From Lachnospiraceae bacterium (GTDB lineage: Bacteria > Bacillota > Clostridia > Lachnospirales > Lachnospiraceae), in assembly GCA_029054245.1 (NCBI GenBank), contig JAIDFQ010000042.1:248001-312000 (forward strand): 64,000 bases of DNA, read 5' to 3'. The translations under genes were made by a program, and so were the position numbers. Of this stretch, positions 1 through 64,000 are shown in pieces. Position 1 is the first letter of the stretch. Each line of letters starts with the position of its first letter. Below the pieces are notes generated by a model. The model saw only the letters and a list, made by a program, of their open reading frames with translations. It did no database searches and was not told the DNA's origin.

Positions 1-2
1 AG

Positions 3-56
3 TGGGAAATTACGGTGGCGGTTACACAAGACGGACATGAGGTGTTGACTTGGTGA
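3..56 (+). CDS. C-terminal tail of an upstream gene (partial, tentative)
   Basis: Frame 3 stays open from the window edge to a TGA at 54-56 and reads WEITVAVTQDGHEVLTW. The composition looks like the end of a beta-rich protein. Eighteen codons are too few to assign a family, and the call rests only on the open frame and on the following ~125 bp being non-coding. Confidence 0.3.
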   Translation, partial: WEITVAVTQDGHEVLTW

Positions 57-181
57 CGGCGCTTGCTTAAGATGGGTTGGCAACGGAAATTAGATATTGA
101 GTAAGACAGCGTTATTTGGGGCATTGATTTTGGTGCCTGAAATATAAAAAATTATTAAACAAAAAGAGGAGGAAGAAAGAG

Positions 182-811
182 ATGAAAAAGTTCTCTTATG
201 CACTGGCAGGCGTTGCATTGGCGATTTGCCTGGTAGGGTGCGGTAATGTGAGGAGTGTTTTAAACAGAGAAAGTGAGGAAACTAAGGAAAGCGAAGAGAG
301 AGAAGAAAGTGAGGAAACCCAGGAAATTAAGGAAAGCCTGTTTGACCGTGAGAGCGAGGAAGAGGCAAGCGACGTAGGCGGTTATAGCGAGGGGCGCATG
401 GGAGATACCATGAAGACCTATTTCTTTGATTACACCGTCAACAGCGCATATGTGTGCGAAGAATTTGAAGGTTTTCAGCCCGCAGAGGGTAAAGACTTGC
501 TGGTAGCAGATGTGACTGTGAAGAATACATTCAATGAGTCTATCCCTATGTTCGATTCTGATTTCCAGATTCAGTGGAACAGTGATGCTGAAGAAGATTA
601 CGATGTTCCGATCAGCTATTATGGCAATGAAGTGAGTGATGAACAGCTTCCCGAATCATATGAGCTTTCTATCAACGAGGAAAAAACAGGTCTTTTGGTA
701 TTTGAAGTGCCTGAAGGGGAGAAAGATTTCTCTATTTCCTATCTGGAACTGTTTGATGACGATTCCGAGGGAGATGTGTACTTCGTATTCTTTACTGCTG
801 AAAAACAATAA
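182..811 (+). CDS. DUF4352-like secreted lipoprotein
   Basis: This is a 209-residue predicted lipoprotein. It has a Lys-rich start, a hydrophobic stretch and a lipobox ending in LVGC, so Cys-20 should be lipidated and the protein anchored outside the membrane. Residues ~30-65 form a Glu/Ser-rich low-complexity linker. From about residue 75 to the end it resembles the immunoglobulin-like DUF4352 fold found in Firmicute lipoproteins (pattern GKDLLVADVTVKN, then FQIQW and a SYEL...GLLVFEVPEGE strand pair). A strong GAGGAGGAAGAAAGAG ribosome site precedes the ATG. It ends 35 bp before the glycerol operon, so co-transcription is possible but a functional link is not evident. The ligand is unknown. 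The lipoprotein call is firm and the DUF4352 call moderate. Confidence 0.75.
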   Translation: MKKFSYALAGVALAICLVGCGNVRSVLNRESEETKESEEREESEETQEIKESLFDRESEEEASDVGGYSEGRMGDTMKTYFFDYTVNSAYVCEEFEGFQPAEGKDLLVADVTVKNTFNESIPMFDSDFQIQWNSDAEEDYDVPISYYGNEVSDEQLPESYELSINEEKTGLLVFEVPEGEKDFSISYLELFDDDSEGDVYFVFFTAEKQ

Positions 812-846
812 GGGAGTAGAGTTTTAAAAATTGGAAGGATTTTCTT

Positions 847-2304
847 ATGTATGATGTAATCATTATTGGTGCAGGCGTGAGCGGATGTGCCATAGCAAGG
901 GAATTGTCCCGCTTTGAACTAAAGATGGCGGTTCTGGAGAAGGCGCTTGATGTATGTGAAGGAACTTCTAAGGCAAACAGCGGCATTGTCCATGCCGGAT
1001 ACGATGCGAAGCCGGGTACTTTAAAGGCCCGCCTTAATGTGGAAGGCAGTCATAAGATGGAAGCGCTCTCAAGGGAACTGGACTTCCCTTATAAACGAAA
1101 TGGTTCCATTGTACTTTGCTTTGACGAGAAAGACAAAGATAAGCTTTGTGAATTGAAACAAAGAGGTGAATTAAATGGAGTAGAAGGGCTTTCCATTTTA
1201 AGCAGGGAGGAACTGCTTCAGGTGGAGCCTAATGTAGGGGATGGCGCTGCGGCGGCTCTTTATGCGCCTGCGGGCGCCATTGTCTGCCCCTTTGGGCTTA
1301 CCATTGCGTTGGCAGAGAATGCTGCGGTCAATGGGGCAGAGTTTGTGTTTGGAGCGAAAGTATCGGATATACAAAAGAAGTCATATGGCTATTTGGTACA
1401 CACAGAAAAACAGTCATATGAAACAAAAGTGGTAATCAATGCTGCCGGTGTATACGCAGATAAGATCCACAATATGGTCAGCGAAAATAAGATGAAGATT
1501 ACACCCAGAAGAGGGGAATATCTTCTTTACGATAAAAATGTGGGCAATATGGTGAAGCATACGCTTTTCCAGCTGCCGACTGCCCTTGGTAAAGGGATTC
1601 TTGTAACACCTACGGTGCATGGGAACTTGATGACTGGTCCCACAGCCCAGGATATTTCAGATAAGGAGGGGACAGATACATCCAGTGAAGGATTAAAGCA
1701 AGTGATAAAACAGGCATCTTTCAGCATCGAAGCGGTTCCTTTAAAGCAGGTGATTACTTCCTTTGCGGGATTGCGCGCTCATATCACAGAGTATCCTGAA
1801 GCTTTAGAAGATGATTTTGTTATTGGTCAGGCAGTGGATGCTCCTGGATTTATCGATGTGGCGGGAATAGAGTCGCCTGGGCTATCCTGTGCCCCGGCGA
1901 TAGGAGAATATGTGGCGGATATGGTAAAGGGTCTTCTTCATCCGTCACACAAGACAGATTTTATCAGCACCAGAAAGGGTATACCCAGCATGGCGCTTTC
2001 TTCTGATGAGGAACGTCATAGACTGATAAAAGAAAATCCAGCATATGGAAATGTGGTATGCCGTTGTGAGATGGTTACGGAGGGAGAGATCTTAGACGCC
2101 ATAAGAAGACCCTTAGGGGCAAGAACGATAGACGGCATAAAGAGGCGTACCAGGGCGGGAATGGGACGGTGCCAGTCGGGGTTCTGCAACCCTAAGGTGG
2201 TGGAGATTCTTGCAAGAGAGTTGCAGATAGATGAAAGCGCGATTCTAAAATCCGGTGAGGGCGCATGGTATTTGTTGCCGCCTAAGGAGGGAGAAGAGCT
2301 ATGA
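847..2304 (+). CDS. GlpA-like FAD-dependent glycerol-3-phosphate dehydrogenase with BFD-type [2Fe-2S] domain
   Basis: This is a 485-residue DAO-family flavoprotein. The dinucleotide motif GAGVSG sits at residues 8-13, followed by the acidic strand end (VLEK) and the substrate-domain segment TSKANSGIVHAGYD. The C-terminal ~80 residues form a BFD-like iron-sulfur domain with CRC at 405-407 and CQSGFC at 442-447, four cysteines suited to a [2Fe-2S] cluster. Known relatives oxidise glycerol-3-phosphate to dihydroxyacetone phosphate and pass electrons onward. The downstream FAD oxidoreductase/DUF1667 gene (4-nt overlap) and glycerol kinase support that substrate. No GlpC-type membrane subunit is nearby, so the electron acceptor is not visible. 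Membership of the wider L-2-hydroxyglutarate oxidase-like family is the alternative. Confidence 0.88.
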   Translation: MYDVIIIGAGVSGCAIARELSRFELKMAVLEKALDVCEGTSKANSGIVHAGYDAKPGTLKARLNVEGSHKMEALSRELDFPYKRNGSIVLCFDEKDKDKLCELKQRGELNGVEGLSILSREELLQVEPNVGDGAAAALYAPAGAIVCPFGLTIALAENAAVNGAEFVFGAKVSDIQKKSYGYLVHTEKQSYETKVVINAAGVYADKIHNMVSENKMKITPRRGEYLLYDKNVGNMVKHTLFQLPTALGKGILVTPTVHGNLMTGPTAQDISDKEGTDTSSEGLKQVIKQASFSIEAVPLKQVITSFAGLRAHITEYPEALEDDFVIGQAVDAPGFIDVAGIESPGLSCAPAIGEYVADMVKGLLHPSHKTDFISTRKGIPSMALSSDEERHRLIKENPAYGNVVCRCEMVTEGEILDAIRRPLGARTIDGIKRRTRAGMGRCQSGFCNPKVVEILARELQIDESAILKSGEGAWYLLPPKEGEEL

Positions 2305-3728
2305 AGACAGTAGAGTTGATTGTCGTGGGCGGCGGACCTGCCGGCATGGCTGCAGCGATAGCTGCCTATGAAAAAGGCGTCACGGATATATTGATTCTGG
2401 AGAGAGATAAGGAACTGGGAGGTATTTTAAATCAGTGCATTCATAATGGATTCGGTCTGCATACCTTCAAAGAGGAACTGACGGGACCTGAGTATGCGGT
2501 CCGTTATATTGATAAAATCCAAGAAAAGAAAATTCCAAGCCTGTTAAACACCATAGCGGTGGATGTGCAGGGGGGCATGCCCTGTACGGTAACGGCGATG
2601 AACAAAGAACAGGGGATGTTTACGATTCAGGCAAAAGCAGTGGTGCTTGCCATGGGATGCAGGGAACGCCCCCGGGGAGCGATGAATATACCAGGATACA
2701 GACCTGCTGGAATTTATTCCGCTGGGACAGCACAGAGATATGTAAATATAGAAGGAAGAATGCCGGGCAGGGAAGTTGTAGTGCTTGGTTCAGGTGATAT
2801 TGGTCTTATTATGGCAAGGCGCATGACGCTGCAGGGGGCAAAGATCAAACTGGTGGCGGAAATTATGCCTTATTCAGGAGGACTCAAACGAAATATTGTC
2901 CAGTGCCTTGACGATTATGGTATCCCTTTAAAGCTCAGCCATACGGTTACACAGATTCACGGCAAAGACAGAGTGGAGGGCGTTACCGTAAGCAGAGTGG
3001 ACGAAACATTGACGCCCATTCCGGGGACAGAAGAATTCGTAAAATGTGATACGCTTCTTTTGTCCTGCGGGCTGATTCCTGAAAATGAATTGAGCCGGGG
3101 CGCAGGAACGAAAATAGATGATGTTACCCAGGGACCGGTGGTGAATGCCAGATTAGAAACTACGGTACAGGGAATATTTGCCTGCGGAAATGTGTTGCAT
3201 GTTCATGACTTGGTTGATAATGTATCCAAGGAAGCTTATGAGGCAGGCTCCTTTGCGGCAGACTATATTCTGAACGGGAAAGAGGACTGGGGGGAAGCAG
3301 TGCGCCCTAAAATTCCAGAAAAGACCAAGTGTACGCTGCCGGAGGGAAGAGATGCCAGAGGTCAGCTAATCTGTATTGGATGCCCGGTTGGATGTCTGAT
3401 TACAGCCCAAAAAAAAGAGGACGGAAGTTTTACAATAACCGGAAACAGTTGTAAAAAGGGAGAGTCATATGCGCGCAGTGAGATGACGGCTCCCATGCGG
3501 ACGGTAACATCCATGATACGCGTCCATGGAGGATGGGGACCGGTGGTTCCTGTAAAGACGGCATCGGAGATTCCAAAAGGGAAAATAGATGCATGTATGG
3601 AGGAAATAAAAGCGGCAGTCATAGATGCACCTGTCAAGGTGGGAGATGTACTGATTGAAAATGTTGCGGGAACCTCTGTAGCGGTGGTCGCAACTGGAAA
3701 TATGAACAAGAAATCGTACGCAGGATAG
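2301..3728 (+). CDS. FAD/NAD(P)-dependent oxidoreductase fused to DUF1667
   Basis: This 475-residue protein overlaps the upstream gene by 4 nt (ATGA), suggesting translational coupling. Residues 1-~340 form a two-dinucleotide-domain flavoprotein: GGGPAGMAA near residues 9-17, ATG-like segment VVLAMGCRERPRG, a second Rossmann motif VLGSGDIGLIMARR, and the closing motif GIFACGNVLHVHD. Residues ~355-475 match DUF1667, with CIGCPVGC (Cys 358, 361, 365) plus Cys-384 in GNSCKKG, a likely metal or Fe-S site. In many clostridia these are separate genes next to glpA and glpK, so here they appear as one polypeptide. It probably relays electrons from the GlpA-like partner to a soluble acceptor. The role is inferred from context; the domains are clear. 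Confidence 0.85.
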   Translation: MKTVELIVVGGGPAGMAAAIAAYEKGVTDILILERDKELGGILNQCIHNGFGLHTFKEELTGPEYAVRYIDKIQEKKIPSLLNTIAVDVQGGMPCTVTAMNKEQGMFTIQAKAVVLAMGCRERPRGAMNIPGYRPAGIYSAGTAQRYVNIEGRMPGREVVVLGSGDIGLIMARRMTLQGAKIKLVAEIMPYSGGLKRNIVQCLDDYGIPLKLSHTVTQIHGKDRVEGVTVSRVDETLTPIPGTEEFVKCDTLLLSCGLIPENELSRGAGTKIDDVTQGPVVNARLETTVQGIFACGNVLHVHDLVDNVSKEAYEAGSFAADYILNGKEDWGEAVRPKIPEKTKCTLPEGRDARGQLICIGCPVGCLITAQKKEDGSFTITGNSCKKGESYARSEMTAPMRTVTSMIRVHGGWGPVVPVKTASEIPKGKIDACMEEIKAAVIDAPVKVGDVLIENVAGTSVAVVATGNMNKKSYAG

Positions 3729-3769
3729 AGTAGGACACATTTAAGCTGAAAAGAAAGGTGTGGGTGAGC

Positions 3770-5272
3770 ATGGGAAGATATATCATGGCGCTTGATCAGG
3801 GAACGACCAGCTCCAGATGCATTCTCTTCAACAAAAAGGGAGAAATCCTGAGCATGGCGCAGAAGGAGTTCGGGCAGATCTATCCAGAACCCGGATGGGT
3901 AGAACATAATCCTATGGAAATCTGGTCTTCGCAGCTGGCAGTGGCAACAGAAGCTATGGCTAAGGTGGGGGCGTCACCTTCCGATATTGCAGGTATTGGA
4001 ATTACCAACCAGAGGGAAACAACTGTCGTATGGGATAAGAAGACTGGGGAGGCGGTTTATAATGCCATTGTCTGGCAGTGCCGCAGAACCGCACCCAAAA
4101 TAGATGAACTGGTTGCGGCAGGATATGGAGACTTGATACGGGAAAAGACGGGGCTGATACCGGATGCTTATTTCAGCGCTACCAAAATCGCATGGATTTT
4201 GGATCACGTGTCAGGTGCAAGACAGCGGGCAGAGAAAGGTGAGCTTTTGTTTGGAACGGTGGATACTTGGCTGGTCTACAATCTGACCCAGGGGAAGGTT
4301 CATGTCACGGATTATACCAATGCATCCCGCACCATGATTTATGATATCCACAGGTTGTGCTGGGACGAAGAACTTCTTGCTCTTTTTGACATTCCTTTGT
4401 GTATGCTGCCAGAGGTGAAGCCTTCCAGCTGTATTTATGGTTATACGGAAAGCGAAGTCTTAGGCGGAAGTATTCCAATTGCAGGGATTGCAGGGGACCA
4501 GCAGGCAGCGCTTTTCGGGCAGTGCTGCTTTTCAAAGGGACAGGTGAAAAATACTTATGGAACAGGCTGTTTCCTTCTAATGAATACGGGACCTAAGGCA
4601 ATTGCATCCAGGAATGGACTGATTACCACCATTGCAGCTAGCTGTGGGGAGCAGGTAGAATATGCACTGGAGGGCAGTGTGTTTGTGGCAGGAGCTGCCG
4701 TGCAGTGGCTCAGAGATGAAATGCGAATGATTAAAAGCGCCCCTAAGACGCAGGAGTATGTTGATAGAATAAAAGACACGGCAGGTGTTTATATCGTGCC
4801 TGCTTTTGCAGGAATGGGTGCACCTTATTGGAACCCGTATGCCAGGGGAACCGTGGTGGGAATCACGAGAGGCTGTAAAAAGGAACACTTTATCAGAGCA
4901 GTGTTGGAGTCTATTGCCTATCAGACTTATGATGTGCTTAAAGCGATGGAGGAAGATGCGGGCGTTTCCATAGCGGGACTTAAGGTGGATGGCGGCGCCA
5001 GTGCAAATGACTTTTTGATGCAGTTTCAGGCAGATATTTTGGGCGCGGAGGTTTACAGACCTGAATGCATTGAGACGACAGCGCTTGGGGCAGCATATCT
5101 TGCAGGGCTTGCCTGCGGTTACTTTACGCAGCGGGATGAAATATGCGGAAACTGGCAGTTAGATAGGGAATTTACCCATGAAATGAGCATAGAAGACAGG
5201 GAAAAACTTCTGAACGGATGGAAAAGGGCAGTAAAATGTGCACTTGCCTGGTCAGAAGAGGAATCAATCTAA
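3770..5272 (+). CDS. glpK: Glycerol kinase
   Basis: This FGGY-family kinase phosphorylates glycerol to sn-glycerol-3-phosphate, the substrate of the upstream dehydrogenase. It opens with the ATP-site motif [10 protein letters not shown], and carries [11 protein letters not shown], the FGGY signatures around [19 protein letters not shown], and the C-terminal [11 protein letters not shown] nucleotide loop. Length is 500 residues from the ATG at 3770, normal for GlpK. An in-frame GTG at 3758 is possible, but the AAAGG site at 3754-3758 is well placed only for 3770. The gene lies 41 bp after the DUF1667 fusion, completing a three-gene glycerol operon. No catabolite-repression (cre) site was recognised upstream. 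Confidence 0.95.
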
Positions 5273-5320
5273 AGTTCCCATTGATTAAAATGCCGCTAGC
5301 GCGGCGGAATGAGAGGAAAT

Positions 5321-7600
5321 ATGGAGATAAAAGAAGTCACTCACGGACAAATAATAGTTGAAAGTGGACAGAAAATGGATGTTCTGTATCTGGTCACAAA
5401 GGGTACGGTCAGCGCATCTTATCCAGGAGGAAAGTATCTTTTAAACAGCGGAGATGTAATCGGTCTGTGCGAGTTTGGGCGCGGTGAGGCAATCATGGAA
5501 TACAAGGCTGAAGATGCGGCGTCTATCATTGCCTATCCCCTGGAAGGCATAAAGCTGCCGGAGAACGTCGTTAACAATGCAGAGGCATTAAAATACTTTA
5601 TTATTTCGCATTTTAGGCAGATTTATGAGATGTTCAGACAGTATAAACGCCTCTGGTCGGAGTGCAACAATCTGTTTGATTATCTGAATAACAGTTATAA
5701 AGAATATGCTGCGGTATGCGCAAAGTACAGCCTCACGCCGGGGGAACTGCCGGGATATAGTGAATTATCAAGAATCAGTTTGTCAGAAGATATTCCGTTC
5801 TGGATGATTGGCTATTATGTCACACTTAAGAAGGCGCTTAATGTGTGGGAATTTGATAAGGATAGTATTGATTTTGCCCATGGTTTTCTTTTAAGGGCAA
5901 GCGAAGATATGTGTGCGGTGGTAGGTCTTTGCAGCCAGATGCAGACGTATAAGAAAAACATATGCAGTTTCTTAGCAAATGAAAAAGGCATGGATTTTCT
6001 GGAATTGCTCACTGCTCTTTATGGAAAAGTGGCAGGAAAAGATGGAATAGAGGCAGAAAGCACAGCAGCTGTGCGCAAAAAAATGGATGATGTAATGAAG
6101 CTTTTAGAGAATCTGGGATTTGGGGAAGCGCCATATTATAAGACCAGAAAGAGTAATCTCGAAAAGAAGCTGGAAGCGATGAAACAGATGAGCGCCGGTG
6201 CAGAGGACGGCGCTCAGGTGCAGATATCTGCTGTAGAGGATCTTACAGGTTCCCTGCATAAGATTCTGGCTTATGCAAAATGTGACAGCGCGCTGGAAGC
6301 ATCGTTTATAGAACATGTACAGGAATATAAACAAATGCCGAATAAAAACGGTACAGAGGAAGATGTGCGTACGCTGCGGCATAAGCTTACAAAAGAATTT
6401 TATCAAGTTTATACGGCAGCATTTAAGAACAGTCTTCAGGATCAGGAGATTCCTGTGGTCGTTAAAATGTTATTCAATTTCGGTTATGTGGATGAGGAAC
6501 TGGCAGGTGAGAAGAATGCCGCTTATTTAAGCAGCATTATTAATCAACTCCCTACGGCGCCGGATAGGGGGGTTTACTCTATATATGAATGGCTGATGGC
6601 TGTCTATGAAGGGAAGAAGGAACCTAGCAGAAATGAGTTTGACCTGGACTATGCAGCGTATCTGGTAGAGCAGAGAAAGACGGGGGAAATCACAAAGGAA
6701 GAGGAGAAGAATCTTTTGACGGACAATACGGCGAAGGTTCTTTATGAACTTGAGAATGTGTTCCCTATGGTCAATAAAATAACATACGGCAGAATTACCA
6801 CTTTCTGTCCCCTTTTTTCAGAGCACAATGTGATGAAACCATTAGACAGTATTATTGCTTCAGCGGATGCGATTCACACTGCGCTTGACGGCATACGTAC
6901 CAAAGATTTTGGCGCGTATTATAGGGAAACAATGTTCTCAGCGCCGGAGCAGGGGATACAGAAGGAGTTTGTCAATGTGGAGATTCTACCGGATTTCATA
7001 TTAATGCCGAATGTGGGAATCAGAGGCGTTATGTGGCAGGAAATTGAAGGGAAGCGCCGTACCACGCCGGCAAGGATGATGATTTCCATCTTCCAGCTAG
7101 AAGACTTATCGTTAATCTTAATCAGACTGACAGGGGAATTCCGTTGGGAAATGTGCAAGCGTGTGCAGGGAGCAAGATGGAATGATGTTTCAGAGAGATC
7201 TCTTACCAGCGAGTATTTCGATTATATACAGTTTTATAAGAAAAATCAGGAATTGTCCACGGATGCCAAGGAAAAAATCAAAACAGATATGGGTCGCGCC
7301 AAGAACAGCTTCAAGGAAATGTTCATAATGGACTATACGACTTGGATCCTTTTTGAGAGTAATGGTTCGCCTAGAATGAATAAGATTGCTAGAGGAATAT
7401 TATACAGTTACTGTACTTTTACCGCTGCAATCAGGGAGAAACTAAAGGCAAATCCAATGTACCGTGAGATTTCAGAACGGTATGAAATCCGCATGGGACA
7501 AAAACGTCATCGTTTGGAAAATATATGTCAGAAACTTCGCAGCACAGGCAAACCGATACCAGAGGAAATTGAACATGAAAAGCAATTTCTTTATATGTAG
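5321..7600 (+). CDS. Large cyclic-nucleotide-binding-fold protein of unknown function
   Basis: About 759 residues from the ATG at 5321, which has GAGAGGAAAT just upstream; an in-frame ATG at 5309 would add four residues. Residues ~1-95 look like a Crp-type cNMP-binding beta-roll (HGQIIVESGQKMDVLYLVTKG, then LLNSGDVIGLCEFG). The typical phosphate-binding cassette with Arg is not obvious, so nucleotide binding is uncertain. No helix-turn-helix follows. The remaining ~650 residues are helical, soluble, and match no family I recognise. There is no signal peptide or membrane segment. It follows glpK by ~48 bp, so it may be co-transcribed with glycerol genes. I assign only the N-terminal fold. Confidence 0.7.
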   Translation: MEIKEVTHGQIIVESGQKMDVLYLVTKGTVSASYPGGKYLLNSGDVIGLCEFGRGEAIMEYKAEDAASIIAYPLEGIKLPENVVNNAEALKYFIISHFRQIYEMFRQYKRLWSECNNLFDYLNNSYKEYAAVCAKYSLTPGELPGYSELSRISLSEDIPFWMIGYYVTLKKALNVWEFDKDSIDFAHGFLLRASEDMCAVVGLCSQMQTYKKNICSFLANEKGMDFLELLTALYGKVAGKDGIEAESTAAVRKKMDDVMKLLENLGFGEAPYYKTRKSNLEKKLEAMKQMSAGAEDGAQVQISAVEDLTGSLHKILAYAKCDSALEASFIEHVQEYKQMPNKNGTEEDVRTLRHKLTKEFYQVYTAAFKNSLQDQEIPVVVKMLFNFGYVDEELAGEKNAAYLSSIINQLPTAPDRGVYSIYEWLMAVYEGKKEPSRNEFDLDYAAYLVEQRKTGEITKEEEKNLLTDNTAKVLYELENVFPMVNKITYGRITTFCPLFSEHNVMKPLDSIIASADAIHTALDGIRTKDFGAYYRETMFSAPEQGIQKEFVNVEILPDFILMPNVGIRGVMWQEIEGKRRTTPARMMISIFQLEDLSLILIRLTGEFRWEMCKRVQGARWNDVSERSLTSEYFDYIQFYKKNQELSTDAKEKIKTDMGRAKNSFKEMFIMDYTTWILFESNGSPRMNKIARGILYSYCTFTAAIREKLKANPMYREISERYEIRMGQKRHRLENICQKLRSTGKPIPEEIEHEKQFLYM

Positions 7601-7618
7601 AGGATGTGCATATAGCCA

Positions 7619-8284
7619 ATGAATGAAAAAGAGCAAATAAAAAAGTATACAGCAGTCAGAAAACTGACGGAAAATAAATTTTTAAACCTTTATGAGATGG
7701 ATGCTCTGACAAACAGCGGTATTCCTTTTTCGTATTACTTTGCATCCAGAAATAAGCAGTGTGATTTGCCGCTTGTGACAGGGCAGCTTTGTGCAAATGG
7801 GATCGTGATTTATCCTGTCTGGAAGGAAGATGCAGACAGGCTTGTAATGCTGCGACAATACCGATATCCGCTGAATGACTGGATTTATGAACTGCCAGCA
7901 GGATTAATCGAAAAAGGAGAAACGCCCTCACAGGCGGCGGTGAGGGAGATGAAGGAGGAAACCGGATTATTTTTTGAACCTTATGAAGGAGGAAATCCAG
8001 GTTTTCGACGCCCGTCGTATTTGGGCGCAGGGATGACGGATGAGACCAGCGTTTCTGTGTTTGGATATGCCAGCGGTGAAATATCTGGTAAATTTTTGGA
8101 AGATACAGAAAGCATCTCTGTGGTGTTGGTGGATAAGAAAGAGGCGCTGCGGATTCTAAATGAGGAGAAGATGTCCCTGCGGGCATCTCTTCTGTTGATG
8201 GCGTTTTTGCGGATGGAAAAGGAAGAACCGTTTGCTTTTTTGAATATTTCATCAGGGAAAGGCATGGATAACAAGAATGATTAA
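7619..8284 (+). CDS. Nudix hydrolase, ADP-ribose pyrophosphatase-like
   Basis: This is a 221-residue cytoplasmic Nudix protein with a perfect Nudix box (Gx5Ex7REUxEExGU), beginning GLIEKGETPSQ and ending REMKEETGL, around residues 95-120. The preceding strand RYPLNDWIYELPAG and the segment RQYRYP are typical of the ADP-ribose/GDP-mannose pyrophosphatase branch (NudF/NUDT5-like). That branch cleaves ADP-ribose to AMP and ribose-5-phosphate. An extra domain of ~40 residues precedes the box, as in that branch. It overlaps the next aminotransferase gene by 8 nt, so the two are probably translated together. The exact substrate cannot be read from sequence. Confidence 0.85.
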   Translation: MNEKEQIKKYTAVRKLTENKFLNLYEMDALTNSGIPFSYYFASRNKQCDLPLVTGQLCANGIVIYPVWKEDADRLVMLRQYRYPLNDWIYELPAGLIEKGETPSQAAVREMKEETGLFFEPYEGGNPGFRRPSYLGAGMTDETSVSVFGYASGEISGKFLEDTESISVVLVDKKEALRILNEEKMSLRASLLLMAFLRMEKEEPFAFLNISSGKGMDNKND

Positions 8285-9464
8285 TGAACAGTATAAAAAG
8301 ATGCTGGAAGGAAAATCTATGATCAGGCAGTTGTCTGAATTTGCTGCGGACAGGGGCAGGCAGATTGGCTATGAGAATGTGTTTGATTACAGTCTTGGAA
8401 ATCCTTCGGTACCGGTACCGGAAAAATTTACAGAGGTTATGCTTGAACTGCTTGAGACCAGAAATTCAATGGAGCTTCACGGCTATAGTCCCAGTCTTGG
8501 CATTGCGTCCGTGAAGGATAAGATTGCAGATTCCCTAAACCGCAGGTTTGGAATGAATTACACGGGAAATCACATTTTCCCAACAACCGGCGCAGCAGGT
8601 GCAGTGGCACATGCAGTGCGGTGCGTTACATCTCCGGGAGATGAAGTGCTGACATTTGCGCCCTATTTTCCCGAATATCATTTATACGTCAATATGACTG
8701 GCGCGCAGCTTAAAGTTGTTCCTGCAAATACGGAAAACTTTCAGATTAATTTCGAGAAGCTTGAAGAAATGCTGACAGAAAAGGTTGCCGCTATTTTGAT
8801 TAATACGCCTAACAACCCTTCAGGGGCAGTGTACAGCGCAGAAACGCTGAAGGAATTGTCTGATTTGTTAAACAGGAAGCAGAGAGAATATGGGCATGAT
8901 ATTTTCCTGATTTCAGATGAACCCTACAGGGAAATCGTGTTTGACGGGGGAAAGGCTCCTTATGTTTCAAAGTTTTATGACAACACACTATCCTGCTATT
9001 CTTATTCAAAATCCTTATCGCTTCCGGGAGAGAGGATTGGATATGTGGCAGCAAATCCCAGGTGCCGGGATGCAGAATTAATCAGCGCCATATGTGGTCA
9101 GATTTCAAGGGGGATCGGGCATAACTGTCCGCCTTCTATTATTCAGCTGGCAGTGGCGGAGGTGGTTGACCAGATTTCGGATATGTCTGTCTATGAGACG
9201 AACATGAATCTTCTTTATAAAGAACTTGTGTCACTAGGGTTTGAATGTGTAAGACCTGGAGGAACTTTTTATATTTTCCCGAAGGCATTGGAGGCAGATG
9301 AGGCGGCATTCTGCAGGAAAGCGCTTGCCTATGATCTGGTGCTGGTGCCATCGGGCAGTTTCGGCATGCCGGGTTATTTCAGGATGGCTTATTGTATCGA
9401 TACGGAAAAGGTGGTTCGTTCCCTTCCGGCGCTTCATAGATTTGTGAAGGAGAATTATCAATAA
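8277..9464 (+). CDS. PLP-dependent class I/II aminotransferase
   Basis: This 395-residue fold-type I aminotransferase begins within the last codons of the Nudix gene. Visible markers are FDYSLGNPSVPVP at the N-terminus, TTGAAGAVAHA (PLP phosphate loop), NTPNNPSGAVYS (Asn contacting PLP), ISDEPYREIV (Asp to pyridine N) and YSKSLSLPGERIGY, where Lys is the Schiff-base residue. The Arg in FRMAYC near the C-terminus should bind the substrate carboxylate. The opening with MLEGKSMIRQL resembles aspartate/alanine-type aminotransferases of clostridia; the amino donor is not determinable. It ends 44 bp before uppP. Confidence 0.88.
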   Translation: MINEQYKKMLEGKSMIRQLSEFAADRGRQIGYENVFDYSLGNPSVPVPEKFTEVMLELLETRNSMELHGYSPSLGIASVKDKIADSLNRRFGMNYTGNHIFPTTGAAGAVAHAVRCVTSPGDEVLTFAPYFPEYHLYVNMTGAQLKVVPANTENFQINFEKLEEMLTEKVAAILINTPNNPSGAVYSAETLKELSDLLNRKQREYGHDIFLISDEPYREIVFDGGKAPYVSKFYDNTLSCYSYSKSLSLPGERIGYVAANPRCRDAELISAICGQISRGIGHNCPPSIIQLAVAEVVDQISDMSVYETNMNLLYKELVSLGFECVRPGGTFYIFPKALEADEAAFCRKALAYDLVLVPSGSFGMPGYFRMAYCIDTEKVVRSLPALHRFVKENYQ

Positions 9465-9508
9465 AAGAAAGGACTTGCGGAGAGTCTGCTATTTTGGAGG
9501 AATGATTT

Positions 9509-10360
9509 ATGATTGAATTTTTGAAAGCAGTGTTGTTCGGTATTGTAGAAGGAATTACAGAGTGGCTGCCGATCAGCAGCACAGGGCATATGATTTTGCT
9601 GGATGAATTTGTAAAGCTGAACGTTTCAGATGATTTCATGCAAATGTATCTGGTGGTGATTCAGCTCGGTGCGATTTTAGCCGTTGTGATTTTATTCTGG
9701 AAACAGATATGGCCTTTTGGGAAGGATAGCAACACGCAGCCGGTGAAGCAGTCGGGTTTTTTGTCCTATTGTAAAAAGGATATCTGGATATTGTGGTTTA
9801 AGATTATTGCTGCCTGTCTGCCGGCGGCTGTTGTAGGAATCTTTTTTGATGAATATTTTGAAAAACTTTTTTACAACGGTGTCTGTGTGGCGGCGGCGCT
9901 GATTGTATTTGGAATAGGCTTTATCCTGATTGAAAATAGAAATAAGGGCAGAAATGTAAAGATTCATTCCTTATCAGAGATTACCTTCCAGACAGCGCTC
10001 ATGATAGGGGTATTTCAGCTGATTGCCGCTATTTTTCCGGGAACCTCCCGCTCTGGTGCGACGATACTTGGGGCGCTCTTAATAGGGGTATCTAGGACCG
10101 TGGCAGCGGAATTTACCTTTTTCCTGGCGATTCCTGTTATGTTTGGCGCAAGTCTTCTGAAGATCGTGAAATTTGGATTTTCTTTTTCGGGAAATGAACT
10201 TATGATACTTGCCACGGGAATGATCACGGCATTTGTGGTGTCGGTCATTGTAATCCGGCTTTTGATGGGATATATCAAGAAACACGACTTCAAAGTGTTC
10301 GGTTGGTACCGTATTATATTAGGAACAATAGTTCTGCTTTATTTCGGGATTATGGGATAA
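9509..10360 (+). CDS. uppP: Undecaprenyl-diphosphate phosphatase UppP (BacA)
   Basis: This 283-residue polytopic membrane enzyme dephosphorylates undecaprenyl diphosphate to recycle the lipid carrier of peptidoglycan synthesis; members also confer bacitracin tolerance. Both family signatures are present: EGITEWLPISSTGHM near residues 13-27 and PGTSRSGATI near residue 175, together with GxxQLIAAIFPG. About eight hydrophobic segments are visible. Length is normal for the family. The ribosome site TTGGAGGAATGATTT is good. A separate promoter follows for the next gene, so uppP probably ends its transcript here, although no clear terminator hairpin was seen. Confidence 0.96.
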   Translation: MIEFLKAVLFGIVEGITEWLPISSTGHMILLDEFVKLNVSDDFMQMYLVVIQLGAILAVVILFWKQIWPFGKDSNTQPVKQSGFLSYCKKDIWILWFKIIAACLPAAVVGIFFDEYFEKLFYNGVCVAAALIVFGIGFILIENRNKGRNVKIHSLSEITFQTALMIGVFQLIAAIFPGTSRSGATILGALLIGVSRTVAAEFTFFLAIPVMFGASLLKIVKFGFSFSGNELMILATGMITAFVVSVIVIRLLMGYIKKHDFKVFGWYRIILGTIVLLYFGIMG

Positions 10361-10384
10361 ATTTATGAAAAAGTTGTTAATTAG

Positions 10385-10413
10385 TTGACAAGAAGCAAAA
10401 TATGGAGTACACT
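10385..10413 (+). promoter_or_regulatory. Sigma-A promoter for the DUF6465 gene
   Basis: TTGACA at 10385-10390, a 17-nt spacer, then TACACT at 10408-10413. It leaves a ~105-nt leader containing a short CTGTTT/AAACAG hairpin before the gene at 10519. Confidence 0.65.
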
Positions 10414-10518
10414 GTTTCCCAGAAAACAGGGTATTTTCGGGGGAGAGTGCTCTGCATACCTAATTCAAAGTATACATGTTAGAGAACAGTTTTCTCAGCG
10501 TGAAAGGAGTTTTTAATC

Positions 10519-10965
10519 ATGGCAGAAGTAAAAAAAGCAAAGGCAGCACCTGTTAAAGAAGAAGTAAAGGCAGTAGAAGTTAAGACAGAAGCTAAGGTCG
10601 CTCCTAAAGCTGAAACGAAACCTGAAGTAAAAGAGGCTGCTAAGGCAGAAGCAAAGACACCGGCAAAGAAGCCAGGAAGAAAGCCTTCTGTAAAAAAGGC
10701 AGCTGTAAAGAAAGAGACAGAAAAGAAGACAGTTGGCAGAAAGCCTGCAGAAAAGAAAACTGAAGTTAATGAGACAGTAAACTTCCAGTTCAGCGGCAAG
10801 TCATACACACCGGAAGACTTGTTAAAGAGCTGCAAGGATGTATGGAAATATGACTTAAATGGAAAAGAAGAAGATATTAAGAGCATTGAATTGTATGTAA
10901 AGCCGGAAGAGAACACTACATATTATGTAATCAACGGCGACGTTACAGGAAGCTTCTTTATTTAA
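10519..10965 (+). CDS. DUF6465 family protein with histone-H1-like Lys/Ala/Pro tail
   Basis: A 148-residue soluble protein. Residues 1-~90 are Ala/Lys/Glu/Pro-rich and repetitive, with AT-hook-like cores PGRKP and VGRKP flanked by KK runs, resembling H1 or Hc1-type DNA-binding tails. Residues ~92-148 form a compact globular domain (FQFSGKSYTPEDLLK, then YVKPEENTTYYVINGDVTGSF) that matches DUF6465 of Lachnospiraceae. There is no signal peptide. It has its own promoter and a strong terminator, so it is a monocistronic and probably well-expressed gene. Nucleic-acid or nucleoid association is inferred from charge and motifs only; the DUF itself has no known activity. Confidence 0.8.
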   Translation: MAEVKKAKAAPVKEEVKAVEVKTEAKVAPKAETKPEVKEAAKAEAKTPAKKPGRKPSVKKAAVKKETEKKTVGRKPAEKKTEVNETVNFQFSGKSYTPEDLLKSCKDVWKYDLNGKEEDIKSIELYVKPEENTTYYVINGDVTGSFFI

Positions 10966-11029
10966 TATTTCTTTCATTCATAAGAAGGAATAACATTGTT
11001 CAAACGGAGTAATATGAAATGCAATCATG

Positions 11030-11072
11030 AAAGATGGATATCTTAAAGGTATCCATCTTTTATAATTTTTTA
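11030..11072 (+). terminator. Rho-independent terminator after the DUF6465 gene
   Basis: An 11-bp perfect stem, AAAGATGGATA (11030-11040) with TATCCATCTTT (11050-11060), has a 9-nt loop and is followed by TATAATTTTTTAAT. It separates the DUF6465 gene from the hrcA operon. Confidence 0.9.
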
Positions 11073-11095
11073 ATAATTATTTTGGGATATATGTG

Positions 11096-11124
11096 TTGAC
11101 AATATATAGGGTAAGTGATATTTT
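11096..11124 (+). promoter_or_regulatory. Sigma-A promoter of the hrcA heat-shock operon
   Basis: TTGACA at 11096-11101, a 17-nt spacer and TATTTT at 11119-11124. The CIRCE element begins 14 nt after the -10 box, the usual arrangement for HrcA repression. Confidence 0.8.
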
Positions 11125-11138
11125 ATGTTAAGAAGATG

Positions 11139-11165
11139 TTAGCACTCCTAAGAGACGAGTGCTAA
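11139..11165 (+). promoter_or_regulatory. CIRCE operator (HrcA binding site)
   Basis: A perfect inverted repeat TTAGCACTC (11139-11147), N9, GAGTGCTAA (11157-11165) matches the CIRCE consensus exactly. It lies just downstream of the promoter and upstream of hrcA, so HrcA should repress its own operon until heat stress. Confidence 0.97.
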
Positions 11166-11211
11166 TAAAAATAAATTACCTGTTGCAGGATGGATAGGAA
11201 GGGGTGATGGG

Positions 11212-12243
11212 GTGCAGTTGAGTGAAAGAAAAATTAAAATATTGCAGGCCATTATCCGGAACTATCTGGAGACGGGGGAGCCGGTGGGCAGCAGGACGAT
11301 TTCCAAGTATACGGATTTGAATTTGAGTTCTGCGACGATTCGTAATGAGATGTCGGATTTGGAGGAAATGGGATATATCCTGCAGCCGCACACATCAGCT
11401 GGAAGAATTCCTTCTGATAAGGGATACCGCCTTTATGTAGACACTATGATGGAGGAAAAGGACAGAGAGCTGGAAGAATTAAAGGAAATGATGCTGGAGA
11501 GGGAAGATAAAATGGATCACCTTCTTAAGCAGGTAGCAAAGCTTCTTGCGGCGAATACGAATTATGCTACCATGATCTCTGCGCCTACGATTCACGCAAA
11601 TAAGATTAAGTTCATACAGCTCTCAAGGGTGGATGTGAATCAGCTTCTGGCAGTGGTGGTGGTCGAGGGAAATGTGATTAAGAATAATATCATTTCTGTA
11701 TCAGGAGAGTTGGATGATGAAACACTCCTTAAGCTAAATATTCTGCTAAACACACATTTAAACGGTCTCACATTGGAAGAAATCAATTTAGGCATGATTT
11801 CCGCTATGAAACAGCAGGCAGGCATACACAGTGCCATTGTAGCAGATGTGATAGATGCGATTGCAGAATCCATTAAGGCAGAGGAAGATCTGGAGATCTA
11901 CACAAGCGGTGCGAATAATATTTTTAAATACCCAGAGCTTGCAGATCAGCAGAAGGCAAGCGAAATCATCAATACCTTTGAAGAAAAGCAGATGTTGACG
12001 GAACTGGTACAGGATACTTTGTCGGATGAGAAGAATACAGGCATTCAAGTATACATTGGAAATGAGACGCCGATTCAGACAATGAAGGACTGCAGCGTAG
12101 TGACAGCGACCTATGAGCTGGGAGAAGGAATGCGTGGAACCATAGGGATTATCGGACCGAAGCGCATGGATTATGATAAGGTTGTAGGAACACTTAAGAC
12201 AATTACCCACCAGTTGGATGAATTATATAAAAATAAGACATAA
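11212..12243 (+). CDS. hrcA: Heat-inducible transcription repressor HrcA
   Basis: HrcA binds CIRCE and represses chaperone genes; its folding depends on GroEL, which links repression to protein damage. The 343-residue protein starts with GTG at 11212 after GGAAGGGGTGATGG. Its N-terminal winged helix is typical: LSERKIKILQAIIRNYLETG, PVGSRTIS, SSATIRNEMSDLEEMGY, followed by HTSAGRIPSDKGYR. The GAF-like core and the closing segment RGTIGIIGPKRMDYDKV near residue 305 are intact. It is the first gene of hrcA-grpE-dnaK, with the CIRCE element ~46 bp upstream. Confidence 0.97.
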   Translation: MQLSERKIKILQAIIRNYLETGEPVGSRTISKYTDLNLSSATIRNEMSDLEEMGYILQPHTSAGRIPSDKGYRLYVDTMMEEKDRELEELKEMMLEREDKMDHLLKQVAKLLAANTNYATMISAPTIHANKIKFIQLSRVDVNQLLAVVVVEGNVIKNNIISVSGELDDETLLKLNILLNTHLNGLTLEEINLGMISAMKQQAGIHSAIVADVIDAIAESIKAEEDLEIYTSGANNIFKYPELADQQKASEIINTFEEKQMLTELVQDTLSDEKNTGIQVYIGNETPIQTMKDCSVVTATYELGEGMRGTIGIIGPKRMDYDKVVGTLKTITHQLDELYKNKT

Positions 12244-12255
12244 AGATGGAAAGGG

Positions 12256-12909
12256 ATGAAACGGATGAGCGATGAATTAAAGAAGGACGTTGAAGATAAT
12301 CTGGATACAGAGGAAGTATTGCAGGATATGGAAGACGTACAGGAGGATCAGGAGCTTTTGGAAACCGCGGAGCCTATAGCAGGAAGTGAAGAAGCACAAG
12401 ATGGCAAAGAGCCGGAGAGCAAGGCTGATAAGAAGGCGGCAAAGAAAAGACTAAAGAACGATAAGAAGCAGGATGCACTCAAGGAAAAGATAGAGGAGCT
12501 GGAAGATCGGGTAAAACGCCAGATGGCTGAATTCGACAATTTCAGAAAGCGTACCGAAAAAGAAAAAACAGCAATGTTTGAAACGGGAGCAAAAAGCGTC
12601 GTAGAAAAGATTCTACCGGTGGTGGATAATTTTGAAAGAGGTCTTGCGACAGTTCCGGCGGAAGAGAAAAATTCGCCTTTTGCAGAAGGAATGGAAATGA
12701 TTTACAAGCAGCTGATTTCAGAATTAGAAAAGATGGAAGTAAAGCCGATTCCAGCTGTGGGAGAGGAATTTAATCCCGAGTTTCATAATGCAGTCATGCA
12801 GGTGGAAAGCGACGAGTATGAGTCCGGGGTGATAGCCCAGGAGCTGCAGAAGGGATACACTTACAGGGACAGCGTGGTAAGGCACAGCATGGTGGCAGTG
12901 GTAAGTTAG
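12256..12909 (+). CDS. grpE: Nucleotide exchange factor GrpE
   Basis: GrpE releases ADP from DnaK. The 217-residue protein has an acidic, disordered N-terminus (residues ~1-60), a Lys-rich coiled coil ending in RQMAEFDNFRKRTEKEK, and the family beta-domain with NPEFHNAVM and GYTYRDSVVRHSMV at the C-terminus. An in-frame ATG at 12265 is an equally plausible start, since GGAAAGGG lies immediately before the first ATG. It follows hrcA by 12 bp and shares its CIRCE-controlled transcript. Confidence 0.95.
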   Translation: MKRMSDELKKDVEDNLDTEEVLQDMEDVQEDQELLETAEPIAGSEEAQDGKEPESKADKKAAKKRLKNDKKQDALKEKIEELEDRVKRQMAEFDNFRKRTEKEKTAMFETGAKSVVEKILPVVDNFERGLATVPAEEKNSPFAEGMEMIYKQLISELEKMEVKPIPAVGEEFNPEFHNAVMQVESDEYESGVIAQELQKGYTYRDSVVRHSMVAVVS

Positions 12910-13028
12910 CATATTGCGATTGAAAGCAGATGCTTACTTCAAAGTAGATCAGATGGTCCACTTGGCAGAACAATTAGGTAATAATAAACATTTAACAGTA
13001 TCATAAATAAAATCAGGAGGAGATCATT

Positions 13029-14900
13029 ATGAGTAAAATAATTGGTATTGACTTAGGTACAACAAACAGCTGCGTAGCAGTTATGGAAGGCGGAAAGCCT
13101 ACCGTTATCGCAAATGCAGAAGGCGCAAGAACGACACCGTCTGTAGTGGCGTTCACAAAGACAGGAGAAAGATTGATTGGTGAACCTGCAAAACGTCAGG
13201 CAGTAACCAACGCAGAAAAGACCATTTCATCTATTAAGAGAGATATGGGTACAGACAGGGGACGCAATATCGATGACAAGAAATATTCCCCTCAGCAGAT
13301 TTCAGCCATGATTCTTCAGAAGCTGAAAGCAGATGCTGAAAGTTATTTGGGTGAAAAGGTTACAGAGGCGGTCATCACAGTTCCCGCGTACTTTAATGAT
13401 GCACAGCGTCAGGCAACCAAGGATGCCGGTAAGATTGCAGGTCTTGACGTAAAGCGTATCATCAACGAGCCTACGGCAGCAGCCCTTGCTTATGGTCTTG
13501 ACAATGAAAAAGAGCAAAAAATCATGGTATATGACTTAGGCGGCGGTACTTTCGATGTCTCCATCATTGAAATCGGTGACGGTGTCATTGAAGTTCTGGC
13601 AACGAACGGCGACACACGTCTTGGCGGCGATGACTTTGATAACAGATTGACACAGTGGATGATCGATGAGTTTAAGAAAGCAGAGGGCGTTGACTTATCG
13701 AATGATAAGATGGCTTTGCAGAGATTGAAAGAAGCTGCTGAAAAAGCAAAGAAAGAACTTTCCTCTGCAACTACGACCAATATCAACCTTCCCTTCATCA
13801 CAGCTACAGCAGAAGGTCCGAAGCATTTTGATATGAACCTTTCCAGAGCAAAATTTGATGAATTGACACATGATTTAGTTGAAAAGACAGCAATCCCTGT
13901 ACAGAACGCAATGAAGGATGCAGGTCTTACTAATGCCGATTTAGGTCAGGTATTGCTGGTAGGCGGTTCCACACGTATTCCTGCTGTACAGGATAAGGTA
14001 AAACAGCTCACAGGTCATGAGCCCAGCAAGACGCTGAATCCGGATGAATGTGTTGCGCTAGGCGCTTCCATTCAGGGTGGTAAGCTGGCAGGCGATGCCG
14101 GTGCAGGGGAGATTCTTCTTTTGGACGTTACGCCTCTTTCTCTTTCTATTGAGACCATGGGCGGCATTGCAACCAGATTGATTGAGAGAAATACAACCAT
14201 TCCTACAAAGAAGAGCCAGATTTTCTCAACGGCGGCAGACAACCAGACGGCAGTTGATATTAACGTGCTACAGGGTGAAAGACAATTTGCAAGGGATAAT
14301 AAGTCCCTCGGACAGTTCCGGTTAGACGGAATCCCTCCGGCAATGCGCGGCGTGCCTCAGATTGAAGTTACATTTGATATTGATGCCAACGGTATCGTCA
14401 ATGTATCTGCAAAGGATCTTGGCACAGGCAAAGAACAGCACATCACGATTACAGCAAGCTCCAATATGTCTGATGATGAAATCGATAAGGCAGTGAAGGA
14501 AGCAGCTGAGTTTGAGGCACAGGATAAGAAGAGGAAAGAAGCGATTGACGCAAGAAATGAAGCGGATTCTTTCGTATTCCAGACAGAAAAAGCATTAAAC
14601 GAGGTTGGCGATAAGATTGATGCTTCTGAGAAATCAGCGGTAGAAGCAGATATGCAGGCAGTAAAGGATATTCTGGAGAGAACAAAAGATCAGGAAATGT
14701 CTGATTCCGATTTAGATGCACTCAAGGCGGCTAAGGAAAAACTTACCACAAGTGCACAGGCACTGTTCACCAAGATGTATGAGAATATGCAGCAGGCAGG
14801 TGGAGCAGGTCCCGATATGGGTGCCGGAGCAGGTCCTGACATGGGTGCAGATGCAGGTCCCGCAGATGATGTGGTTGATGGAGATTACAGAGAAGTATAA
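13029..14900 (+). CDS. dnaK: Molecular chaperone DnaK (Hsp70)
   Basis: This 623-residue Hsp70 holds client proteins in an ATP-controlled cycle with DnaJ and GrpE. Visible signatures include [18 protein letters not shown] (phosphate 1), [13 protein letters not shown] (phosphate 2), [14 protein letters not shown] (adenosine) and the linker segment [17 protein letters not shown]. The substrate domain and lid follow, and the tail is a short Gly/Ala/Met-rich repeat ([13 protein letters not shown]) ending [10 protein letters not shown]. The ribosome site AGGAGGAGATCATT is strong. It lies 119 bp after grpE; that gap holds no clear promoter, so it is probably read from the hrcA promoter. Confidence 0.98.
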
Positions 14901-14961
14901 AACGAGGTGGTCAGATTTCACAAAATGATCTGTAAAACAGGCAGATAGCTGATTATCTCAG

Positions 14962-15023
14962 GGAGAATGTAACAGCTTAGCTGTAACAGCCCAGCTGTAA
15001 CAGTTCAGCGAGTTACATTCTCC
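14962..15023. repeat. Tandem GTAACAG repeat inside a 12-bp hairpin, dnaK-dnaJ gap
   Basis: Arms GGAGAATGTAAC (14962-14973) and GTTACATTCTCC (15012-15023) pair perfectly. Between and overlapping them are three tandem 14-nt units at 14968-14981, 14982-14995 and 14996-15009, of the form TGTAACAG then three pyrimidines then AGC. The hairpin lacks a good T-tract, so attenuation or RNA processing between dnaK and dnaJ is more likely than full termination. The core matches other intergenic repeats in this window. Confidence 0.75.
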
Positions 15024-15030
15024 TTGTGCT

Positions 15031-15059
15031 TTGAACCATTTTATTGTATACTATATATA
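15031..15059 (+). promoter_or_regulatory. Sigma-A promoter for dnaJ
   Basis: TTGAAC at 15031-15036, a 17-nt spacer and TATATA at 15054-15059. A GCCGCC-TTT-GGCGGC palindrome follows in the leader. No CIRCE is present, so dnaJ may be partly uncoupled from HrcA. Confidence 0.6.
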
Positions 15060-15115
15060 ATTTCGTGCCGCCTTTGGCGGCATGCTGTGCGCTGAAAGCA
15101 TGGGAGGAATGAAGA

Positions 15116-16276
15116 ATGGCAGAACAGAAACGTGATTATTATGAGGTTCTAGGCATCGATAAAAACGCAGATGATGCCGCCATTAAAAAAGCATACAGGG
15201 CTCTTGCCAAGAAGTATCATCCAGATATGAATCCCGGGGATGCGGAAGCGGAGAAAAAGTTTAAGGAAGCCTCGGAGGCTTATGCTATTTTGAGCGATCC
15301 TGAGAAGAAAAGGCAGTACGATCAGTTTGGTCATGCAGCGTTTGAAGGGGGCGGCGGCGGATATGGCGGCTTCGATTTCAACAGTGCAGATTTCAGTGAT
15401 ATTTTTGGCGATATTTTTGGTGATTTCTTTGGTGGAGGACGTAAGGGCAGAGGAAGCAATGGTCCTATGAAGGGCGCCAATATCCGAACAAGCGTAAGAA
15501 TTACCTTTGAAGAGGCAGTGTTCGGCGTTGATAAAGAAATTGAACTGACGCTTAAGGATGAATGTAAGACCTGTCACGGTTCAGGCGCGAAACCTGGAAC
15601 CAGTCCTGAAACCTGTCAAAAGTGCGGTGGGAAAGGGCAGGTTGTATTTACGCAACAGTCTTTCTTTGGCACGGTCAGAAACGTGCAGACTTGTCCAGAA
15701 TGTAACGGTACTGGCAAAGTCATTAAGGAAAAGTGTGCGGACTGTCATGGTTCAGGATATATTGCAAGCCGTAAAAAGATACAGGTATCGATTCCTGCGG
15801 GCATTGATAATGGACAGAGTGTCAGAATCCGCGATAAAGGTGAGCCGGGCACCAATGGTGGTCCCAGAGGGGATTTGCTGGTTGAAGTAATTGTTGGGCG
15901 TCATCCGATTTTCCAACGTCAGGATTACAATATTTATTCTACGGTACCGGTTTCGTTTGCAGTGGCAGCGCTTGGCGGAGATGTGCTGGTAGATACTGTT
16001 GACGGAAAAGTACTTTACGAGGTAAAGCCAGGGACACAGACAGACACCAAGGTGCGCCTAAAGGGCAAAGGTGTTCCTACTTTGAGGAATAAAGAGGTCC
16101 GCGGTGACCATTATGTGACTCTGGTGGTACAGACACCTGATAAATTATCTCATGAAGCGAAAGAACTGCTGCGGCAGTTCGATGCCCTAACTGGAGACAG
16201 TTTAAATATTTCAAAGAATGTACAGGCAGAAAAAACAGATACCAAAGATTCAAAGAAAAAGAAATTTTGGAAATAA
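15116..16276 (+). CDS. dnaJ: Chaperone DnaJ (Hsp40)
   Basis: DnaJ delivers unfolded clients to DnaK and stimulates its ATPase. The 386-residue protein has a J-domain with HPD at residues 35-37, then a Gly/Phe-rich linker (~75-110), four CxxCxGxG zinc repeats between ~residues 145 and 210 ([32 protein letters not shown]), and the C-terminal substrate domains. It is a full type I DnaJ of normal length. It has its own promoter after the structured dnaK-dnaJ gap. The C-terminus is unusually Lys/Asp-rich ([12 protein letters not shown]). Confidence 0.97.
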
Positions 16277-16319
16277 AGGCAAAAGGTATTAGTCTGTCAG
16301 ATGAAAATTAACAAATAAG

Positions 16320-16362
16320 AAAGAGGAAGAATGGCACTGCCGTCCTTCCTCTATTTGATTTA
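16320..16362. terminator. Bidirectional terminator between dnaJ and the convergent gene
   Basis: AGAGGAAG (from 16322) pairs with CTTCCTCT (to 16352) and the stem continues inward with one mismatch. T-rich sequence follows on the plus side (ATTTGATTT) and on the minus side (TTTCTTATTTGTT), so it can end both dnaJ and the minus-strand gene at 16455. Confidence 0.65.
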
Positions 16363-16454
16363 ACATAAGGATGTGTAAAGGGCGGCAGCAAAGTACAGCA
16401 GCGCGCAAAAGAATGGTTATATAAATAGATATAGAGGCATAAACTGGTATTAAG

Positions 16455-17066
16455 CTATTGCTCTAAAGCGTTTTCCAGTATGGATACAATATAGCTGGAC
16501 AGACTGGTGTTCAAATTTTGGGCGATGGGAATCAGCGCTTTTATTTTTTCTGTCTGATGATTTTCCAGATAAATGGAAGATAAAAGTTTATAAGTGGCAC
16601 TGATATCGGTGCGGGTTTCAACCGCGAACTCTAATATCCCGCAGGCTTCTTCTACATAGCCTTTATCATATAAAGCCTTCGCCAGATTTTGAAGCGTGCG
16701 GACAAGCAGGGTATAGCTTTGATCATAACGAGACAAAAGATCAATATTTGGAGCGCCGTACATAAGCTTTAAATCCGTATTGCTGATGCCCGTAAAGTTT
16801 ACAATAGGGGATTTTGAAAGTTCTTTTAAAGTCTCATGGTATTCAGCAACTACAGGGTCATCTTTAAGAAGATCCATAGGTAGTCGATCGAAGGGGATGT
16901 CTATATAATTAAGGTCGTCAAGGGGTTTGCGGCGGGTATTGTTGGCAGCTGCTTCCTTTTCCCAAAAAGACTCGTAGGCTTTGGATTCTATACGGCGGTG
17001 TTTTTTTATTTCATAACCCAGCCAGATACAAAATACAATAAAACTTGCAAAAATAGGGAATTTCAT
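16455..17066 (-). CDS. Membrane-anchored TPR-like protein of unknown function
   Basis: About 203 residues from the ATG at 17066 (minus strand), which has AAAGGATA upstream. The frame is open further, to 17150, but those 28 codons are low-complexity and overlap a divergent small gene, so the shorter start is preferred. One N-terminal hydrophobic segment (FPIFASFIVFCIWLGYEIKK) should anchor it, with the rest cytoplasmic or external. The C-terminal ~100 residues are paired helices (LAKALYDKGYVEEACGILEF, then YKLLSSIYLENHQTEKIKAL) in the style of tetratricopeptide repeats, suggesting a scaffold. No enzymatic motif is seen. Confidence 0.7.
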   Translation of the reverse strand: MKFPIFASFIVFCIWLGYEIKKHRRIESKAYESFWEKEAAANNTRRKPLDDLNYIDIPFDRLPMDLLKDDPVVAEYHETLKELSKSPIVNFTGISNTDLKLMYGAPNIDLLSRYDQSYTLLVRTLQNLAKALYDKGYVEEACGILEFAVETRTDISATYKLLSSIYLENHQTEKIKALIPIAQNLNTSLSSYIVSILENALEQ

Positions 17067-17107
17067 ATATAATATCCTTTCATAGATGGATAATTTGGAG
17101 GAACAAT

Positions 17108-17215
17108 ATGTTTCATTTTTATAACAAGAAAAACAAAAGAATTGTATCATCCGTTATTATTATTTTAGTGGTGCTTGCTATGATAATTCCAACTATAGCA
17201 TCTTTTTTGCTATAA
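17108..17215 (+). CDS. 35-residue single-span membrane peptide
   Basis: A short gene with a strong TTGGAGGAACAAT ribosome site directly before the ATG. It encodes a basic head (MFHFYNKKNKRIVSS) followed by one hydrophobic helix rich in Ile/Val/Leu (VIIIILVVLAMIIPTIASFLL) and a TAA. The positively charged head and ~20-residue helix predict a one-pass, N-in membrane peptide. It is divergent from the TPR-like protein and ~115 bp upstream of the VanW gene. From memory, similar peptides occur in other Lachnospiraceae, unverified. Function unknown. Confidence 0.6.
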   Translation: MFHFYNKKNKRIVSSVIIILVVLAMIIPTIASFLL

Positions 17216-17332
17216 ATCAATTGAAGGATAAATGACGTAGAAAGCATATAGATTTTATTTACATATTTGTCTGCAGGAGGGTGGTATGCACAATACTGTG
17301 GGCATGGTCTGCGATATGCAGGGGGTAAGATT

Positions 17333-18895
17333 ATGAAAAAGATTATTAAAGGATTTGCCTGCCTCGGATTGGCTTTTTTTGTGTCGGTCCTGCCGGTTGA
17401 GGCACAGGAAGAAAACAGAATATTGACGGGAATCTACGCGGAAGATCTGTCTCTGGAAGGAAAGACTGCTGATGAAGCCAGAAAAATGATAGAAGATTAT
17501 GTGGATGGCATTTGCAGCAAGGTGATAACATTGGTTGCTGTGGATGGAAATGAGGTTCAGATTACGCCCGCCGATATAGGACTTAGCTGGAGCAATCCTG
17601 AGATCATAGATGAGGCAGCAAGAATCGGTCAGACGGGAAATGTGGTACAACGTTATAAGGCAGCGAAGGATTTAGAGCATCAGAATAAAGTCTACGAGCT
17701 GGAATTTGATGTGGATATGGATTTGGTAAAGACGATTTTATCAGAGCAGTGTTCGGCATTCAACCTGGAAGCAAAGGATGCTACCCTTGTCAGGGAAAAT
17801 GAAGCGTTTATAATCAGTCCGGGACAGACAGGGCAGGTGGTAGATGAGACAGCTTCAGCAGAATTGATTTGCAATTTCTTCCATGATGGATGGAACAGAG
17901 AGGATGACATTCTGGAACTGGCAGTCATAGTGGATGAAGCAAGAGGGACAGAGGAAGAACTTAGCAAAGTGAAAGATGTTTTAGGCACGTTTTCCACCAG
18001 CTTCAGTACTTCAGGACCGCCCAGAAGCGCTAATGTACGTAATGGTTGTGCTTTGATTGACGGAACCACTTTGTATCCGGGAGATGAATTTTCAACGTAT
18101 GAGGCAGTTGCGCCCTTTTCCACGGCAAATGGATATTATATGGCTGGTTCTTATTTAAACGGACAGGTGGTAGACAGTCTTGGCGGAGGAATCTGTCAGG
18201 TTTCCACCACACTTTATAATGCGGTTCTTCTGTCAGAACTGGAGGTTACAGAGCGGCATAATCATTCTATGATCGTGACTTATGTGGATCCTTCAGCAGA
18301 TGCGGCAATTGCAGAATCTTCAGGAAAAGATTTTAGGTTCGTAAATAATACGGATGCGCCTATTTATATTGAAGGTAAGACTACAGATGATAAACACATC
18401 AGCTTTACCATATATGGTATGGAAACTAGGGACAGTGGTCATGCAGTACGGTATGAAAGCGAAGTGATCAGCAAGACCTATCCTGATACAGAGGTGATTT
18501 ATGCAAATGAATCACTTCCGATTGGTTCCATTTCCGTGCAGTCTGCACATATAGGATACAAGGCGAATCTTTGGAAAGTGGTTACAGAGAATGGAGTGGA
18601 AGTGAGCAGGGAGAAGATTAATTCAAGCTCTTATCAGGTTGCGCCCAGAACGGCAACGGTGGGTGTTGCAACTGCTGATCCCAATGCACATGCCGAGATT
18701 ATGGCAGCTATCTCTACCAATAGCATTGACCATGTGAAGAATGTTGCTGCAGCCCTTGCAGCCGCCGCGGCACCTCCTGCCGCCGAAGCACCGGCGCAGC
18801 CCCCGGCAGAGGGAGCAGCACCGGCGCCAGCAGAAGGAGCGGCACCGGCGCCAGCACCGGCGGAGGGTGCACCAGCAGGAGAACCGGCACAATAA
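17333..18895 (+). CDS. Secreted VanW family / peptidoglycan-binding-like protein
   Basis: About 520 residues from the ATG at 17333 (AGGGGGTAAGATT upstream). The open frame reaches back to a TTG at 17267, but that extension precedes a perfect signal peptide (KKIIKGFACLGLAFFVSVLPVEA) and is rejected. Residues ~30-220 resemble the putative peptidoglycan-binding domains of the YoaR type, and residues ~225-360 are the VanW domain (FSTSFSTSG, then GDEFSTYEAVAPFS and GGGICQVSTTLYNAVLLSELE). A G5-like segment follows. The last ~50 residues are a GC-rich Ala/Pro/Gly/Glu tail of repeated APAPAEG units. It is likely a cell-wall protein; despite the VanW name nothing indicates glycopeptide resistance. 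Confidence 0.85.
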   Translation: MKKIIKGFACLGLAFFVSVLPVEAQEENRILTGIYAEDLSLEGKTADEARKMIEDYVDGICSKVITLVAVDGNEVQITPADIGLSWSNPEIIDEAARIGQTGNVVQRYKAAKDLEHQNKVYELEFDVDMDLVKTILSEQCSAFNLEAKDATLVRENEAFIISPGQTGQVVDETASAELICNFFHDGWNREDDILELAVIVDEARGTEEELSKVKDVLGTFSTSFSTSGPPRSANVRNGCALIDGTTLYPGDEFSTYEAVAPFSTANGYYMAGSYLNGQVVDSLGGGICQVSTTLYNAVLLSELEVTERHNHSMIVTYVDPSADAAIAESSGKDFRFVNNTDAPIYIEGKTTDDKHISFTIYGMETRDSGHAVRYESEVISKTYPDTEVIYANESLPIGSISVQSAHIGYKANLWKVVTENGVEVSREKINSSSYQVAPRTATVGVATADPNAHAEIMAAISTNSIDHVKNVAAALAAAAAPPAAEAPAQPPAEGAAPAPAEGAAPAPAPAEGAPAGEPAQ

Positions 18896-18906
18896 AAGGG
18901 GCAGCA

Positions 18907-19917
18907 ATGAGGGTAGGAAAGATATCTGAAAGCGTATTGAAACGCTCGGTATTAAGACTGATAGAAAATAGCAGAAGAGAAGTGATAAAAGGTGCTGGCA
19001 TCGGAGTTGACTGCGCCTTTTTGTCGTGGGAAGATACAGGCAGCAAAGAGGGCGGACGTGTGTTTGCATCTGCCACGGAGACCATTAGCCTTCCGGTAAG
19101 AAACCCAGCTTATCTGGCGGTCATGGCGGCGGCGAACAATCTGGCGGCATCGGGGGCAGAAGCGCTTGCCGTATCCTTGTCCATAACGCTTCCGCCGGAT
19201 GCGGAGGAAGCGGTTTTAAAGGAGTTGATGGGGCAGGCAGGGGAATGCTGCAGAAAGCTGGGCATTCAGATTACAGGCGGTCATACAGAAGTAAGCAGCG
19301 CAGTGAAGACACCTGTTGTCACGGCAACGGCAATGGGAAAAGCGTCCGCAAGCGTTATTAAGGGCGGAGACAATCAAATTGCAGATAGTATGGATATCGT
19401 CGTCAGCAAGTGGATTGGGATGGAAGGCACTGCTATCATAGCAAGGGAAAAGGAAGAAGAACTTTTTAAACGTTATCCAATCCGATTGATTCATGATGCA
19501 CAGGCGATGGAGGAATGCTTATCTGTGGCATCGGAGGCTGCAATAGCCCTTAAGTCCGGCGTTTATGCAATGCATGATGTAAGAAGCGGCGGCATATTTG
19601 GTGCATTGTGGGAGTTGTCCCGTAGAATAGGCGTTGGACTTAATATTGACTTAAAAAAGATTCCGGTAAAGCAGGAGACCATAGAGATATGCGAGTTTTA
19701 TCATCTGAATCCATATGCGCTTTTGTCAGGAGGCGCGCTCATCATGGCAGCGTCTGACGGCGGAAGGCTTGTTGGGGCGTTGGAGGCAGAAGGAATTGCT
19801 GCCACAATCATTGGGAACACCAATGGAAGCAATGACAAAATAATTGTGAATCAGGATGAAACAAGGTATCTTGAACCCGCAGGACCGGATGAAATATTAA
19901 AAATGACATTTATCTAA
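18907..19917 (+). CDS. AIR-synthase/HypE-like protein
   Basis: This 336-residue protein belongs to the PurM/HypE/SelD ATP-binding superfamily. The N-terminal half shows GVDCAFLSW, ANNLAASGAEALAVSLS and GHTEVSS, and the C-terminal half AMHDVRSGGIFGALWELS and LNPYALLSGGALIMA, in the family order. HypE makes the cyanide ligand of NiFe hydrogenases, but no other hyp or hydrogenase gene is present and the diagnostic C-terminal Cys (PRIC) of HypE is absent: the protein ends ILKMTFI. It is therefore probably a HypE-like paralogue with another phosphorylated substrate. It starts 11 bp after the VanW gene and sits 21 bp before an Lrp regulator. Confidence 0.75.
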   Translation: MRVGKISESVLKRSVLRLIENSRREVIKGAGIGVDCAFLSWEDTGSKEGGRVFASATETISLPVRNPAYLAVMAAANNLAASGAEALAVSLSITLPPDAEEAVLKELMGQAGECCRKLGIQITGGHTEVSSAVKTPVVTATAMGKASASVIKGGDNQIADSMDIVVSKWIGMEGTAIIAREKEEELFKRYPIRLIHDAQAMEECLSVASEAAIALKSGVYAMHDVRSGGIFGALWELSRRIGVGLNIDLKKIPVKQETIEICEFYHLNPYALLSGGALIMAASDGGRLVGALEAEGIAATIIGNTNGSNDKIIVNQDETRYLEPAGPDEILKMTFI

Positions 19918-19938
19918 ATAATCAAGGAGGAGAATTCC

Positions 19939-20421
19939 ATGAGAGAACAGATTTTATCCATTATAGAAAAAAACAGCCGAATCAACATCAAAGAGCTTGC
20001 TGTGATTTTAGGAGCAGAAGAGATCGACATTGCAAATGAGTTAAAGGCAATGGAGGAAGAAGGCGTGATCTGCGGTTACCATACGATGATAGACTGGGAG
20101 AAAACTTCCATTGAAAAGGTGACGGCATTGATTGAGGTGAGGATCACACCCCAGAGAGGGCAGGGATATGATAATATCGCTGAACGGATTTACAAATATC
20201 CTGAGGTAAACAGTGTATATTTGATTTCCGGTGGTTATGATCTTCTGGTAACATTGGACGGGAAGTCATTGAAGGCAGTGTCCAGTTTTGTGTCCGATAA
20301 GCTTTCTACGTTGGACGGTGTGCTCAGTACAGCAACACATTTTATCCTGAAAAAATATAAGGATCACGGAACCATACTTACAAAAAAATATGAAGATACA
20401 AGGGAGAAAGTGACACCATGA
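19939..20421 (+). CDS. Lrp/AsnC family transcriptional regulator
   Basis: This 160-residue regulator has an N-terminal helix-turn-helix (ILSIIEKNSRINIKELAVIL and a recognition helix through IANELKAMEEEGVI) and a C-terminal RAM/AsnC ligand domain starting near residue 65 (ALIEVRITPQRGQGYDNIAERI, then VYLISGGYDLLVTLDG). Family members sense amino acids and form octamers. The aminotransferase that follows starts inside its stop codon (ATGA, 20418-20421), so the two are translated together and that gene is the obvious target or partner. The ribosome site AAGGAGGAGAATTCC is strong. Confidence 0.92.
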   Translation: MREQILSIIEKNSRINIKELAVILGAEEIDIANELKAMEEEGVICGYHTMIDWEKTSIEKVTALIEVRITPQRGQGYDNIAERIYKYPEVNSVYLISGGYDLLVTLDGKSLKAVSSFVSDKLSTLDGVLSTATHFILKKYKDHGTILTKKYEDTREKVTP

Positions 20422-21590
20422 GAAATCCGTTATCAGATACAATCGTTACAATCAAGCCCTCCGGTATCCGAAAGTTTTTTGACATTGTAAGTGAGATGGA
20501 GGATGCTATTTCTTTAGGCGTGGGGGAACCTGATTTTGACACGCCGTGGCATATCAGGGACGAGGGAATTTACTCTCTGGAAAAAGGAAGGACTTTTTAT
20601 ACTTCCAATGCAGGTCTTAAGGATTTAAAAGTAGAAATAACAAAATACATAAAAAGGACCCAGAACGTTTCCTATGATGCAGAGCAAGAAGTGATCGTCA
20701 CTGTTGGCGGCTCTGAGGCGATAGATATCGCCTTGCGCGCTATGATTAATCCGGGAGAAGAGGTGCTGATTCCACAGCCCAGCTATGTTTCCTACGAGCC
20801 CTGCGCGATTCTGGCAGGTGCCAAGCCGGTGATCATTGAGCTGAAGGAAGAAAATGACTTTCGTCTGACGGCACAGGAACTGCAGGATGCAATTACGGAT
20901 AAGACCAAGATTTTGATTCTTCCCTTCCCCAATAACCCTACGGGCGCGATTATGGAGAGGGAGGACTTAGAAGCAATCGCAGAAATCATTCGCAAGAAGG
21001 ATATTTTTGTGATCTCGGATGAAATTTATGCAGAGCTTACTTATAAGGAAAAGCATGTTTCTATTGTCAGTTTGCCGGGGATGCAGGAGAGGACGGTTCT
21101 CATTAATGGATTTTCAAAGGCTTATGCCATGACGGGATGGCGTCTTGGCTATGCATGTGCACCTAAAAAAATCATGGAACAGATGCTTAAGATTCATCAG
21201 TTTGCAATTATGTGTGCGCCTACTACCAGCCAGTATGCAGCCGTGGAGGCACTGCGCAATGGAGATGAGGATGTTGCCATGATGAGGGAGTCCTATAATC
21301 AGAGAAGAAGGTTTTTGATGCATGCTTTCAAGGAGATGGGGCTGAAATGCTTTGAGCCTTATGGGGCATTTTACGTGTTCCCGAGCATTAAGGAATTTGG
21401 AATGAGCAGCGATGAATTTGCGAACAGACTGCTGCAGGAGGAAAAGGTGGCAGTGGTGCCGGGAACCGCGTTTGGAGACTGCGGGGAAGGGTTCCTTAGG
21501 ATTTCTTATGCTTATTCTATTGAGAGTTTGAAGATTGCGTTGGATAAGATAGGGGCATTTGTTGACAGGCTTCGGAAGGAAAGAAGTTAG
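20418..21590 (+). CDS. PLP-dependent aminotransferase (aspartate/aromatic class I)
   Basis: This 390-residue fold-type I aminotransferase is coupled to the Lrp regulator. Key positions are SLGVGEPDFDTPWH, YTSNAGLKDLK, VGGSEAIDIALRA (PLP phosphate), FPNNPTGA (Asn), VISDEIYAEL (Asp, Tyr) and NGFSKAYAMTGWRLGY with the Schiff-base Lys. FLRISYAYS near the C-terminus carries the carboxylate-binding Arg. It resembles the PatA/aspartate aminotransferase group that often sits with Lrp-type genes in Firmicutes. The substrate is unresolved, but amino-acid-responsive control is likely from the gene pair. Confidence 0.9.
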   Translation: MRNPLSDTIVTIKPSGIRKFFDIVSEMEDAISLGVGEPDFDTPWHIRDEGIYSLEKGRTFYTSNAGLKDLKVEITKYIKRTQNVSYDAEQEVIVTVGGSEAIDIALRAMINPGEEVLIPQPSYVSYEPCAILAGAKPVIIELKEENDFRLTAQELQDAITDKTKILILPFPNNPTGAIMEREDLEAIAEIIRKKDIFVISDEIYAELTYKEKHVSIVSLPGMQERTVLINGFSKAYAMTGWRLGYACAPKKIMEQMLKIHQFAIMCAPTTSQYAAVEALRNGDEDVAMMRESYNQRRRFLMHAFKEMGLKCFEPYGAFYVFPSIKEFGMSSDEFANRLLQEEKVAVVPGTAFGDCGEGFLRISYAYSIESLKIALDKIGAFVDRLRKERS

Positions 21591-21638
21591 AGAAGGAGAG
21601 AAGCAGACGGCGGGCAAAATGAATTAAATTTTTAATAA

Positions 21639-21682
21639 AAGCATGGAATCATGTCAAACACGATTCCATGCTTAAAATTTAA
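21639..21682. terminator. Bidirectional Rho-independent terminator
   Basis: A 12-bp perfect stem, AAGCATGGAATC (21639-21650) and GATTCCATGCTT (21662-21673), has an 11-nt loop. A/T tracts lie on both sides (TTAAAATTT on plus, TTTTATTAAAAATTT on minus). It ends both the aminotransferase transcript and the minus-strand SIMPL gene. Confidence 0.9.
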
Positions 21683-21720
21683 CATATGGATGTCTGGTGA
21701 AGCAGGAAATTGTTGTCTGG

Positions 21721-22548
21721 CTAGTAAAGTTGATATTCTACAATGATACTTGCCTCCACCTGTATCTCGCCGGGCATGATGCCTGCAGTATCTGCCTGGG
21801 CATAAAGTTCTTCCTTGGCAGTGGACCGATACATATTGGCAAGTGCGTGATCAGAATAACGAGCCTCCGAATAGCCGCTGGTTTCCTGTATATTTATGAC
21901 GCCGCCTACATTGCAGCCTGCAGCCTTGGCGAGAACCTCCGCTTTCTGGCGAGCGGTTTCCACAGCTGCTGTCAGCGCAGCCTGATAGCTTTCGTCGTAT
22001 TTGCTTGCCTGATAAGTGATGGAGGAGATGGTATTGATGCCGCTTGAGACAGACTGCGCTAAAATCTCGTCAAGCCCTTCTATAGGAAGGTCTGATACGG
22101 TCAAGGTGGTAATCGCTTCATAACCTGTGATGCGGGCGGTATTTCCGCTGTAATTATAAACAGGGTTCATATAGTAGTCGGAGGTCTGAATGGAAGCTTC
22201 TGCAACATTCAATTCTTTTAAAAGCTCGATAACCTGGCTGACCTGTTCCGTATTTTGCTGCTGGCAGGCAGCGGCTTCCTGCGCCTTTGTGTGGACGGAA
22301 TATACGACCTGGGCAATATCGGGAACCACAGTGACCTTTTCACTGCTGTTTACAATGATGGAATTTGCGTCATAGGAAGCTTGGCTTTTGCCGGATTGTG
22401 AGGAATCAGAAGAATCCGGTGCAGGCACTGAGGAATGGCTTGCCGTCTGCTCTGCTGATGGCACGATTTCGGAAGAGGCGTTTCCGCATCCGGTAAGTCC
22501 TATGATTAAGATTCCAATGGCTGATAATGTACAAATAGTTTTTTTCAT
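21721..22548 (-). CDS. SIMPL (DUF541) domain lipoprotein
   Basis: A 275-residue exported protein: signal peptide with lipobox IGLTGCGN, a Ser-rich linker (~25-55), then a SIMPL/DUF541 domain from about residue 60 to the end (SEKVTVVPDIAQVVYSV, then SIQTSDYYMNPVYNYSG, ITGYEAITTLTVSD and the tail ASIIVEYQLY). SIMPL proteins are surface or periplasmic proteins linked to oxidative stress or antigenicity in several bacteria, without a defined activity. The minus-strand ribosome site GGAGGGTTTTTAT is good. It is the last gene before the bidirectional terminator and is separated by ~90 bp from trmL. Confidence 0.88.
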   Translation of the reverse strand: MKKTICTLSAIGILIIGLTGCGNASSEIVPSAEQTASHSSVPAPDSSDSSQSGKSQASYDANSIIVNSSEKVTVVPDIAQVVYSVHTKAQEAAACQQQNTEQVSQVIELLKELNVAEASIQTSDYYMNPVYNYSGNTARITGYEAITTLTVSDLPIEGLDEILAQSVSSGINTISSITYQASKYDESYQAALTAAVETARQKAEVLAKAAGCNVGGVINIQETSGYSEARYSDHALANMYRSTAKEELYAQADTAGIMPGEIQVEASIIVEYQLY

Positions 22549-22639
22549 ATAAAAACCCTCCTGTCTGTATTGTCATGTTAATGATACGCAGAAGGGGGGA
22601 GAAATTTATGGAAAGAGTATAAATTTTTTGAATTGTATG

Positions 22640-23134
22640 TTATTTTCTCCAATGCAATTTATGAAGTTCCCCTTTCAGCTGCATCTGTGAGAAATTCTGC
22701 TGACGCAGGGCTTCATAGAGCACGATGGCAACAGAGTTGGAGAGATTTAAGGAACGAATCTTGGGAAGCATGGGAATGCGGATGCAGGTCTTATCATAAT
22801 CAACCAGAATTTCTTCGGGGATCCCGGCGCTTTCCTTTCCGAACATAATAAAATCATTTGGACCAAAGACAGCATCCGTATAAGACAGCTTGGCTTTGGT
22901 GGTTGCCATCCAGATTTTTGCGTCTGGATGCATAGCCTTAAATTCATCAAAATTCATATATCTGGTCACGTCTAAGTGTTCCCAATAATCCATTCCGGCG
23001 CGCTTAAGGTCCTTTTCTGTTAAACGGAACCCTAAGGGTTCTATTAAATGAAGATCGGTACCTGTTGCTACACAGGTTCTTCCGATATTTCCCGTATTTG
23101 CCGGTATTTCCGGCTGATGTAAAATAATATGCAT
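22640..23134 (-). CDS. trmL: tRNA (cytidine/uridine-34 2'-O)-methyltransferase TrmL
   Basis: A 164-residue SPOUT (trefoil-knot) methyltransferase that 2'-O-methylates the wobble base of leucine tRNAs in characterised homologues. Family markers are HQPEIPANTGNIGRTCVATG at the N-terminus, LHLIEPLGF, the middle segment MFGKESAGIPEEIL and the knot motif IRSLNLSNSVAIVLYEALRQ at the C-terminus. Length and motif order are standard. It lies 30 bp downstream of the histidine kinase stop and may share its transcript. Confidence 0.95.
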   Translation of the reverse strand: MHIILHQPEIPANTGNIGRTCVATGTDLHLIEPLGFRLTEKDLKRAGMDYWEHLDVTRYMNFDEFKAMHPDAKIWMATTKAKLSYTDAVFGPNDFIMFGKESAGIPEEILVDYDKTCIRIPMLPKIRSLNLSNSVAIVLYEALRQQNFSQMQLKGELHKLHWRK

Positions 23135-23164
23135 GATAGGTCTCCTTGTCTATTAAGTATGTTG

Positions 23165-24589
23165 CTAATCCTCATTCCCATCGTCAGCCACTGGAAGGGA
23201 AAAGATAAATTCCGATCCAACTCCTTCTGTGCTGATGACATTGATATGTTCTCCGTGGGCGTGAATGATTTCCTTGGTAATGGAAAGTCCCAGCCCGGTT
23301 CCTTTTTTATCTTTTCCTCTGGATAAATCCGATTTGTAAAAGCGGTCCCAGATCAGCTTCAGGTTATCTTTAGGGATACCGATGCCGCTGTCCTTGACTG
23401 ATACAAAAATTTTGTTATGCTTTTCAGTGGTCTCGATTTTGATGATGGAATCGGGATGGCTGAATTTAATGGCATTGTCAAGAAGGTTATACAGTACCTG
23501 CTGGATTTTGCCGATGTCGGCGTTTACCAGCAGTTCATCTCCAGTTAGAATCAGTTCAATAGCAATGGTCTTGTTCTTGCAGGTCCCCTCAAAGGAGGCG
23601 GCTGTGTTGCGGATGACCTTGTTGATGTCAAAAAAGCTTTTATCCAGCATGATGCCCTTAGTGTTTAGGTTATTTAAGGTGAGCAGACTGTTGGTCAGCT
23701 TGGTCAGCCGGTCTGTCTCGTTTAAAACAATGGTCAGGTATTTTTCGTGCAACTTTGGCGGGATGGTACCGTCAAGCATGGCTTCTAAATAACCTTTGAT
23801 GGAGGTGAGGGGAGAGCGGAAGTCGTGGGAAACGTTTGCCACGAATTTTTTCTGGTCGTCCTCGGAGCGGGCAATCTCGCTTGCCATGTAGGAAATGGTG
23901 GCGCCCAAATAACCAATCTCGTCCTCGCTGTCGATTTGAAATTCATAATGCATATTGCCGGCGGCATACTGCTCGGTTGCCTCTGTAATTTTGCGCAAAG
24001 GAAGATAAACCATCTCTGTGAAAAAAATCAAGATGATCATGGAGAGCAGAAATAAGATGATCAGCATCAGATAAGAGATGTTAAGAAGGCTGTTGCAGGA
24101 GGCTTCTATACTGCTTATAGGATAATGAATCACCACATATCCGCGCACTTTATAATCCGAAGTGATGGGCGCAAATACGCTCAATTGTTCTTGAGAAAAA
24201 CTGTCAAAAAAATTACCTATGGTGTAGTACGTATTTTCCGTGACGGTGGGATCAAAATCTGTGATTACGGTTTCTGTTTCCACATCAAGGGGGGACTGGG
24301 AATCCAGGATCATCCGCCCGGAAGGGTTGATGATCCAGAGATTTGCTGAAAGGTAGGTGTCTAAAGCGTCCAACTGTTTTTTTACCGTATCAAGGGAAGT
24401 CTCATTGTTGTACAGATCCGAGGCATAGGTATTTGCAATCAGAGTGGCTTCCCTGTAAAGAGCATCTGCTTTTTCCCGCTTTAGATGTTCCATTGTCATG
24501 CTGCTCACAAAGGTGGCGACGACCATAAAGCCGAAAAAACCAAAGATAAAGTAGGCAAGCAGGAATTTCAGGTAAAGGGTCTTTCTCAT
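23165..24589 (-). CDS. Membrane sensor histidine kinase
   Basis: A 474-residue class I kinase. A first membrane segment (~8-30), an extracytoplasmic sensor of ~140 residues, and a second segment (~168-190) are followed by a HAMP domain (LPLRKITEATEQYAAGN). The phosphoacceptor His lies in FVANVSHDFRSPLTS, and the ATPase region has N-box NLLDNAIKFS, G1 DSGIGIP, F-box WDRFYK and G2 GTGLGLSI. The stop-start overlap with the upstream response regulator (4 nt) shows they form one two-component system. The stimulus is unknown; the Cache-like sensor and PhoR/VanS-like layout suggest envelope sensing. Confidence 0.94.
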   Translation of the reverse strand: MRKTLYLKFLLAYFIFGFFGFMVVATFVSSMTMEHLKREKADALYREATLIANTYASDLYNNETSLDTVKKQLDALDTYLSANLWIINPSGRMILDSQSPLDVETETVITDFDPTVTENTYYTIGNFFDSFSQEQLSVFAPITSDYKVRGYVVIHYPISSIEASCNSLLNISYLMLIILFLLSMIILIFFTEMVYLPLRKITEATEQYAAGNMHYEFQIDSEDEIGYLGATISYMASEIARSEDDQKKFVANVSHDFRSPLTSIKGYLEAMLDGTIPPKLHEKYLTIVLNETDRLTKLTNSLLTLNNLNTKGIMLDKSFFDINKVIRNTAASFEGTCKNKTIAIELILTGDELLVNADIGKIQQVLYNLLDNAIKFSHPDSIIKIETTEKHNKIFVSVKDSGIGIPKDNLKLIWDRFYKSDLSRGKDKKGTGLGLSITKEIIHAHGEHINVISTEGVGSEFIFSLPVADDGNED

Positions 24590-25287
24590 TGGCGTACCTC
24601 AAATTTGTAACCAATACCCCAGATAGTGGCAATCCGCCAGCCAGCGTGGTCGTTTATTTTCTCGCGGAGCCGCTTGATGTGTACGTCCACGGTTCTAGTG
24701 TCTCCAATATATTCATATCCCCAGATTTGGTCAAGGAGCTGTTCCCTGGTGAATACATGATTGGGAGAGGAGGCGAGAAAGTACAAAAGCTCCAGTTCCT
24801 TGGGCGGCATTTCCACGGTTTTTCCCATATAGAGGACAGAATAGTTGGTCTGGTTGATGATAAGATCAGGATATTCCACGCATTTGTCGTTTGAATTTTC
24901 TGATGAGGAAAAAGTGGGTTTGTATCTGCGAAGTACCGCCTTTACCCGGGCAACTAATTCTTTGGAATCAAAGGGTTTTTCCATGTAGTCGTCGGCTCCC
25001 AGCTCAAGTCCCAGTACTTTATCGAATATCTCCCCCTTGGCGGAAAGCATGATAATGGGAACGGCGGATTTGGCGCGGATTTCGCGGCAGACCTGATATC
25101 CGTCGATGCCTGGGAGCATGAGATCGAGTAAAATCAGATTGGGGGAAAAGGAATCTGCAAGGAGCAGTGCACTCTCCCCGTCACTTGCAATCATGGTTTC
25201 AAAACATTCTTTTGTCAGATACAGAGAAATTAACTCTGCAATGTTGCTGTCGTCATCTACGATCAGGATTTTTTGCCTGTTTACCAT
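24586..25287 (-). CDS. OmpR-family response regulator
   Basis: A 233-residue regulator with a receiver domain (acid pocket DDD at 11-13, phosphoacceptor Asp-55 in LILLDLMLPG, Thr/Ser position in IIMLSAKG and Lys in MEKPFDSKEL). A C-terminal winged helix (ELELLYFLASSPNHVFTREQ, then TRTVDVHIKRLREKI) follows. It is the first gene of the minus-strand pair and overlaps the kinase gene by 4 nt. It starts 27 bp after the mutS2 stop, so it could be read from the mutS2 promoter. The targets are not visible here. Confidence 0.95.
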   Translation of the reverse strand: MVNRQKILIVDDDSNIAELISLYLTKECFETMIASDGESALLLADSFSPNLILLDLMLPGIDGYQVCREIRAKSAVPIIMLSAKGEIFDKVLGLELGADDYMEKPFDSKELVARVKAVLRRYKPTFSSSENSNDKCVEYPDLIINQTNYSVLYMGKTVEMPPKELELLYFLASSPNHVFTREQLLDQIWGYEYIGDTRTVDVHIKRLREKINDHAGWRIATIWGIGYKFEVRQ

Positions 25288-25314
25288 AAGAACCTCACTT
25301 TCTTAGAAACGTGT

Positions 25315-27696
25315 TCAATCCTTGAATGTTACAATTGTGACACCTGCGTCACCTTCTCCGTACTCGCCAAGACGGTAGGACTTGACGTACTTGACTCGTT
25401 TTAAATGGCTTTGGACGGCGCTCCTTAGGGCGCCAGTTCCTTTGCCGTGGACTACCCTTACAGTAGAAAGATGGGCAAGATAGGCGTCGTCCAGATATTT
25501 ATCCAGTTCTGAAAGGGCTTCGTCTACGGTTTTGCCCAGTAAATTGATTTCTGAAGAAATACTGAAAGATTTTGACATTTTTACCTTGCTAGTATGGCTC
25601 CTTTGCAGGGAGGCAAGTCCGGTGGGCGTTTCGTCTGCAAGCAGCGCAAGATCCTTTATATTTGCCTGAGAACGCATGATGCCGCACTGCACAAAGAGAT
25701 TGCCCCTGTGGTCGGGAAGGGTGCTTACGGTTCCCTTAAGCCCCATGGAAAGAATTTTGACATTATCCCCTACTTTGAGCTGTTCGGGTTTTAGTTGCTT
25801 TTCTTTTTGGGGTTCTTTTGTTTTCAGCGCCAGCTTGTCGTTTTTGCGGTTGATTTCGCCGCGCAGGCGTTCTCTGGTCTTTTCTAAATCTTTTAACGAG
25901 GCGCCAGGACCTGCTTTCTGGTAGATGCGGATGGTCTCGTCGGCTACGCTTTTTGCTTCCTGCAAAATCTCTCTTGCCTGTTCGTTTGCTTCCCGCAGGA
26001 TGCGTTCCTTGGCGTTGTCTATTTTTTCATTTTTTGCCTGTAGTTTTTCTTTTAGGGATTTCACCTCTTCTTTGTAAGAGGCAATCTCGAGGCGTTCCTT
26101 TTCTATGGTGATGCGGCTCTTATCAAGATCTGTGAGCAAATCTTCAAAGCTTTTATCTTCAGTGGTGATTTGGGTTTTAGCAGCTTCTATGATAAAATCA
26201 GGCAGTCCCAGCTTGGAAGAAATGGCAAAGGCATTACTCTTTCCGGGAATACCAATCAGGAGCCTGTAAGTGGGCGCTAATGTTTCCACGTTAAACTCAC
26301 AGCAGGCATTCTCCACAAAATCTGTGGACAGTGCATATACCTTAAGTTCGCTGTAATGAGTGGTTGCCATGGTGCGGATGCCGCGGGTATGCAAATGATC
26401 CAAAATGGCAATGGCAAGGGCGGCGCCTTCCGTGGGATCGGTGCCTGCACCTAATTCATCGAACAGACACAAAGAATTTTCATCTGCATTTTTTAAAATA
26501 GAAACAATGCTGGTCATGTGGGAGGAAAAGGTGCTAAGGTTTTGTTCAATACTCTGTTCATCCCCGATATCGGCATAAACTTCGGTAAAAATGGAAAGTT
26601 CAGACCGATCCAGAGCCGGAATGTGAAGTCCTGCCTGTCCCATCAGTGTAAAGAGCCCTACCGTTTTTAAGGAAACGGTCTTACCGCCTGTGTTAGGACC
26701 TGTTACCACAAGCAGATCGAATTCTTTTCCCAGATGGATATCAATGGGAACAACTTTTTTGGGAGGAAGAAGGGGATGCCGCCCTTTTCGGATATGAATG
26801 TAATGTTCCGTATTGAAAAGGGGCATAGTGGCATTCTCATCCATGGCAAGGGATGCCTTTGCAAACACGAAATCAAGATACGTCATAATCCGCTGATCTT
26901 CCGAAATTTCCCAAATATGTTCGCCCGCCTGTGCGCTTAAATCTGCCAGAACAGCTTCGATTTCTTCTTTTTCCTTAATGGCAAGTTCTTTTAACTGGTT
27001 ATTGAGATTGACAATGGCAGCAGGTTCAATAAAGAAGGTGGAACCGGTGGAAGACTGATCGTGCACCATACCGGGCACCTGACTTTTGTACTCTGCTTTG
27101 ACGGGAATACAGTATCTGTTATCCCTCATGGTAATGACTGCATCCTGCAGATAACTCCGGTAGGAACCGTTTACCATGCTGGAAAGCTGTGAGTGGATCT
27201 TATCGCCGGTAAGCACAATTGAACGTCTTACATGCTTAAGCCCCGGACTTGCATCATCGGCAATCTCTTCTTCCGAGAGAATACAGCGGTTGATTTCAGC
27301 GGAGAGTGAAGAAAGCGGTTCTAATGCCTGGAAGTAAGCAGTCAGCGTCGTTTCCTTGTCCTCATCCCGGGTGCTCTTGCTATAAGCCTTTATCCGGCTT
27401 ACATTGCTAAGAAGTCCTGCAATTTTTAAGAGTTCCGGCGCAGAGAGCGCGCTTCCAATTTCCAGACTCCGCAGTGCCATGGAAACATCCCGGTTTCCGC
27501 CAAAAGAAGTCGATCCCTTGGAAAAAAGCATGGATAAGGCATCCGCAGTCTCCTGCTGGGAAGTCCTGATTGCGGATAAGTCTGTCTGTGGTCTCAATTC
27601 CAGACATAATGCCCGTCCTGGCGCAGAGGATGCTTTTTCTGCTAATAAATCAATGATTTTTGTATATTCTAATGTGTGTAAAACTTTTTCGTTCAT
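25315..27696 (-). CDS. mutS2: Endonuclease MutS2 (with Smr domain)
   Basis: About 793 residues from the ATG at 27696. The frame remains open to 27804, but that stretch spans the promoter and a palindromic repeat, while AGGTCAGG precedes 27696. MutS2 suppresses homologous recombination in some bacteria and acts as a collided-ribosome splitting ATPase in Bacillus. Visible: the clamp/core region, Walker A VVTGPNTGGKTVS, Walker B LCLFDELGAGTDPTEG, the ATPase segment ATTHYSELK, a long coiled coil (~residues 510-620), a KOW-like segment, and the C-terminal Smr nuclease domain with VRVVHGKGTGALR. All parts are intact and the length is standard. Confidence 0.96.
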   Translation of the reverse strand: MNEKVLHTLEYTKIIDLLAEKASSAPGRALCLELRPQTDLSAIRTSQQETADALSMLFSKGSTSFGGNRDVSMALRSLEIGSALSAPELLKIAGLLSNVSRIKAYSKSTRDEDKETTLTAYFQALEPLSSLSAEINRCILSEEEIADDASPGLKHVRRSIVLTGDKIHSQLSSMVNGSYRSYLQDAVITMRDNRYCIPVKAEYKSQVPGMVHDQSSTGSTFFIEPAAIVNLNNQLKELAIKEKEEIEAVLADLSAQAGEHIWEISEDQRIMTYLDFVFAKASLAMDENATMPLFNTEHYIHIRKGRHPLLPPKKVVPIDIHLGKEFDLLVVTGPNTGGKTVSLKTVGLFTLMGQAGLHIPALDRSELSIFTEVYADIGDEQSIEQNLSTFSSHMTSIVSILKNADENSLCLFDELGAGTDPTEGAALAIAILDHLHTRGIRTMATTHYSELKVYALSTDFVENACCEFNVETLAPTYRLLIGIPGKSNAFAISSKLGLPDFIIEAAKTQITTEDKSFEDLLTDLDKSRITIEKERLEIASYKEEVKSLKEKLQAKNEKIDNAKERILREANEQAREILQEAKSVADETIRIYQKAGPGASLKDLEKTRERLRGEINRKNDKLALKTKEPQKEKQLKPEQLKVGDNVKILSMGLKGTVSTLPDHRGNLFVQCGIMRSQANIKDLALLADETPTGLASLQRSHTSKVKMSKSFSISSEINLLGKTVDEALSELDKYLDDAYLAHLSTVRVVHGKGTGALRSAVQSHLKRVKYVKSYRLGEYGEGDAGVTIVTFKD

Positions 27697-27735
27697 AAAA
27701 AACCTGACCTTTACTGTTTTTGGCTGTTTCCCATA

Positions 27736-27744
27736 AGTATAGCA
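27736..27744 (-). promoter_or_regulatory. Extended -10 promoter element for mutS2
   Basis: On the minus strand TGCTATACT (complement of 27736-27744) is an extended -10 box ~40 nt before the mutS2 ATG. The -35 match is poor (TAGTTT at 17 nt), as expected for this promoter type. Confidence 0.4.
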
Positions 27745-27764
27745 TACTTTTGGGCAGTAAACTA

Positions 27765-27838
27765 GTAACAGTTCAACCTTACCGCATAGAACCGCCCACG
27801 CCATAAGCGCTCAGGCGGTTCTATGCGGTAAGGCGAAC
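27765..27838. repeat. Palindromic intergenic repeat with perfect 20-bp arms
   Basis: Arms 27777-27796 and 27814-27833 are perfect reverse complements (20 bp, containing CCGCATAGAACCGCC), with a 17-nt loop. The outer part GTTC...GAAC extends the stem after a bulge. The left flank GTAACAGTTCAACCTTAC (27765-27782) recurs with one mismatch at 31695-31712. It lies between the divergent mutS2 and the 27914 gene. Confidence 0.9.
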
Positions 27839-27851
27839 TATGACCTTGGCA

Positions 27852-27880
27852 TTGCATTCCCAATCTGGGTTTGTTAAAAT
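27852..27880 (+). promoter_or_regulatory. Sigma-A promoter for the DUF6056 gene
   Basis: TTGCAT at 27852-27857, a 17-nt spacer and TAAAAT at 27875-27880, ~33 nt before the GTG start. Confidence 0.55.
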
Positions 27881-27913
27881 AGGATATCGGATTGCAGAAG
27901 AAAGGGATAAAAC

Positions 27914-29311
27914 GTGGCGGCTTTTGTAGAGAGACATAGAAAACATATATTTTGGTTTATTTTGGCAATCGCATTTCTTATGATTTTTGCGTATAATGCT
28001 TTGACTCCTTATATGTCAGATGATTATGCTTATGCGATAGAGGTGAGAAAGGCAGACTCTATCTGGGATTTAGTAAAACAGCAGTATGGGGAGTATTTGT
28101 CTAACAGCGGGAGAATCATTGGGCAGTTTAATGTGCGGCTATCGTTGGCGGTGGACAAGCAGGTATTTAATGTGGTGAACAGCTTGATGTTTATTGCGCT
28201 GGTTTTGCTGATGTATGTTAATATCCGCCGCAAAAGGAAATATGATCTTTTTGCCCTTCTGCTTATTATAACCTTTTTGTGGAGATTTACAGTCAGTTTT
28301 GGGCAGACGATGTTGTGGATTTGCGGGGCATGTAATTATCTCTGGGGCAGTGTGTTTATTTTGGGATTTGTTACGTTGTATCGATATTTTTTGGAGCATC
28401 CGGAGAAGATAAAGCATACCTGGGCTTTGGCGGCAGGAATGTTTTTCTTTGGCGTGCTTGCCGGATGGTGCAATGAAAATACTTCTGGCGGCGGTCTTTT
28501 GCTGGCGCTTATGTTTGGGTTTAATTTCTGGCGGAATAAGAAAAAAGCAGGCAAAAAGGGTCTTTATCCGTTTATGTTATCCGGTGTTATAGGGATGTGC
28601 TGCGGTATTTTGGGAATGGTATCTGCGCCCGGTGTAAGGAGCAGAAGTGAGGTTATGTCAGAGGGAGCCTATACTGGTATAGTGGGTTTTATTTCCAGGA
28701 TATATAAGATTACGCTTAATATAAGGGAATTGTTTTTTGCTGTTATGATTCTTACAACGATTGCATTGGTATTTTTGGCGCTTCAAAAAAGGTTGGGCAG
28801 CTGGCAGCAGATACGGGAAAATGAAACGATTTTGTTTCTGGTTGCGGCGGTGGCGACAAGCTACGCTCTTGCAATTGCACCGACTCCTATGAACAGGGCA
28901 TTTTTTGGGGCTGGGATCTTTCTGTTTCTTGCCTGTATTCAGGGAATTACAGATATGGCGCAGATGGAATTGGCAGTAAGAGCGGCGAAATACAGCCTGG
29001 TCAGTATTTTATGTGTGTGGTTGTTCTTTACCTACCTGGATAATTTGGTCAATCTGGCAAGGATTTATCGAGAAGAGCAGGAAAGGATCGGCATGATACA
29101 AGCGGATAAGGCGGATCCAAATGGGGACGGTATCGTGGTGGTTCCTAAATTGCGGGAAGAATTTCAGAATCCCTACAGCAATCTTCATGAGTCAGATCTT
29201 GAGGATGATAAGGAATATTGGATTAATTTGTTTTATGAAGTCTATTATGATGTTGGTAATATTACTGCAATCCCGAGGGATGAATGGAATGAACAATATG
29301 GGGAAAAGTAA
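27914..29311 (+). CDS. DUF6056 family polytopic membrane protein
   Basis: A 465-residue integral membrane protein with about ten hydrophobic segments, starting at GTG 27914 after AGAAAGGGATAAAAC. The early motif YMSDDYAYA just after the first membrane helix, and the later NENTSGGGLLLAL segment, are typical of DUF6056, a GT-C-like fold in which acidic residues after TM1 may be catalytic. The C-terminal ~90 residues are soluble and extracytoplasmic. Glycosyltransfer to surface polymers is an inference from fold resemblance only. The next gene begins 3 bp after its stop, so the two form a unit with a radical SAM protein. Confidence 0.75.
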   Translation: MAAFVERHRKHIFWFILAIAFLMIFAYNALTPYMSDDYAYAIEVRKADSIWDLVKQQYGEYLSNSGRIIGQFNVRLSLAVDKQVFNVVNSLMFIALVLLMYVNIRRKRKYDLFALLLIITFLWRFTVSFGQTMLWICGACNYLWGSVFILGFVTLYRYFLEHPEKIKHTWALAAGMFFFGVLAGWCNENTSGGGLLLALMFGFNFWRNKKKAGKKGLYPFMLSGVIGMCCGILGMVSAPGVRSRSEVMSEGAYTGIVGFISRIYKITLNIRELFFAVMILTTIALVFLALQKRLGSWQQIRENETILFLVAAVATSYALAIAPTPMNRAFFGAGIFLFLACIQGITDMAQMELAVRAAKYSLVSILCVWLFFTYLDNLVNLARIYREEQERIGMIQADKADPNGDGIVVVPKLREEFQNPYSNLHESDLEDDKEYWINLFYEVYYDVGNITAIPRDEWNEQYGEK

Positions 29312-29314
29312 TAT

Positions 29315-30235
29315 ATGAAGCAGTATGACTTAAGTGGCAGTCCGTGTAATCTGTGCCCTAGAGAATGCATGGCAGAGAGAGAAAAGGGGCAAAAGGGCTA
29401 TTGTCTTTCGGACAGCAGGATTTTTGTTGCCAGAGCTGCCCTCCATATGTGGGAGGAACCGTGCATATCGGGCAGTCAGGGTTCTGGAACGGTGTTCTTT
29501 TCGGGATGTAATCTAAGGTGTGTCTATTGTCAGAATTATGAGATTGCACGCGGTAGGAGAGGAAGGCAGGTTTCCATTGAAGAGCTTTCGGAAATTTTTC
29601 TTACATTGCAGGACAGAGGGGCTGCCAATGTGAATCTTGTCACGCCGGATCATTATGCGGTCCAAATTGCCGAAGCGGTTTATGCGGCACGTAAGAAGGG
29701 ACTGTCCCTTGCGATTGTATATAATGGAAGCGGTTATGAGAAACGGGATGCGATTAAGAGCCTGTCGGGAATAGTAGATATATTTTTGACAGATTTCAAG
29801 TATATGGATGAGGGGTTAGCTGAAAAGTATTCAAAGGCGCCGGATTATCCTGCTGTTGCGAAAGGTGCATTGGAGGAGATGGTCAAGATAACAGGAGAGC
29901 CTGTTTTTGACGTAAACGGTATGATGAAGAGGGGAACGATTGTAAGGCATCTCCTGCTCCCAGGCCACAAGAAAAATGCCAAGGATGTTTTGCGGTATGT
30001 ATATGAAACCTATGGGGACAGGATATATGTTAGTCTGATGAACCAGTACACACCTTTTGAGAGACTGAAAGGAAATTCTGAATATAAAGAGCTTTGCAGA
30101 AAGGTCACGAAGAGAGAATATGAGTCGGTAGTGGATTTCGCGATAGAATTAGGGATCCGTAATGCTTTTATCCAGGAAGGAGATACGGCAAAGGAGAGTT
30201 TTATACCGGAGTTTGATATAAATTTTAATGTATAA
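29315..30235 (+). CDS. Radical SAM protein, PflX/COG1313 type
   Basis: A 306-residue radical SAM enzyme. An N-terminal Cys cluster (SPCNLCPRECMAER, then GYCLSD) precedes the radical SAM motif GCNLRCVYCQNYEI near residues 67-80, whose three cysteines bind the SAM [4Fe-4S] cluster. LSGIVDIFLTDFKYMDEG and VRHLLLPGHKKNAKDVL are characteristic of the COG1313 group, annotated as pyruvate-formate-lyase-activating-like but without a proven substrate. No glycyl-radical enzyme gene is nearby. It begins 3 bp after the DUF6056 gene. Function is open. Confidence 0.85.
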   Translation: MKQYDLSGSPCNLCPRECMAEREKGQKGYCLSDSRIFVARAALHMWEEPCISGSQGSGTVFFSGCNLRCVYCQNYEIARGRRGRQVSIEELSEIFLTLQDRGAANVNLVTPDHYAVQIAEAVYAARKKGLSLAIVYNGSGYEKRDAIKSLSGIVDIFLTDFKYMDEGLAEKYSKAPDYPAVAKGALEEMVKITGEPVFDVNGMMKRGTIVRHLLLPGHKKNAKDVLRYVYETYGDRIYVSLMNQYTPFERLKGNSEYKELCRKVTKREYESVVDFAIELGIRNAFIQEGDTAKESFIPEFDINFNV

Positions 30236-30302
30236 TAAACCTTCTTTTACAAATAATAGTACAAGAGCAATTTTTTACTATTAGAGTAAATGGAGGTTTA
30301 TT
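30234..30302 (+). promoter_or_regulatory. Long leader hairpin that covers the spoVT ribosome binding site
   Basis: AATAAACCTTCTTTTAC (30234-30250) pairs with GTAAATGGAGGTTTATT (30286-30302) with two mismatches. Inside it TAATAGT (30254-30260) pairs with ACTATTA (30277-30283). The right arm contains the GGAGG of spoVT. The tail TTTATTTTTATG also makes it terminator-like for the upstream gene. Confidence 0.6.
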
Positions 30303-30305
30303 TTT

Positions 30306-30851
30306 ATGAAAGCGACAGGCATTGTCAGACGGATAGATGATTTAGGCCGTATTGTAATACCCAAGGAAATTAGACGGACCCTCCGAATCAGGGAAAGCGA
30401 TCCGCTGGAAATATTTACTGACAGAGAGGGAGAAATAATTTTAAAAAAATATTCTCCCATTGGCGAAATGAATACCTTTGCAAAGCAATATGCGGAAAGT
30501 CTTGCGCAGGTATCGGGAAGGACTGCTCTTATTGCAGACAGGGATCAGTTCATTGCGGTGTCAGGGGGGTTTAAGAGCATTCTGGGAAAGTCAATCAGCA
30601 AGGAGCTGGAGGAAAAATTGAATAAGAGGGAAATGGTCATTGCGTCAAAAGACGATACAAATTTCATTCCCATTACGCAGGATGTGACGGATGAATTTGA
30701 ACAGGAGGCAATCAGCCCGATTATCTGTGAGGGAGATATTATCGGCGGTGTGGTTCTGATTGATAACGGGGAAAAAGGGAAAATGGGCGAAGTGGAACAA
30801 AAGCTGGTACAGTCAGCGTCAGGATTTCTTGGAAGACAGATGGAGCAATGA
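30306..30851 (+). CDS. spoVT: Stage V sporulation protein T (AbrB/GAF regulator)
   Basis: A 181-residue sporulation regulator, active in the forespore in Bacillus where it tunes sigma-G genes. The N-terminal swapped-hairpin AbrB domain is canonical (MKATGIVRRIDDLGRIVIPK, then RRTLRIRESDPLEIF), and the C-terminal ~120 residues form the GAF-like domain (TALIADRDQFIAVSGG, PIICEGDIIGGVVLI). Length matches SpoVT rather than the shorter AbrB. It indicates a spore-forming lineage. The SD lies inside a long hairpin (30234-30302). Confidence 0.95.
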   Translation: MKATGIVRRIDDLGRIVIPKEIRRTLRIRESDPLEIFTDREGEIILKKYSPIGEMNTFAKQYAESLAQVSGRTALIADRDQFIAVSGGFKSILGKSISKELEEKLNKREMVIASKDDTNFIPITQDVTDEFEQEAISPIICEGDIIGGVVLIDNGEKGKMGEVEQKLVQSASGFLGRQMEQ

Positions 30852-30867
30852 GCAGCTCAAAATCCGC

Positions 30868-30915
30868 ATAAAAACAAACATTCAGCTTGATCGTTGGATG
30901 CAGGCTGAATGTTTG
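30868..30915 (-). terminator. Terminator of the minus-strand C39-like gene
   Basis: A 12-bp perfect stem, CAAACATTCAGC (30875-30886) and GCTGAATGTTTG (30904-30915), is followed on the minus strand by TTTTTATGC. The plus side lacks a T-tract, so it mainly terminates the minus gene, though it may also stabilise the spoVT end. Confidence 0.75.
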
Positions 30916-30952
30916 ATATGCGTTTAGGGTGATGAAATCAGACAGGATGGCA

Positions 30953-31567
30953 TCACAATTTTGTAAGATCGGTGTTATACATGATAAGGGCATCCCGACA
31001 AGGCAATTCTCCCATCTCGTAGTAATCTCTGGAAGTGCGGTTTAACCGTTCCAAAGCGATGGAGCGGTTGGCTCTTTTGGGTTGATCATTGATAAAGGCG
31101 ATTTCTTCGGTGAAATATTCTTCGTCCAGTTCGGGGTCATCTTCTTCCTCATAAAAAGGATCAAAAAGAAGGACCCGGTCATTTTCTATCCCGGTTAAAA
31201 GTACATAATGTCCAACTTCAAGGTAAAGGAATAAAACCACAACACCGCCTTTTTTTAGTGCATTTGTTATGGGACTTTCAGCAGTCAGCGTCACCCTTTC
31301 TCCCGAATAATGCTCACAGTAAAGAGGAAAATGTTTGATGGCGCCAAAGTGATTTAGCCAATTCGTCACATAACTCATGGCGGCGGGTGAAGTGCCGCGT
31401 TTACAGAGCTCCCCCTCCTCGTTATAGGTATCCATGCAGTATAGCATAATAAATTTGATAATATCGGGGTAGATATCTTCTCTGTCAAAGAGATAGCGGA
31501 TTCCGTTTAAGATGGAAACCGGTCCGCAGTCGTATTCGGATGTTTGATAATTCAGCAGATTTTTCAT
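30953..31567 (-). CDS. C39-like cysteine peptidase domain protein
   Basis: About 204 residues from the ATG at 31567 (GAGAGGT upstream). The frame stays open to a TTG at 31687, but that TTG is the first half of a consensus -35 box, so the 40-residue extension is untranslated leader. The fold is papain-like C39: the Cys in YQTSEYDCGPVSILNGI near residue 15, the His in LEVGHYVLLTGI and Asp-Pro in LLFDPFYEEEDD form the expected Cys-His-Asp set. No signal peptide or transporter domain is present, so it appears cytoplasmic and stand-alone. It might cleave a peptide leader or be a non-peptidase relative. No substrate gene is next to it. Confidence 0.75.
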   Translation of the reverse strand: MKNLLNYQTSEYDCGPVSILNGIRYLFDREDIYPDIIKFIMLYCMDTYNEEGELCKRGTSPAAMSYVTNWLNHFGAIKHFPLYCEHYSGERVTLTAESPITNALKKGGVVVLFLYLEVGHYVLLTGIENDRVLLFDPFYEEEDDPELDEEYFTEEIAFINDQPKRANRSIALERLNRTSRDYYEMGELPCRDALIMYNTDLTKL

Positions 31568-31658
31568 TTTTGCCAGTACCTCTCCCGTTCGGGCATTTTT
31601 GCTTCTAATACCTGCCCGCCGGTTTTTCTCAATGTATTGTATGTCAAAAAGTGATTGT

Positions 31659-31687
31659 ACTATAACGCCGTTTATATTGTTTGTCAA
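31659..31687 (-). promoter_or_regulatory. Sigma-A promoter for the C39-like gene
   Basis: On the minus strand TTGACA (complement of 31682-31687), a 17-nt spacer, then TATAGT (complement of 31659-31664). It fixes the downstream start choice at 31567. Confidence 0.8.
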
Positions 31688-31694
31688 GAATAAT

Positions 31695-31727
31695 GTAACC
31701 GTTCAACCTTACAGCTTTACCGTTACA
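31695..31727. repeat. GTAAC-GTTAC intergenic repeat upstream of cysK
   Basis: GTAACCGTTCAACCTTAC (31695-31712) differs at one base from 27765-27782, and the unit closes with CCGTTAC (to 31727). It lies between the divergent C39-like and cysK promoters. Confidence 0.65.
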
Positions 31728-31755
31728 GAATAACAGTATCGTACTTAATAACTAG

Positions 31756-31784
31756 TTGACAACAAGTAAAAATTGGAATATAAT
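31756..31784 (+). promoter_or_regulatory. Consensus sigma-A promoter for cysK
   Basis: TTGACA at 31756-31761, 17-nt spacer, TATAAT at 31779-31784: a perfect match to consensus in both boxes. Confidence 0.88.
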
Positions 31785-31797
31785 ACAAAACATATTA

Positions 31798-31818
31798 TTC
31801 CTACTAATAAAGTAGGAA
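31798..31818 (+). promoter_or_regulatory. Inverted-repeat operator candidate before cysK
   Basis: TTCCTAC (31798-31804), 7-nt AT spacer, GTAGGAA (31812-31818), placed 13 nt after the -10 box. The position suits a repressor. An Rrf2/CymR-type sulfur regulator is a reasonable but unproven candidate. Confidence 0.5.
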
Positions 31819-31857
31819 ATAAAATGGATGATTATTTTAAATAGAGGAGGAATTATT

Positions 31858-32796
31858 ATGAGCAAAGTAAAAGAAAGTGCATTGGATTTGGTTGGAAAAA
31901 CACCTATTATGAAACTGAATCGTTACGCTGAAAAAGCGGGCGTTACAAAGGCAGTTATTCTTGCCAAACTGGAATATTTAAATCCATCCGGTTCCGTGAA
32001 GGACCGTGTTGCCCTTGCGATGGTAGAGGATGCGGAAGAAAGAGGCATTTTGAAACCTGGAGCGGCGATTATTGAGCCCACATCCGGTAACACGGGTATA
32101 GGGCTGGCGGCGGTAGCAGCGGCAAAAGGGTATAGGGCGATTTTTACCCTGCCCGATACCATGAGCGTTGAGCGCAGAAATCTGCTGGCGGCTTACGGGG
32201 CAGAATTGGTGCTTACGGAGGGCGCTAAGGGAATGAAGGGAGCCATTGCAAAGGCAGAAGAACTGAGGAATTCTATTCCGGGTGCGGTGATTTTAGGGCA
32301 ATTTGTAAATCCGGCAAATCCTGCTGCGCACAGGAAGACGACAGGTCCTGAAATCTGGGAACAGACGGAGGGCAGGATCGATATCTTAGTGGCAGGCGTG
32401 GGAACCGGCGGAACCATTACCGGCGTCGGCGAATATTTGAAATCCCAAAACCCAGATATAAAGGTGGTGGCGGTAGAACCTGCTACCAGCCCAGTCTTGT
32501 CAGGAGGGGCGGCAGGAGCTCATAAGATACAGGGAATCGGTGCCGGGTTCGTACCGGAAGTGCTGAATGAAAAAGTTTATGATGAGATTCTTGCAATTGA
32601 AAATGAAGATGCTTTTGCGGAAGGAAAGGCATTTGCGGTGAGCGAAGGGATTCTGGTGGGAATTTCATCAGGTGCAGCGCTTAAAGCGGCTTCAATTCTG
32701 GCAAAAAGACCGGAGAATGAAGGAAAAGTCATTGTCGCTATTTTGCCGGATTCTGGGGACAGATATTTGTCTACGCCGCTGTTCGGCGGTAATTGA
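31858..32796 (+). CDS. cysK: Cysteine synthase A (O-acetylserine sulfhydrylase)
   Basis: A 312-residue PLP enzyme making L-cysteine from O-acetylserine and sulfide. The ATG at 31858 has GAGGAGGAATTATT upstream; the ATG at 31828 in the same frame lacks an SD and is rejected. Diagnostic motifs are YLNPSGSVKDRVAL with the PLP Lys, EPTSGNTGIGLAA (Asn loop), the PLP-phosphate loop GVGTGGTITGVGEYL, and the C-terminal GISSGAALKAA. Length is normal. cysE is not adjacent. A consensus promoter with a palindrome downstream suggests strong expression under repression. Confidence 0.97.
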   Translation: MSKVKESALDLVGKTPIMKLNRYAEKAGVTKAVILAKLEYLNPSGSVKDRVALAMVEDAEERGILKPGAAIIEPTSGNTGIGLAAVAAAKGYRAIFTLPDTMSVERRNLLAAYGAELVLTEGAKGMKGAIAKAEELRNSIPGAVILGQFVNPANPAAHRKTTGPEIWEQTEGRIDILVAGVGTGGTITGVGEYLKSQNPDIKVVAVEPATSPVLSGGAAGAHKIQGIGAGFVPEVLNEKVYDEILAIENEDAFAEGKAFAVSEGILVGISSGAALKAASILAKRPENEGKVIVAILPDSGDRYLSTPLFGGN

Positions 32797-32889
32797 CTAA
32801 AGGTCAATTGGTCGTATGAAGGAGGATTGGACTGACCTGTGAAAAGAAACTCAGTCCAGCCTGTTACTACGCATAATTATATGAAAATA

Positions 32890-32918
32890 TTGACATTTTT
32901 ATATAGTAACAGTATAAT
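32890..32918 (+). promoter_or_regulatory. Consensus sigma-A promoter for the peptide ABC operon
   Basis: TTGACA at 32890-32895, 17-nt spacer, TATAAT at 32913-32918. It should drive the solute-binding protein gene and the rest of the importer operon. Confidence 0.88.
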
Positions 32919-32982
32919 GAACCAACTATAAAAATTGTGCCGGAGGATTTGGCGTCCGGTATTGTATCATGGAGGAGATATT

Positions 32983-34629
32983 ATGAAAGGATTTGTCAGA
33001 AAGCTGCTGAGTCTTTCAATGGCGGCGGCTCTTGTCCTTATTACGGCGGGGTGCGGTTCTGGTGGTCAGGATGCAGGGACAGAGGATGGTAATTCTGCTG
33101 CAGGGCAAAGCATAGCGGCAGGAGAAAAGATTGTAAACGTGGGAGTTACGGATTCGCTTGGAGGAGTCAACCCCTTTGTAATAGACCAGACGGAAATTAA
33201 TAAATATGCGGTTGGACTGATGTTTTTGCCGTTGGTGGAGCTGGACTCGGAACTGAACTTTCAGGGGATGCTGGCGGACTCTGTTACGACAGAGGATAAT
33301 CTTAATTTTGTGGTGCATATCGATGATGCTGCCACTTGGTCTGATGGAACGCCGGTTACGGCAGCGGATGTGGAATACACGGTGCGCCGTCTGGCAAGTC
33401 CGGTGGTCAATAATACCACACTGATGCTTTATGCATTTGAAGGCGTGGGGGACGACGGGTTTGTGGAAAAGGAGGCAGAGAGCGTTTCGGGGCTCCAGAT
33501 CATTGATGAAAAGACGATTCAGTTTACGTCTAAATATCCCATGGCGCTTACAACGTTTGAAAACACTTATGCCAGATATTTACATGTTATGCCCAAGCAC
33601 ATTATTGAAAAGTTCAGTGAAGAAGAACTTTTGACGGCAGATTGGTTCAGTCATCCTGATGTCATCAGCGGTCCGTTTTTCCTGACAGATTTTGATAATG
33701 ATCATTATATTTCATATGAAGCAAACAAGGATTACTGGAAGGGAGCGCCGAAGATCGACAAGCTGAACATCAGAATCGTGGATGCCAGCCAGATTTATGC
33801 GGGGCTTCAGTCTGGGGAAATTGATATCACGCATCATACTATGACGGCAATTCCTCAGGAAGATTTCGACAGCATTGAAGCCCTCGAAAATGTAACGACG
33901 GTATATGGGGCGCCGATTACCAATCAGTCGGCATTTATCCAGACAGCCAATATTCAGGATGCAAGGGTTCGCCAGGCATTGCTTTATGCCATTGACAGGC
34001 AGCAGTTGGTAGACCAGCTATTAAAGGGACACGGAGAAGTAGTGGATGGCTTTGTTTCATCAGCAAGTCCTTTTTTCAGCGAAGAAGTGACACCTATTTC
34101 TTATGACCCTGAAAAGGCAAAACAACTGTTGGAAGAGGCAGGCTGGGACGGCTCCCAGACGCTTCGCTTTTATGTAAATTCTGGCGATAGTACGTTTGTA
34201 AACGGTGCACAGGTACTTGTAGCGCAGTGGGCGGCTGTGGGAATCAATGTAGAAGTACAGACGGTTGACCTGGCAACGCTCATGACGATTGCAGGAACGA
34301 CAGATTATGATATTCTTGCGGTGCAGTATACGTATGCACCAGTGGATCCTTATCCAGATGTTGACTGGCTGCTTGGCGGTGAAGGAAGCTGGACTGGTTA
34401 TCACAATGATGAAATCAGCGAAGCTTTGGCAGGCACGCAGCAGACGAGCGATGTCGAGAAGATCAAAGAACTGTATGCTGTTGTAGATAAAAAGGTACAG
34501 GAGGATGTTCCCATGTTCTCCGCGTATGTCATAAGCGCCCAGGGGGCAGTGAGCAACCGGCTTACCGGTGCACAGCCCAGTGAGTATGGATTCTTTAATA
34601 ACGTGTACAATTGGGATGTGGTAGAATAA
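32983..34629 (+). CDS. Family-5 peptide ABC transporter substrate-binding lipoprotein
   Basis: About 548 residues from the ATG at 32983 (GGAGGAGATATT upstream); the frame open to 32935 lies before the signal peptide. The signal ends in the lipobox ITAGCGSG, so it is a lipid-anchored receptor. The family-5 (OppA/DppA/NikA) core is evident: LADSVTTEDNLNFVVHIDD, ATWSDGTPVTAADVEYTVRR, the segment DARVRQALLYAIDRQQLV and late SYDPEKAKQLLEEAGWDG. It captures short peptides or related solutes and delivers them to the permeases encoded downstream. The M20 hydrolase at the end of the operon suggests the cargo is hydrolysed after uptake. Confidence 0.92.
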   Translation: MKGFVRKLLSLSMAAALVLITAGCGSGGQDAGTEDGNSAAGQSIAAGEKIVNVGVTDSLGGVNPFVIDQTEINKYAVGLMFLPLVELDSELNFQGMLADSVTTEDNLNFVVHIDDAATWSDGTPVTAADVEYTVRRLASPVVNNTTLMLYAFEGVGDDGFVEKEAESVSGLQIIDEKTIQFTSKYPMALTTFENTYARYLHVMPKHIIEKFSEEELLTADWFSHPDVISGPFFLTDFDNDHYISYEANKDYWKGAPKIDKLNIRIVDASQIYAGLQSGEIDITHHTMTAIPQEDFDSIEALENVTTVYGAPITNQSAFIQTANIQDARVRQALLYAIDRQQLVDQLLKGHGEVVDGFVSSASPFFSEEVTPISYDPEKAKQLLEEAGWDGSQTLRFYVNSGDSTFVNGAQVLVAQWAAVGINVEVQTVDLATLMTIAGTTDYDILAVQYTYAPVDPYPDVDWLLGGEGSWTGYHNDEISEALAGTQQTSDVEKIKELYAVVDKKVQEDVPMFSAYVISAQGAVSNRLTGAQPSEYGFFNNVYNWDVVE

Positions 34630-34632
34630 TTA

Positions 34633-34671
34633 GTAACAGTTAACGGTGAAGCTGTATGGCTTGATTGTTAC
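34633..34671. repeat. GTAACAGTTA...TGTTAC repeat in the transporter operon
   Basis: GTAACA (34633-34638) pairs with TGTTAC (34666-34671), and AAGC/GCTT forms an inner stem. It has the same core as the repeats near 15.0, 27.8 and 31.7 kb, and sits between the receptor and first ATPase genes. Confidence 0.55.
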
Positions 34672-34685
34672 AGTGAGGAGCAGCT

Positions 34686-35666
34686 ATGTCACATTTACTG
34701 GAGGTACAGGGACTGACTACCGCTTTTACAGGCGATTATGGAAAGACCATCAGCGTGGATCACATTCACTTCCATGTGGATGAGGGAGAGGTCGTCTGTA
34801 TTGTGGGAGAGTCCGGGTGCGGAAAGAGCGTAACTTCATTATCGATTATGGGATTGCTAGGAAGGGGCGGAGCCGTTACAGACGGCTCTGTCTTCTTTGA
34901 TGGTAAGGATCTTCTCTCTATGGAGGAAAAGGAGCTTGATCGGATACGTGGAGATCAGATTACAATGATCTTTCAGGATCCGCTTACCTCTCTCAATCCG
35001 GTCTTTACTGTAGGAAATCAGATTACGGAAAGCATCAGAACGCATATGCATTTATCCAAAGCAGATGCCGCAAAGCGTGCCGAGACGTTACTTACAAAAG
35101 TAGGGATGCCAGATGCCCATGGGGCTATGAAAAAATATCCCCATACGCTTTCAGGAGGAATGCGCCAGAGGGTGATGATTGCCATGGCACTCTCCTGCAA
35201 TCCCAGGCTGCTGATCGCCGATGAACCGACCACTGCGCTGGATGTGACCATACAGGCGCAGATTATGGAACTGCTTTCTAAGCTGCAGAAGGAAACGGGG
35301 ATGTCTATGATTCTGATCACCCATGATATTGGTGTGGTTGCAAACATGGCGGATAGGGTTCTTGTCATGTATGCGGGACAGATTGTTGAAGAGGCGTCTG
35401 CAAAAGAATTGTTTGAAAATCCTAGACATCCTTATACCCGCGCACTTCTTGATGCCATTCCCACCATACGGGACGATGCGGACAGGCAGCTTGTGTCTAT
35501 TCCTGGTATCGTGCCAGAGAATTATGATGACAGGAAAGGGTGCCGGTTTGCAGATCGCTGTAAGTATCGAAGGCCTGAGTGTGATGAGCCGCAGCAGGAT
35601 TATGAGTTCGGATTTGGACACAAGGCGAAGTGCATTGTGATGAAGGAAGGGGGTATTCTGTCATGA
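34686..35666 (+). CDS. Peptide ABC transporter ATPase, OppD/DppD type
   Basis: A 326-residue ATPase: Walker A GESGCGKSVTS, Q-loop IFQDPLTSLNPVF, signature LSGGMRQRVMIAMAL, Walker B LLIADEPTTALDVT and H-loop ILITHDIGVV are all present and intact. The C-terminal ~50 residues carry the OppD/F extension with a Cys cluster (KGCRFADRCKYRRPECDE) that holds an iron-sulfur cluster in studied members. It overlaps the partner ATPase by 4 nt. Confidence 0.94.
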   Translation: MSHLLEVQGLTTAFTGDYGKTISVDHIHFHVDEGEVVCIVGESGCGKSVTSLSIMGLLGRGGAVTDGSVFFDGKDLLSMEEKELDRIRGDQITMIFQDPLTSLNPVFTVGNQITESIRTHMHLSKADAAKRAETLLTKVGMPDAHGAMKKYPHTLSGGMRQRVMIAMALSCNPRLLIADEPTTALDVTIQAQIMELLSKLQKETGMSMILITHDIGVVANMADRVLVMYAGQIVEEASAKELFENPRHPYTRALLDAIPTIRDDADRQLVSIPGIVPENYDDRKGCRFADRCKYRRPECDEPQQDYEFGFGHKAKCIVMKEGGILS

Positions 35667-36679
35667 GCGAAAAGAAAGAAACCCCTTTGGTCAGGGTCGA
35701 AAATCTAAAAAAATATTATCCCATAAAAGGAGGAATCATAAATCACACCACTGGATATGTAAAAGCAGTGGACGGAATGAGTTTTTCCATTTTAGAGGGT
35801 GAGACACTGGGGCTTGTAGGAGAATCGGGATGTGGGAAGTCTACCATAGGAAGGCAGCTGGTTGGTCTTGAGACACCTACGGAAGGTAAGATTTATTACA
35901 AAGGGAATGATCTGTCCCGGTTAAACAAAAAGGACATGCAGAAAATCCGCACACAGTTGCAGATGGTTTTTCAGGATCCCTATTCTTCTTTAAATCCGAG
36001 AAAGCATATTTTTGAGATTCTTGCCCAGCCTATGCTGTATCACAAAATATCTGAAAAAGGAAGGGTGGAAAAAGACATTTTAAAAATTTTGGATATGGTA
36101 GGTCTTCCAAGAAATGTCTTAGGCAGGTATCCCCATGAGTTTTCAGGAGGACAACGTCAGAGGATCGGAATTGCCAAAGCGCTTTCGCTTAACCCGGCGT
36201 TTATCGTCTGTGATGAGCCGGTAAGCGCGCTGGATGTATCGATACAGGCACAAATCCTAAATCTCTTAAAGAGTCTGCAAAAGGATCTTAATCTTACGCT
36301 CCTTTTTGTGGGTCATGGTCTTGGAGCGGTGAATTATGTCAGTGACAGAATCGCAGTGATGTATCTTGGGAAAATCGTGGAGATGGGAGAAGCGAAGGAA
36401 GTTTTCCGGCATCCAGTTCATCCCTACACAAAAGCGCTTCTAGGTGCAGTTCCGGTGCCGGATCCAAATGAAAAGGAAAAGAAGCACAGCGTTCTTCAGG
36501 GAGAGATTGGGGATAGCACCAATCCTCCGGCGGGGTGCAGGTTCCATCCCAGGTGCCCTTATGCCACAGAGATATGCAGGCAAAAGGAACCTGGAATGCA
36601 GGAGATAAAATGCAGATCCGGGCATGAAGCCGCCTGTCCTATCGTGATCAACAGCAAGGAGGTGCGGGAAATTGACTAA
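35663..36679 (+). CDS. Peptide ABC transporter ATPase, OppF/DppF type
   Basis: About 338 residues from the ATG at 35663, which overlaps the previous stop (ATGA) and has GGAAGGGGG upstream; an earlier in-frame start at 35630 is unlikely. Walker A GESGCGKSTIG, signature FSGGQRQRIGIAKAL and Walker B FIVCDEPVSALDVS are intact. The H-loop reads VGHGLGAV rather than the usual HDL form, a minor variant that keeps the His. The C-terminal Cys cluster (GCRFHPRCPYATEICR) is present. It forms the heterodimer with the preceding ATPase. Confidence 0.94.
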   Translation: MSEKKETPLVRVENLKKYYPIKGGIINHTTGYVKAVDGMSFSILEGETLGLVGESGCGKSTIGRQLVGLETPTEGKIYYKGNDLSRLNKKDMQKIRTQLQMVFQDPYSSLNPRKHIFEILAQPMLYHKISEKGRVEKDILKILDMVGLPRNVLGRYPHEFSGGQRQRIGIAKALSLNPAFIVCDEPVSALDVSIQAQILNLLKSLQKDLNLTLLFVGHGLGAVNYVSDRIAVMYLGKIVEMGEAKEVFRHPVHPYTKALLGAVPVPDPNEKEKKHSVLQGEIGDSTNPPAGCRFHPRCPYATEICRQKEPGMQEIKCRSGHEAACPIVINSKEVREID

Positions 36680-37619
36680 ATATATTATCAAACGTATATT
36701 GATCGCTATTCCGGTGTTGATCGGCATTACAATCATAGATTATGCCATTATGTGCATGGCAGGGAGTCCGCTGGAAATGTTACAGGGGCCCCGCGTGTCG
36801 GAGGCGGCAGTGGAGGCGAAAAAAATAGCGCTGGGTCTGGATAAACCTTTTTATATTCAATATTTTGTATGGCTGGGACAGCTTTTTCATGGCAATCTGG
36901 GGTATTCGATCAAATCCTACCAGCCGGTGAGCGATATGATAAAAAGTCACCTTGGACCTACCCTTCTTTTGATGGGGGCGTCGCTTATCGTAAGTCTTTT
37001 GATTGCTGTCCCGTCAGGAATCTACAGTGCCATCCATCAATACGAAAAGGGAGATTATGCGGTAGTTACTTTTTCTTTTTTGGGAAGCAGTATTCCGGGA
37101 TTTTTCCTTTCTTTGCTGCTCATTTATATTTTTACGGTAAAACTAGGGTGGCTTCCATCCAGCGGAATGACGACGCTTGGAACACAGGGCGGATTTATGG
37201 ATGTGCTAAAACATATGATTATGCCGGTTTTGGTCCTTGCGGCTTCTATGGCAGGGAGCAATATCAGATATATAAGAAGCGCAATGCTGGAAATCCTACA
37301 GCAGGATTATCTGCGCACAGCCCGGGCGAAAGGAATTGGGCGGTTTATGGTAATCAATAAGCATGCGTTGCGCAATGCGCTGGTGCCGATCGTGACGGTG
37401 ATCGGCATGGAGATTCCTGTGCTGTTCGGAGGCGCGGTCATCATAGAGCAGGTGTTTTCCTGGCCAGGGCTTGGACTTATGACCATGAGTGCGATTACAA
37501 GCCGAGACTACCCGGTGATTATGGGTGTATGTCTGTTGTCGGCAGTGGTGGTCCTGATTGCCAATCTGGTTACGGACATTTTATATGCGCTGGCAGATCC
37601 TACGATTCAGCTTGACTAG
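36672..37619 (+). CDS. Peptide ABC transporter permease, DppB/OppB type
   Basis: A 315-residue permease with six membrane segments and the family opening (IIKRILIAIPVLIGITI). The EAA loop that docks to the ATPase is YLRTARAKGIG, residues ~216-226. It starts at TTG 36672 with AAGGAGG 9 nt upstream and overlaps the preceding ATPase gene by 8 nt. It ends ~136 bp before its partner permease, a gap with tandem hairpins. Confidence 0.93.
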   Translation: MTKYIIKRILIAIPVLIGITIIDYAIMCMAGSPLEMLQGPRVSEAAVEAKKIALGLDKPFYIQYFVWLGQLFHGNLGYSIKSYQPVSDMIKSHLGPTLLLMGASLIVSLLIAVPSGIYSAIHQYEKGDYAVVTFSFLGSSIPGFFLSLLLIYIFTVKLGWLPSSGMTTLGTQGGFMDVLKHMIMPVLVLAASMAGSNIRYIRSAMLEILQQDYLRTARAKGIGRFMVINKHALRNALVPIVTVIGMEIPVLFGGAVIIEQVFSWPGLGLMTMSAITSRDYPVIMGVCLLSAVVVLIANLVTDILYALADPTIQLD

Positions 37620-37639
37620 TACAGCCGCACTTAGGCGCG

Positions 37640-37684
37640 AGTGTGTGTCAAAACGCACACTTTTGAACATCGAAGATGTCTTTT
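37640..37684 (+). promoter_or_regulatory. Tandem hairpins with T-runs between the two permease genes
   Basis: Hairpin 1 pairs AGTGTGTG (37640-37647) with CGCACACT (37654-37661), ending in TTTT. Hairpin 2 pairs ACATC (37667-37671) with GATGT (37675-37679), followed by CTTTT. Together they look like weak intra-operon terminators or RNA-stability elements. Confidence 0.45.
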
Positions 37685-37755
37685 GATTGCAGGGCAGAGC
37701 TTGATACTCTGACTGCGATCCTCCGCGTTAAAACGCTTTGGATATGGAGGAAATC

Positions 37756-38691
37756 ATGGGAAAATTCAGAACAAAACTTAATTTTAAAGGGAAAAAAGCA
37801 TATACGGTACATGAAATCGCAGGATATGACAATAGAGAGATTGTAAATGAAAGTTATTTTGAAACCATTTTCCGACGTTTCCGGCGCCATCATCTGGCTG
37901 TGGTCAGCCTGGTTGTACTTGTGTTCCTGGGGGGTGCGGCACTTTTGGCGCCCGTCATTGCACCCTATCAGCCAGATGAAATCGTGGGAAGCTTTAGCGG
38001 TGCGCCATGCAAAGAATTCTGGCTAGGGACGGATCAGATAGGAAGAGATGTTTTTAGCAGACTTTTGTATGCTATGCGGATTTCTCTTCTGGTGGGAATC
38101 ATGGCAACATTGATTTCTACGGTGGTGGGGGTAGTGCTGGGACTGGTTGCCGGTTACTTCGGCGGCGTGCCGGATATGGTAATTATGCGTTTTACAGATA
38201 TGGTCATGTCATTTCCGTACATTCTCTTGGTGCTAGTTGCAGCGGCAATCTTTAAACCTGGACTTTGGAATATCATTCTAATTCTGGGATTTGTAGACTG
38301 GCCGGGAATCGCAAGACTGGTGAGAGGAAATGTGTTGAACCTGCGGGAAACGAATTTTGTTAAGGGCAATATCGTGGCGGGAATGCCGCTTAGACATATC
38401 TTATTTTCAGAAATACTGCCTAACACGGTGGCGCCTATTTTGGTATATGCGACCTCCGTACTTGCCATCTCCATGTTGGACGAGGCGGCTTTAAGCTTTT
38501 TAGGGCTCGGTGTTCAGCCTCCTGCTGCAAGTCTTGGGAACATGCTTAACGGAGCGCAGTCACTTACGGTTCTTACGAAACAGCCATGGCTTTGGATACC
38601 GGCTGGGATTCTGATTGTGGTGCTTGTGATGGCAATTAATTTTATTGGTGATGCACTTAGGGATGCATTAGATCCGAATAGTGGGAAATAA
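37756..38691 (+). CDS. Peptide ABC transporter permease, DppC/OppC type
   Basis: About 311 residues from the ATG at 37756 (GGAGGAAATC directly upstream); a TTG at 37738 in frame is rejected. The N-terminal domain before TM1 (FRRFRRHHLAVVSLVVLVFL) and the GTDQIGRDVFSRLLYAMR segment are standard for OppC, and the EAA loop is FVKGNIVAGMP. Six membrane segments. It pairs with the DppB-type permease as the channel. Confidence 0.93.
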   Translation: MGKFRTKLNFKGKKAYTVHEIAGYDNREIVNESYFETIFRRFRRHHLAVVSLVVLVFLGGAALLAPVIAPYQPDEIVGSFSGAPCKEFWLGTDQIGRDVFSRLLYAMRISLLVGIMATLISTVVGVVLGLVAGYFGGVPDMVIMRFTDMVMSFPYILLVLVAAAIFKPGLWNIILILGFVDWPGIARLVRGNVLNLRETNFVKGNIVAGMPLRHILFSEILPNTVAPILVYATSVLAISMLDEAALSFLGLGVQPPAASLGNMLNGAQSLTVLTKQPWLWIPAGILIVVLVMAINFIGDALRDALDPNSGK

Positions 38692-38776
38692 AGAGGGAGG
38701 CTGGACCGCTTCCCGTCAGCTGCCCAGATGTACCAGCCGGAAAATGATATAAGATAACAGACTGGAGGAAAGTTGA

Positions 38777-39898
38777 ATGTTGTTGGAGGATAGGTTGACA
38801 GGATATTTTGAGTGGTTTCACAGGCATCCAGAATTGTCTTATGAGGAGTATGGGACGACAGCCAGAATAAAGGAGATTCTTTTGGAGGAGGGGATTGAGG
38901 TACTGCCTTATGAGTTGGAAACGGGTCTCGTGGCTGTTGTGAGGGGAGGTAAGCCGGGGCCGGTGCAGGCGCTTCGGTGTGATATTGATGGGCTTCCGAT
39001 CCGGGAGGAAACGGGATTGCCGTATGCTTCTTTGTGTGAGGGGAAGATGCATGCGTGTGGGCATGATTTCCATATTGTGGCGGGAATTGGGTGTGCGGTA
39101 CTTCTGGAGGAAAGAAAGCAAGAACTGGCAGGAACGGTAAAGCTTGTTTTTCAGCCGGCAGAGGAATCTTCCCTCGGCGCACTTAAAATATTGGAGGCAG
39201 GGGTCATGGAGGATGTGGACCGAGTATGGGGGATTCACGCTGATCCGACGAATGAAGCAGGGACGCTTGGGATCCGGGAGGGGTATGTGACGGCGGCAGT
39301 GGACCGGTTTGTGGTAACGGTGAAGGGAGTGGGTTGTCATGGGGCGCATCCTGATGATGGAATTGATCCGGTTCCAGTGGCAGCGGCTATTGTGCAGGCT
39401 TTTCAGACGATCGTCAGCAGGAATGTGAATGCATTTCATCCGGCGCTGGTCAGCGTTACAAGGTTGGAGGCAGGAAATACTTGGAATGTGATTCCAGAAA
39501 CTGCTGTGCTAGAGGGAACTGTCCGCACCATGGACAGGCAGGACAGAATCTTGTTTGAAAAGAGGATAAGAGAAATTGCCGAAAATACTGCCAGGGCTTA
39601 TGGAGCGGAGGCAAAGGCAGAGTGGATCGCGGGACCGCCTGCTACCTGCAATGACGGTGGGATGGTCAAGGAGAGTATGCGCACAGCGCAGGCGTGCGGA
39701 TTTTTGGTGGTGCCGGAGGAATGCTCTATGGGTGGGGATGATTTTTCTTTTTATGAAGAAAAAGTGCCCGGCTGCTATATCAAGGTGGGAACAGGCAAAG
39801 GGAAGTTGATTCATCAGCCGGGATTTATGGTAGATAAAAAAGTGATTCTTCCTACGGCAGAATATTTGGCAGAACTTTTGGGCGCTAAGGCGAATTGA
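38777..39898 (+). CDS. M20 family amidohydrolase / metallopeptidase
   Basis: A 373-residue M20D-type enzyme, related to hippurate hydrolase, IAA-amino-acid hydrolase and N-acyl-amino-acid deacylases. Metal ligands are visible in CDIDGLPIREE, MHACGHDFH and QPAEE, with the His of WGIHADPT and GKGKLIHQPGF following, and a dimerisation domain with GCHGAHPDDGIDP. It is cytoplasmic. Its place at the end of the family-5 importer operon (85 bp after the permease) fits hydrolysis of imported peptide-like or acylated amino acid cargo. Exact substrate unknown. A strong terminator follows. Confidence 0.88.
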   Translation: MLLEDRLTGYFEWFHRHPELSYEEYGTTARIKEILLEEGIEVLPYELETGLVAVVRGGKPGPVQALRCDIDGLPIREETGLPYASLCEGKMHACGHDFHIVAGIGCAVLLEERKQELAGTVKLVFQPAEESSLGALKILEAGVMEDVDRVWGIHADPTNEAGTLGIREGYVTAAVDRFVVTVKGVGCHGAHPDDGIDPVPVAAAIVQAFQTIVSRNVNAFHPALVSVTRLEAGNTWNVIPETAVLEGTVRTMDRQDRILFEKRIREIAENTARAYGAEAKAEWIAGPPATCNDGGMVKESMRTAQACGFLVVPEECSMGGDDFSFYEEKVPGCYIKVGTGKGKLIHQPGFMVDKKVILPTAEYLAELLGAKAN

Positions 39899-39976
39899 GG
39901 CTTAAAGAGAACAAAAATAAAGAAGTGGCAGTCGTCGAGGCAGGTAATTCCTGCTTTGATAGGCTGCTGGCAGATG

Positions 39977-40027
39977 AAATATCGCAGGTGCATCTTGGTG
40001 TGAGATGGTCTGCGATATTTTTTTTGT
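39977..40027 (+). terminator. Rho-independent terminator after the peptide importer operon
   Basis: An 11-bp perfect stem, AAATATCGCAG (39977-39987) and CTGCGATATTT (40010-40020), with an inner CATC/GATG stem, followed by an uninterrupted T-tract. It isolates this operon from the ribosyl cluster. Confidence 0.93.
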
Positions 40028-40095
40028 AAAAATATACATAGTGCACAAAATCGGAGAATTGAAATAGGGATAATATACAAAAAGCATAAATGTGA

Positions 40096-40152
40096 TTGAC
40101 GAATAAGAGAAAAATATGTATGATTAGTGTATAGGAAAACTGTTTAGGAAAA
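40096..40152 (+). promoter_or_regulatory. Promoter and TAGGAAAA direct repeats before the ribokinase operon
   Basis: TTGACG at 40096-40101, 17-nt spacer, TATGAT at 40119-40124. Two identical TAGGAAAA repeats lie at 40132-40139 and 40145-40152, just past the start-site region, and could be a regulator site. No clear LacI-type palindrome was found. Confidence 0.6.
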
Positions 40153-40188
40153 ATATTTCTTTATGCAAAGGAGGGGAGAGTTGAAGGA

Positions 40189-41121
40189 GTGAAAAAAATA
40201 TTAGTGATCGGCAGCCTGAATATGGACATGGTAATTGAAATGAAGCGGATGCCAATCGTAGGTGAAACGGTTCTTGGAACACGGATGACCTATGTGCCGG
40301 GAGGCAAGGGAGCAAATCAGGCGTATGCGGCAGCAAGGCTTGGAGGAGATGTCAAAATGCTTGGATGTATAGGGGAAGATGATTTTGGGAAAACACAGAA
40401 GAGCAATCTGACGAAATGTGGTGTCGATACAGATGATTTCAAACAGACGCAGGCACAGGGAACCGGAATGGCAAGCATCTATGTAGATGAATGCGGAGAT
40501 AATACAGTGGTGGTCGTGCCAGGGGCTAATATGGAATGTAATGTAAGCTATCTGAAAAAAAACGATGAAGCTCTGAAGGAATGTGATTATGTAATTCTGC
40601 AGATGGAGATTGCCTGTGATGCCATTTATTATGCAATCGGCAGAGCAAGAGAATTAGGAAAAACGATCATATTGAATCCGGCGCCAGTGCCGGATACGCT
40701 TCCCGACGAAATTTTCTCCATGCTGGATTACATTACGCCGAATGAATCGGAATTGATGAAGCTGTGCGGGAAGGAAGGCGATTCATTGGAGGATTATGCA
40801 GAAGGGGCGAGACGGCTGCTTGAGAAGGGCGTTAAAAATGTCCTTGTCACCCTTGGGAAGAAGGGGGCGTTGTTTGTCAATCAGGACATGGAGGAGCTGT
40901 TCCCGGCAAGAAAGGTAGAAGCTGTGGACACAACAGCGGCGGGCGACTGTTTCAACGGAGCGTTTGCAGTAGCCCTTGCAGAGGGAAAAAAACTAGATGA
41001 GGCTGTCATGTTCGCCAATGCGGCATCGTCGATTGCTGTTACAAGGAACGGTGCACAGACATCCATACCTACAAGAGAAGAGACGGAGGAGGTTCTCGCA
41101 GAACTGTTTGCGTTCTCTTAA
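40189..41121 (+). CDS. rbsK: Ribokinase
   Basis: A 310-residue PfkB-family kinase that phosphorylates ribose to ribose-5-phosphate. The start is GTG at 40189. It has GSLNMDMVIEMKRMPIVGE, the N-terminal signature PGGKGANQAYAAARLGG, the lid strands, NPAPVPDTL, TPNESE and the catalytic/anion-hole motif VDTTAAGDCFNGAF with the base Asp. Length and motif spacing match RbsK. As first gene of an operon with a BMP-type importer and ADP-ribosylglycohydrolase-like enzymes, it likely handles ribose released from a ribosyl compound. Confidence 0.94.
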   Translation: MKKILVIGSLNMDMVIEMKRMPIVGETVLGTRMTYVPGGKGANQAYAAARLGGDVKMLGCIGEDDFGKTQKSNLTKCGVDTDDFKQTQAQGTGMASIYVDECGDNTVVVVPGANMECNVSYLKKNDEALKECDYVILQMEIACDAIYYAIGRARELGKTIILNPAPVPDTLPDEIFSMLDYITPNESELMKLCGKEGDSLEDYAEGARRLLEKGVKNVLVTLGKKGALFVNQDMEELFPARKVEAVDTTAAGDCFNGAFAVALAEGKKLDEAVMFANAASSIAVTRNGAQTSIPTREETEEVLAELFAFS

Positions 41122-41187
41122 GGCATCGCGGTGAAGGAAACAAGACGAAATCGGATCATGGATCTTTAAAAGAAAGAGAGGTATTTT

Positions 41188-42291
41188 ATGAAAAAGGTTA
41201 ATAAGATGATAGCAATTCTCATGGCAGCAGTATTGGTATTAGGGATAGCAGGCTGCGGAAGCAAGCAGGAAGAAAAGAAGGATGGACTCAAGGTGGTGCT
41301 GTTGATTACCAGTAACCTTGGTGACAAGGGGTTCTATGACAGTGCAAATGACGGTATGAAATTAATCGAAAAGGAACTGGGAGCGGAAGTAAAGACCATA
41401 GAAATGGGACAGGATCCTTCCAAATATGAACCGTATTTCAGAGATGTTGCAGAGCAGGATTGGGATTACATCATTGTAGGTTCCTCCCCGGCAGTGGAAA
41501 TTGCAGAAGCTTTGATTCCTGAATATCCTGATAAAAAGTTTATTATGTTTGACACGGAAGTAGATTGGAGCAAAGGCGATTTCAGCAATCTTTATTGTGT
41601 ACAGTATAAGCAGAATGAAGGAAGTTTCTTAGCAGGCGCAGTTGCAGCGGTCATGACCACAGAAGGAAAGAATGCTAATCCCGATAAGGTTATTGGATGT
41701 ATCGGCGGAGGAGACCTTCCTATTATCAATGACTTTATGATTGGCTATATCAGAGGCGCACAGTATGTTGAACCTGATATAAAGGTGGCAGTTGCTTATG
41801 CAGGTACATTTGTGGATTCCACAAAAGGTAAGGAACTGGCATTATCCCAGATGAGCCAGCAGAATGTAGATATCTGTTTCCAGATTGCTTCCCAGACAGG
41901 AATCGGCGTACTGGATGCAGCAAAGGAAAAAGGTCTGTATGCAATCGGTGTAGACGGAGACCAGGCAGCGGCATTTAAGGATTCCGACCCAGGAATGGCA
42001 GAAGTCATTGTGACATCAATGATGAAGAGAGTGGATCAGTCCCTGCTTCGAGCAATTAAGATGGCGGAAGACGGAAGCCTGCCGTGGGGAAAGACGGAAG
42101 TGATCGGTCTTAAGGAATTAGGTGTAGGCATTATCTACGGTGAAAATTTTGAAAGAGAATTATCAGAAGAAAAACAGAGCATGATAAAGGATATCGAGCA
42201 GCAGATCATTGACGGAAAGATTGAAGTTGAGTCGGCGCTTGGAATGGATACAGCAGAATTTGAAGTGATTCGAAATGAAGTTGCACCGTAA
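41188..42291 (+). CDS. BMP/PnrA-like ABC transporter substrate-binding lipoprotein
   Basis: A 367-residue lipoprotein with signal and lipobox LGIAGCGS. The mature part is the BMP (basic membrane protein) fold: VVLLITSNLGDKGFYDSAND, IIVGSSPAVEIAEAL, KFIMFDTEVDW, GCIGGGDLPIINDFMIGY and GVLDAAKEKGLYAIGVDGDQ. Characterised homologues (PnrA, BmpD, Bacillus YufN/NupN) bind purine or other nucleosides. It is the receptor for the ATPase and permeases downstream. A nucleoside or other ribosylated ligand is the best guess, supported by the flanking ribokinase; the exact ligand is unknown. Confidence 0.92.
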   Translation: MKKVNKMIAILMAAVLVLGIAGCGSKQEEKKDGLKVVLLITSNLGDKGFYDSANDGMKLIEKELGAEVKTIEMGQDPSKYEPYFRDVAEQDWDYIIVGSSPAVEIAEALIPEYPDKKFIMFDTEVDWSKGDFSNLYCVQYKQNEGSFLAGAVAAVMTTEGKNANPDKVIGCIGGGDLPIINDFMIGYIRGAQYVEPDIKVAVAYAGTFVDSTKGKELALSQMSQQNVDICFQIASQTGIGVLDAAKEKGLYAIGVDGDQAAAFKDSDPGMAEVIVTSMMKRVDQSLLRAIKMAEDGSLPWGKTEVIGLKELGVGIIYGENFERELSEEKQSMIKDIEQQIIDGKIEVESALGMDTAEFEVIRNEVAP

Positions 42292-42304
42292 TGTATAGCA
42301 GGTA

Positions 42305-42335
42305 TATGGGGCTGTCTGTTTTTGACAGCCCCATA
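42305..42335 (+). terminator. 12-bp hairpin between the receptor and ATPase genes
   Basis: TATGGGGCTGTC (42305-42316) and GACAGCCCCATA (42324-42335) pair perfectly around a TGTTTTT loop. There is no T-tract after it, so it is more likely a 3'-end stabiliser or partial terminator that lets the receptor be expressed above the ATPase and permeases. Confidence 0.6.
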
Positions 42336-42365
42336 TTAAACAGATGAAGTGATGAGGTGAACGGC

Positions 42366-43946
42366 ATGGAAAATGGAGGGAAAAGGCAAGGGGCGGAGAC
42401 CATTCTCAGTATGGAAAATATCACGAAGATATATTCAAATGGTTTTATCGCAAATAAAAATGTAAACTTTGAACTGCTAAGAGGCGAGATACATGCCCTG
42501 GCAGGAGAAAACGGAGCCGGAAAATCAACGCTGATGAAGGTTTTGTTTGGAGAAGAGCAGTGTGAAGAGGGCAGGATTCTTTTTAAGGGAAAAGAGGTTA
42601 AGATAGACAGTCCTTTGTCTGCAATCAAAATGGGAATTGGCATGGTCCATCAACATTTCATGCTGGTTCCAAGTATGACGGTTGCCGAAAATATGGTGCT
42701 TGGCTTGGAGCCGGAAAAGGCAGGATTTTTGGACAAGGAAGAGGCGATAAAAAGGACAAAGGAAGTTTCTTTAAAATATGGGTTGGAAATTGACCCTGAT
42801 GCACGCATAAGAGATTTGAGTGTGGGATTAAAGCAAAGGGTAGAAATCTTAAAAGCGCTGCTTCGAGGAGCGGATATACTGATACTGGATGAGCCCACGG
42901 CAGTGCTGACGCCCCAGGAAACGGTAGAGATTTTTGAAGAATTAAAACGCCTTAAGGAATTGGGGCATACGGTTGTATTTATTTCCCATAAGTTAGGGGA
43001 AATAAAGGAAATATGTGACCGGATCACGATAATGAGGGACGGAAGGACGATAGGCGTCAGGATGGTGGATGAGGTGTCCGAGCAGGAAATCTCCAGATTG
43101 ATGATCGGCAGGGATGTCCTTCTTAAAACGGATAAGGCCGAGGCGAAGCCGGGAAAGGCGTTTCTTTCCATCAGCAACTTAAACTACACAGATGCGGCAG
43201 GTCAGAAAATCTTAAATGACATCAATATGACGGTGAGAAAGGGTGAAATACTCGGCATTGCAGGCATAGAAGGAAACGGACAAAACGAGTTGAGCGAGTT
43301 GGTAACAGGAATGAAGAAAAACCGGGCAGGTCAGATTCTCATTGACGGAGAAGACATCAGCCGTAAGTCAGTGAGGGAAATCAGGGAACTTGGCGTATCT
43401 CACATTTCACAGGACAGAATGACTTATGGCGTCGTTGCCGATGCAGGAGTTGCAGATAACATTATGGCAGATCGATATTACCGAAAGGAATTTAAGAAGG
43501 GAGTCCTGTTAAACAGAAAAAAGATATGCAAGGAAACGGACCAGCTGATTTTGGAATATGGTGTGAAATGTGATGACAGGGAACAGCCGGTACGGATGCT
43601 TTCAGGCGGAAACATGCAGAAGGTGGTGGTGGCAAGAGAATTTTCCAGCGATCCGAAGCTTGTGATTGCGAATCAGCCCACGAGAGGAATCGATGTAGGA
43701 GCGGCAGAATTTGTTCACAAAAAGCTGCTAGAGCTTAGAGATAAGGATGCAGCGATTCTGTTGATATCAGCAGACCTGACGGAGATTATCAATTTAAGTG
43801 ACAGCATTGTGGTTCTGCATGACGGGGCGATTGTCGCTTATTTTGAGGATGCGAAAACGATAGATCCAGTAGAGCTTGGAGAGTATATGTTAGGAATCAA
43901 AAAAATGAGCCAGGAGCAGATAGGAGGTGCGGTGCATGAACAGTAA
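42366..43946 (+). CDS. Double-domain ABC ATPase of nucleoside/ribose-type importer
   Basis: About 526 residues from the ATG at 42366 (GAGGTGA upstream), with an alternative GTG at 42357. Two ABC domains are fused. The first has Walker A AGENGAGKSTLMK, signature LSVGLKQRVEI and Walker B ILILDEPTAVLT. The second has a degenerate Walker A (AGIEGNGQNEL), signature LSGGNMQKVVVAREF and a Walker B lacking the catalytic Glu (LVIANQPTRGID). That asymmetry is normal for the YufO/RbsA/MglA group. It powers the importer with the two permeases that follow and overlaps the first by 11 nt. Confidence 0.94.
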   Translation: MENGGKRQGAETILSMENITKIYSNGFIANKNVNFELLRGEIHALAGENGAGKSTLMKVLFGEEQCEEGRILFKGKEVKIDSPLSAIKMGIGMVHQHFMLVPSMTVAENMVLGLEPEKAGFLDKEEAIKRTKEVSLKYGLEIDPDARIRDLSVGLKQRVEILKALLRGADILILDEPTAVLTPQETVEIFEELKRLKELGHTVVFISHKLGEIKEICDRITIMRDGRTIGVRMVDEVSEQEISRLMIGRDVLLKTDKAEAKPGKAFLSISNLNYTDAAGQKILNDINMTVRKGEILGIAGIEGNGQNELSELVTGMKKNRAGQILIDGEDISRKSVREIRELGVSHISQDRMTYGVVADAGVADNIMADRYYRKEFKKGVLLNRKKICKETDQLILEYGVKCDDREQPVRMLSGGNMQKVVVAREFSSDPKLVIANQPTRGIDVGAAEFVHKKLLELRDKDAAILLISADLTEIINLSDSIVVLHDGAIVAYFEDAKTIDPVELGEYMLGIKKMSQEQIGGAVHEQ

Positions 43947-45012
43947 AACGATAGAGAAAAGATTTGATGTGATAAGAACCATATTGGCAGTTATCATCGC
44001 GCTTATGATTGCGCTGGTCGTGATTATTCTTGTCAGCGATGACCCGGTGAATGCGCTGTATCATTTTCTGATTGGTCCAATTACCAATGCCAGAAGATTT
44101 GCGAATGTGATTGAACTGTCGATTCCGCTTATGTTCTGTGGTCTGGCTGTCAGTATCATGTTTGCTGCCGATCAGAGTAACATGGCATCGGAAGGAGCGT
44201 TTTATGTATCCTGTGCAGTGACATCGGTGATTGCGGTTTTGTGGGAACTGCCGACTTTTCTTCATGTAATCGTGTGCCTGGCAGCAGGGACGATCACAGG
44301 AATCATCATTATGTGTATTCCGGCAGTACTTAAGGCAAAATGGCAGGCAAATGAACTGGTGTCCTCTCTGATGCTCAATTATATCTGCCTGTATATGGGA
44401 AATTATATTATTAGAACCCGTGTACTGGACACTTCTTTAGGAATCACCACCTCCCTGGGATTTAGAGAGACTGCATCTTTGCCGAATTTGATTCCCGGCA
44501 CCCGGCTGCACTTAGGACTTATCTTTGTGATTTTGGCAGTGATTCTCTGCTATATTATGATGTATCATACAGGACTTGGGTACGCAATTAGAACCATAGG
44601 TCAGAATAAAAATTTTGCAAAGTATGCCGGCATGGGTGTAGGCGGCGTAGTGCTGCTGACACAGGTCATAGGAGGTGCGCTGGCAGGTTTTGGCGGAGCG
44701 ACAGAGATGATTGGGATGTACAACAGATTCCAGTATCAGGGGCTTCCCCAGTATGGATTTGACGGTATGTTGATTGCAATTATGGCAAAATACAATCCTG
44801 CGCTTGTACCGGTTGCTGCGATTTTCCTTGCTTATATACGTACAGGGGCGGATATCATGAACAGGACAAGCGATGTGCCATATGAAATCATTTCCGTTAT
44901 CCAGTCGGCAATCATCATGCTTGTTGTTGCAAAGATGTTCCTGAATAACCTGAAACATAAACAGATCGTAAAATATTCTAAAATGCAGATGGAGAAGAAG
45001 GAGGCGTCATAG
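43936..45012 (+). CDS. BMP-type ABC importer permease 1
   Basis: About 358 residues from the ATG at 43936 (AGGAGG 8 nt upstream), with an alternative GTG at 43927. It is a BPD_transp_2 permease (YufP/NupP-like) with ~8-10 membrane segments; landmarks are LMFCGLAVSIMFAADQSNMASEGAF, the ligand-path segment AKWQANELVSSLMLNYI and the loop GYAIRTIGQNKNFAKYAGM that touches the ATPase. It ends 1 bp before the second permease start. Confidence 0.93.
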   Translation: MNSKTIEKRFDVIRTILAVIIALMIALVVIILVSDDPVNALYHFLIGPITNARRFANVIELSIPLMFCGLAVSIMFAADQSNMASEGAFYVSCAVTSVIAVLWELPTFLHVIVCLAAGTITGIIIMCIPAVLKAKWQANELVSSLMLNYICLYMGNYIIRTRVLDTSLGITTSLGFRETASLPNLIPGTRLHLGLIFVILAVILCYIMMYHTGLGYAIRTIGQNKNFAKYAGMGVGGVVLLTQVIGGALAGFGGATEMIGMYNRFQYQGLPQYGFDGMLIAIMAKYNPALVPVAAIFLAYIRTGADIMNRTSDVPYEIISVIQSAIIMLVVAKMFLNNLKHKQIVKYSKMQMEKKEAS

Positions 45013-45013
45013 G

Positions 45014-45958
45014 ATGAAACAGATTATCAGTATCATTTTTTCTACTCAGTTTTTTTATTCGATTCTCCGAATCTCCACGCCGATCATGTTTGCATCTATG
45101 GGAGCCCTTATTACATCCAGGGCAGGGGTGATCAATATCGGCTTAGAGGGAATTATGTTGTTCGCGGCATTGTCCGGGGTCATCTTCAGCGCCGCCTCAG
45201 GCAGCGCCTGGGTAGGATTTTTGGGTGCAGTGGTGACGGGCGTGCTGATTGCGATTTTGATGTCGTATGTTGCGCTGGTCTTAAAGTCACATATTACCCT
45301 TACCGGTATCGCAATTAATATGTTTGCCTCAGGATGCACTGTATTTATCCTGTATCTTGTGACAGGCGATAAGGGAATTTCGTCCTCGCTGGCAAGCAAG
45401 GTCATGCCGGTGGTTGAACTTCCGCTTATTAATAAGATACCAATCTTGGGTGAAATTATTTCAGGACATAACATTTTGACTTATTTATCTTTTTTGGGTG
45501 TCTTATTTACCTATGTTCTTTTGAATAAGACAGTTGTGGGACTTAGGATAAGGGCAGTGGGAGAAAATGAACAGGCGGCGCTTTCAGTGGGCGCTAAGCC
45601 GGTAAAGTATCAGTTTATTGCAATGCTGATCAGCGGTGTCTTAGCTGGGATGGGAGGCGCTTATATGTCCATGGGATATGTTTCCTGGTTCTCCCGGGAT
45701 ATGGTGGCAGGGCGTGGATTCATTGCACTGGCAGCACAGCAGCTGGGACAGGGCACCACGCTGGGAACAATGAGCGCAACCCTTGTGTTTGGAATGGCGG
45801 ATGCGCTGGCGAACAACCTTCAGGCATTACAGATGCCGTCAGAGTTTGTGCAGTCCATTCCTTATGTGACAACGATTATCGGATTGGTAGTCTTTTCTAT
45901 CGCAAAGCAGAGAAAAGAATTAAAACGGATTAGAGAAAATAACAGTAAAACAGCGTAG
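45014..45958 (+). CDS. BMP-type ABC importer permease 2
   Basis: A 314-residue BPD_transp_2 permease (YufQ/NupQ-like) with ~8 membrane segments. Landmarks are ITSRAGVINIGLEGIMLF, the helix with GSAWVGFLGAVVTGV, LRIRAVGENEQAALSVGAK (ATPase contact) and GRGFIALAAQQLG. It completes the importer with the preceding gene. The short gap (17 bp) to the next enzyme gene shows a single operon. Confidence 0.93.
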   Translation: MKQIISIIFSTQFFYSILRISTPIMFASMGALITSRAGVINIGLEGIMLFAALSGVIFSAASGSAWVGFLGAVVTGVLIAILMSYVALVLKSHITLTGIAINMFASGCTVFILYLVTGDKGISSSLASKVMPVVELPLINKIPILGEIISGHNILTYLSFLGVLFTYVLLNKTVVGLRIRAVGENEQAALSVGAKPVKYQFIAMLISGVLAGMGGAYMSMGYVSWFSRDMVAGRGFIALAAQQLGQGTTLGTMSATLVFGMADALANNLQALQMPSEFVQSIPYVTTIIGLVVFSIAKQRKELKRIRENNSKTA

Positions 45959-45975
45959 AAGAAAGGAAGGCAGTT

Positions 45976-47385
45976 ATGGGTAAGAGAGCATGGGAATATG
46001 GAAGAGAGATCGTTGAGAATGAAAGACCGTTTCCGGAAAGAGCAGGACGTGTGCTGTGGGATGATGTGATCAGAGACGGAAGACGGGATCTTGATAACAT
46101 GAAATATCTCTGGGGCGGAAATGTCACGGAGTCTTTGATGCCATTGTTTTTCATCGCGGTGTATGTACAGGAATATGGAAATCTGGGATATGACGTGCGG
46201 GAAGCGGAGGCAATGATTGAAGAGGGGCGTGAGCTTGCCAGGACGAAGAATGATATTGCTTTATACAGACATACATGCAGACTGCTCAAGACTTTATATG
46301 ATTCCCCGAAAAAGGAAGATCATAATCATTGGAAATACACGGAATACAACAGCTTTGAACAGTATGCCGCTTCGGTAAAATTCCCGGAATATGCGCCATA
46401 TGCGCCGAACAGGGAGGAACTGTTTGACAAGATTTATGCAGGGTGGATCGCTCAGGTATGTGCAGGCGCAATCGGAACAGCCATTGAAGGGTATCATACG
46501 AAGGCGCTTGAAGAAGTCTATGGCACAGTGGATCGTTATATCAAGGATCCTGAAATGTATAATGATGATCTGACATTTGAACTGGCTTTTCTGGAGACGT
46601 TTATAAGAAAAGGATATGATCTGACAGCAGCGGATGTGGCAGAGGATTGGGCAGCCAGGCTTCCTTTTGCATTTACTGCGGAGGGTATTGCACTTAAGAA
46701 CATCAAAAACGGGATTTATCCGCCCGAAAGCGGTAAGTTCAGAAATCCGTTCAGGGAATTGATCGGCGCACAGATGAGGGGAGGAATCTGCGGCATGGCA
46801 GCGCCAGGCGATCCGTACATGGCGGCGAAGCTGGCATATGAGGATGCCATTGTATCTCACCACAACAACGGAGTGCTGGGAGAAATCTTCAATGCGGTGA
46901 TGGTCTCTCTTGCTTTTATCAAAAGCGATATGCGCGAAATCTGCCGGGAAGCGATTGACCTGATGCCAAAAGACAGCGAATATTATTCTGTAGTGGAATA
47001 TGCTTGGGAAGCCTGTGAGAAATATGGCAATTGGAGAGATGCATGGCTTGACTGTGATGAGAAATATAAAGAATACTGCTGGATTCATGCTTATCCTAAT
47101 GCCTGTGCGGAAGTAGTAGCTTTATACTATTGTGAAAATGACTATGATAAGCTTGTGAACCTTATTGCCATGTGCGGTCTTGATTCCGATTGCAATGCAG
47201 CTCAGGTAGCGAATATCCTTGCAGTGGCACAGGGAAAAGAATGTATTGACGAAAAGTGGACCTATCCTATAGGCGACTATATGGAAACCTATGTAAGAGG
47301 AATGGAGATTGTGAAATTTAGGGTTCTGGCAGAAAAAACGGTGGACGCTGTCTTAAAAGCCGGAAAGGAGAAAGGCTGCGGATGA
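45976..47385 (+). CDS. ADP-ribosylglycohydrolase-family protein, first copy
   Basis: A 469-residue cytoplasmic protein. Residues ~150-460 match the ADP-ribosylglycohydrolase (DraG/ARH) fold: AGWIAQVCAGAIGTAIEG, the metal motif YNDDLTFELAFLE near residue 195, GGICGMAAPGDPYMAAKLAY and the late motif GLDSDCNAAQVANILA holding DxD. The usual GDALG near the start of the fold is replaced by AGAIGTAIEG, so one Mg ligand differs. An N-terminal ~140-residue extension (opening with RAWEYGREIVENE) is unusual for DraG. It most likely hydrolyses an N- or O-ribosyl bond, with the substrate imported by the adjacent transporter. It overlaps the second copy by 4 nt. Substrate unproven. Confidence 0.85.
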   Translation: MGKRAWEYGREIVENERPFPERAGRVLWDDVIRDGRRDLDNMKYLWGGNVTESLMPLFFIAVYVQEYGNLGYDVREAEAMIEEGRELARTKNDIALYRHTCRLLKTLYDSPKKEDHNHWKYTEYNSFEQYAASVKFPEYAPYAPNREELFDKIYAGWIAQVCAGAIGTAIEGYHTKALEEVYGTVDRYIKDPEMYNDDLTFELAFLETFIRKGYDLTAADVAEDWAARLPFAFTAEGIALKNIKNGIYPPESGKFRNPFRELIGAQMRGGICGMAAPGDPYMAAKLAYEDAIVSHHNNGVLGEIFNAVMVSLAFIKSDMREICREAIDLMPKDSEYYSVVEYAWEACEKYGNWRDAWLDCDEKYKEYCWIHAYPNACAEVVALYYCENDYDKLVNLIAMCGLDSDCNAAQVANILAVAQGKECIDEKWTYPIGDYMETYVRGMEIVKFRVLAEKTVDAVLKAGKEKGCG

Positions 47386-48773
47386 AAGCATGGGAATATA
47401 CGCATGAAATGACGAAGAGGGCAGTCCCTATATTGCAGACAGAAGAAGAAAAGGAATGGACGCAGCAGAAGGTTAGTCTGGGCGATATCGATATAGAAGA
47501 GACGCGGATTCGCTGGAAGACGCAGGTGCCAGGAAGCAGGGCGCCTGACTATGTCATGATCGGTGCGGTGCAGGCGGCGGAGAATATGGGGTATGATGTA
47601 AGGGAAGCTGAAGAAATGCTTCCCCTAATGGAGAAGGCTTATGAGCAAGAGGATCATGTGGCGTTTTTAAAGCTTACCGCACAGCTGTTTAATGTGCTTG
47701 CCAATGCGCCAAAGGCGGAGAATCATCCATACTGGAGCTATCGTTATTATACATCATTTGAAGATCACCAGGAGGAGGTAGCGTTTCTGGCCTATGAACT
47801 TCCTTCTTATACCGAAGAAGAATTGTTTGAGAAAATCCATGCGGGATGGCAGGCACAGATCGCTGGGGCGGCATTAGGGACGATCATTGAAGGGTACAGC
47901 AACGCCCAGCTTAAGAAAACTTTTGGCGAAATACGGGATTATTTGAGGACGCCCAGCACCTACAATGACGATGTTTTGTTTGAACTGGCGTTTCTGGAAG
48001 CGTGTCTGAAAAAAGGCAGGCATGTCACGTCGGCAGATATCGGTCTGGAATGGGTGGGAAGAATTGAATATACATGGACGGCAGAGGAAGTTGCCTTTAA
48101 AAATCTCAAAAGAGGGATCTTTCCGCCTTTGTCCGCCACATTGAATAATCCCTGGCGGGAATGGATTGGCGCGCAGATGCGTGGATCCATCTGCGGGATG
48201 GTGGCGCCTGGAAACCCTGTGCTGGCAGCACAGCTGGCATGGACGGATGGGACGGTTTCCCATGTAAATAATGGTGTGCTGGGAGAAGTGTTCAATGCGA
48301 TTTTGGTATCTCTAGCCTATGTGGAAAATGATGTAAGAGAGATTCTGGAAAAGACCATTAAAATGATGCCGCAAAAAAGCGAATATTATTCGGTCGTCAA
48401 ATTTGCCTGGGATGCCTGTGAGCAATCCGGCAATTGGGAGGATGCGTGGGAGGCGTGCGAGGAAAAATATAAACGGTATAATTGGATTCATACCTACCCC
48501 AATGCGGCGGCGGAGGTGGTGTCACTTTACTTTGGGGGAAATGATTTTGATGAGTGTATGTATATCTGTGCCATGTGCGGGCAGGACGTGGACTGTAATG
48601 CAGGCCAGATAGGGACGGTTTACGGCATCATGCAGGGATACAAGGGCATTGACGCAAGATGGACGGCCCCCTTTGGAGACAGATTTGACAGTCTGATGCG
48701 GGGATATGAGAGTACCACGATCTCTCATCTTGCCAAGCAGGTGTTAAAAGCCATCGAAAGGATAAAAAAGTAG
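47382..48773 (+). CDS. ADP-ribosylglycohydrolase-family protein, second copy
   Basis: A 463-residue paralogue of the preceding gene, starting inside its stop codon. It shares the N-terminal AWEYTHEM opening, the region YNDDVLFELAFLEACLKKG, GSICGMVAPGNPVLAAQLAW, VSHVNNGVLGEVFNA and the DxD motif in CGQDVDCNAGQIGTV. Visible divergence across the pair, and translation in tandem, suggest either a heterodimer or two enzymes with different ribosyl substrates. The same early replacement of GDALG (AGAALGTIIEG) is present. Downstream is a YitT/YczE-type membrane protein. Confidence 0.85.
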   Translation: MKAWEYTHEMTKRAVPILQTEEEKEWTQQKVSLGDIDIEETRIRWKTQVPGSRAPDYVMIGAVQAAENMGYDVREAEEMLPLMEKAYEQEDHVAFLKLTAQLFNVLANAPKAENHPYWSYRYYTSFEDHQEEVAFLAYELPSYTEEELFEKIHAGWQAQIAGAALGTIIEGYSNAQLKKTFGEIRDYLRTPSTYNDDVLFELAFLEACLKKGRHVTSADIGLEWVGRIEYTWTAEEVAFKNLKRGIFPPLSATLNNPWREWIGAQMRGSICGMVAPGNPVLAAQLAWTDGTVSHVNNGVLGEVFNAILVSLAYVENDVREILEKTIKMMPQKSEYYSVVKFAWDACEQSGNWEDAWEACEEKYKRYNWIHTYPNAAAEVVSLYFGGNDFDECMYICAMCGQDVDCNAGQIGTVYGIMQGYKGIDARWTAPFGDRFDSLMRGYESTTISHLAKQVLKAIERIKK

Positions 48774-48783
48774 GAGGAAAGGC

Positions 48784-49416
48784 GTGAAATTTGATACAAA
48801 AGGCTTAATAAGAAAATTGATTGTTGCCATGGCAGGGCTTATTATCTGCGGCATGGGAGTCGGAATTTTCCTGTACAGCGGTCTGGGGGTGGATCCAGCA
48901 AGCGTATTTGAACTTGGGATAGGAAATGTCTTTCACATAAGCTATGGAACTTCCTCGGCGGCAATCAATGTGGTCATTTTGGCAATTGTATTTTTTCTGG
49001 ACAAGTCTTATATTAACATTGCATCCATTCTGGCTATTTTCGGAATTGGATACACTGCAGATTTCGTCAATTTTGTTTTGGGGATTTTCTTAAAAGGAGA
49101 ACAGCATATCATTGTTAGGCTTATTCTAATCATAATCGGTCTTTTGATTATGAGTACCGGAATCGCAACCTACATAAGGGCAGACTTGGGGGTAGGCGCT
49201 ATCGATCTGGTATCGGAGATCATCAGCAACAAATTAAAGATCTCTTACAGGGGGGTGCGGGTCTCGGCGGATGTAGCATTTGTGGTGATTGGTTTTCTTT
49301 TGGGAGGATCTGTAGGAATCGGAACCGTGTTGGCAGCATTCATGACAGGACCGTCCATACAGTTTTTACGTCCGCATATTTACAAGGTGACGGACAGGAT
49401 TTTAAAAAAAGAGTAA
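48784..49416 (+). CDS. YitT/YczE family membrane protein
   Basis: A 210-residue protein with five hydrophobic segments, starting at GTG 48784 after AGGAGGAAAGGC. The repeated pattern of glycine-rich helices (LGVDPASVFELGIGNVF in the first half, ADLGVGAIDLVSEIISN in the second) matches the YczE/YyaS/YitT group, whose function is unknown although transport has been suggested. Here it follows two ribosyl hydrolase-like genes by 10 bp, so it belongs to the operon and might export or import a product. Confidence 0.8.
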   Translation: MKFDTKGLIRKLIVAMAGLIICGMGVGIFLYSGLGVDPASVFELGIGNVFHISYGTSSAAINVVILAIVFFLDKSYINIASILAIFGIGYTADFVNFVLGIFLKGEQHIIVRLILIIIGLLIMSTGIATYIRADLGVGAIDLVSEIISNKLKISYRGVRVSADVAFVVIGFLLGGSVGIGTVLAAFMTGPSIQFLRPHIYKVTDRILKKE

Positions 49417-49484
49417 CGCCGTATGTTACACGGTTTTGTGTAGAAAAAAATGGATAATCATTGTATAATAAGGAGGTAGAAAAT

Positions 49485-49534
49485 GTGATTATATTCCCCT
49501 TCGGATTCAAATGTACATAAATGTTCGGAGGGGA
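49485..49534 (+). promoter_or_regulatory. Possible leader peptide and attenuator before the LacI-kinase gene
   Basis: AAGGAGG (49470-49476) precedes GTG at 49485, which opens an 11-residue frame (VIIFPFGFKCT) to TAA at 49518-49520. The coding part overlaps the left arm of a hairpin (49495-49505 with 49524-49534, two wobble pairs) followed by ATTTGTTCATTTT. TATAAT at 49464-49469 directly abuts the SD, so the true promoter is unclear. Tentative. Confidence 0.3.
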
Positions 49535-49653
49535 TTTGTTCATTTTGTATAAAATATCTCATCTTGCGCATCGGGGTCTGTTTCTTGGTAAAGCATACGT
49601 TTATAGAAGGGCTTTATAGGAAAAGTTCGTGCGGGAAAGGCATGGGCAGATAG

Positions 49654-51555
49654 ATGAATATAAAAGATATCGCGAAGCTTTGCGGAGTGTCTCCGTCAAC
49701 AGTGTCAAAAATTCTCCACAATAAGGATTCTAATATCAGCGTGGAGACAAGAAAGAAAGTACTTGAGGTTATCAAGGAATATCAATATGTACCCTATTCT
49801 AAAGTAATCAACAGCGCCGCTCCGAAAACGAATATGATCGGCGTGCTGGTCGATGGGGATACGTATGGGACGCAGGAGTTTCTTTATGCCATAGAAGCTG
49901 CGGCGGCAAGGGAAGGTTACAGCATTATCCTGTGCAACACAGAAGGAGAAAGGGACAAGCTTAAGAAGTATTGCCGTGTTCTTGAAAACAAAGGAGTTGA
50001 CGGTATTATTTTTGTGTGCCAGGATGCAGAACTTCCGGAAAACGGAGAGATTCCCAAGGTGCAGATTTTTGACAAAAAGAAGGAACAGGGTAGGAATGAC
50101 ACGGCAGATATTTATTTTGAAATGCAGGAAGCTGGGTATGCGGCAGCCAATTATCTTTTGGAAAAAGGGCATAGAAAGATCGCATGTCTTTTGAGGGAAG
50201 ATGATATAGGCATTAAAGCAGGTTGCCTGCTTGCTTACAAAGAACGTTTTATTTCCCCTGAAAAGGAATGGATTTTCCTGGGTACGGACGAGGATATCAT
50301 GAATATTGGTATTGCCCGGTGCCTTGGAGAAGATGTCACAGCTGTAATTTGCGCTGATCTGGAGATTGGAAATATCCTTTATGAGAAGCTGCGTGAAAGA
50401 GGGGACACGATCCCCAATAAGATATCCGTCATTAGTGCAAGAGACCACAAGATGGCGGAGAGAATATGCCCTCCTATGACGGCAGTACATATTCCAGCGG
50501 ATGAGATAGGGGAGGCGGCGGTGGATGCCCTGATTGAGATTATTGAGGGGAGAAGGCCAGCCTATGAATGCAGGAGACGTTTTGAACTTAAAATAAAAGA
50601 GAGGGGAAGCGTGAAAAAACCCGCAAACCACGATCAGGGGAAAAAAATCGTGGTAGTTGGAAGTATGAACATGGACTGTATCATCAACGTTTCCCACATC
50701 CCCACGGGAGGGGAAACAGTCAGAAGCGGTAACATCGTGTCCCTTCCGGGCGGAAAAGGGGCAAACCAGGCGGTAGGTGCAGGCAGGCTGGAGGGGCTTG
50801 TTTATATGATTGGACGGCTGGGCAATGACAGCGACGGAAAAGAAATCTACAACAGTCTGGTAAGCAGCGGCGTCCATACCGATGGGGTCGTATTTGATGA
50901 AAACATCCCTACCGGAAAGGCATATATAAATGTTCCTCCCGATGGAGAAAGCACGATCGTTATCTACGGCGGTGCAAACGAAAAACTGGACAGAAGCCAG
51001 GTGCGCCAATATGCGCAGCTTCTGGACGATGCGGCTTATTGCCTTCTCACCTTGGAAATTGCAGAGGAAACAGTGGAATATACCATCCAGAAATGCAAAA
51101 AGAAAAACGTGGAAGTCATTTTAAAACCCTCATCTGTAGAAAAGATGAAAGAAAGCCTGTTTGAAAATATCGATTACTTTATACCTAACGAAAAGGAAGT
51201 AAAGCAGCTGATTCCGGGAGATACCACAATAGAAGAGAAGGCAGACATTTTGCTTTCAAAAGGGGTAAAAAATGTAATTATTACGTTGGGACATAAGGGA
51301 TGTTATCTAAAAAATGCCGAGTATGAACGATATTTCCCGGCAGCAGATTTTTATCCCTTAGATACGACGGGAGCCGCCGATGCCTTTATCAGTGCGCTGG
51401 CGGTAGCTTTAAGCGAAGGACATGAAATTTTGTATGCGGTTGGATTTGCTACTTATGCGGCCGGCGTGAGCATTACAAGACAAGGGGTTCAGCCTGCCAT
51501 GGTTGACAGGAAGGGGCTTGCGCTATATCAGGAGGAAATCAATGGTTTTGCTTAA
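49654..51555 (+). CDS. LacI-type regulator fused to a PfkB/ribokinase domain
   Basis: A 633-residue two-part protein. Residues 1-~55 are a LacI helix-turn-helix (NIKDIAKLCGVSPSTVSKIL) followed by a hinge, then a periplasmic-binding-like sensor to ~320 (MIGVLVDGDTYGTQEF, GVDGIIFVCQ, VHIPADEIGEAAVDALIE). Residues ~330-633 form a ribokinase-like PfkB domain with VVVGSMNMDCIINVSHIP, PGGKGANQAVGAGRL, NEKE and DTTGAADAFISALA. The anion-hole Gly of GAGD is Ala (GAAD), so catalysis may be weak; the domain may sense sugar or sugar phosphate instead. It is probably the regulator of the ribosyl cluster, with a 237-bp leader. Confidence 0.9.
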   Translation: MNIKDIAKLCGVSPSTVSKILHNKDSNISVETRKKVLEVIKEYQYVPYSKVINSAAPKTNMIGVLVDGDTYGTQEFLYAIEAAAAREGYSIILCNTEGERDKLKKYCRVLENKGVDGIIFVCQDAELPENGEIPKVQIFDKKKEQGRNDTADIYFEMQEAGYAAANYLLEKGHRKIACLLREDDIGIKAGCLLAYKERFISPEKEWIFLGTDEDIMNIGIARCLGEDVTAVICADLEIGNILYEKLRERGDTIPNKISVISARDHKMAERICPPMTAVHIPADEIGEAAVDALIEIIEGRRPAYECRRRFELKIKERGSVKKPANHDQGKKIVVVGSMNMDCIINVSHIPTGGETVRSGNIVSLPGGKGANQAVGAGRLEGLVYMIGRLGNDSDGKEIYNSLVSSGVHTDGVVFDENIPTGKAYINVPPDGESTIVIYGGANEKLDRSQVRQYAQLLDDAAYCLLTLEIAEETVEYTIQKCKKKNVEVILKPSSVEKMKESLFENIDYFIPNEKEVKQLIPGDTTIEEKADILLSKGVKNVIITLGHKGCYLKNAEYERYFPAADFYPLDTTGAADAFISALAVALSEGHEILYAVGFATYAAGVSITRQGVQPAMVDRKGLALYQEEINGFA

Positions 51556-51565
51556 TGGAGGTCAG

Positions 51566-51911
51566 GACCCAATGTCAGTCACCGGGGAACCCCACGGCAG
51601 GCGCCATGTGCGGCAAAGCCCCCGCAGGCAGCGGCGCATCTTATTGTTTCAAGTCTCGTCTGCAAATCGGATTTCACTAGCAGAATGGGTATAGGTGTTT
51701 CAAACCGCACGGGGGCAGAGCCCGGCGGCATCCGTGCCGCATGGCTCTTAATCCGGCATCCATGCCGGATTCCCCTGATGCTTCACCATTCTGTAAGTGA
51801 AATTGCCGATTTTTCGCCAGAGACTTGAAACAATAAGATGCGCCGCTGCCTGCGGGGGCTTTGCCGCACATGGCGCCTGCCGTGGGGTTCCCCGGTGACT
51901 GACATTGGGTC
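51566..51911. repeat. Foldback element: perfect 92-bp inverted repeat with structured core
   Basis: Arms 51566-51657 and 51820-51911 are perfect 92-bp reverse complements (outer end GACCCAATGTCAGTC, GC-rich middle with GCAGGCAGCGGCGCATC). The stem continues imperfectly to about 51688/51786. The ~95-nt centre holds GCGGCA/TGCCGC (51725-51740) and AATCCGGCAT/ATGCCGGATT (51750-51771) hairpins. It fills the gap between convergent stop codons almost exactly, starting 11 nt after one and ending 12 nt before the other. No transposase or gene is inside. This accounts for the 51556-51922 gap. Confidence 0.95.
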
Positions 51912-51922
51912 TTCCATACAGC

Positions 51923-53377
51923 TTACTTTCTGCTCATCTGGTCGAGTAAATCGATTTTGATATCGTAAAGCGCTTGGGAGAGATCAACGTATACTTTATG
52001 AGGGTTTGCGAAACGTCGGGTTTCGTCCCAGAGGGTATTTTGTTCGTTCTGGCAGTAGGTTCTGATGTCCATGACCTTGGGGGAATCGTAGCAGCAGGTT
52101 CCGTTTTGGAAGATGGGAACCATGATTTCGCGTAAGGTATAGGTGCCGGCTTCCAGTTTCGTTTTTTTCCAAGGTTCTGAGGGGTCGAATAAAAGTAAAG
52201 GCGCGTTTTCGTTGAACTTCTCGCCTACCAGACAGATCAGGTCGGCTTTGATCTTGCCGGTTTCTTTTTCGTAAATGCGGTAAATGGTCTTATTGCCGGG
52301 GTTGGTGATTTTTTCTGAGTTTTCGGACAACTTGATTTTAGGGACGAAATTGCCATTGGCATCCATGATGGCGGCAAGTTTGTACACGCCGCCGAAGGCG
52401 GGATTGTCTTTGGCGGTGATCAGGTTGGTGCCTACGCCCCAGGAGGTGATTGCGGCTCCTTGGGCTTTCAGGGTTTCAATCAGATATTCGTCCAGATCGT
52501 TGGAGGCGGAGATGATGGCATCTGTAAAACCTGCGTCATCAAGCATCCGACGGGCTTTTTTGGACAGGTAGGCAAGGTCGCCGCTGTCTAAGCGGATGCC
52601 GTAGTAGGTAAGCGGGATGCCCGCGGCGCGCATTTCTGAGAATACGCGGATTGCGTTGGGAACACCGGATTTTAGGGTGTCATAAGTATCCACCAGGAGA
52701 ATGCAGGCAGAAGGGTAAAGGTCTGCATAGGTTTTGAATGCGGTGTATTCGTCGGGGAAGCTCATGATCCAACTGTGTGCGTGGGTGCCCTTGACGGGGA
52801 TGTCGAAAAGCTGACCGCAGAGCACGTTAGAGGTGCCGATGCATCCGCCGATGACGGCAGCTCTTGCACCGTAGATGCCGGCATCGGGACCCTGGGCGCG
52901 GCGCAGACCAAATTCCATGATGCCGTCGCCTTTTGCCGCATAGCAGACTCTGGCAGCCTTGGTGGCAATCAGACTCTGGTGGTTGATAATATTTAAGATT
53001 GCGGTTTCCACAAGTTGAGCCTCCATAATGGGGGCGATCACCTTGACCAGGGGTTCTCTGGGAAAGACCACGGTTCCTTCGGGAATCGCATAGATGTCAC
53101 CGGAAAAGTGAAAGTCTGCCAGATAGTCAAGGAAGTCACGGTCAAAGATATGGAGACTTGCCAGATAGTCGATATCCTGAGAAGAGAAATGAAGTTCCTT
53201 TATATACTGGATCAGCTGTTCCAATCCGGCAGAAATTGCATAGCCTCCCCCACAGGGATTATTCCGGTAGAAGGCGTCGAAGATAACGGTTTCGTTCCGG
53301 TCCTTATGCTTGAAGTAGCCCTGCATCATGGTGAGCTCATAAAGGTCTGTAAGCAGTGTTAGATTTTGTCTGTCCAT
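51923..53377 (-). CDS. pncB: Nicotinate phosphoribosyltransferase
   Basis: About 484 residues from the ATG at 53377 (GGAGGATTATT upstream); the frame open to 53407 is unlikely. It makes nicotinate mononucleotide from nicotinate and PRPP, the entry step of NAD salvage. Signatures are LTDLYELTMMQGYFKH, FDAFYRNNPCGGGYAI, the active-site region with the phospho-His in VKGTHAHSWIMSF, EFGLRRAQGPDAGIYGARA and RLDSGDLAYLSKKARR. Motif order and length fit the bacterial PncB group. It lies next to the ribosyl cluster but on the other strand across the foldback, so co-regulation is not shown. Confidence 0.95.
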   Translation of the reverse strand: MDRQNLTLLTDLYELTMMQGYFKHKDRNETVIFDAFYRNNPCGGGYAISAGLEQLIQYIKELHFSSQDIDYLASLHIFDRDFLDYLADFHFSGDIYAIPEGTVVFPREPLVKVIAPIMEAQLVETAILNIINHQSLIATKAARVCYAAKGDGIMEFGLRRAQGPDAGIYGARAAVIGGCIGTSNVLCGQLFDIPVKGTHAHSWIMSFPDEYTAFKTYADLYPSACILLVDTYDTLKSGVPNAIRVFSEMRAAGIPLTYYGIRLDSGDLAYLSKKARRMLDDAGFTDAIISASNDLDEYLIETLKAQGAAITSWGVGTNLITAKDNPAFGGVYKLAAIMDANGNFVPKIKLSENSEKITNPGNKTIYRIYEKETGKIKADLICLVGEKFNENAPLLLFDPSEPWKKTKLEAGTYTLREIMVPIFQNGTCCYDSPKVMDIRTYCQNEQNTLWDETRRFANPHKVYVDLSQALYDIKIDLLDQMSRK

Positions 53378-53431
53378 AATAATCCTCCATGTTGCCAACA
53401 CCTGCAAATTTGGGCGTCAGCACAAATTTGT

Positions 53432-53455
53432 CTGTGAAAAATTTATTTTTCACAG
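53432..53455 (-). promoter_or_regulatory. Hairpin between the acetyltransferase and pncB
   Basis: CTGTGAAAAA (53432-53441) and TTTTTCACAG (53446-53455) pair perfectly around TTTA. Two CAAATTTG copies lie next to it (from 53404 and 53423). It may be a weak terminator or processing site in a shared minus-strand transcript. Confidence 0.5.
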
Positions 53456-53463
53456 TATCTCCT

Positions 53464-54711
53464 TTAAAAATAGTCAGAAAAGTAAGGTTTTTCAACGGGT
53501 ATCAATCGTTCCAGCCATGTAAGCATATAGTATTCTGTCTGGATTTTTTCATGTTCATAAAGATAAGAAGGGCGTTTATAGCCCATCATCATGGCGGTTA
53601 AGGTATTTATGTCAAGTTCCACCACATTGATGGATTGATTATTTTCTACCTGTTCGCAGATGGTTTCACCCTCGTGCCAGGAAACCATGTAATCGCCCTC
53701 GTTCCATGGCGCCATATGGTCATGGACTTTGAAATGAATCTTAAAATCTTCCGGCTGCACCTGATAAGGATAGCACTCCAGAAAATTTTGTACATGAATG
53801 ATTCTTGCCATGATGTATGGGGAAATGGTTTCTGTGATCTCGCTGTCTTCAAAAAGATAAGCCATAGGCTCGCCGGAGTAATTATCTCCCTGTACCTGGG
53901 TGACCATGGAAAAATGGGCACTGATGTAATTCCATAGACCATAATTGGCTTCGATGTTCAGATAGACCATTTCCTTGATATGGAAAATCTCATTGGCGAT
54001 ATAGTAAACCACATACCCTAAGGGTTTATGGTCCTTGTTGTAGTAGACGGCGGCGATCATATCGTCATTATCCCAGCGCCAGTATTCTTCCCAGGATAAG
54101 GCATCCCGGATCAGGCAGCCGTGGCGCTGCAGGGCAAAATAAGAATGTACGTTGTGGTAATCTTCAGAATCCAGACTGACACGTTCCACCATCCCTGTGA
54201 CTGGACGGGCTTTGGGAAGCTGTGTATCTTTTACGGTAAAGGAGAGTTTGTCTGAGACAATCTCCCATCCCATTTTCCGATAGAAAGGAATAGAGTAGGG
54301 ATAAAGGAAGGAAATGGGCATCTCCTGTTCATGTATATAGTTGAGGGCGTGTCTCATAAGGGAATGGATCAGCCCTCTGCCGGTATATTCAGGGTAAGTG
54401 GCGACGCCAGTGATGCCGCCCATATCCATGATTTCATCGTGGATATTGACTTTCATGGAATAAACAACGATCATGGATGCGAGGCGCTCTTTATAAAACC
54501 ATCCTAATACATAGGCCTCTTCCAGAATCGGTCTTTTGGCGTATTTGATCTCTTCCTGCTTCCAGCCGGTCTGGAATAAATCGTAGGAGGTCACTTGGAA
54601 TGCATATTGGAGCAGGGCATTGAATTGCTCTAAGTCACTTTTGTCCAGCTCCCGCATTCGGAAATCACCGCTGGTTTCAAGGTAAGCAGGGTTTTCTTTT
54701 CTCTCTTCCAT
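53464..54711 (-). CDS. Eis-like GNAT acetyltransferase
   Basis: A 415-residue protein with the layout of the Eis family. Residues ~15-150 form a GNAT domain with the acetyl-CoA motif GVATYPEYTGRGLIHSLMR, a second GNAT-like half follows, and the C-terminal ~100 residues resemble the SCP2-like domain (NVVELDINTLTAMMMGYKRP). Mycobacterial Eis acetylates aminoglycosides and proteins, but many Firmicute members have no known substrate. Here it precedes pncB on the minus strand with only an ~86-bp gap to the pncB start. The function in this organism is unassigned. Confidence 0.85.
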   Translation of the reverse strand: MEERKENPAYLETSGDFRMRELDKSDLEQFNALLQYAFQVTSYDLFQTGWKQEEIKYAKRPILEEAYVLGWFYKERLASMIVVYSMKVNIHDEIMDMGGITGVATYPEYTGRGLIHSLMRHALNYIHEQEMPISFLYPYSIPFYRKMGWEIVSDKLSFTVKDTQLPKARPVTGMVERVSLDSEDYHNVHSYFALQRHGCLIRDALSWEEYWRWDNDDMIAAVYYNKDHKPLGYVVYYIANEIFHIKEMVYLNIEANYGLWNYISAHFSMVTQVQGDNYSGEPMAYLFEDSEITETISPYIMARIIHVQNFLECYPYQVQPEDFKIHFKVHDHMAPWNEGDYMVSWHEGETICEQVENNQSINVVELDINTLTAMMMGYKRPSYLYEHEKIQTEYYMLTWLERLIPVEKPYFSDYF

Positions 54712-54791
54712 AAATGTGAGCCTTTCTGAGACGAATCAAAATCATGATTTTTTGTCTCTCATTGTTTTATTTTACACCAGATACTTTGTAC

Positions 54792-54820
54792 TTGACAAGT
54801 AGCAGGGGTTTTAATAAGTT
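54792..54820 (+). promoter_or_regulatory. Possible promoter for the unknown lipoprotein gene
   Basis: TTGACA at 54792-54797 and, 17 nt on, TAAGTT at 54815-54820. The -10 match is poor. Two GGTATACAG copies lie just before the ATG. Confidence 0.35.
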
Positions 54821-54859
54821 AGAAATAGGGAAATTACAGGGTATACAGGGGGTATACAG

Positions 54860-56122
54860 ATGAAGAAAATTGGTAAAATAGCAGTATTTCTTATTTTAGG
54901 AAGTATGGTATGGGGATGTGGACGGCAGGAGGAAAGTCCTGATGTAAGGGAAACAGCAATTATATCGGAGGAAAAGCCGGAGAAGATGGAGGAAACATCG
55001 GTAGCTGCGGTCGAAGAAGAGACAGAGGTGCAGGCGGAGGATGTGGGGGACGAAAAGGTACAGGTGCATCAGGATGAGACGGCGGAAAAGGATCAGATTA
55101 AATTAGTTGCAGCACAGAAAGCAGAGCCGGTAAGATGTGATGGGGAGAAGGGAAGACAGTTGTCGAATGAGGAACTGCAGGCATTTACGAGCTGGATTGG
55201 CAGAAGTGATAATTATGGGTTTTTATTGTCTATATATGATACGCCTGCGGAAGTTGATCTGGATGAGATTTTTTATTGTGGTGCAGGGATAGAACAGAAT
55301 GAAGTGACAGAGGAAGAGATAGAAGCTTATCTGCATGCGTGCGGATGGGATGAAATTTATACAGATTTTGAGAAGCTTACGACGGAGCAGATCGATGCCT
55401 TTTTACAGAAAAAGACGGGGCTGTCATATGAGCAGATGAATGGACGCCTTAGGTGGACTTATCTGCCTGAGTATGATGCTTATTATGCGGAGCATGGGGA
55501 CACCAACTACAGGGCTTTTTCCTGTGTGGAAGGCTATACGGCGGATGAGCAGGTATTTACCTTAAGATGCAGACCTTATGATTTGGGCGGTTCGGATAGC
55601 GATGGGTATCATGTGATGGATTACGAGCTTAAGTTAGAGAGATGGGATGGGGAATACAGATTCCTGTCAAACCGCATGATGTGGGAACGAGGACTTATCG
55701 AAGAGCAGTCTTTTGCGGTTGCATTAGAGCCGCTTGGAAATGTCATTTTTGCGTCTTATGCACCTGATATAGAAGTGCATCCATTTGCAGATGTATCCTT
55801 TTTCATATTGAGGGACGGGAGGGAACTGCGAAGACTGCAGGGGATAGTTGAAGGCAATATCAGGGAAAATGAGGTTTTTCATCAGGTGGAAGCGGTCGCC
55901 TTTGCCGATTATAATGAGGATGGAAATACGGATGTAATCATCATTGCGGATTATGCTTTGCTGTCAGAGGAAGGAATTGAAAATATATGCGCGGAAATCC
56001 GGCTTTATGAAGGGAAAAATGAATACTTATATTATGATCAGGAAATGTCGGAAAAAGTTAATTTGGAAGCAGATGGAAGGACAATCCGTTCTGTTCTCGA
56101 TTATATTGCGCAAAACTTATAG
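54860..56122 (+). CDS. Lipoprotein of unknown function
   Basis: A 420-residue predicted lipoprotein: signal (KKIGKIAVFLILGSMVWGCG, lipobox ending at Cys-20) followed by a Glu-rich linker of ~60 residues. The body starts near residue 90. It carries a segment (ITEEEIEAYLHACGWDEIYTDF style) and, near residue 355, an EF-hand- or dockerin-like loop DYNEDGNTDVIIIADY, which could bind calcium. I recognise no family. It stands alone between divergent and downstream promoters. Confidence 0.65.
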   Translation: MKKIGKIAVFLILGSMVWGCGRQEESPDVRETAIISEEKPEKMEETSVAAVEEETEVQAEDVGDEKVQVHQDETAEKDQIKLVAAQKAEPVRCDGEKGRQLSNEELQAFTSWIGRSDNYGFLLSIYDTPAEVDLDEIFYCGAGIEQNEVTEEEIEAYLHACGWDEIYTDFEKLTTEQIDAFLQKKTGLSYEQMNGRLRWTYLPEYDAYYAEHGDTNYRAFSCVEGYTADEQVFTLRCRPYDLGGSDSDGYHVMDYELKLERWDGEYRFLSNRMMWERGLIEEQSFAVALEPLGNVIFASYAPDIEVHPFADVSFFILRDGRELRRLQGIVEGNIRENEVFHQVEAVAFADYNEDGNTDVIIIADYALLSEEGIENICAEIRLYEGKNEYLYYDQEMSEKVNLEADGRTIRSVLDYIAQNL

Positions 56123-56194
56123 GATATGGATAGAAAACGGTATTTTATACTGGTTCGTTACACATAATACGGTAAAAGAACAAAAAACATAAAC

Positions 56195-56249
56195 ACCCTT
56201 AAAATAGGGGTAAAAATATGTTTACGTACCCTTATTTTAAGGGTATAAT
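56195..56249 (+). promoter_or_regulatory. Palindromic operator overlapping the promoter of the HTH-kinase pair
   Basis: ACCCTTAAAATAGGGGTA (56195-56212) and TACCCTTATTTTAAGGGT (56227-56244) form an 18-bp inverted repeat with one mismatch and a 14-nt spacer. The right arm fills the spacer between a -35 candidate TTTACG (56221-56226) and TATAAT (56244-56249). The layout suggests autorepression by the HTH protein. Confidence 0.8.
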
Positions 56250-56284
56250 AAAATTAATTGATAAATTAATAAGGAGAATTACCC

Positions 56285-56827
56285 ATGTCAACGTTTGCCA
56301 TATCAGATACATTGGTAGGGAAAGACATTAAAGCCCTGCGTCAGACGCTGGGCATGACGCAGGAAGAGTTTTCTCGTCTGGTCTGCGTATCAAAGAAAAC
56401 CATTGAACGTTGGGAATCGGGCAAAAAGGAAATTACCGGTCCGATTGTAACACTGGCTAAGATTCTGACGGAGTACCCACAGCTTAAGGAGGAGTTGGAA
56501 ATTCCTGACAGGGAATATCCATTGCGGCTCTGGTATATGTGCGGAAACAAAATATGCACCATCATTGATGTAGATGAGCGTCACAGAAGGGTGAAAATCT
56601 ATAATTATACCCGCGATTATCTTTCAAGAGCATTTGGAAGGGAAGTGCATCCTACATTTGAGGCATATGAGGCATTTTTGGAATCCAGATGTTTTCCCCG
56701 CAGCAGGGATAAGATGAAACTCATCCTAAAGGAATTAGACCTGCCTTTTTATGACCCATTTCTGATTATTGAAAAGACGAATGGGAAGATGGCGGAGGAT
56801 GATTTCTGGATTCGGATTGAAAGGTAA
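56285..56827 (+). CDS. HTH (XRE-type) regulator paired with a HipA-like kinase
   Basis: A 180-residue regulator. Residues ~13-65 are a Cro/C1-type helix-turn-helix (IKALRQTLGMTQEEFSRLV, SKKTIERWESGKKEI). The C-terminal ~100 residues (LWYMCGNKICTIIDVDERHR, then RAFGREVHPTFEAYEAFLES, ending DDFWIRIER) form a separate domain I do not recognise. The kinase gene begins 6 nt after its stop. Its promoter carries a near-perfect palindrome, so it is likely autoregulated. It could be the antitoxin-like partner of the kinase. Confidence 0.82.
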   Translation: MSTFAISDTLVGKDIKALRQTLGMTQEEFSRLVCVSKKTIERWESGKKEITGPIVTLAKILTEYPQLKEELEIPDREYPLRLWYMCGNKICTIIDVDERHRRVKIYNYTRDYLSRAFGREVHPTFEAYEAFLESRCFPRSRDKMKLILKELDLPFYDPFLIIEKTNGKMAEDDFWIRIER

Positions 56828-56832
56828 AAAGA

Positions 56833-57651
56833 ATGGTAGAGCTTTTTGAGAAAAACAGAAAATTAGATGGGAGGCAGTCATCAAAGGGCAACCAGTTAAA
56901 ATGGGAGAATGATGGTATCTGGTACAAGGCGGATTATACCGGATATGAGGGACTGACGGAGTATGTGGTATCCGGACTTCTTTCTGAGAGCAGTCTTTTG
57001 GCAGAAGAGTTTGTATCTTATCAGACAGAAGAAATTTCTTATAAACAGAATCGTTATCTTGCCTGTAAAAGTAGAAATTTTCTGCCGCAGGGGTGGAGAC
57101 TGATTACGTTGGAGAGATTGTTTCAAAGCATGTATGGAGAAAGCCTTAACAAATCCATTTACACCATAGAGGATCATGCAGGAAGGATCAGATTCCTGGT
57201 AGATCAGACAATCAGGATGACAGGACTTAAAGAATTTGGCGCTTATTTATGTAAGCTGTTGACGATTGACGCATTGTTTCTTAACGAGGACAGACATACG
57301 CATAATATTGCGGTGCTTCTGGACGATGTGGGGGAATATCATTATTGCCCCTTCTTTGACCATGGTGCAGCTCTGTTATCTGATACCACAATGGACTACC
57401 CGATGACAGGTGATGTGGATGAGATGATAAGCGAAGTAAGAGCTAAGACTTTCTGCCGGGATTTTGACGAACAACTGGATTTTGTGGAAGAGATGTATGG
57501 TCAGAAGATTCATTTTTTTTATAATGAGAAGACGATGGACAGGCTGCTGGGTGGAGAATTATTTTATTCTGAGGGAATAAAAAACAGAGTGAAGGCAATC
57601 CTTATGAATCAAAGGCGGAAATACAGGTATTTATTTACGGACAGGGCTTGA
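56833..57651 (+). CDS. HipA-like / CtkA-like protein kinase
   Basis: A 272-residue protein with the compact HipA-type kinase core. The ATP-site Lys is Lys-32 in IWYKADYTGYEGLTEYV. The catalytic loop is FLNEDRHTHNIAVLL with Asp-153 (residues 151-158 are NEDRHTHN), and the metal-binding Asp-176 is in PFFDHGAALL. The long HipA N-terminal subdomain is missing, so it is nearer to the short CtkA/HipT-like forms. Studied relatives phosphorylate aminoacyl-tRNA synthetases or other Ser/Thr targets. It is co-transcribed with the HTH gene and directly upstream of ileS, though that gene has its own T-box. Its target is unknown. Confidence 0.78.
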   Translation: MVELFEKNRKLDGRQSSKGNQLKWENDGIWYKADYTGYEGLTEYVVSGLLSESSLLAEEFVSYQTEEISYKQNRYLACKSRNFLPQGWRLITLERLFQSMYGESLNKSIYTIEDHAGRIRFLVDQTIRMTGLKEFGAYLCKLLTIDALFLNEDRHTHNIAVLLDDVGEYHYCPFFDHGAALLSDTTMDYPMTGDVDEMISEVRAKTFCRDFDEQLDFVEEMYGQKIHFFYNEKTMDRLLGGELFYSEGIKNRVKAILMNQRRKYRYLFTDRA

Positions 57652-57676
57652 CAAAACACCTGCCGGTGGTGTAATT
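57648..57676 (+). promoter_or_regulatory. Promoter for the ileS T-box transcript
   Basis: TTGACA at 57648-57653 overlaps the stop codon of the kinase gene. A 17-nt spacer leads to GTAATT at 57671-57676, about 25 nt before the T-box leader stem region. Confidence 0.55.
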
Positions 57677-57689
57677 TTTACTTAACATA

Positions 57690-57990
57690 TTTATACCAGA
57701 AAAGCAATGATGAAGACAGTAGCTGTTTTTCAAACATCACAGCGAGCCGGAGCAGGTGGAAGCCGGTATTAGTAGGGAAACAGGGAAGATCACTTCTAAG
57801 CTGCGGGCTGAAAATAAAACCGGGCATGTGGGAGAATCCTATGCAGGGAATTTTATATGAGTAAGCTTATGCCGGATTCCTCCGTTAAGGGAAAACATAT
57901 TAAGCCGTAGCATAATCGGTGCGTATGGGTAATCAGGTGGTACAACGCGGTATGAGCAGCCTCGTCCTTTTTACGGACGGGGCTTTTTTG
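57690..57990 (+). promoter_or_regulatory. Isoleucine T-box leader of ileS
   Basis: A T-box riboswitch occupies the 57652-58022 gap. The T-box core AGGTGGTACAACGCGG (57935-57950) contains TGGT (57938-57941), complementary to the tRNA acceptor end with discriminator A. Stem I elements (CAGCGAGCCGGAGC, GGTGGAAGCCGG) precede a specifier candidate ATC (57789-57791, in GAAGATCACTTC), an Ile codon. The terminator pairs GCCTCGTCC (57959-57967) with GGACGGGGC (57975-57983) and is followed by six T. Uncharged tRNA-Ile should promote readthrough into ileS. Confidence 0.93.
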
Positions 57991-58022
57991 AACCAAATTT
58001 CAATCAGGAAAGGAAGGAAAGT

Positions 58023-61000
58023 ATGTATCAGAAAGTATCTACAGATTTAAATTTCGTGGATCGTGAAAAGGAAATTGAAAAATTCTGGCGTGAAAACGAC
58101 ATTTTCAAAAAAAGTATGGAGAACAGGAAAGAGGGTCCCACCTATACGTTTTATGACGGACCTCCCACTGCAAACGGAAAGCCCCATATCGGTCATGTGC
58201 TGACCCGTGTCATCAAAGATATGATTCCCAGATACCGCACTATGAAGGGCTATATGGTGCCCCGCAAGGCGGGATGGGATACCCATGGACTTCCGGTAGA
58301 GCTGGAAGTGGAGACCTTGCTTGGCTTGGACGGCAAGGAACAGATCGAGGAATATGGTCTGTCGCCTTTTATCGATAAATGTAAGGAAAGTGTCTGGAAA
58401 TACAAAGGTATGTGGGAAGATTTTTCCGCTACCGTTGGTTTCTGGGCGGATATGGATGATCCTTATGTGACATACCATGATGATTTCATTGAGTCTGAGT
58501 GGTGGGCGCTTAAGCAGATCTGGGACAAGGGATTGCTGTATAAGGGATTTAAGATCGTGCCTTATTGTCCGAGATGCGGCACCCCTCTTTCTTCCCACGA
58601 GGTTGCACAGGGGTACAAGGCGGTGAAGGAGCGTTCCGCCGTCGTGCGTTTTAAAGTGATTGGGGAGGATGCTTATTTCCTGGCATGGACCACCACCCCA
58701 TGGACCCTGCCTTCTAACGTGGCGCTCTGCGTGAACCCGGAAGAGACCTATGTAAAGGTAAAAGCAGCGGATGGCTATGTTTATTACATGGCGCAGGCGC
58801 TTCTTGGCAATGTGCTGGGAAAGCTGGCTTCTGAGGGTGAGAGCGCCTATGAAGTGCTGGAGACCTATACAGGAAAGGAGCTGGAATACAAGGAATATGA
58901 GCCTTTGTTCGCCTGTGCGGGAGAATCTGCAGCAAAGCAGCATAAGAAAGGACATTATGTAACATGTGACAACTATGTCACAATGACAGACGGTACCGGC
59001 ATCGTTCATATTGCGCCTGCTTTTGGTGAAGATGATGCCCAGGTGGGGCGGAAGTATGATCTGCCTTTTGTACAATTCGTAGACGGCAAGGGAAATATGA
59101 CGGAAGAAACCCCTTATGCCGGCAAATTTGTGAAGGATGCAGACAAGGATATTTTGGTTGATCTTGATAAAGAAGGGAAGCTTTTTGACGCGCCTAAGTT
59201 TGAGCATGATTATCCCTTCTGCTGGAGATGCGACACGCCGCTGATCTACTATGCAAGAGAATCATGGTTCATTAAGATGACGGCGGTCCGTGACGATCTG
59301 GTGCGCAACAATAAGACGGTAAACTGGATCCCAGAGTCCATTGGAGAGGGACGTTTTGGAAACTGGCTTGAGAACATTCAGGACTGGGGCATTTCCCGCA
59401 ACCGCTACTGGGGTACGCCGTTGAATATCTGGGAGTGTGAGGGCTGCGGACATCAAGAGGCAATCGGTTCCAGGGAAGAACTGGAGAAACTAAGCGGCAA
59501 TCCGGCTGCAAAGACGGTGGAACTGCACAGACCTTATATCGATGAAATCACCTGTGCCTGCCCGAAGTGCGGTAAGACCATGAAGAGAGTGCCGGAGGTA
59601 ATCGATTGTTGGTTCGATTCCGGTGCAATGCCTTTTGCGCAGCACCATTATCCCTTTGAAAATAAAGAATTATTTGAGTCACAGTTCCCCGCACAGTTTA
59701 TTTCAGAGGCAGTAGATCAGACCCGCGGCTGGTTCTATTCCCTGATGGCGGAATCTACGCTTTTATTCAACAAAGCGCCTTACGAAAATGTCATTGTGTT
59801 AGGGCATTTGCAGGATGAAAACGGACAAAAGATGAGTAAATCCAAAGGAAATGCGGTGGATCCCTTTGATGCTCTTGCAACTTACGGGGCAGATGCAATC
59901 CGCTGGTATTTCTACATCAATTCCGCACCATGGCTTCCGAACAGATTCCATGGAAAGGCAGTGATGGAAGGACAGCGCAAATTTTTAGGCACCCTTTGGA
60001 ATACCTATGCTTTCTTTATTCTTTACGCAAACATTGATGATTTTGATGCCACTAAGTTTACCTTGGAATATGATAAGCTTCCGGTCATGGATAAGTGGCT
60101 TTTGTCTAAGCTTAATACGGCAATCAAAGTAGTGGATGAGAATCTGGACAATTACAGGATTCCTGAGGCGGCGAGGGTTTTGGACAACTTTGTTGATCAG
60201 ATGAGCAACTGGTATGTGCGCCGCTGTCGTGAGCGTTTCTGGGCAAAGGGAATGGAACAGGATAAGATCAATGCATATATGACCCTTTACACGGCATTGG
60301 TGGATATCTGTAAGTGCGCAGCGCCTTTGATTCCGTTTATGACAGAAGAAATCTATCTGAATCTGGTAAGGAGCAATGATCAGACAGCGCCCGAGAGTAT
60401 TCACTTGTGTGACTTCCCTTCGGCAGATGATTCCATGATCGATAAGAAGCTGGAAGAGAACATGGAAGAAGTGCTGGATATCGTAGTTATGGGGCGTGCG
60501 GCACGTAATGCGGCAAATATCAAGAACCGCCAGCCCATTGGAACCATGTATGTGAAAGCGCCTCATGCCCTTGAAGAATACTTTAAGAATATCATTGAAG
60601 ATGAGCTGAATGTAAAGGAAGTCGTGTTCAAGGAAGAGGTCAGCGATCTTACAAGCTATAGCTTCAAGCCCCAGTTAAAGACGGTAGGACCAAAGTTCGG
60701 AAAGCAGCTTGGCGGCATCAGGGAATACCTTTCTGCGGTAGACGGAACACAGGCGATGAAGCAGTTGAAAGCGGAAGGCGCACTCCGGTTTGAAGTTGAC
60801 GGCGTGGAGATTTCTCTTGCAGAGGAGGATTTACTGATTGACGTGGCGCAGAAAGCTGGTTTTGTGACGGAAGCGGACAATTATGTAACGGTGGTATTGG
60901 ATACCAATCTTTCACCTGAATTGATTGAGGAAGGCTTTGTATATGAAGTCATCAGCAAGATTCAGACCATGCGTAAGGATGCCGGATTTGAAGTGATGGA

Positions 61001-61178
61001 TCATATCAAGGTGGCAATCAATGGCAATAAAAAAGTGGCAGGAATCGTAGATGCGAACAGAGCGGCTATTTCTGAAAAGGTGCTTGCAGATGAGATTGTG
61101 ACGGATGCGGATCTTGCGGTAAGCAAAGAATGGAATGTGAACGGAGAAAAGGTGGTAATTGGTGTGGAAATCTTGTGA
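58023..61178 (+). CDS. ileS: Isoleucyl-tRNA synthetase
   Basis: A 1051-residue class I synthetase charging tRNA-Ile with isoleucine. The HIGH motif is in PPTANGKPHIGHVL and the KMSKS loop in GQKMSKSKGNAVDP; the editing domain contains TWTTTPWTLPSNVAL-type residues (LAWTTTPWTLPSN). The length and N-terminal sequence (NFVDREKEIEKFW, GYMVPRKAGWDTHGLPVE) resemble the long type 2 IleRS group, which tends to be less mupirocin-sensitive; that subtype call is an inference. It is controlled by the T-box upstream. Confidence 0.97.
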   Translation: MYQKVSTDLNFVDREKEIEKFWRENDIFKKSMENRKEGPTYTFYDGPPTANGKPHIGHVLTRVIKDMIPRYRTMKGYMVPRKAGWDTHGLPVELEVETLLGLDGKEQIEEYGLSPFIDKCKESVWKYKGMWEDFSATVGFWADMDDPYVTYHDDFIESEWWALKQIWDKGLLYKGFKIVPYCPRCGTPLSSHEVAQGYKAVKERSAVVRFKVIGEDAYFLAWTTTPWTLPSNVALCVNPEETYVKVKAADGYVYYMAQALLGNVLGKLASEGESAYEVLETYTGKELEYKEYEPLFACAGESAAKQHKKGHYVTCDNYVTMTDGTGIVHIAPAFGEDDAQVGRKYDLPFVQFVDGKGNMTEETPYAGKFVKDADKDILVDLDKEGKLFDAPKFEHDYPFCWRCDTPLIYYARESWFIKMTAVRDDLVRNNKTVNWIPESIGEGRFGNWLENIQDWGISRNRYWGTPLNIWECEGCGHQEAIGSREELEKLSGNPAAKTVELHRPYIDEITCACPKCGKTMKRVPEVIDCWFDSGAMPFAQHHYPFENKELFESQFPAQFISEAVDQTRGWFYSLMAESTLLFNKAPYENVIVLGHLQDENGQKMSKSKGNAVDPFDALATYGADAIRWYFYINSAPWLPNRFHGKAVMEGQRKFLGTLWNTYAFFILYANIDDFDATKFTLEYDKLPVMDKWLLSKLNTAIKVVDENLDNYRIPEAARVLDNFVDQMSNWYVRRCRERFWAKGMEQDKINAYMTLYTALVDICKCAAPLIPFMTEEIYLNLVRSNDQTAPESIHLCDFPSADDSMIDKKLEENMEEVLDIVVMGRAARNAANIKNRQPIGTMYVKAPHALEEYFKNIIEDELNVKEVVFKEEVSDLTSYSFKPQLKTVGPKFGKQLGGIREYLSAVDGTQAMKQLKAEGALRFEVDGVEISLAEEDLLIDVAQKAGFVTEADNYVTVVLDTNLSPELIEEGFVYEVISKIQTMRKDAGFEVMDHIKVAINGNKKVAGIVDANRAAISEKVLADEIVTDADLAVSKEWNVNGEKVVIGVEIL

Positions 61179-61201
61179 TTTTCCTATGGATGTAGTATAA
61201 T
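61173..61201 (+). promoter_or_regulatory. Sigma-A promoter for glgP
   Basis: TTGTGA at 61173-61178, overlapping the ileS stop, a 17-nt spacer and TATAAT at 61196-61201, ~60 nt before the ATG. Confidence 0.65.
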
Positions 61202-61263
61202 AGTACCAAATGTGTTCATAAAAGATATGTTCATTAAAGTCTGGTAAATATGGAGGAGAAGAT

Positions 61264-63750
61264 ATGATTAGAAAGGCAGTTGCACCCGTGCTGCATACCA
61301 TTGATAAGGAACAGTTTAAAAAAAGTGTAATTTATAATGTAAAAACATTATATAGAAAGACGCTGGAGGAAGCAACCCAGCAGCAGATTTTTCAGGCAGT
61401 TGCTTATGCCGTTAAAGATATGGTAGTGGACAATTGGCTGGATACACAGAAGGAATATGATAAACAGGATCCTAAGACAGTGTATTATTTATCGATGGAA
61501 TTCTTGATGGGACGCGCTCTAGGCAATAATATCATTAACCTGCAGGCATATAAGCCGGTGAAGGAAGCGTTAGAGGAGTTGGGACTTGACCTTAATGTAA
61601 TCGAGGATCAGGAACCGGATGCGGCGCTTGGAAACGGAGGTTTAGGTCGTCTTGCCGCCTGTTTCTTAGATTCCCTGGCGACACTGGGCTATCCGGCATA
61701 CGGATGCGGTATCAGATACCGTTATGGAATGTTCAAGCAGGAAATTAAGGATGGTTATCAGGTAGAGGCGCCGGATAACTGGCTGGTGGACGGTAATCCT
61801 TTTGAACTTAGAAGACCGGAGTATGCCAAGGAGGTTAAGTTCGGGGGCTATGTAAATGTACGCGTAGACGAAAATGGAAGAAACAATTTTATACAGGAGG
61901 GGTACCAGAGCGTGAAAGCGATTCCTTACGATCTCCCTATTGTGGGATATGGAAACGGTATTGTAAACACGCTCCGTATCTGGGACGCGGAAGCTGTGGA
62001 GTGCTTCCAGCTGGATTCCTTCGACAAGGGGGATTACCAGAAGGCGGTAGAGCAGGAGAATCTTGCAAGGAATATCGTGGAGGTTCTTTATCCCAATGAC
62101 AACCACTATGCAGGTAAGGAGCTGCGCTTAAAACAGCAGTATTTCTTCATTTCTGCTTCCGTGCAGGAGGCGGTTGCCAAGTATATGAGAAAGCATGATG
62201 ATGTGAGGAAATTTTATGAGAAGGTCACCTTCCAGTTAAATGATACCCATCCCACGGTAGCAGTGGCAGAGCTTATGAGAATCCTTATGGATGAATATTA
62301 TCTGACTTGGGATGAGGCGTGGATGGTTACGACAAAGACATGTGCTTATACCAATCACACCATTATGGCGGAAGCGCTGGAAAAATGGCCCATTGAACTG
62401 TTTTCAAGACTGCTTCCCAGAATTTATCAGATTATTGAAGAAATCAACAGAAGGTTCATCCTTAAGATACAGGAAATGTATCCGGGCAATCAAGAGAAGA
62501 TACGCAAGATGGCAATTATTTATGATGGTCAGATTAAGATGGCACATCTTGCAATTGCTTCAGGCTATTCGGTTAACGGAGTGGCAAGACTGCATACAGA
62601 AATCTTAAAGAATCAGGAGCTTAAAGACTTCTATGAGATGATGCCTGAGAAATTCAACAATAAGACCAACGGTATTACACAGAGACGTTTTCTGCTCCAC
62701 GGGAATCCACTCCTTGCCAAATGGGTAACTGCACACGTAGGCAGCGACTGGATCACGGATCTTACGAAGATCAGTAAATTGAAGATTTATGCGGATGATG
62801 AAAAGGCGCAGCAGGAATTTATGAATATCAAGTATCAAAATAAGATACGTCTTGCTGAGTATATTATGGAACACAATGGAATTGAAGTTGATCCCCGTTC
62901 CATTTTTGACGTGCAGGTGAAGAGGCTGCATGAGTATAAGCGGCAGCTGCTGAACATTCTTCATGTAATGTATTTGTATAATCAATTGAAGGATAATCCA
63001 GACATGGATTTTTATCCGAGAACATTTATTTTTGGTGCAAAAGCGGCAGCAGGATATTATAATGCAAAGATGACCATTAAGCTGATTACTTCTGTAGCAG
63101 ATGTGATTAATCATGATCCTGCTATTAAGGGTAAGATCAAGGTGGTATTTATCGAAAATTACAGGGTGTCAAACGCAGAGATGATTTTTGCAGCGGCAGA
63201 TGTTTCAGAGCAGATTTCAACGGCGAGCAAGGAAGCATCTGGCACAGGAAACATGAAGTTCATGTTAAACGGAGCGTTGACGATTGGCACAATGGATGGT
63301 GCAAACGTAGAGATTGTGGAAGAGGTAGGGGAAGAAAATGCGTTTATTTTCGGACTATCCTCCGATGAAGTTATTCATTTTGAAAATTACGGCGGATATG
63401 ATCCTACGGAAATCTTCAATAATGATCCTGATGTGAGAAGGGTGCTGATGCAGCTGATCAACGGTACCTTTGCACAAAATGATCCCGATCGGTTCAGGAC
63501 ACTTTATAATTCCCTGCTTAACACCATAAGCACATCGAAGGCGGACACCTATTTTATCCTGAAGGACTTCAGATCTTATGCGGACGCGCAAAAAAAGGTG
63601 GAAGCGGCTTATCGGGACGAGAAGCGTTGGGCAAGAAGCGCGATCTTAAATGTGGCATGCAGCGGTAAGTTTACATCGGATAGAACCATTCAGGAATACG
63701 TGGATGATATCTGGCATTTGGATAAGGTGCTGCTTCCTAAGAAAAAATAA
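61264..63750 (+). CDS. glgP: Glycogen/alpha-glucan phosphorylase
   Basis: An 828-residue GT35 phosphorylase releasing glucose-1-phosphate from alpha-1,4-glucans. Landmarks are YLSMEFLMGRAL, ALGNGGLGRLAACFLDSLAT, the region FQLNDTHPTVAVAELMRIL, VQVKRLHEYKRQLLN, and the PLP site SKEASGTGNMKFMLNG with the Schiff-base Lys. Length and motif order are standard. The ribosome site ATGGAGGAGAAGAT is good. It indicates that the organism degrades storage or dietary glucan. Other glg genes are not in the window. Confidence 0.97.
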   Translation: MIRKAVAPVLHTIDKEQFKKSVIYNVKTLYRKTLEEATQQQIFQAVAYAVKDMVVDNWLDTQKEYDKQDPKTVYYLSMEFLMGRALGNNIINLQAYKPVKEALEELGLDLNVIEDQEPDAALGNGGLGRLAACFLDSLATLGYPAYGCGIRYRYGMFKQEIKDGYQVEAPDNWLVDGNPFELRRPEYAKEVKFGGYVNVRVDENGRNNFIQEGYQSVKAIPYDLPIVGYGNGIVNTLRIWDAEAVECFQLDSFDKGDYQKAVEQENLARNIVEVLYPNDNHYAGKELRLKQQYFFISASVQEAVAKYMRKHDDVRKFYEKVTFQLNDTHPTVAVAELMRILMDEYYLTWDEAWMVTTKTCAYTNHTIMAEALEKWPIELFSRLLPRIYQIIEEINRRFILKIQEMYPGNQEKIRKMAIIYDGQIKMAHLAIASGYSVNGVARLHTEILKNQELKDFYEMMPEKFNNKTNGITQRRFLLHGNPLLAKWVTAHVGSDWITDLTKISKLKIYADDEKAQQEFMNIKYQNKIRLAEYIMEHNGIEVDPRSIFDVQVKRLHEYKRQLLNILHVMYLYNQLKDNPDMDFYPRTFIFGAKAAAGYYNAKMTIKLITSVADVINHDPAIKGKIKVVFIENYRVSNAEMIFAAADVSEQISTASKEASGTGNMKFMLNGALTIGTMDGANVEIVEEVGEENAFIFGLSSDEVIHFENYGGYDPTEIFNNDPDVRRVLMQLINGTFAQNDPDRFRTLYNSLLNTISTSKADTYFILKDFRSYADAQKKVEAAYRDEKRWARSAILNVACSGKFTSDRTIQEYVDDIWHLDKVLLPKKK

Positions 63751-63774
63751 TCGAAACAGACAGTAAGAATAAAT

Positions 63775-63800
63775 TGTGCGGCAGGAAACTGCCGCACATA
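63775..63800 (+). terminator. Hairpin after glgP
   Basis: TGTGCGGCAG (63775-63784) and CTGCCGCACA (63789-63798) pair perfectly around a GAAA tetraloop. The T-tract after it is weak (TATTGT), so termination may be partial. Confidence 0.7.
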
Positions 63801-63833
63801 TTGTATGCGAGGGGAAGGGAGCGGAGGTAACGT

Positions 63834-64000
63834 ATGTCAGAGCAGTTTTCAAGAACAGAGATGCTTTTCGGAAGAGAAGCAATGGATAAATTAGAAAATG
63901 CCAGGGTGGCGGTATTCGGCATCGGCGGCGTAGGAGGTCATGCGCTGGAAGCCTTGGTGAGAAGCGGTGTGGGAACCATTGACATTATTGATAATGATAA
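63834..64000 (+). CDS. tcdA: tRNA threonylcarbamoyladenosine dehydratase (TcdA/CsdL), partial
   Basis: The first 55 codons of a ThiF/E1-like enzyme that cyclises t6A in tRNA; the gene runs off the window end. The sequence begins SEQFSRTEMLFGREAMDKL and continues into the Rossmann motif VAVFGIGGVGGHALEALVRSG, then IDIIDND, typical of TcdA. GGAGGTAACGT precedes the ATG. With only the N-terminus visible, other ThiF-family proteins remain possible. Confidence 0.85.
   Translation, partial: MSEQFSRTEMLFGREAMDKLENARVAVFGIGGVGGHALEALVRSGVGTIDIIDND

Follow-up and report, generated by a model that had tools for sequence, protein, structure and literature searches.

In Escherichia coli, the yegTUV operon unites a nucleoside H+ symporter (PF03825), a PF03747 protein, and a PfkB kinase in overlapping order, with the regulator gene yegW beside it, a logic like that of the locus described here. 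In the passages that deal with them, its three genes are called functionally unknown and are linked by the authors to ADP-glucose and glycogen (PMC10819704). Salvage through nucleoside hydrolases (IUNH) and ribokinase also resembles our locus in its sequence of import, hydrolysis to base plus ribose, and ribokinase action under LacI control; the relevant part of one account has the nucleoside hydrolase leaving ribose for ribokinase, with ADP-ribosyl compounds going unmentioned there (PMC8910321). A third point of comparison is given by the PnrA/Tp0319-type nucleoside ABC importers (TmpC, S. pneumoniae PnrA, and Borrelia BmpA/BmpD). The Bacteroides rus loci for ribose scavenging reportedly hold ribokinases with a nucleoside hydrolase and, in some versions, ADP-ribosylglycohydrolases, but unlike our locus are said to use a SusC/D-type outer-membrane system. 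A review of the ADP-ribosylglycohydrolase (ARH) family names ADP-ribosylated proteins as the substrates of those members that have been characterised, takes their context to hint at a broader range, and describes a binuclear metal site (PMC9503650). The sequence-only reading knew of no described pathway with exactly the gene set reported below. Our literature search likewise found, among the matches listed, no paper describing this set and none reporting ARH proteins as nucleosidases; yet the logic of yegTUV and the general import, hydrolysis, and ribokinase pathway are familiar and, with yegTUV as a known if unsolved analogue, the theme is not wholly new.

In this study, we examined the window, a stretch of 64,000 nucleotides from a Lachnospiraceae genome, and suggest, with a probability of roughly 0.58, that it carries a nucleoside (N-riboside) salvage operon in which import, ARH-type hydrolysis to base plus ribose, and ribokinase would operate under LacI-type control. 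Nine reading frames had been proposed from the letters, and all were recovered on the + strand at the positions and with the families given, each above its Pfam cut-off: PfkB, Bmp, ABC_tran (two stretches), BPD_transp_2 twice, ADP_ribosyl_GH twice, DUF6198/YitT, and LacI, Peripla_BP_3, and PfkB in a single protein. Upstream lies a promoter-like site, TTGACG-N17-TATGAT, followed by a conserved block, TAGGAAAACTGTTTAGGAAA (40132-40151; whole element 40096..40151, + strand), kept ahead of rbsK in three other loci (L044, L045, and L048) and a candidate LacI-type operator. The ribokinase gene rbsK (40189..41121; PF00294) passes the ribokinase model TIGR02152 with 371.5 bits against a cut-off of 299.65, and precedes the gene for a BMP/PnrA-type substrate-binding lipoprotein (41188..42291; PF02608, 205 bits). 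The 65-base spacer that follows contains a strong hairpin (42305..42335, + strand; arms TATGGGGCTGTC and GACAGCCCCATA), which may lower downstream expression and so set the ratio of receptor to transporter. From the double ABC ATPase (42357..43946; PF00005, two stretches) to the YczE-like gene the frames are tightly packed: permease A (PermA, 43927..45012) overlaps the ATPase gene by 20 bases, permease B (PermB, 45014..45958; both PF02653) and ARHa (45976..47385, 469 aa) follow after 1 and 17 bases, ARHb (47382..48773, 463 aa) overlaps ARHa by 4 bases, and 10 bases separate it from the YczE/DUF6198 membrane protein (48784..49416; PF19700, 32.9 bits, cut-off 27). After a spacer of 237 bases comes a LacI-type repressor fused in one frame to a PfkB (ribokinase-like) kinase (49654..51555; PF00356, PF13377, and PF00294).

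This module is a real, conserved operon. Compared with L044, each of the nine genes shows a dN/dS of 0.019-0.057, so that all, the fusion and the YczE-like gene included, are maintained by purifying selection. Against TIGR02152, the fused kinase reaches 277.6 bits, just below the cut-off of 299.65; as a regulator, the protein might detect its own ligand or use it up. Similar fusions occur near the modules of L044, L046, L048, L115, and L040-L042. The YczE-like protein reaches 98 bits with the NCBIfam YczE model, below its cut-off of 205; that it exports a base is possible, but a guess. A broken copy of the module was also seen (L043, on contig G009:C35, about 7271-15120), with ribokinase, ATPase, permease A, and ARH genes in pieces, permease B short, and BMP, YczE, and LacI-PfkB of full length; a further contig of this genome carries a second long-ARH operon, which includes IUNH (L040).

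The importer set is complete, with a PF02608 receptor, a double ATPase, and two permeases, and shares this composition, the receptor family, and the pocket residues with the PnrA/Tp0319-type systems, from which it differs in being coupled to an ARH pair. It also sets the window apart from yegTUV, in which an MFS symporter takes the place of the ABC system and the neighbouring regulator is of GntR rather than LacI type. The best solved relative of the receptor is TmpC/PnrA (2fqw; E 7.3e-34), and mapping by motif through the TmpC alignment shows that the nucleoside-pocket residues F49, D122, F231, D256, and K280 are kept. Among 72 BMPs of the named loci (best 80 of 258 stretches), D122, D256, and K280 are invariant (72/72), and phenylalanine predominates both at position 49 (68 F, 4 Y) and at position 231 (48 F, 22 Y, 2 with another residue). 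An aromatic sandwich with an Asp/Asp/Lys ribose-binding set is described for BmpA and its kin in the pertinent section of PMC13325309. Because both elements are present here and kept across the BMPs, the pocket argues for a nucleoside as the likely ligand, rather than ribose alone or ADP-ribose.

The two hydrolase-like proteins do belong to the ADP-ribosylglycohydrolase family, as first read, with 134.7 (ARHa) and 139 bits (ARHb) against a PF03747 gathering cut-off of 26.2; their extent, however, required correction, since the ARH domain covers only about residues 143-466 of ARHa, and residues 1-140 form an additional conserved part outside it. The predicted structure of ARHa has the all-helical ARH fold of the ARH3/DraG type; the first prediction used 10 sequences. 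ARHb is 45% identical to ARHa and falls in a separate clade. Together with their relatives they define a long ARH subfamily, marked by an N-terminal helical extension of about 140 residues, absent from ARH3, DraG, and MJ1187, and by the motifs E-G-Y, N-D-D, and D-x-D-C. E171, N196-D197-D198, H295, D403, D405, and C406 are identical in 90 of 90 long ARHs, a set (as for the tree) without L035-L038, which are the places of L044, L048, L045, and L077, and without the broken copy L043; 50 of the 90 N-terminal parts entered alignment A2. All 90 thus carry N-D-D and D-x-D-C in place of the canonical T-D-D and D-x-D-T, and all lack the motif-1 Asp, whereas the aligned MJ1187, DraG, and ARH3 have T-D-D and a DxDT-type motif, positions that we take to be metal ligands. 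With two usual ligand positions altered (T to N and T to C), catalysis by ARHa and ARHb is not assured, and for the same substitutions "ADP-ribosyl hydrolase" is probably the wrong name for their activity. YegU, in contrast, is a single ARH with canonical GD, T-D-D, and D-T-D-T letters; at 23.5 bits against ARHa it works alike without being of the same family. It does resemble (131 bits) a YegU-like short ARH in a Tissierellales nucleoside operon (L106, 9989-20911), where this protein occurs with a long ARH, the importer, a PfkB kinase, two IUNHs, and a DUF6198/YczE-like protein, a gene content by which yegUV of E. coli is connected with nucleoside salvage.

The gene order was searched for in other genomes, and the neighbourhood proved conserved, so that the first of the two outcomes named as refuting the sequence-only reading, a lack of conservation, did not arise. 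A scan of named contigs, mostly from Bacillota, yielded 78 loci from the best 80 of 258 confirmed stretches; 55 are flanked by 7 kb or more on either side of the long ARH, the other 23 being too short-flanked for the count. Near the long ARH, within 9 kb for BMP, these 55 loci (best 80 of 258 stretches) hold BMP in 50, the entire importer in 49, IUNH in 33, DeoD in 24, ribokinase in 28, and an amidohydrolase in 16. At two of the 50, L047 and L073, BMP lies on the other strand than the ARH; with cut contigs included, BMP is present in 70 of the 78 loci (best 80 of 258 stretches). Labels derive from sequence clusters, for which we checked representatives: of two IUNHs, one is above the RihA cut-off and the other nearest RihC, below the RihC cut-off; one DeoD is above its cut-off; one amidohydrolase is nearest to N-ethylammeline-chlorohydrolase and then deoxyadenosine/MTA/SAH-deaminase models, all below cut-off. 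Recurrent orders include DeoD-ARH-BMP-ABC-PermA-PermB-IUNH-RbsK (Sedimentibacter), BMP-ABC-PermA-PermB-IUNH-IUNH-amidohydrolase-ARH-LacI-RbsK (Clostridium mobile and Anaerovirgula), LacI-RbsK-BMP-ABC-PermA-PermB-IUNH-IUNH-ARH (Paenibacillus and Cohnella), and, free of IUNH and DeoD, BMP-ABC-PermA-PermB-ARH-RbsK. In Hungatella (L046), two modules adjoin, importer-ARH-ARH and RbsK-IUNH-IUNH-importer, so that the ARH pair occupies a nucleoside-hydrolase slot. Five of the 55 well-flanked loci (best 80 of 258 stretches) are devoid of BMP: L061, where six IUNH-cluster genes stand beside the ARH, L071, L075, L083, and L084. L071 and L075 are from Clostridiaceae genomes.

Taken with two sets of controls, these counts show a strong link between ARH and importer within the near subfamily, which weakens beyond it. 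Among 144 relatives, counted by eye and leaving out two fragments of the broken copy G009:C35, all 13 places of a near-full-length long ARH lie within 6 kb of a BMP match, as compared with at least 4 of 110 other PF03747 matches within 10 kb of a listed BMP. Across the phylum, 31 of 299 sampled genomes, own genome included, gave profile matches at E 1e-40. Setting the own genome aside, we compared the neighbourhoods of the 12 top-scoring places, all above 290 bits and two only partial, with those of eight weaker ARHs from another subfamily; contig ends lay too near the ARH for a judgement at three of the 12 (L127, L128, and L133), leaving nine informative places. Importer genes occur at five of these nine, BMP at four (one, L122, appears to be the L091 contig already in the named set) and PermB at a contig end in the fifth; four divergent places have none. 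For two of the eight control ARHs, the stretch examined also contains parts of a BMP-type importer; an ATPase of 167 bits was seen at one, and a weakly IUNH-like protein at one. Downstream of the ARH in L123 there are DeoC, a ribose-type binding protein with ATPase, and ribokinase, a gene content that speaks for the salvage reading. Among the importer-less places, L132 is flanked on the opposite strand by solute-binding proteins of other kinds, and the remaining three (L129, 8952-13510; L130, 8937-13511; L131, 5620-10346) form a divergent long-ARH clade, placed directly ahead of a histidine-ammonia-lyase-type gene (aromatic amino acid lyase) and urocanase. In this clade A replaces E171 and position 168 is D; upstream, L130 has LacI, ribokinase, and a CUT1-type importer. 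Perhaps these ARHs cleave an imidazole riboside.

How the ARHs relate to the other nucleoside-cleaving enzymes is seen best in the 50 well-flanked BMP loci (best 80 of 258 stretches). IUNH or DeoD accompanies the ARH in 39 of them, so the ARH is not simply a replacement, and the coexistence points to a riboside poorly cut by either enzyme; neither is found in 11, the window included. Nine of these 11 loci hold a window-like ribokinase, as do 19 of 32 with IUNH, but none of 7 with DeoD and without IUNH, where ribose-1-phosphate would be expected (same best 80 of 258 stretches); free ribose thus appears to arise even where IUNH is missing. The contrast is softer than it looks, as the numbers are small, the loci related, and a PfkB-family kinase more remote from that of the window (below 120 bits) does occur at 5 of the 7 loci with DeoD only; over all 78 loci (best 80 of 258 stretches), the window-like ribokinase occurs in 13 of 23 without IUNH and DeoD and in 1 of 12 with DeoD only. 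The proposed hydrolase of the window has another fold than IUNH, and PF01156 (IUNH) had no match among the nine module proteins at E 0.001. In the window genome there is a single IUNH-family match, of 64 bits; against the weight of this stand the score of the match above the Pfam cut-off, five PNP-superfamily matches in the genome, and a strong IUNH elsewhere in the genomes of the relatives G004 and G034. The placement of ARHs in nucleoside-hydrolase positions, the Hungatella modules, the ribokinase pattern, and the single IUNH-family match together favour N-ribosyl hydrolysis to free ribose.

The core of the sequence-only reading, that is, import, cleavage, ribose phosphorylation, and regulation, is therefore backed by the nucleoside enzymes of the neighbourhoods and by the receptor pocket, but its further suggestion of ADP-ribose or an ADP-ribosyl-protein as substrate is not, since the receptor belongs with the nucleoside binders and MJ1187, DraG, and ARH3 have other letters at the metal site than these ARHs. 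In the proposed pathway, the BMP/PnrA-type receptor and ABC importer would bring a nucleoside into the cell, and the paralogous ARHa and ARHb, with an ARH fold and a remodelled metal site, would hydrolyse its N-ribosyl bond to base and free ribose. RbsK would then convert ribose into ribose-5-phosphate for the pentose phosphate pathway, and the base set free may leave the cell through the YczE-like protein. LacI-PfkB would keep the operon repressed as long as a ribosyl ligand is lacking, its kinase half possibly reporting flux.

Other readings of the ARHs deserve weighing. They might act only on unusual ribosides, such as alpha-nucleosides (alpha-ribazole, or alpha-adenosine from cobamides) or modified ones, leaving beta-nucleosides to IUNH and DeoD. 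Known ARHs act on alpha-ribosyl bonds, ARH3 has been solved with alpha-NAD+ (PDB 7arw), and mere duplicate activity would not explain the 39 of 50 BMP loci (best 80 of 258 stretches) shared with IUNH or DeoD; given the 11 where both are missing, the window among them, we regard so strict a division of labour as unlikely. DeoD directly precedes the ARH in many loci, and known ARHs take alpha C1 esters, so that hydrolysis of DeoD-derived alpha ribose-1-phosphate to free ribose for ribokinase could also be imagined. This seems very improbable: the window and many other loci have an ARH without adjoining DeoD, and the window-like ribokinase is absent from the seven DeoD-only loci (best 80 of 258 stretches), even if five of them have the distant PfkB kinase.

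A nicotinate phosphoribosyltransferase gene at 51923-53407, convergent with the operon and seen also in L044, L048, and L043, raises the thought of nicotinamide riboside salvage, with the ARH yielding nicotinamide and ribose and the adjacent enzyme using the base after deamidation; in L071 (9296-9982) and L075 (9310-9981), moreover, an isochorismatase-family protein directly precedes the long ARH. Yet the phosphoribosyltransferase is a neighbour only in close relatives (among the 87 loci L035-L121; best 80 of 258 stretches) and on the opposite strand, and the nicotinamidase model (cut-off 174) gives the L071 protein 32.9 bits and the L075 protein none, which makes this substrate very unlikely. 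Family membership in PF03747 and the predicted ARH3/DraG fold would suit a role like that of DraG, which frees nitrogenase reductase of ADP-ribose; the ARHs would then de-ADP-ribosylate a protein and only regulate nucleoside uptake. That role is more improbable still, for the metal-site and motif-1 letters depart from those of DraG, MJ1187, and ARH3 in 90/90, two ARH copies sit within a catabolic-looking operon, and an ADP-ribosyltransferase is not among the neighbour families identified here.

Overall, nucleoside salvage of the PnrA type with a candidate new nucleosidase subfamily is a plausible theme for this operon. Tentatively, and at less than even odds, we extend it to the long ARH subfamily as a whole, which might be a new and widespread class of Firmicutes nucleosidase, with a fold unrelated to IUNH, in which the ARHa/ARHb pair cuts ribosides, perhaps alpha or modified, beyond the reach of IUNH and DeoD. 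If true, many proteins now labelled ADP-ribosylglycohydrolase would move to nucleoside breakdown, and the family name alone would be no ground for reading in ADP-ribosylation biology. Many Firmicutes would then have a second chemical route to ribose, and the unsolved yegTUV operon of E. coli would gain a testable function.
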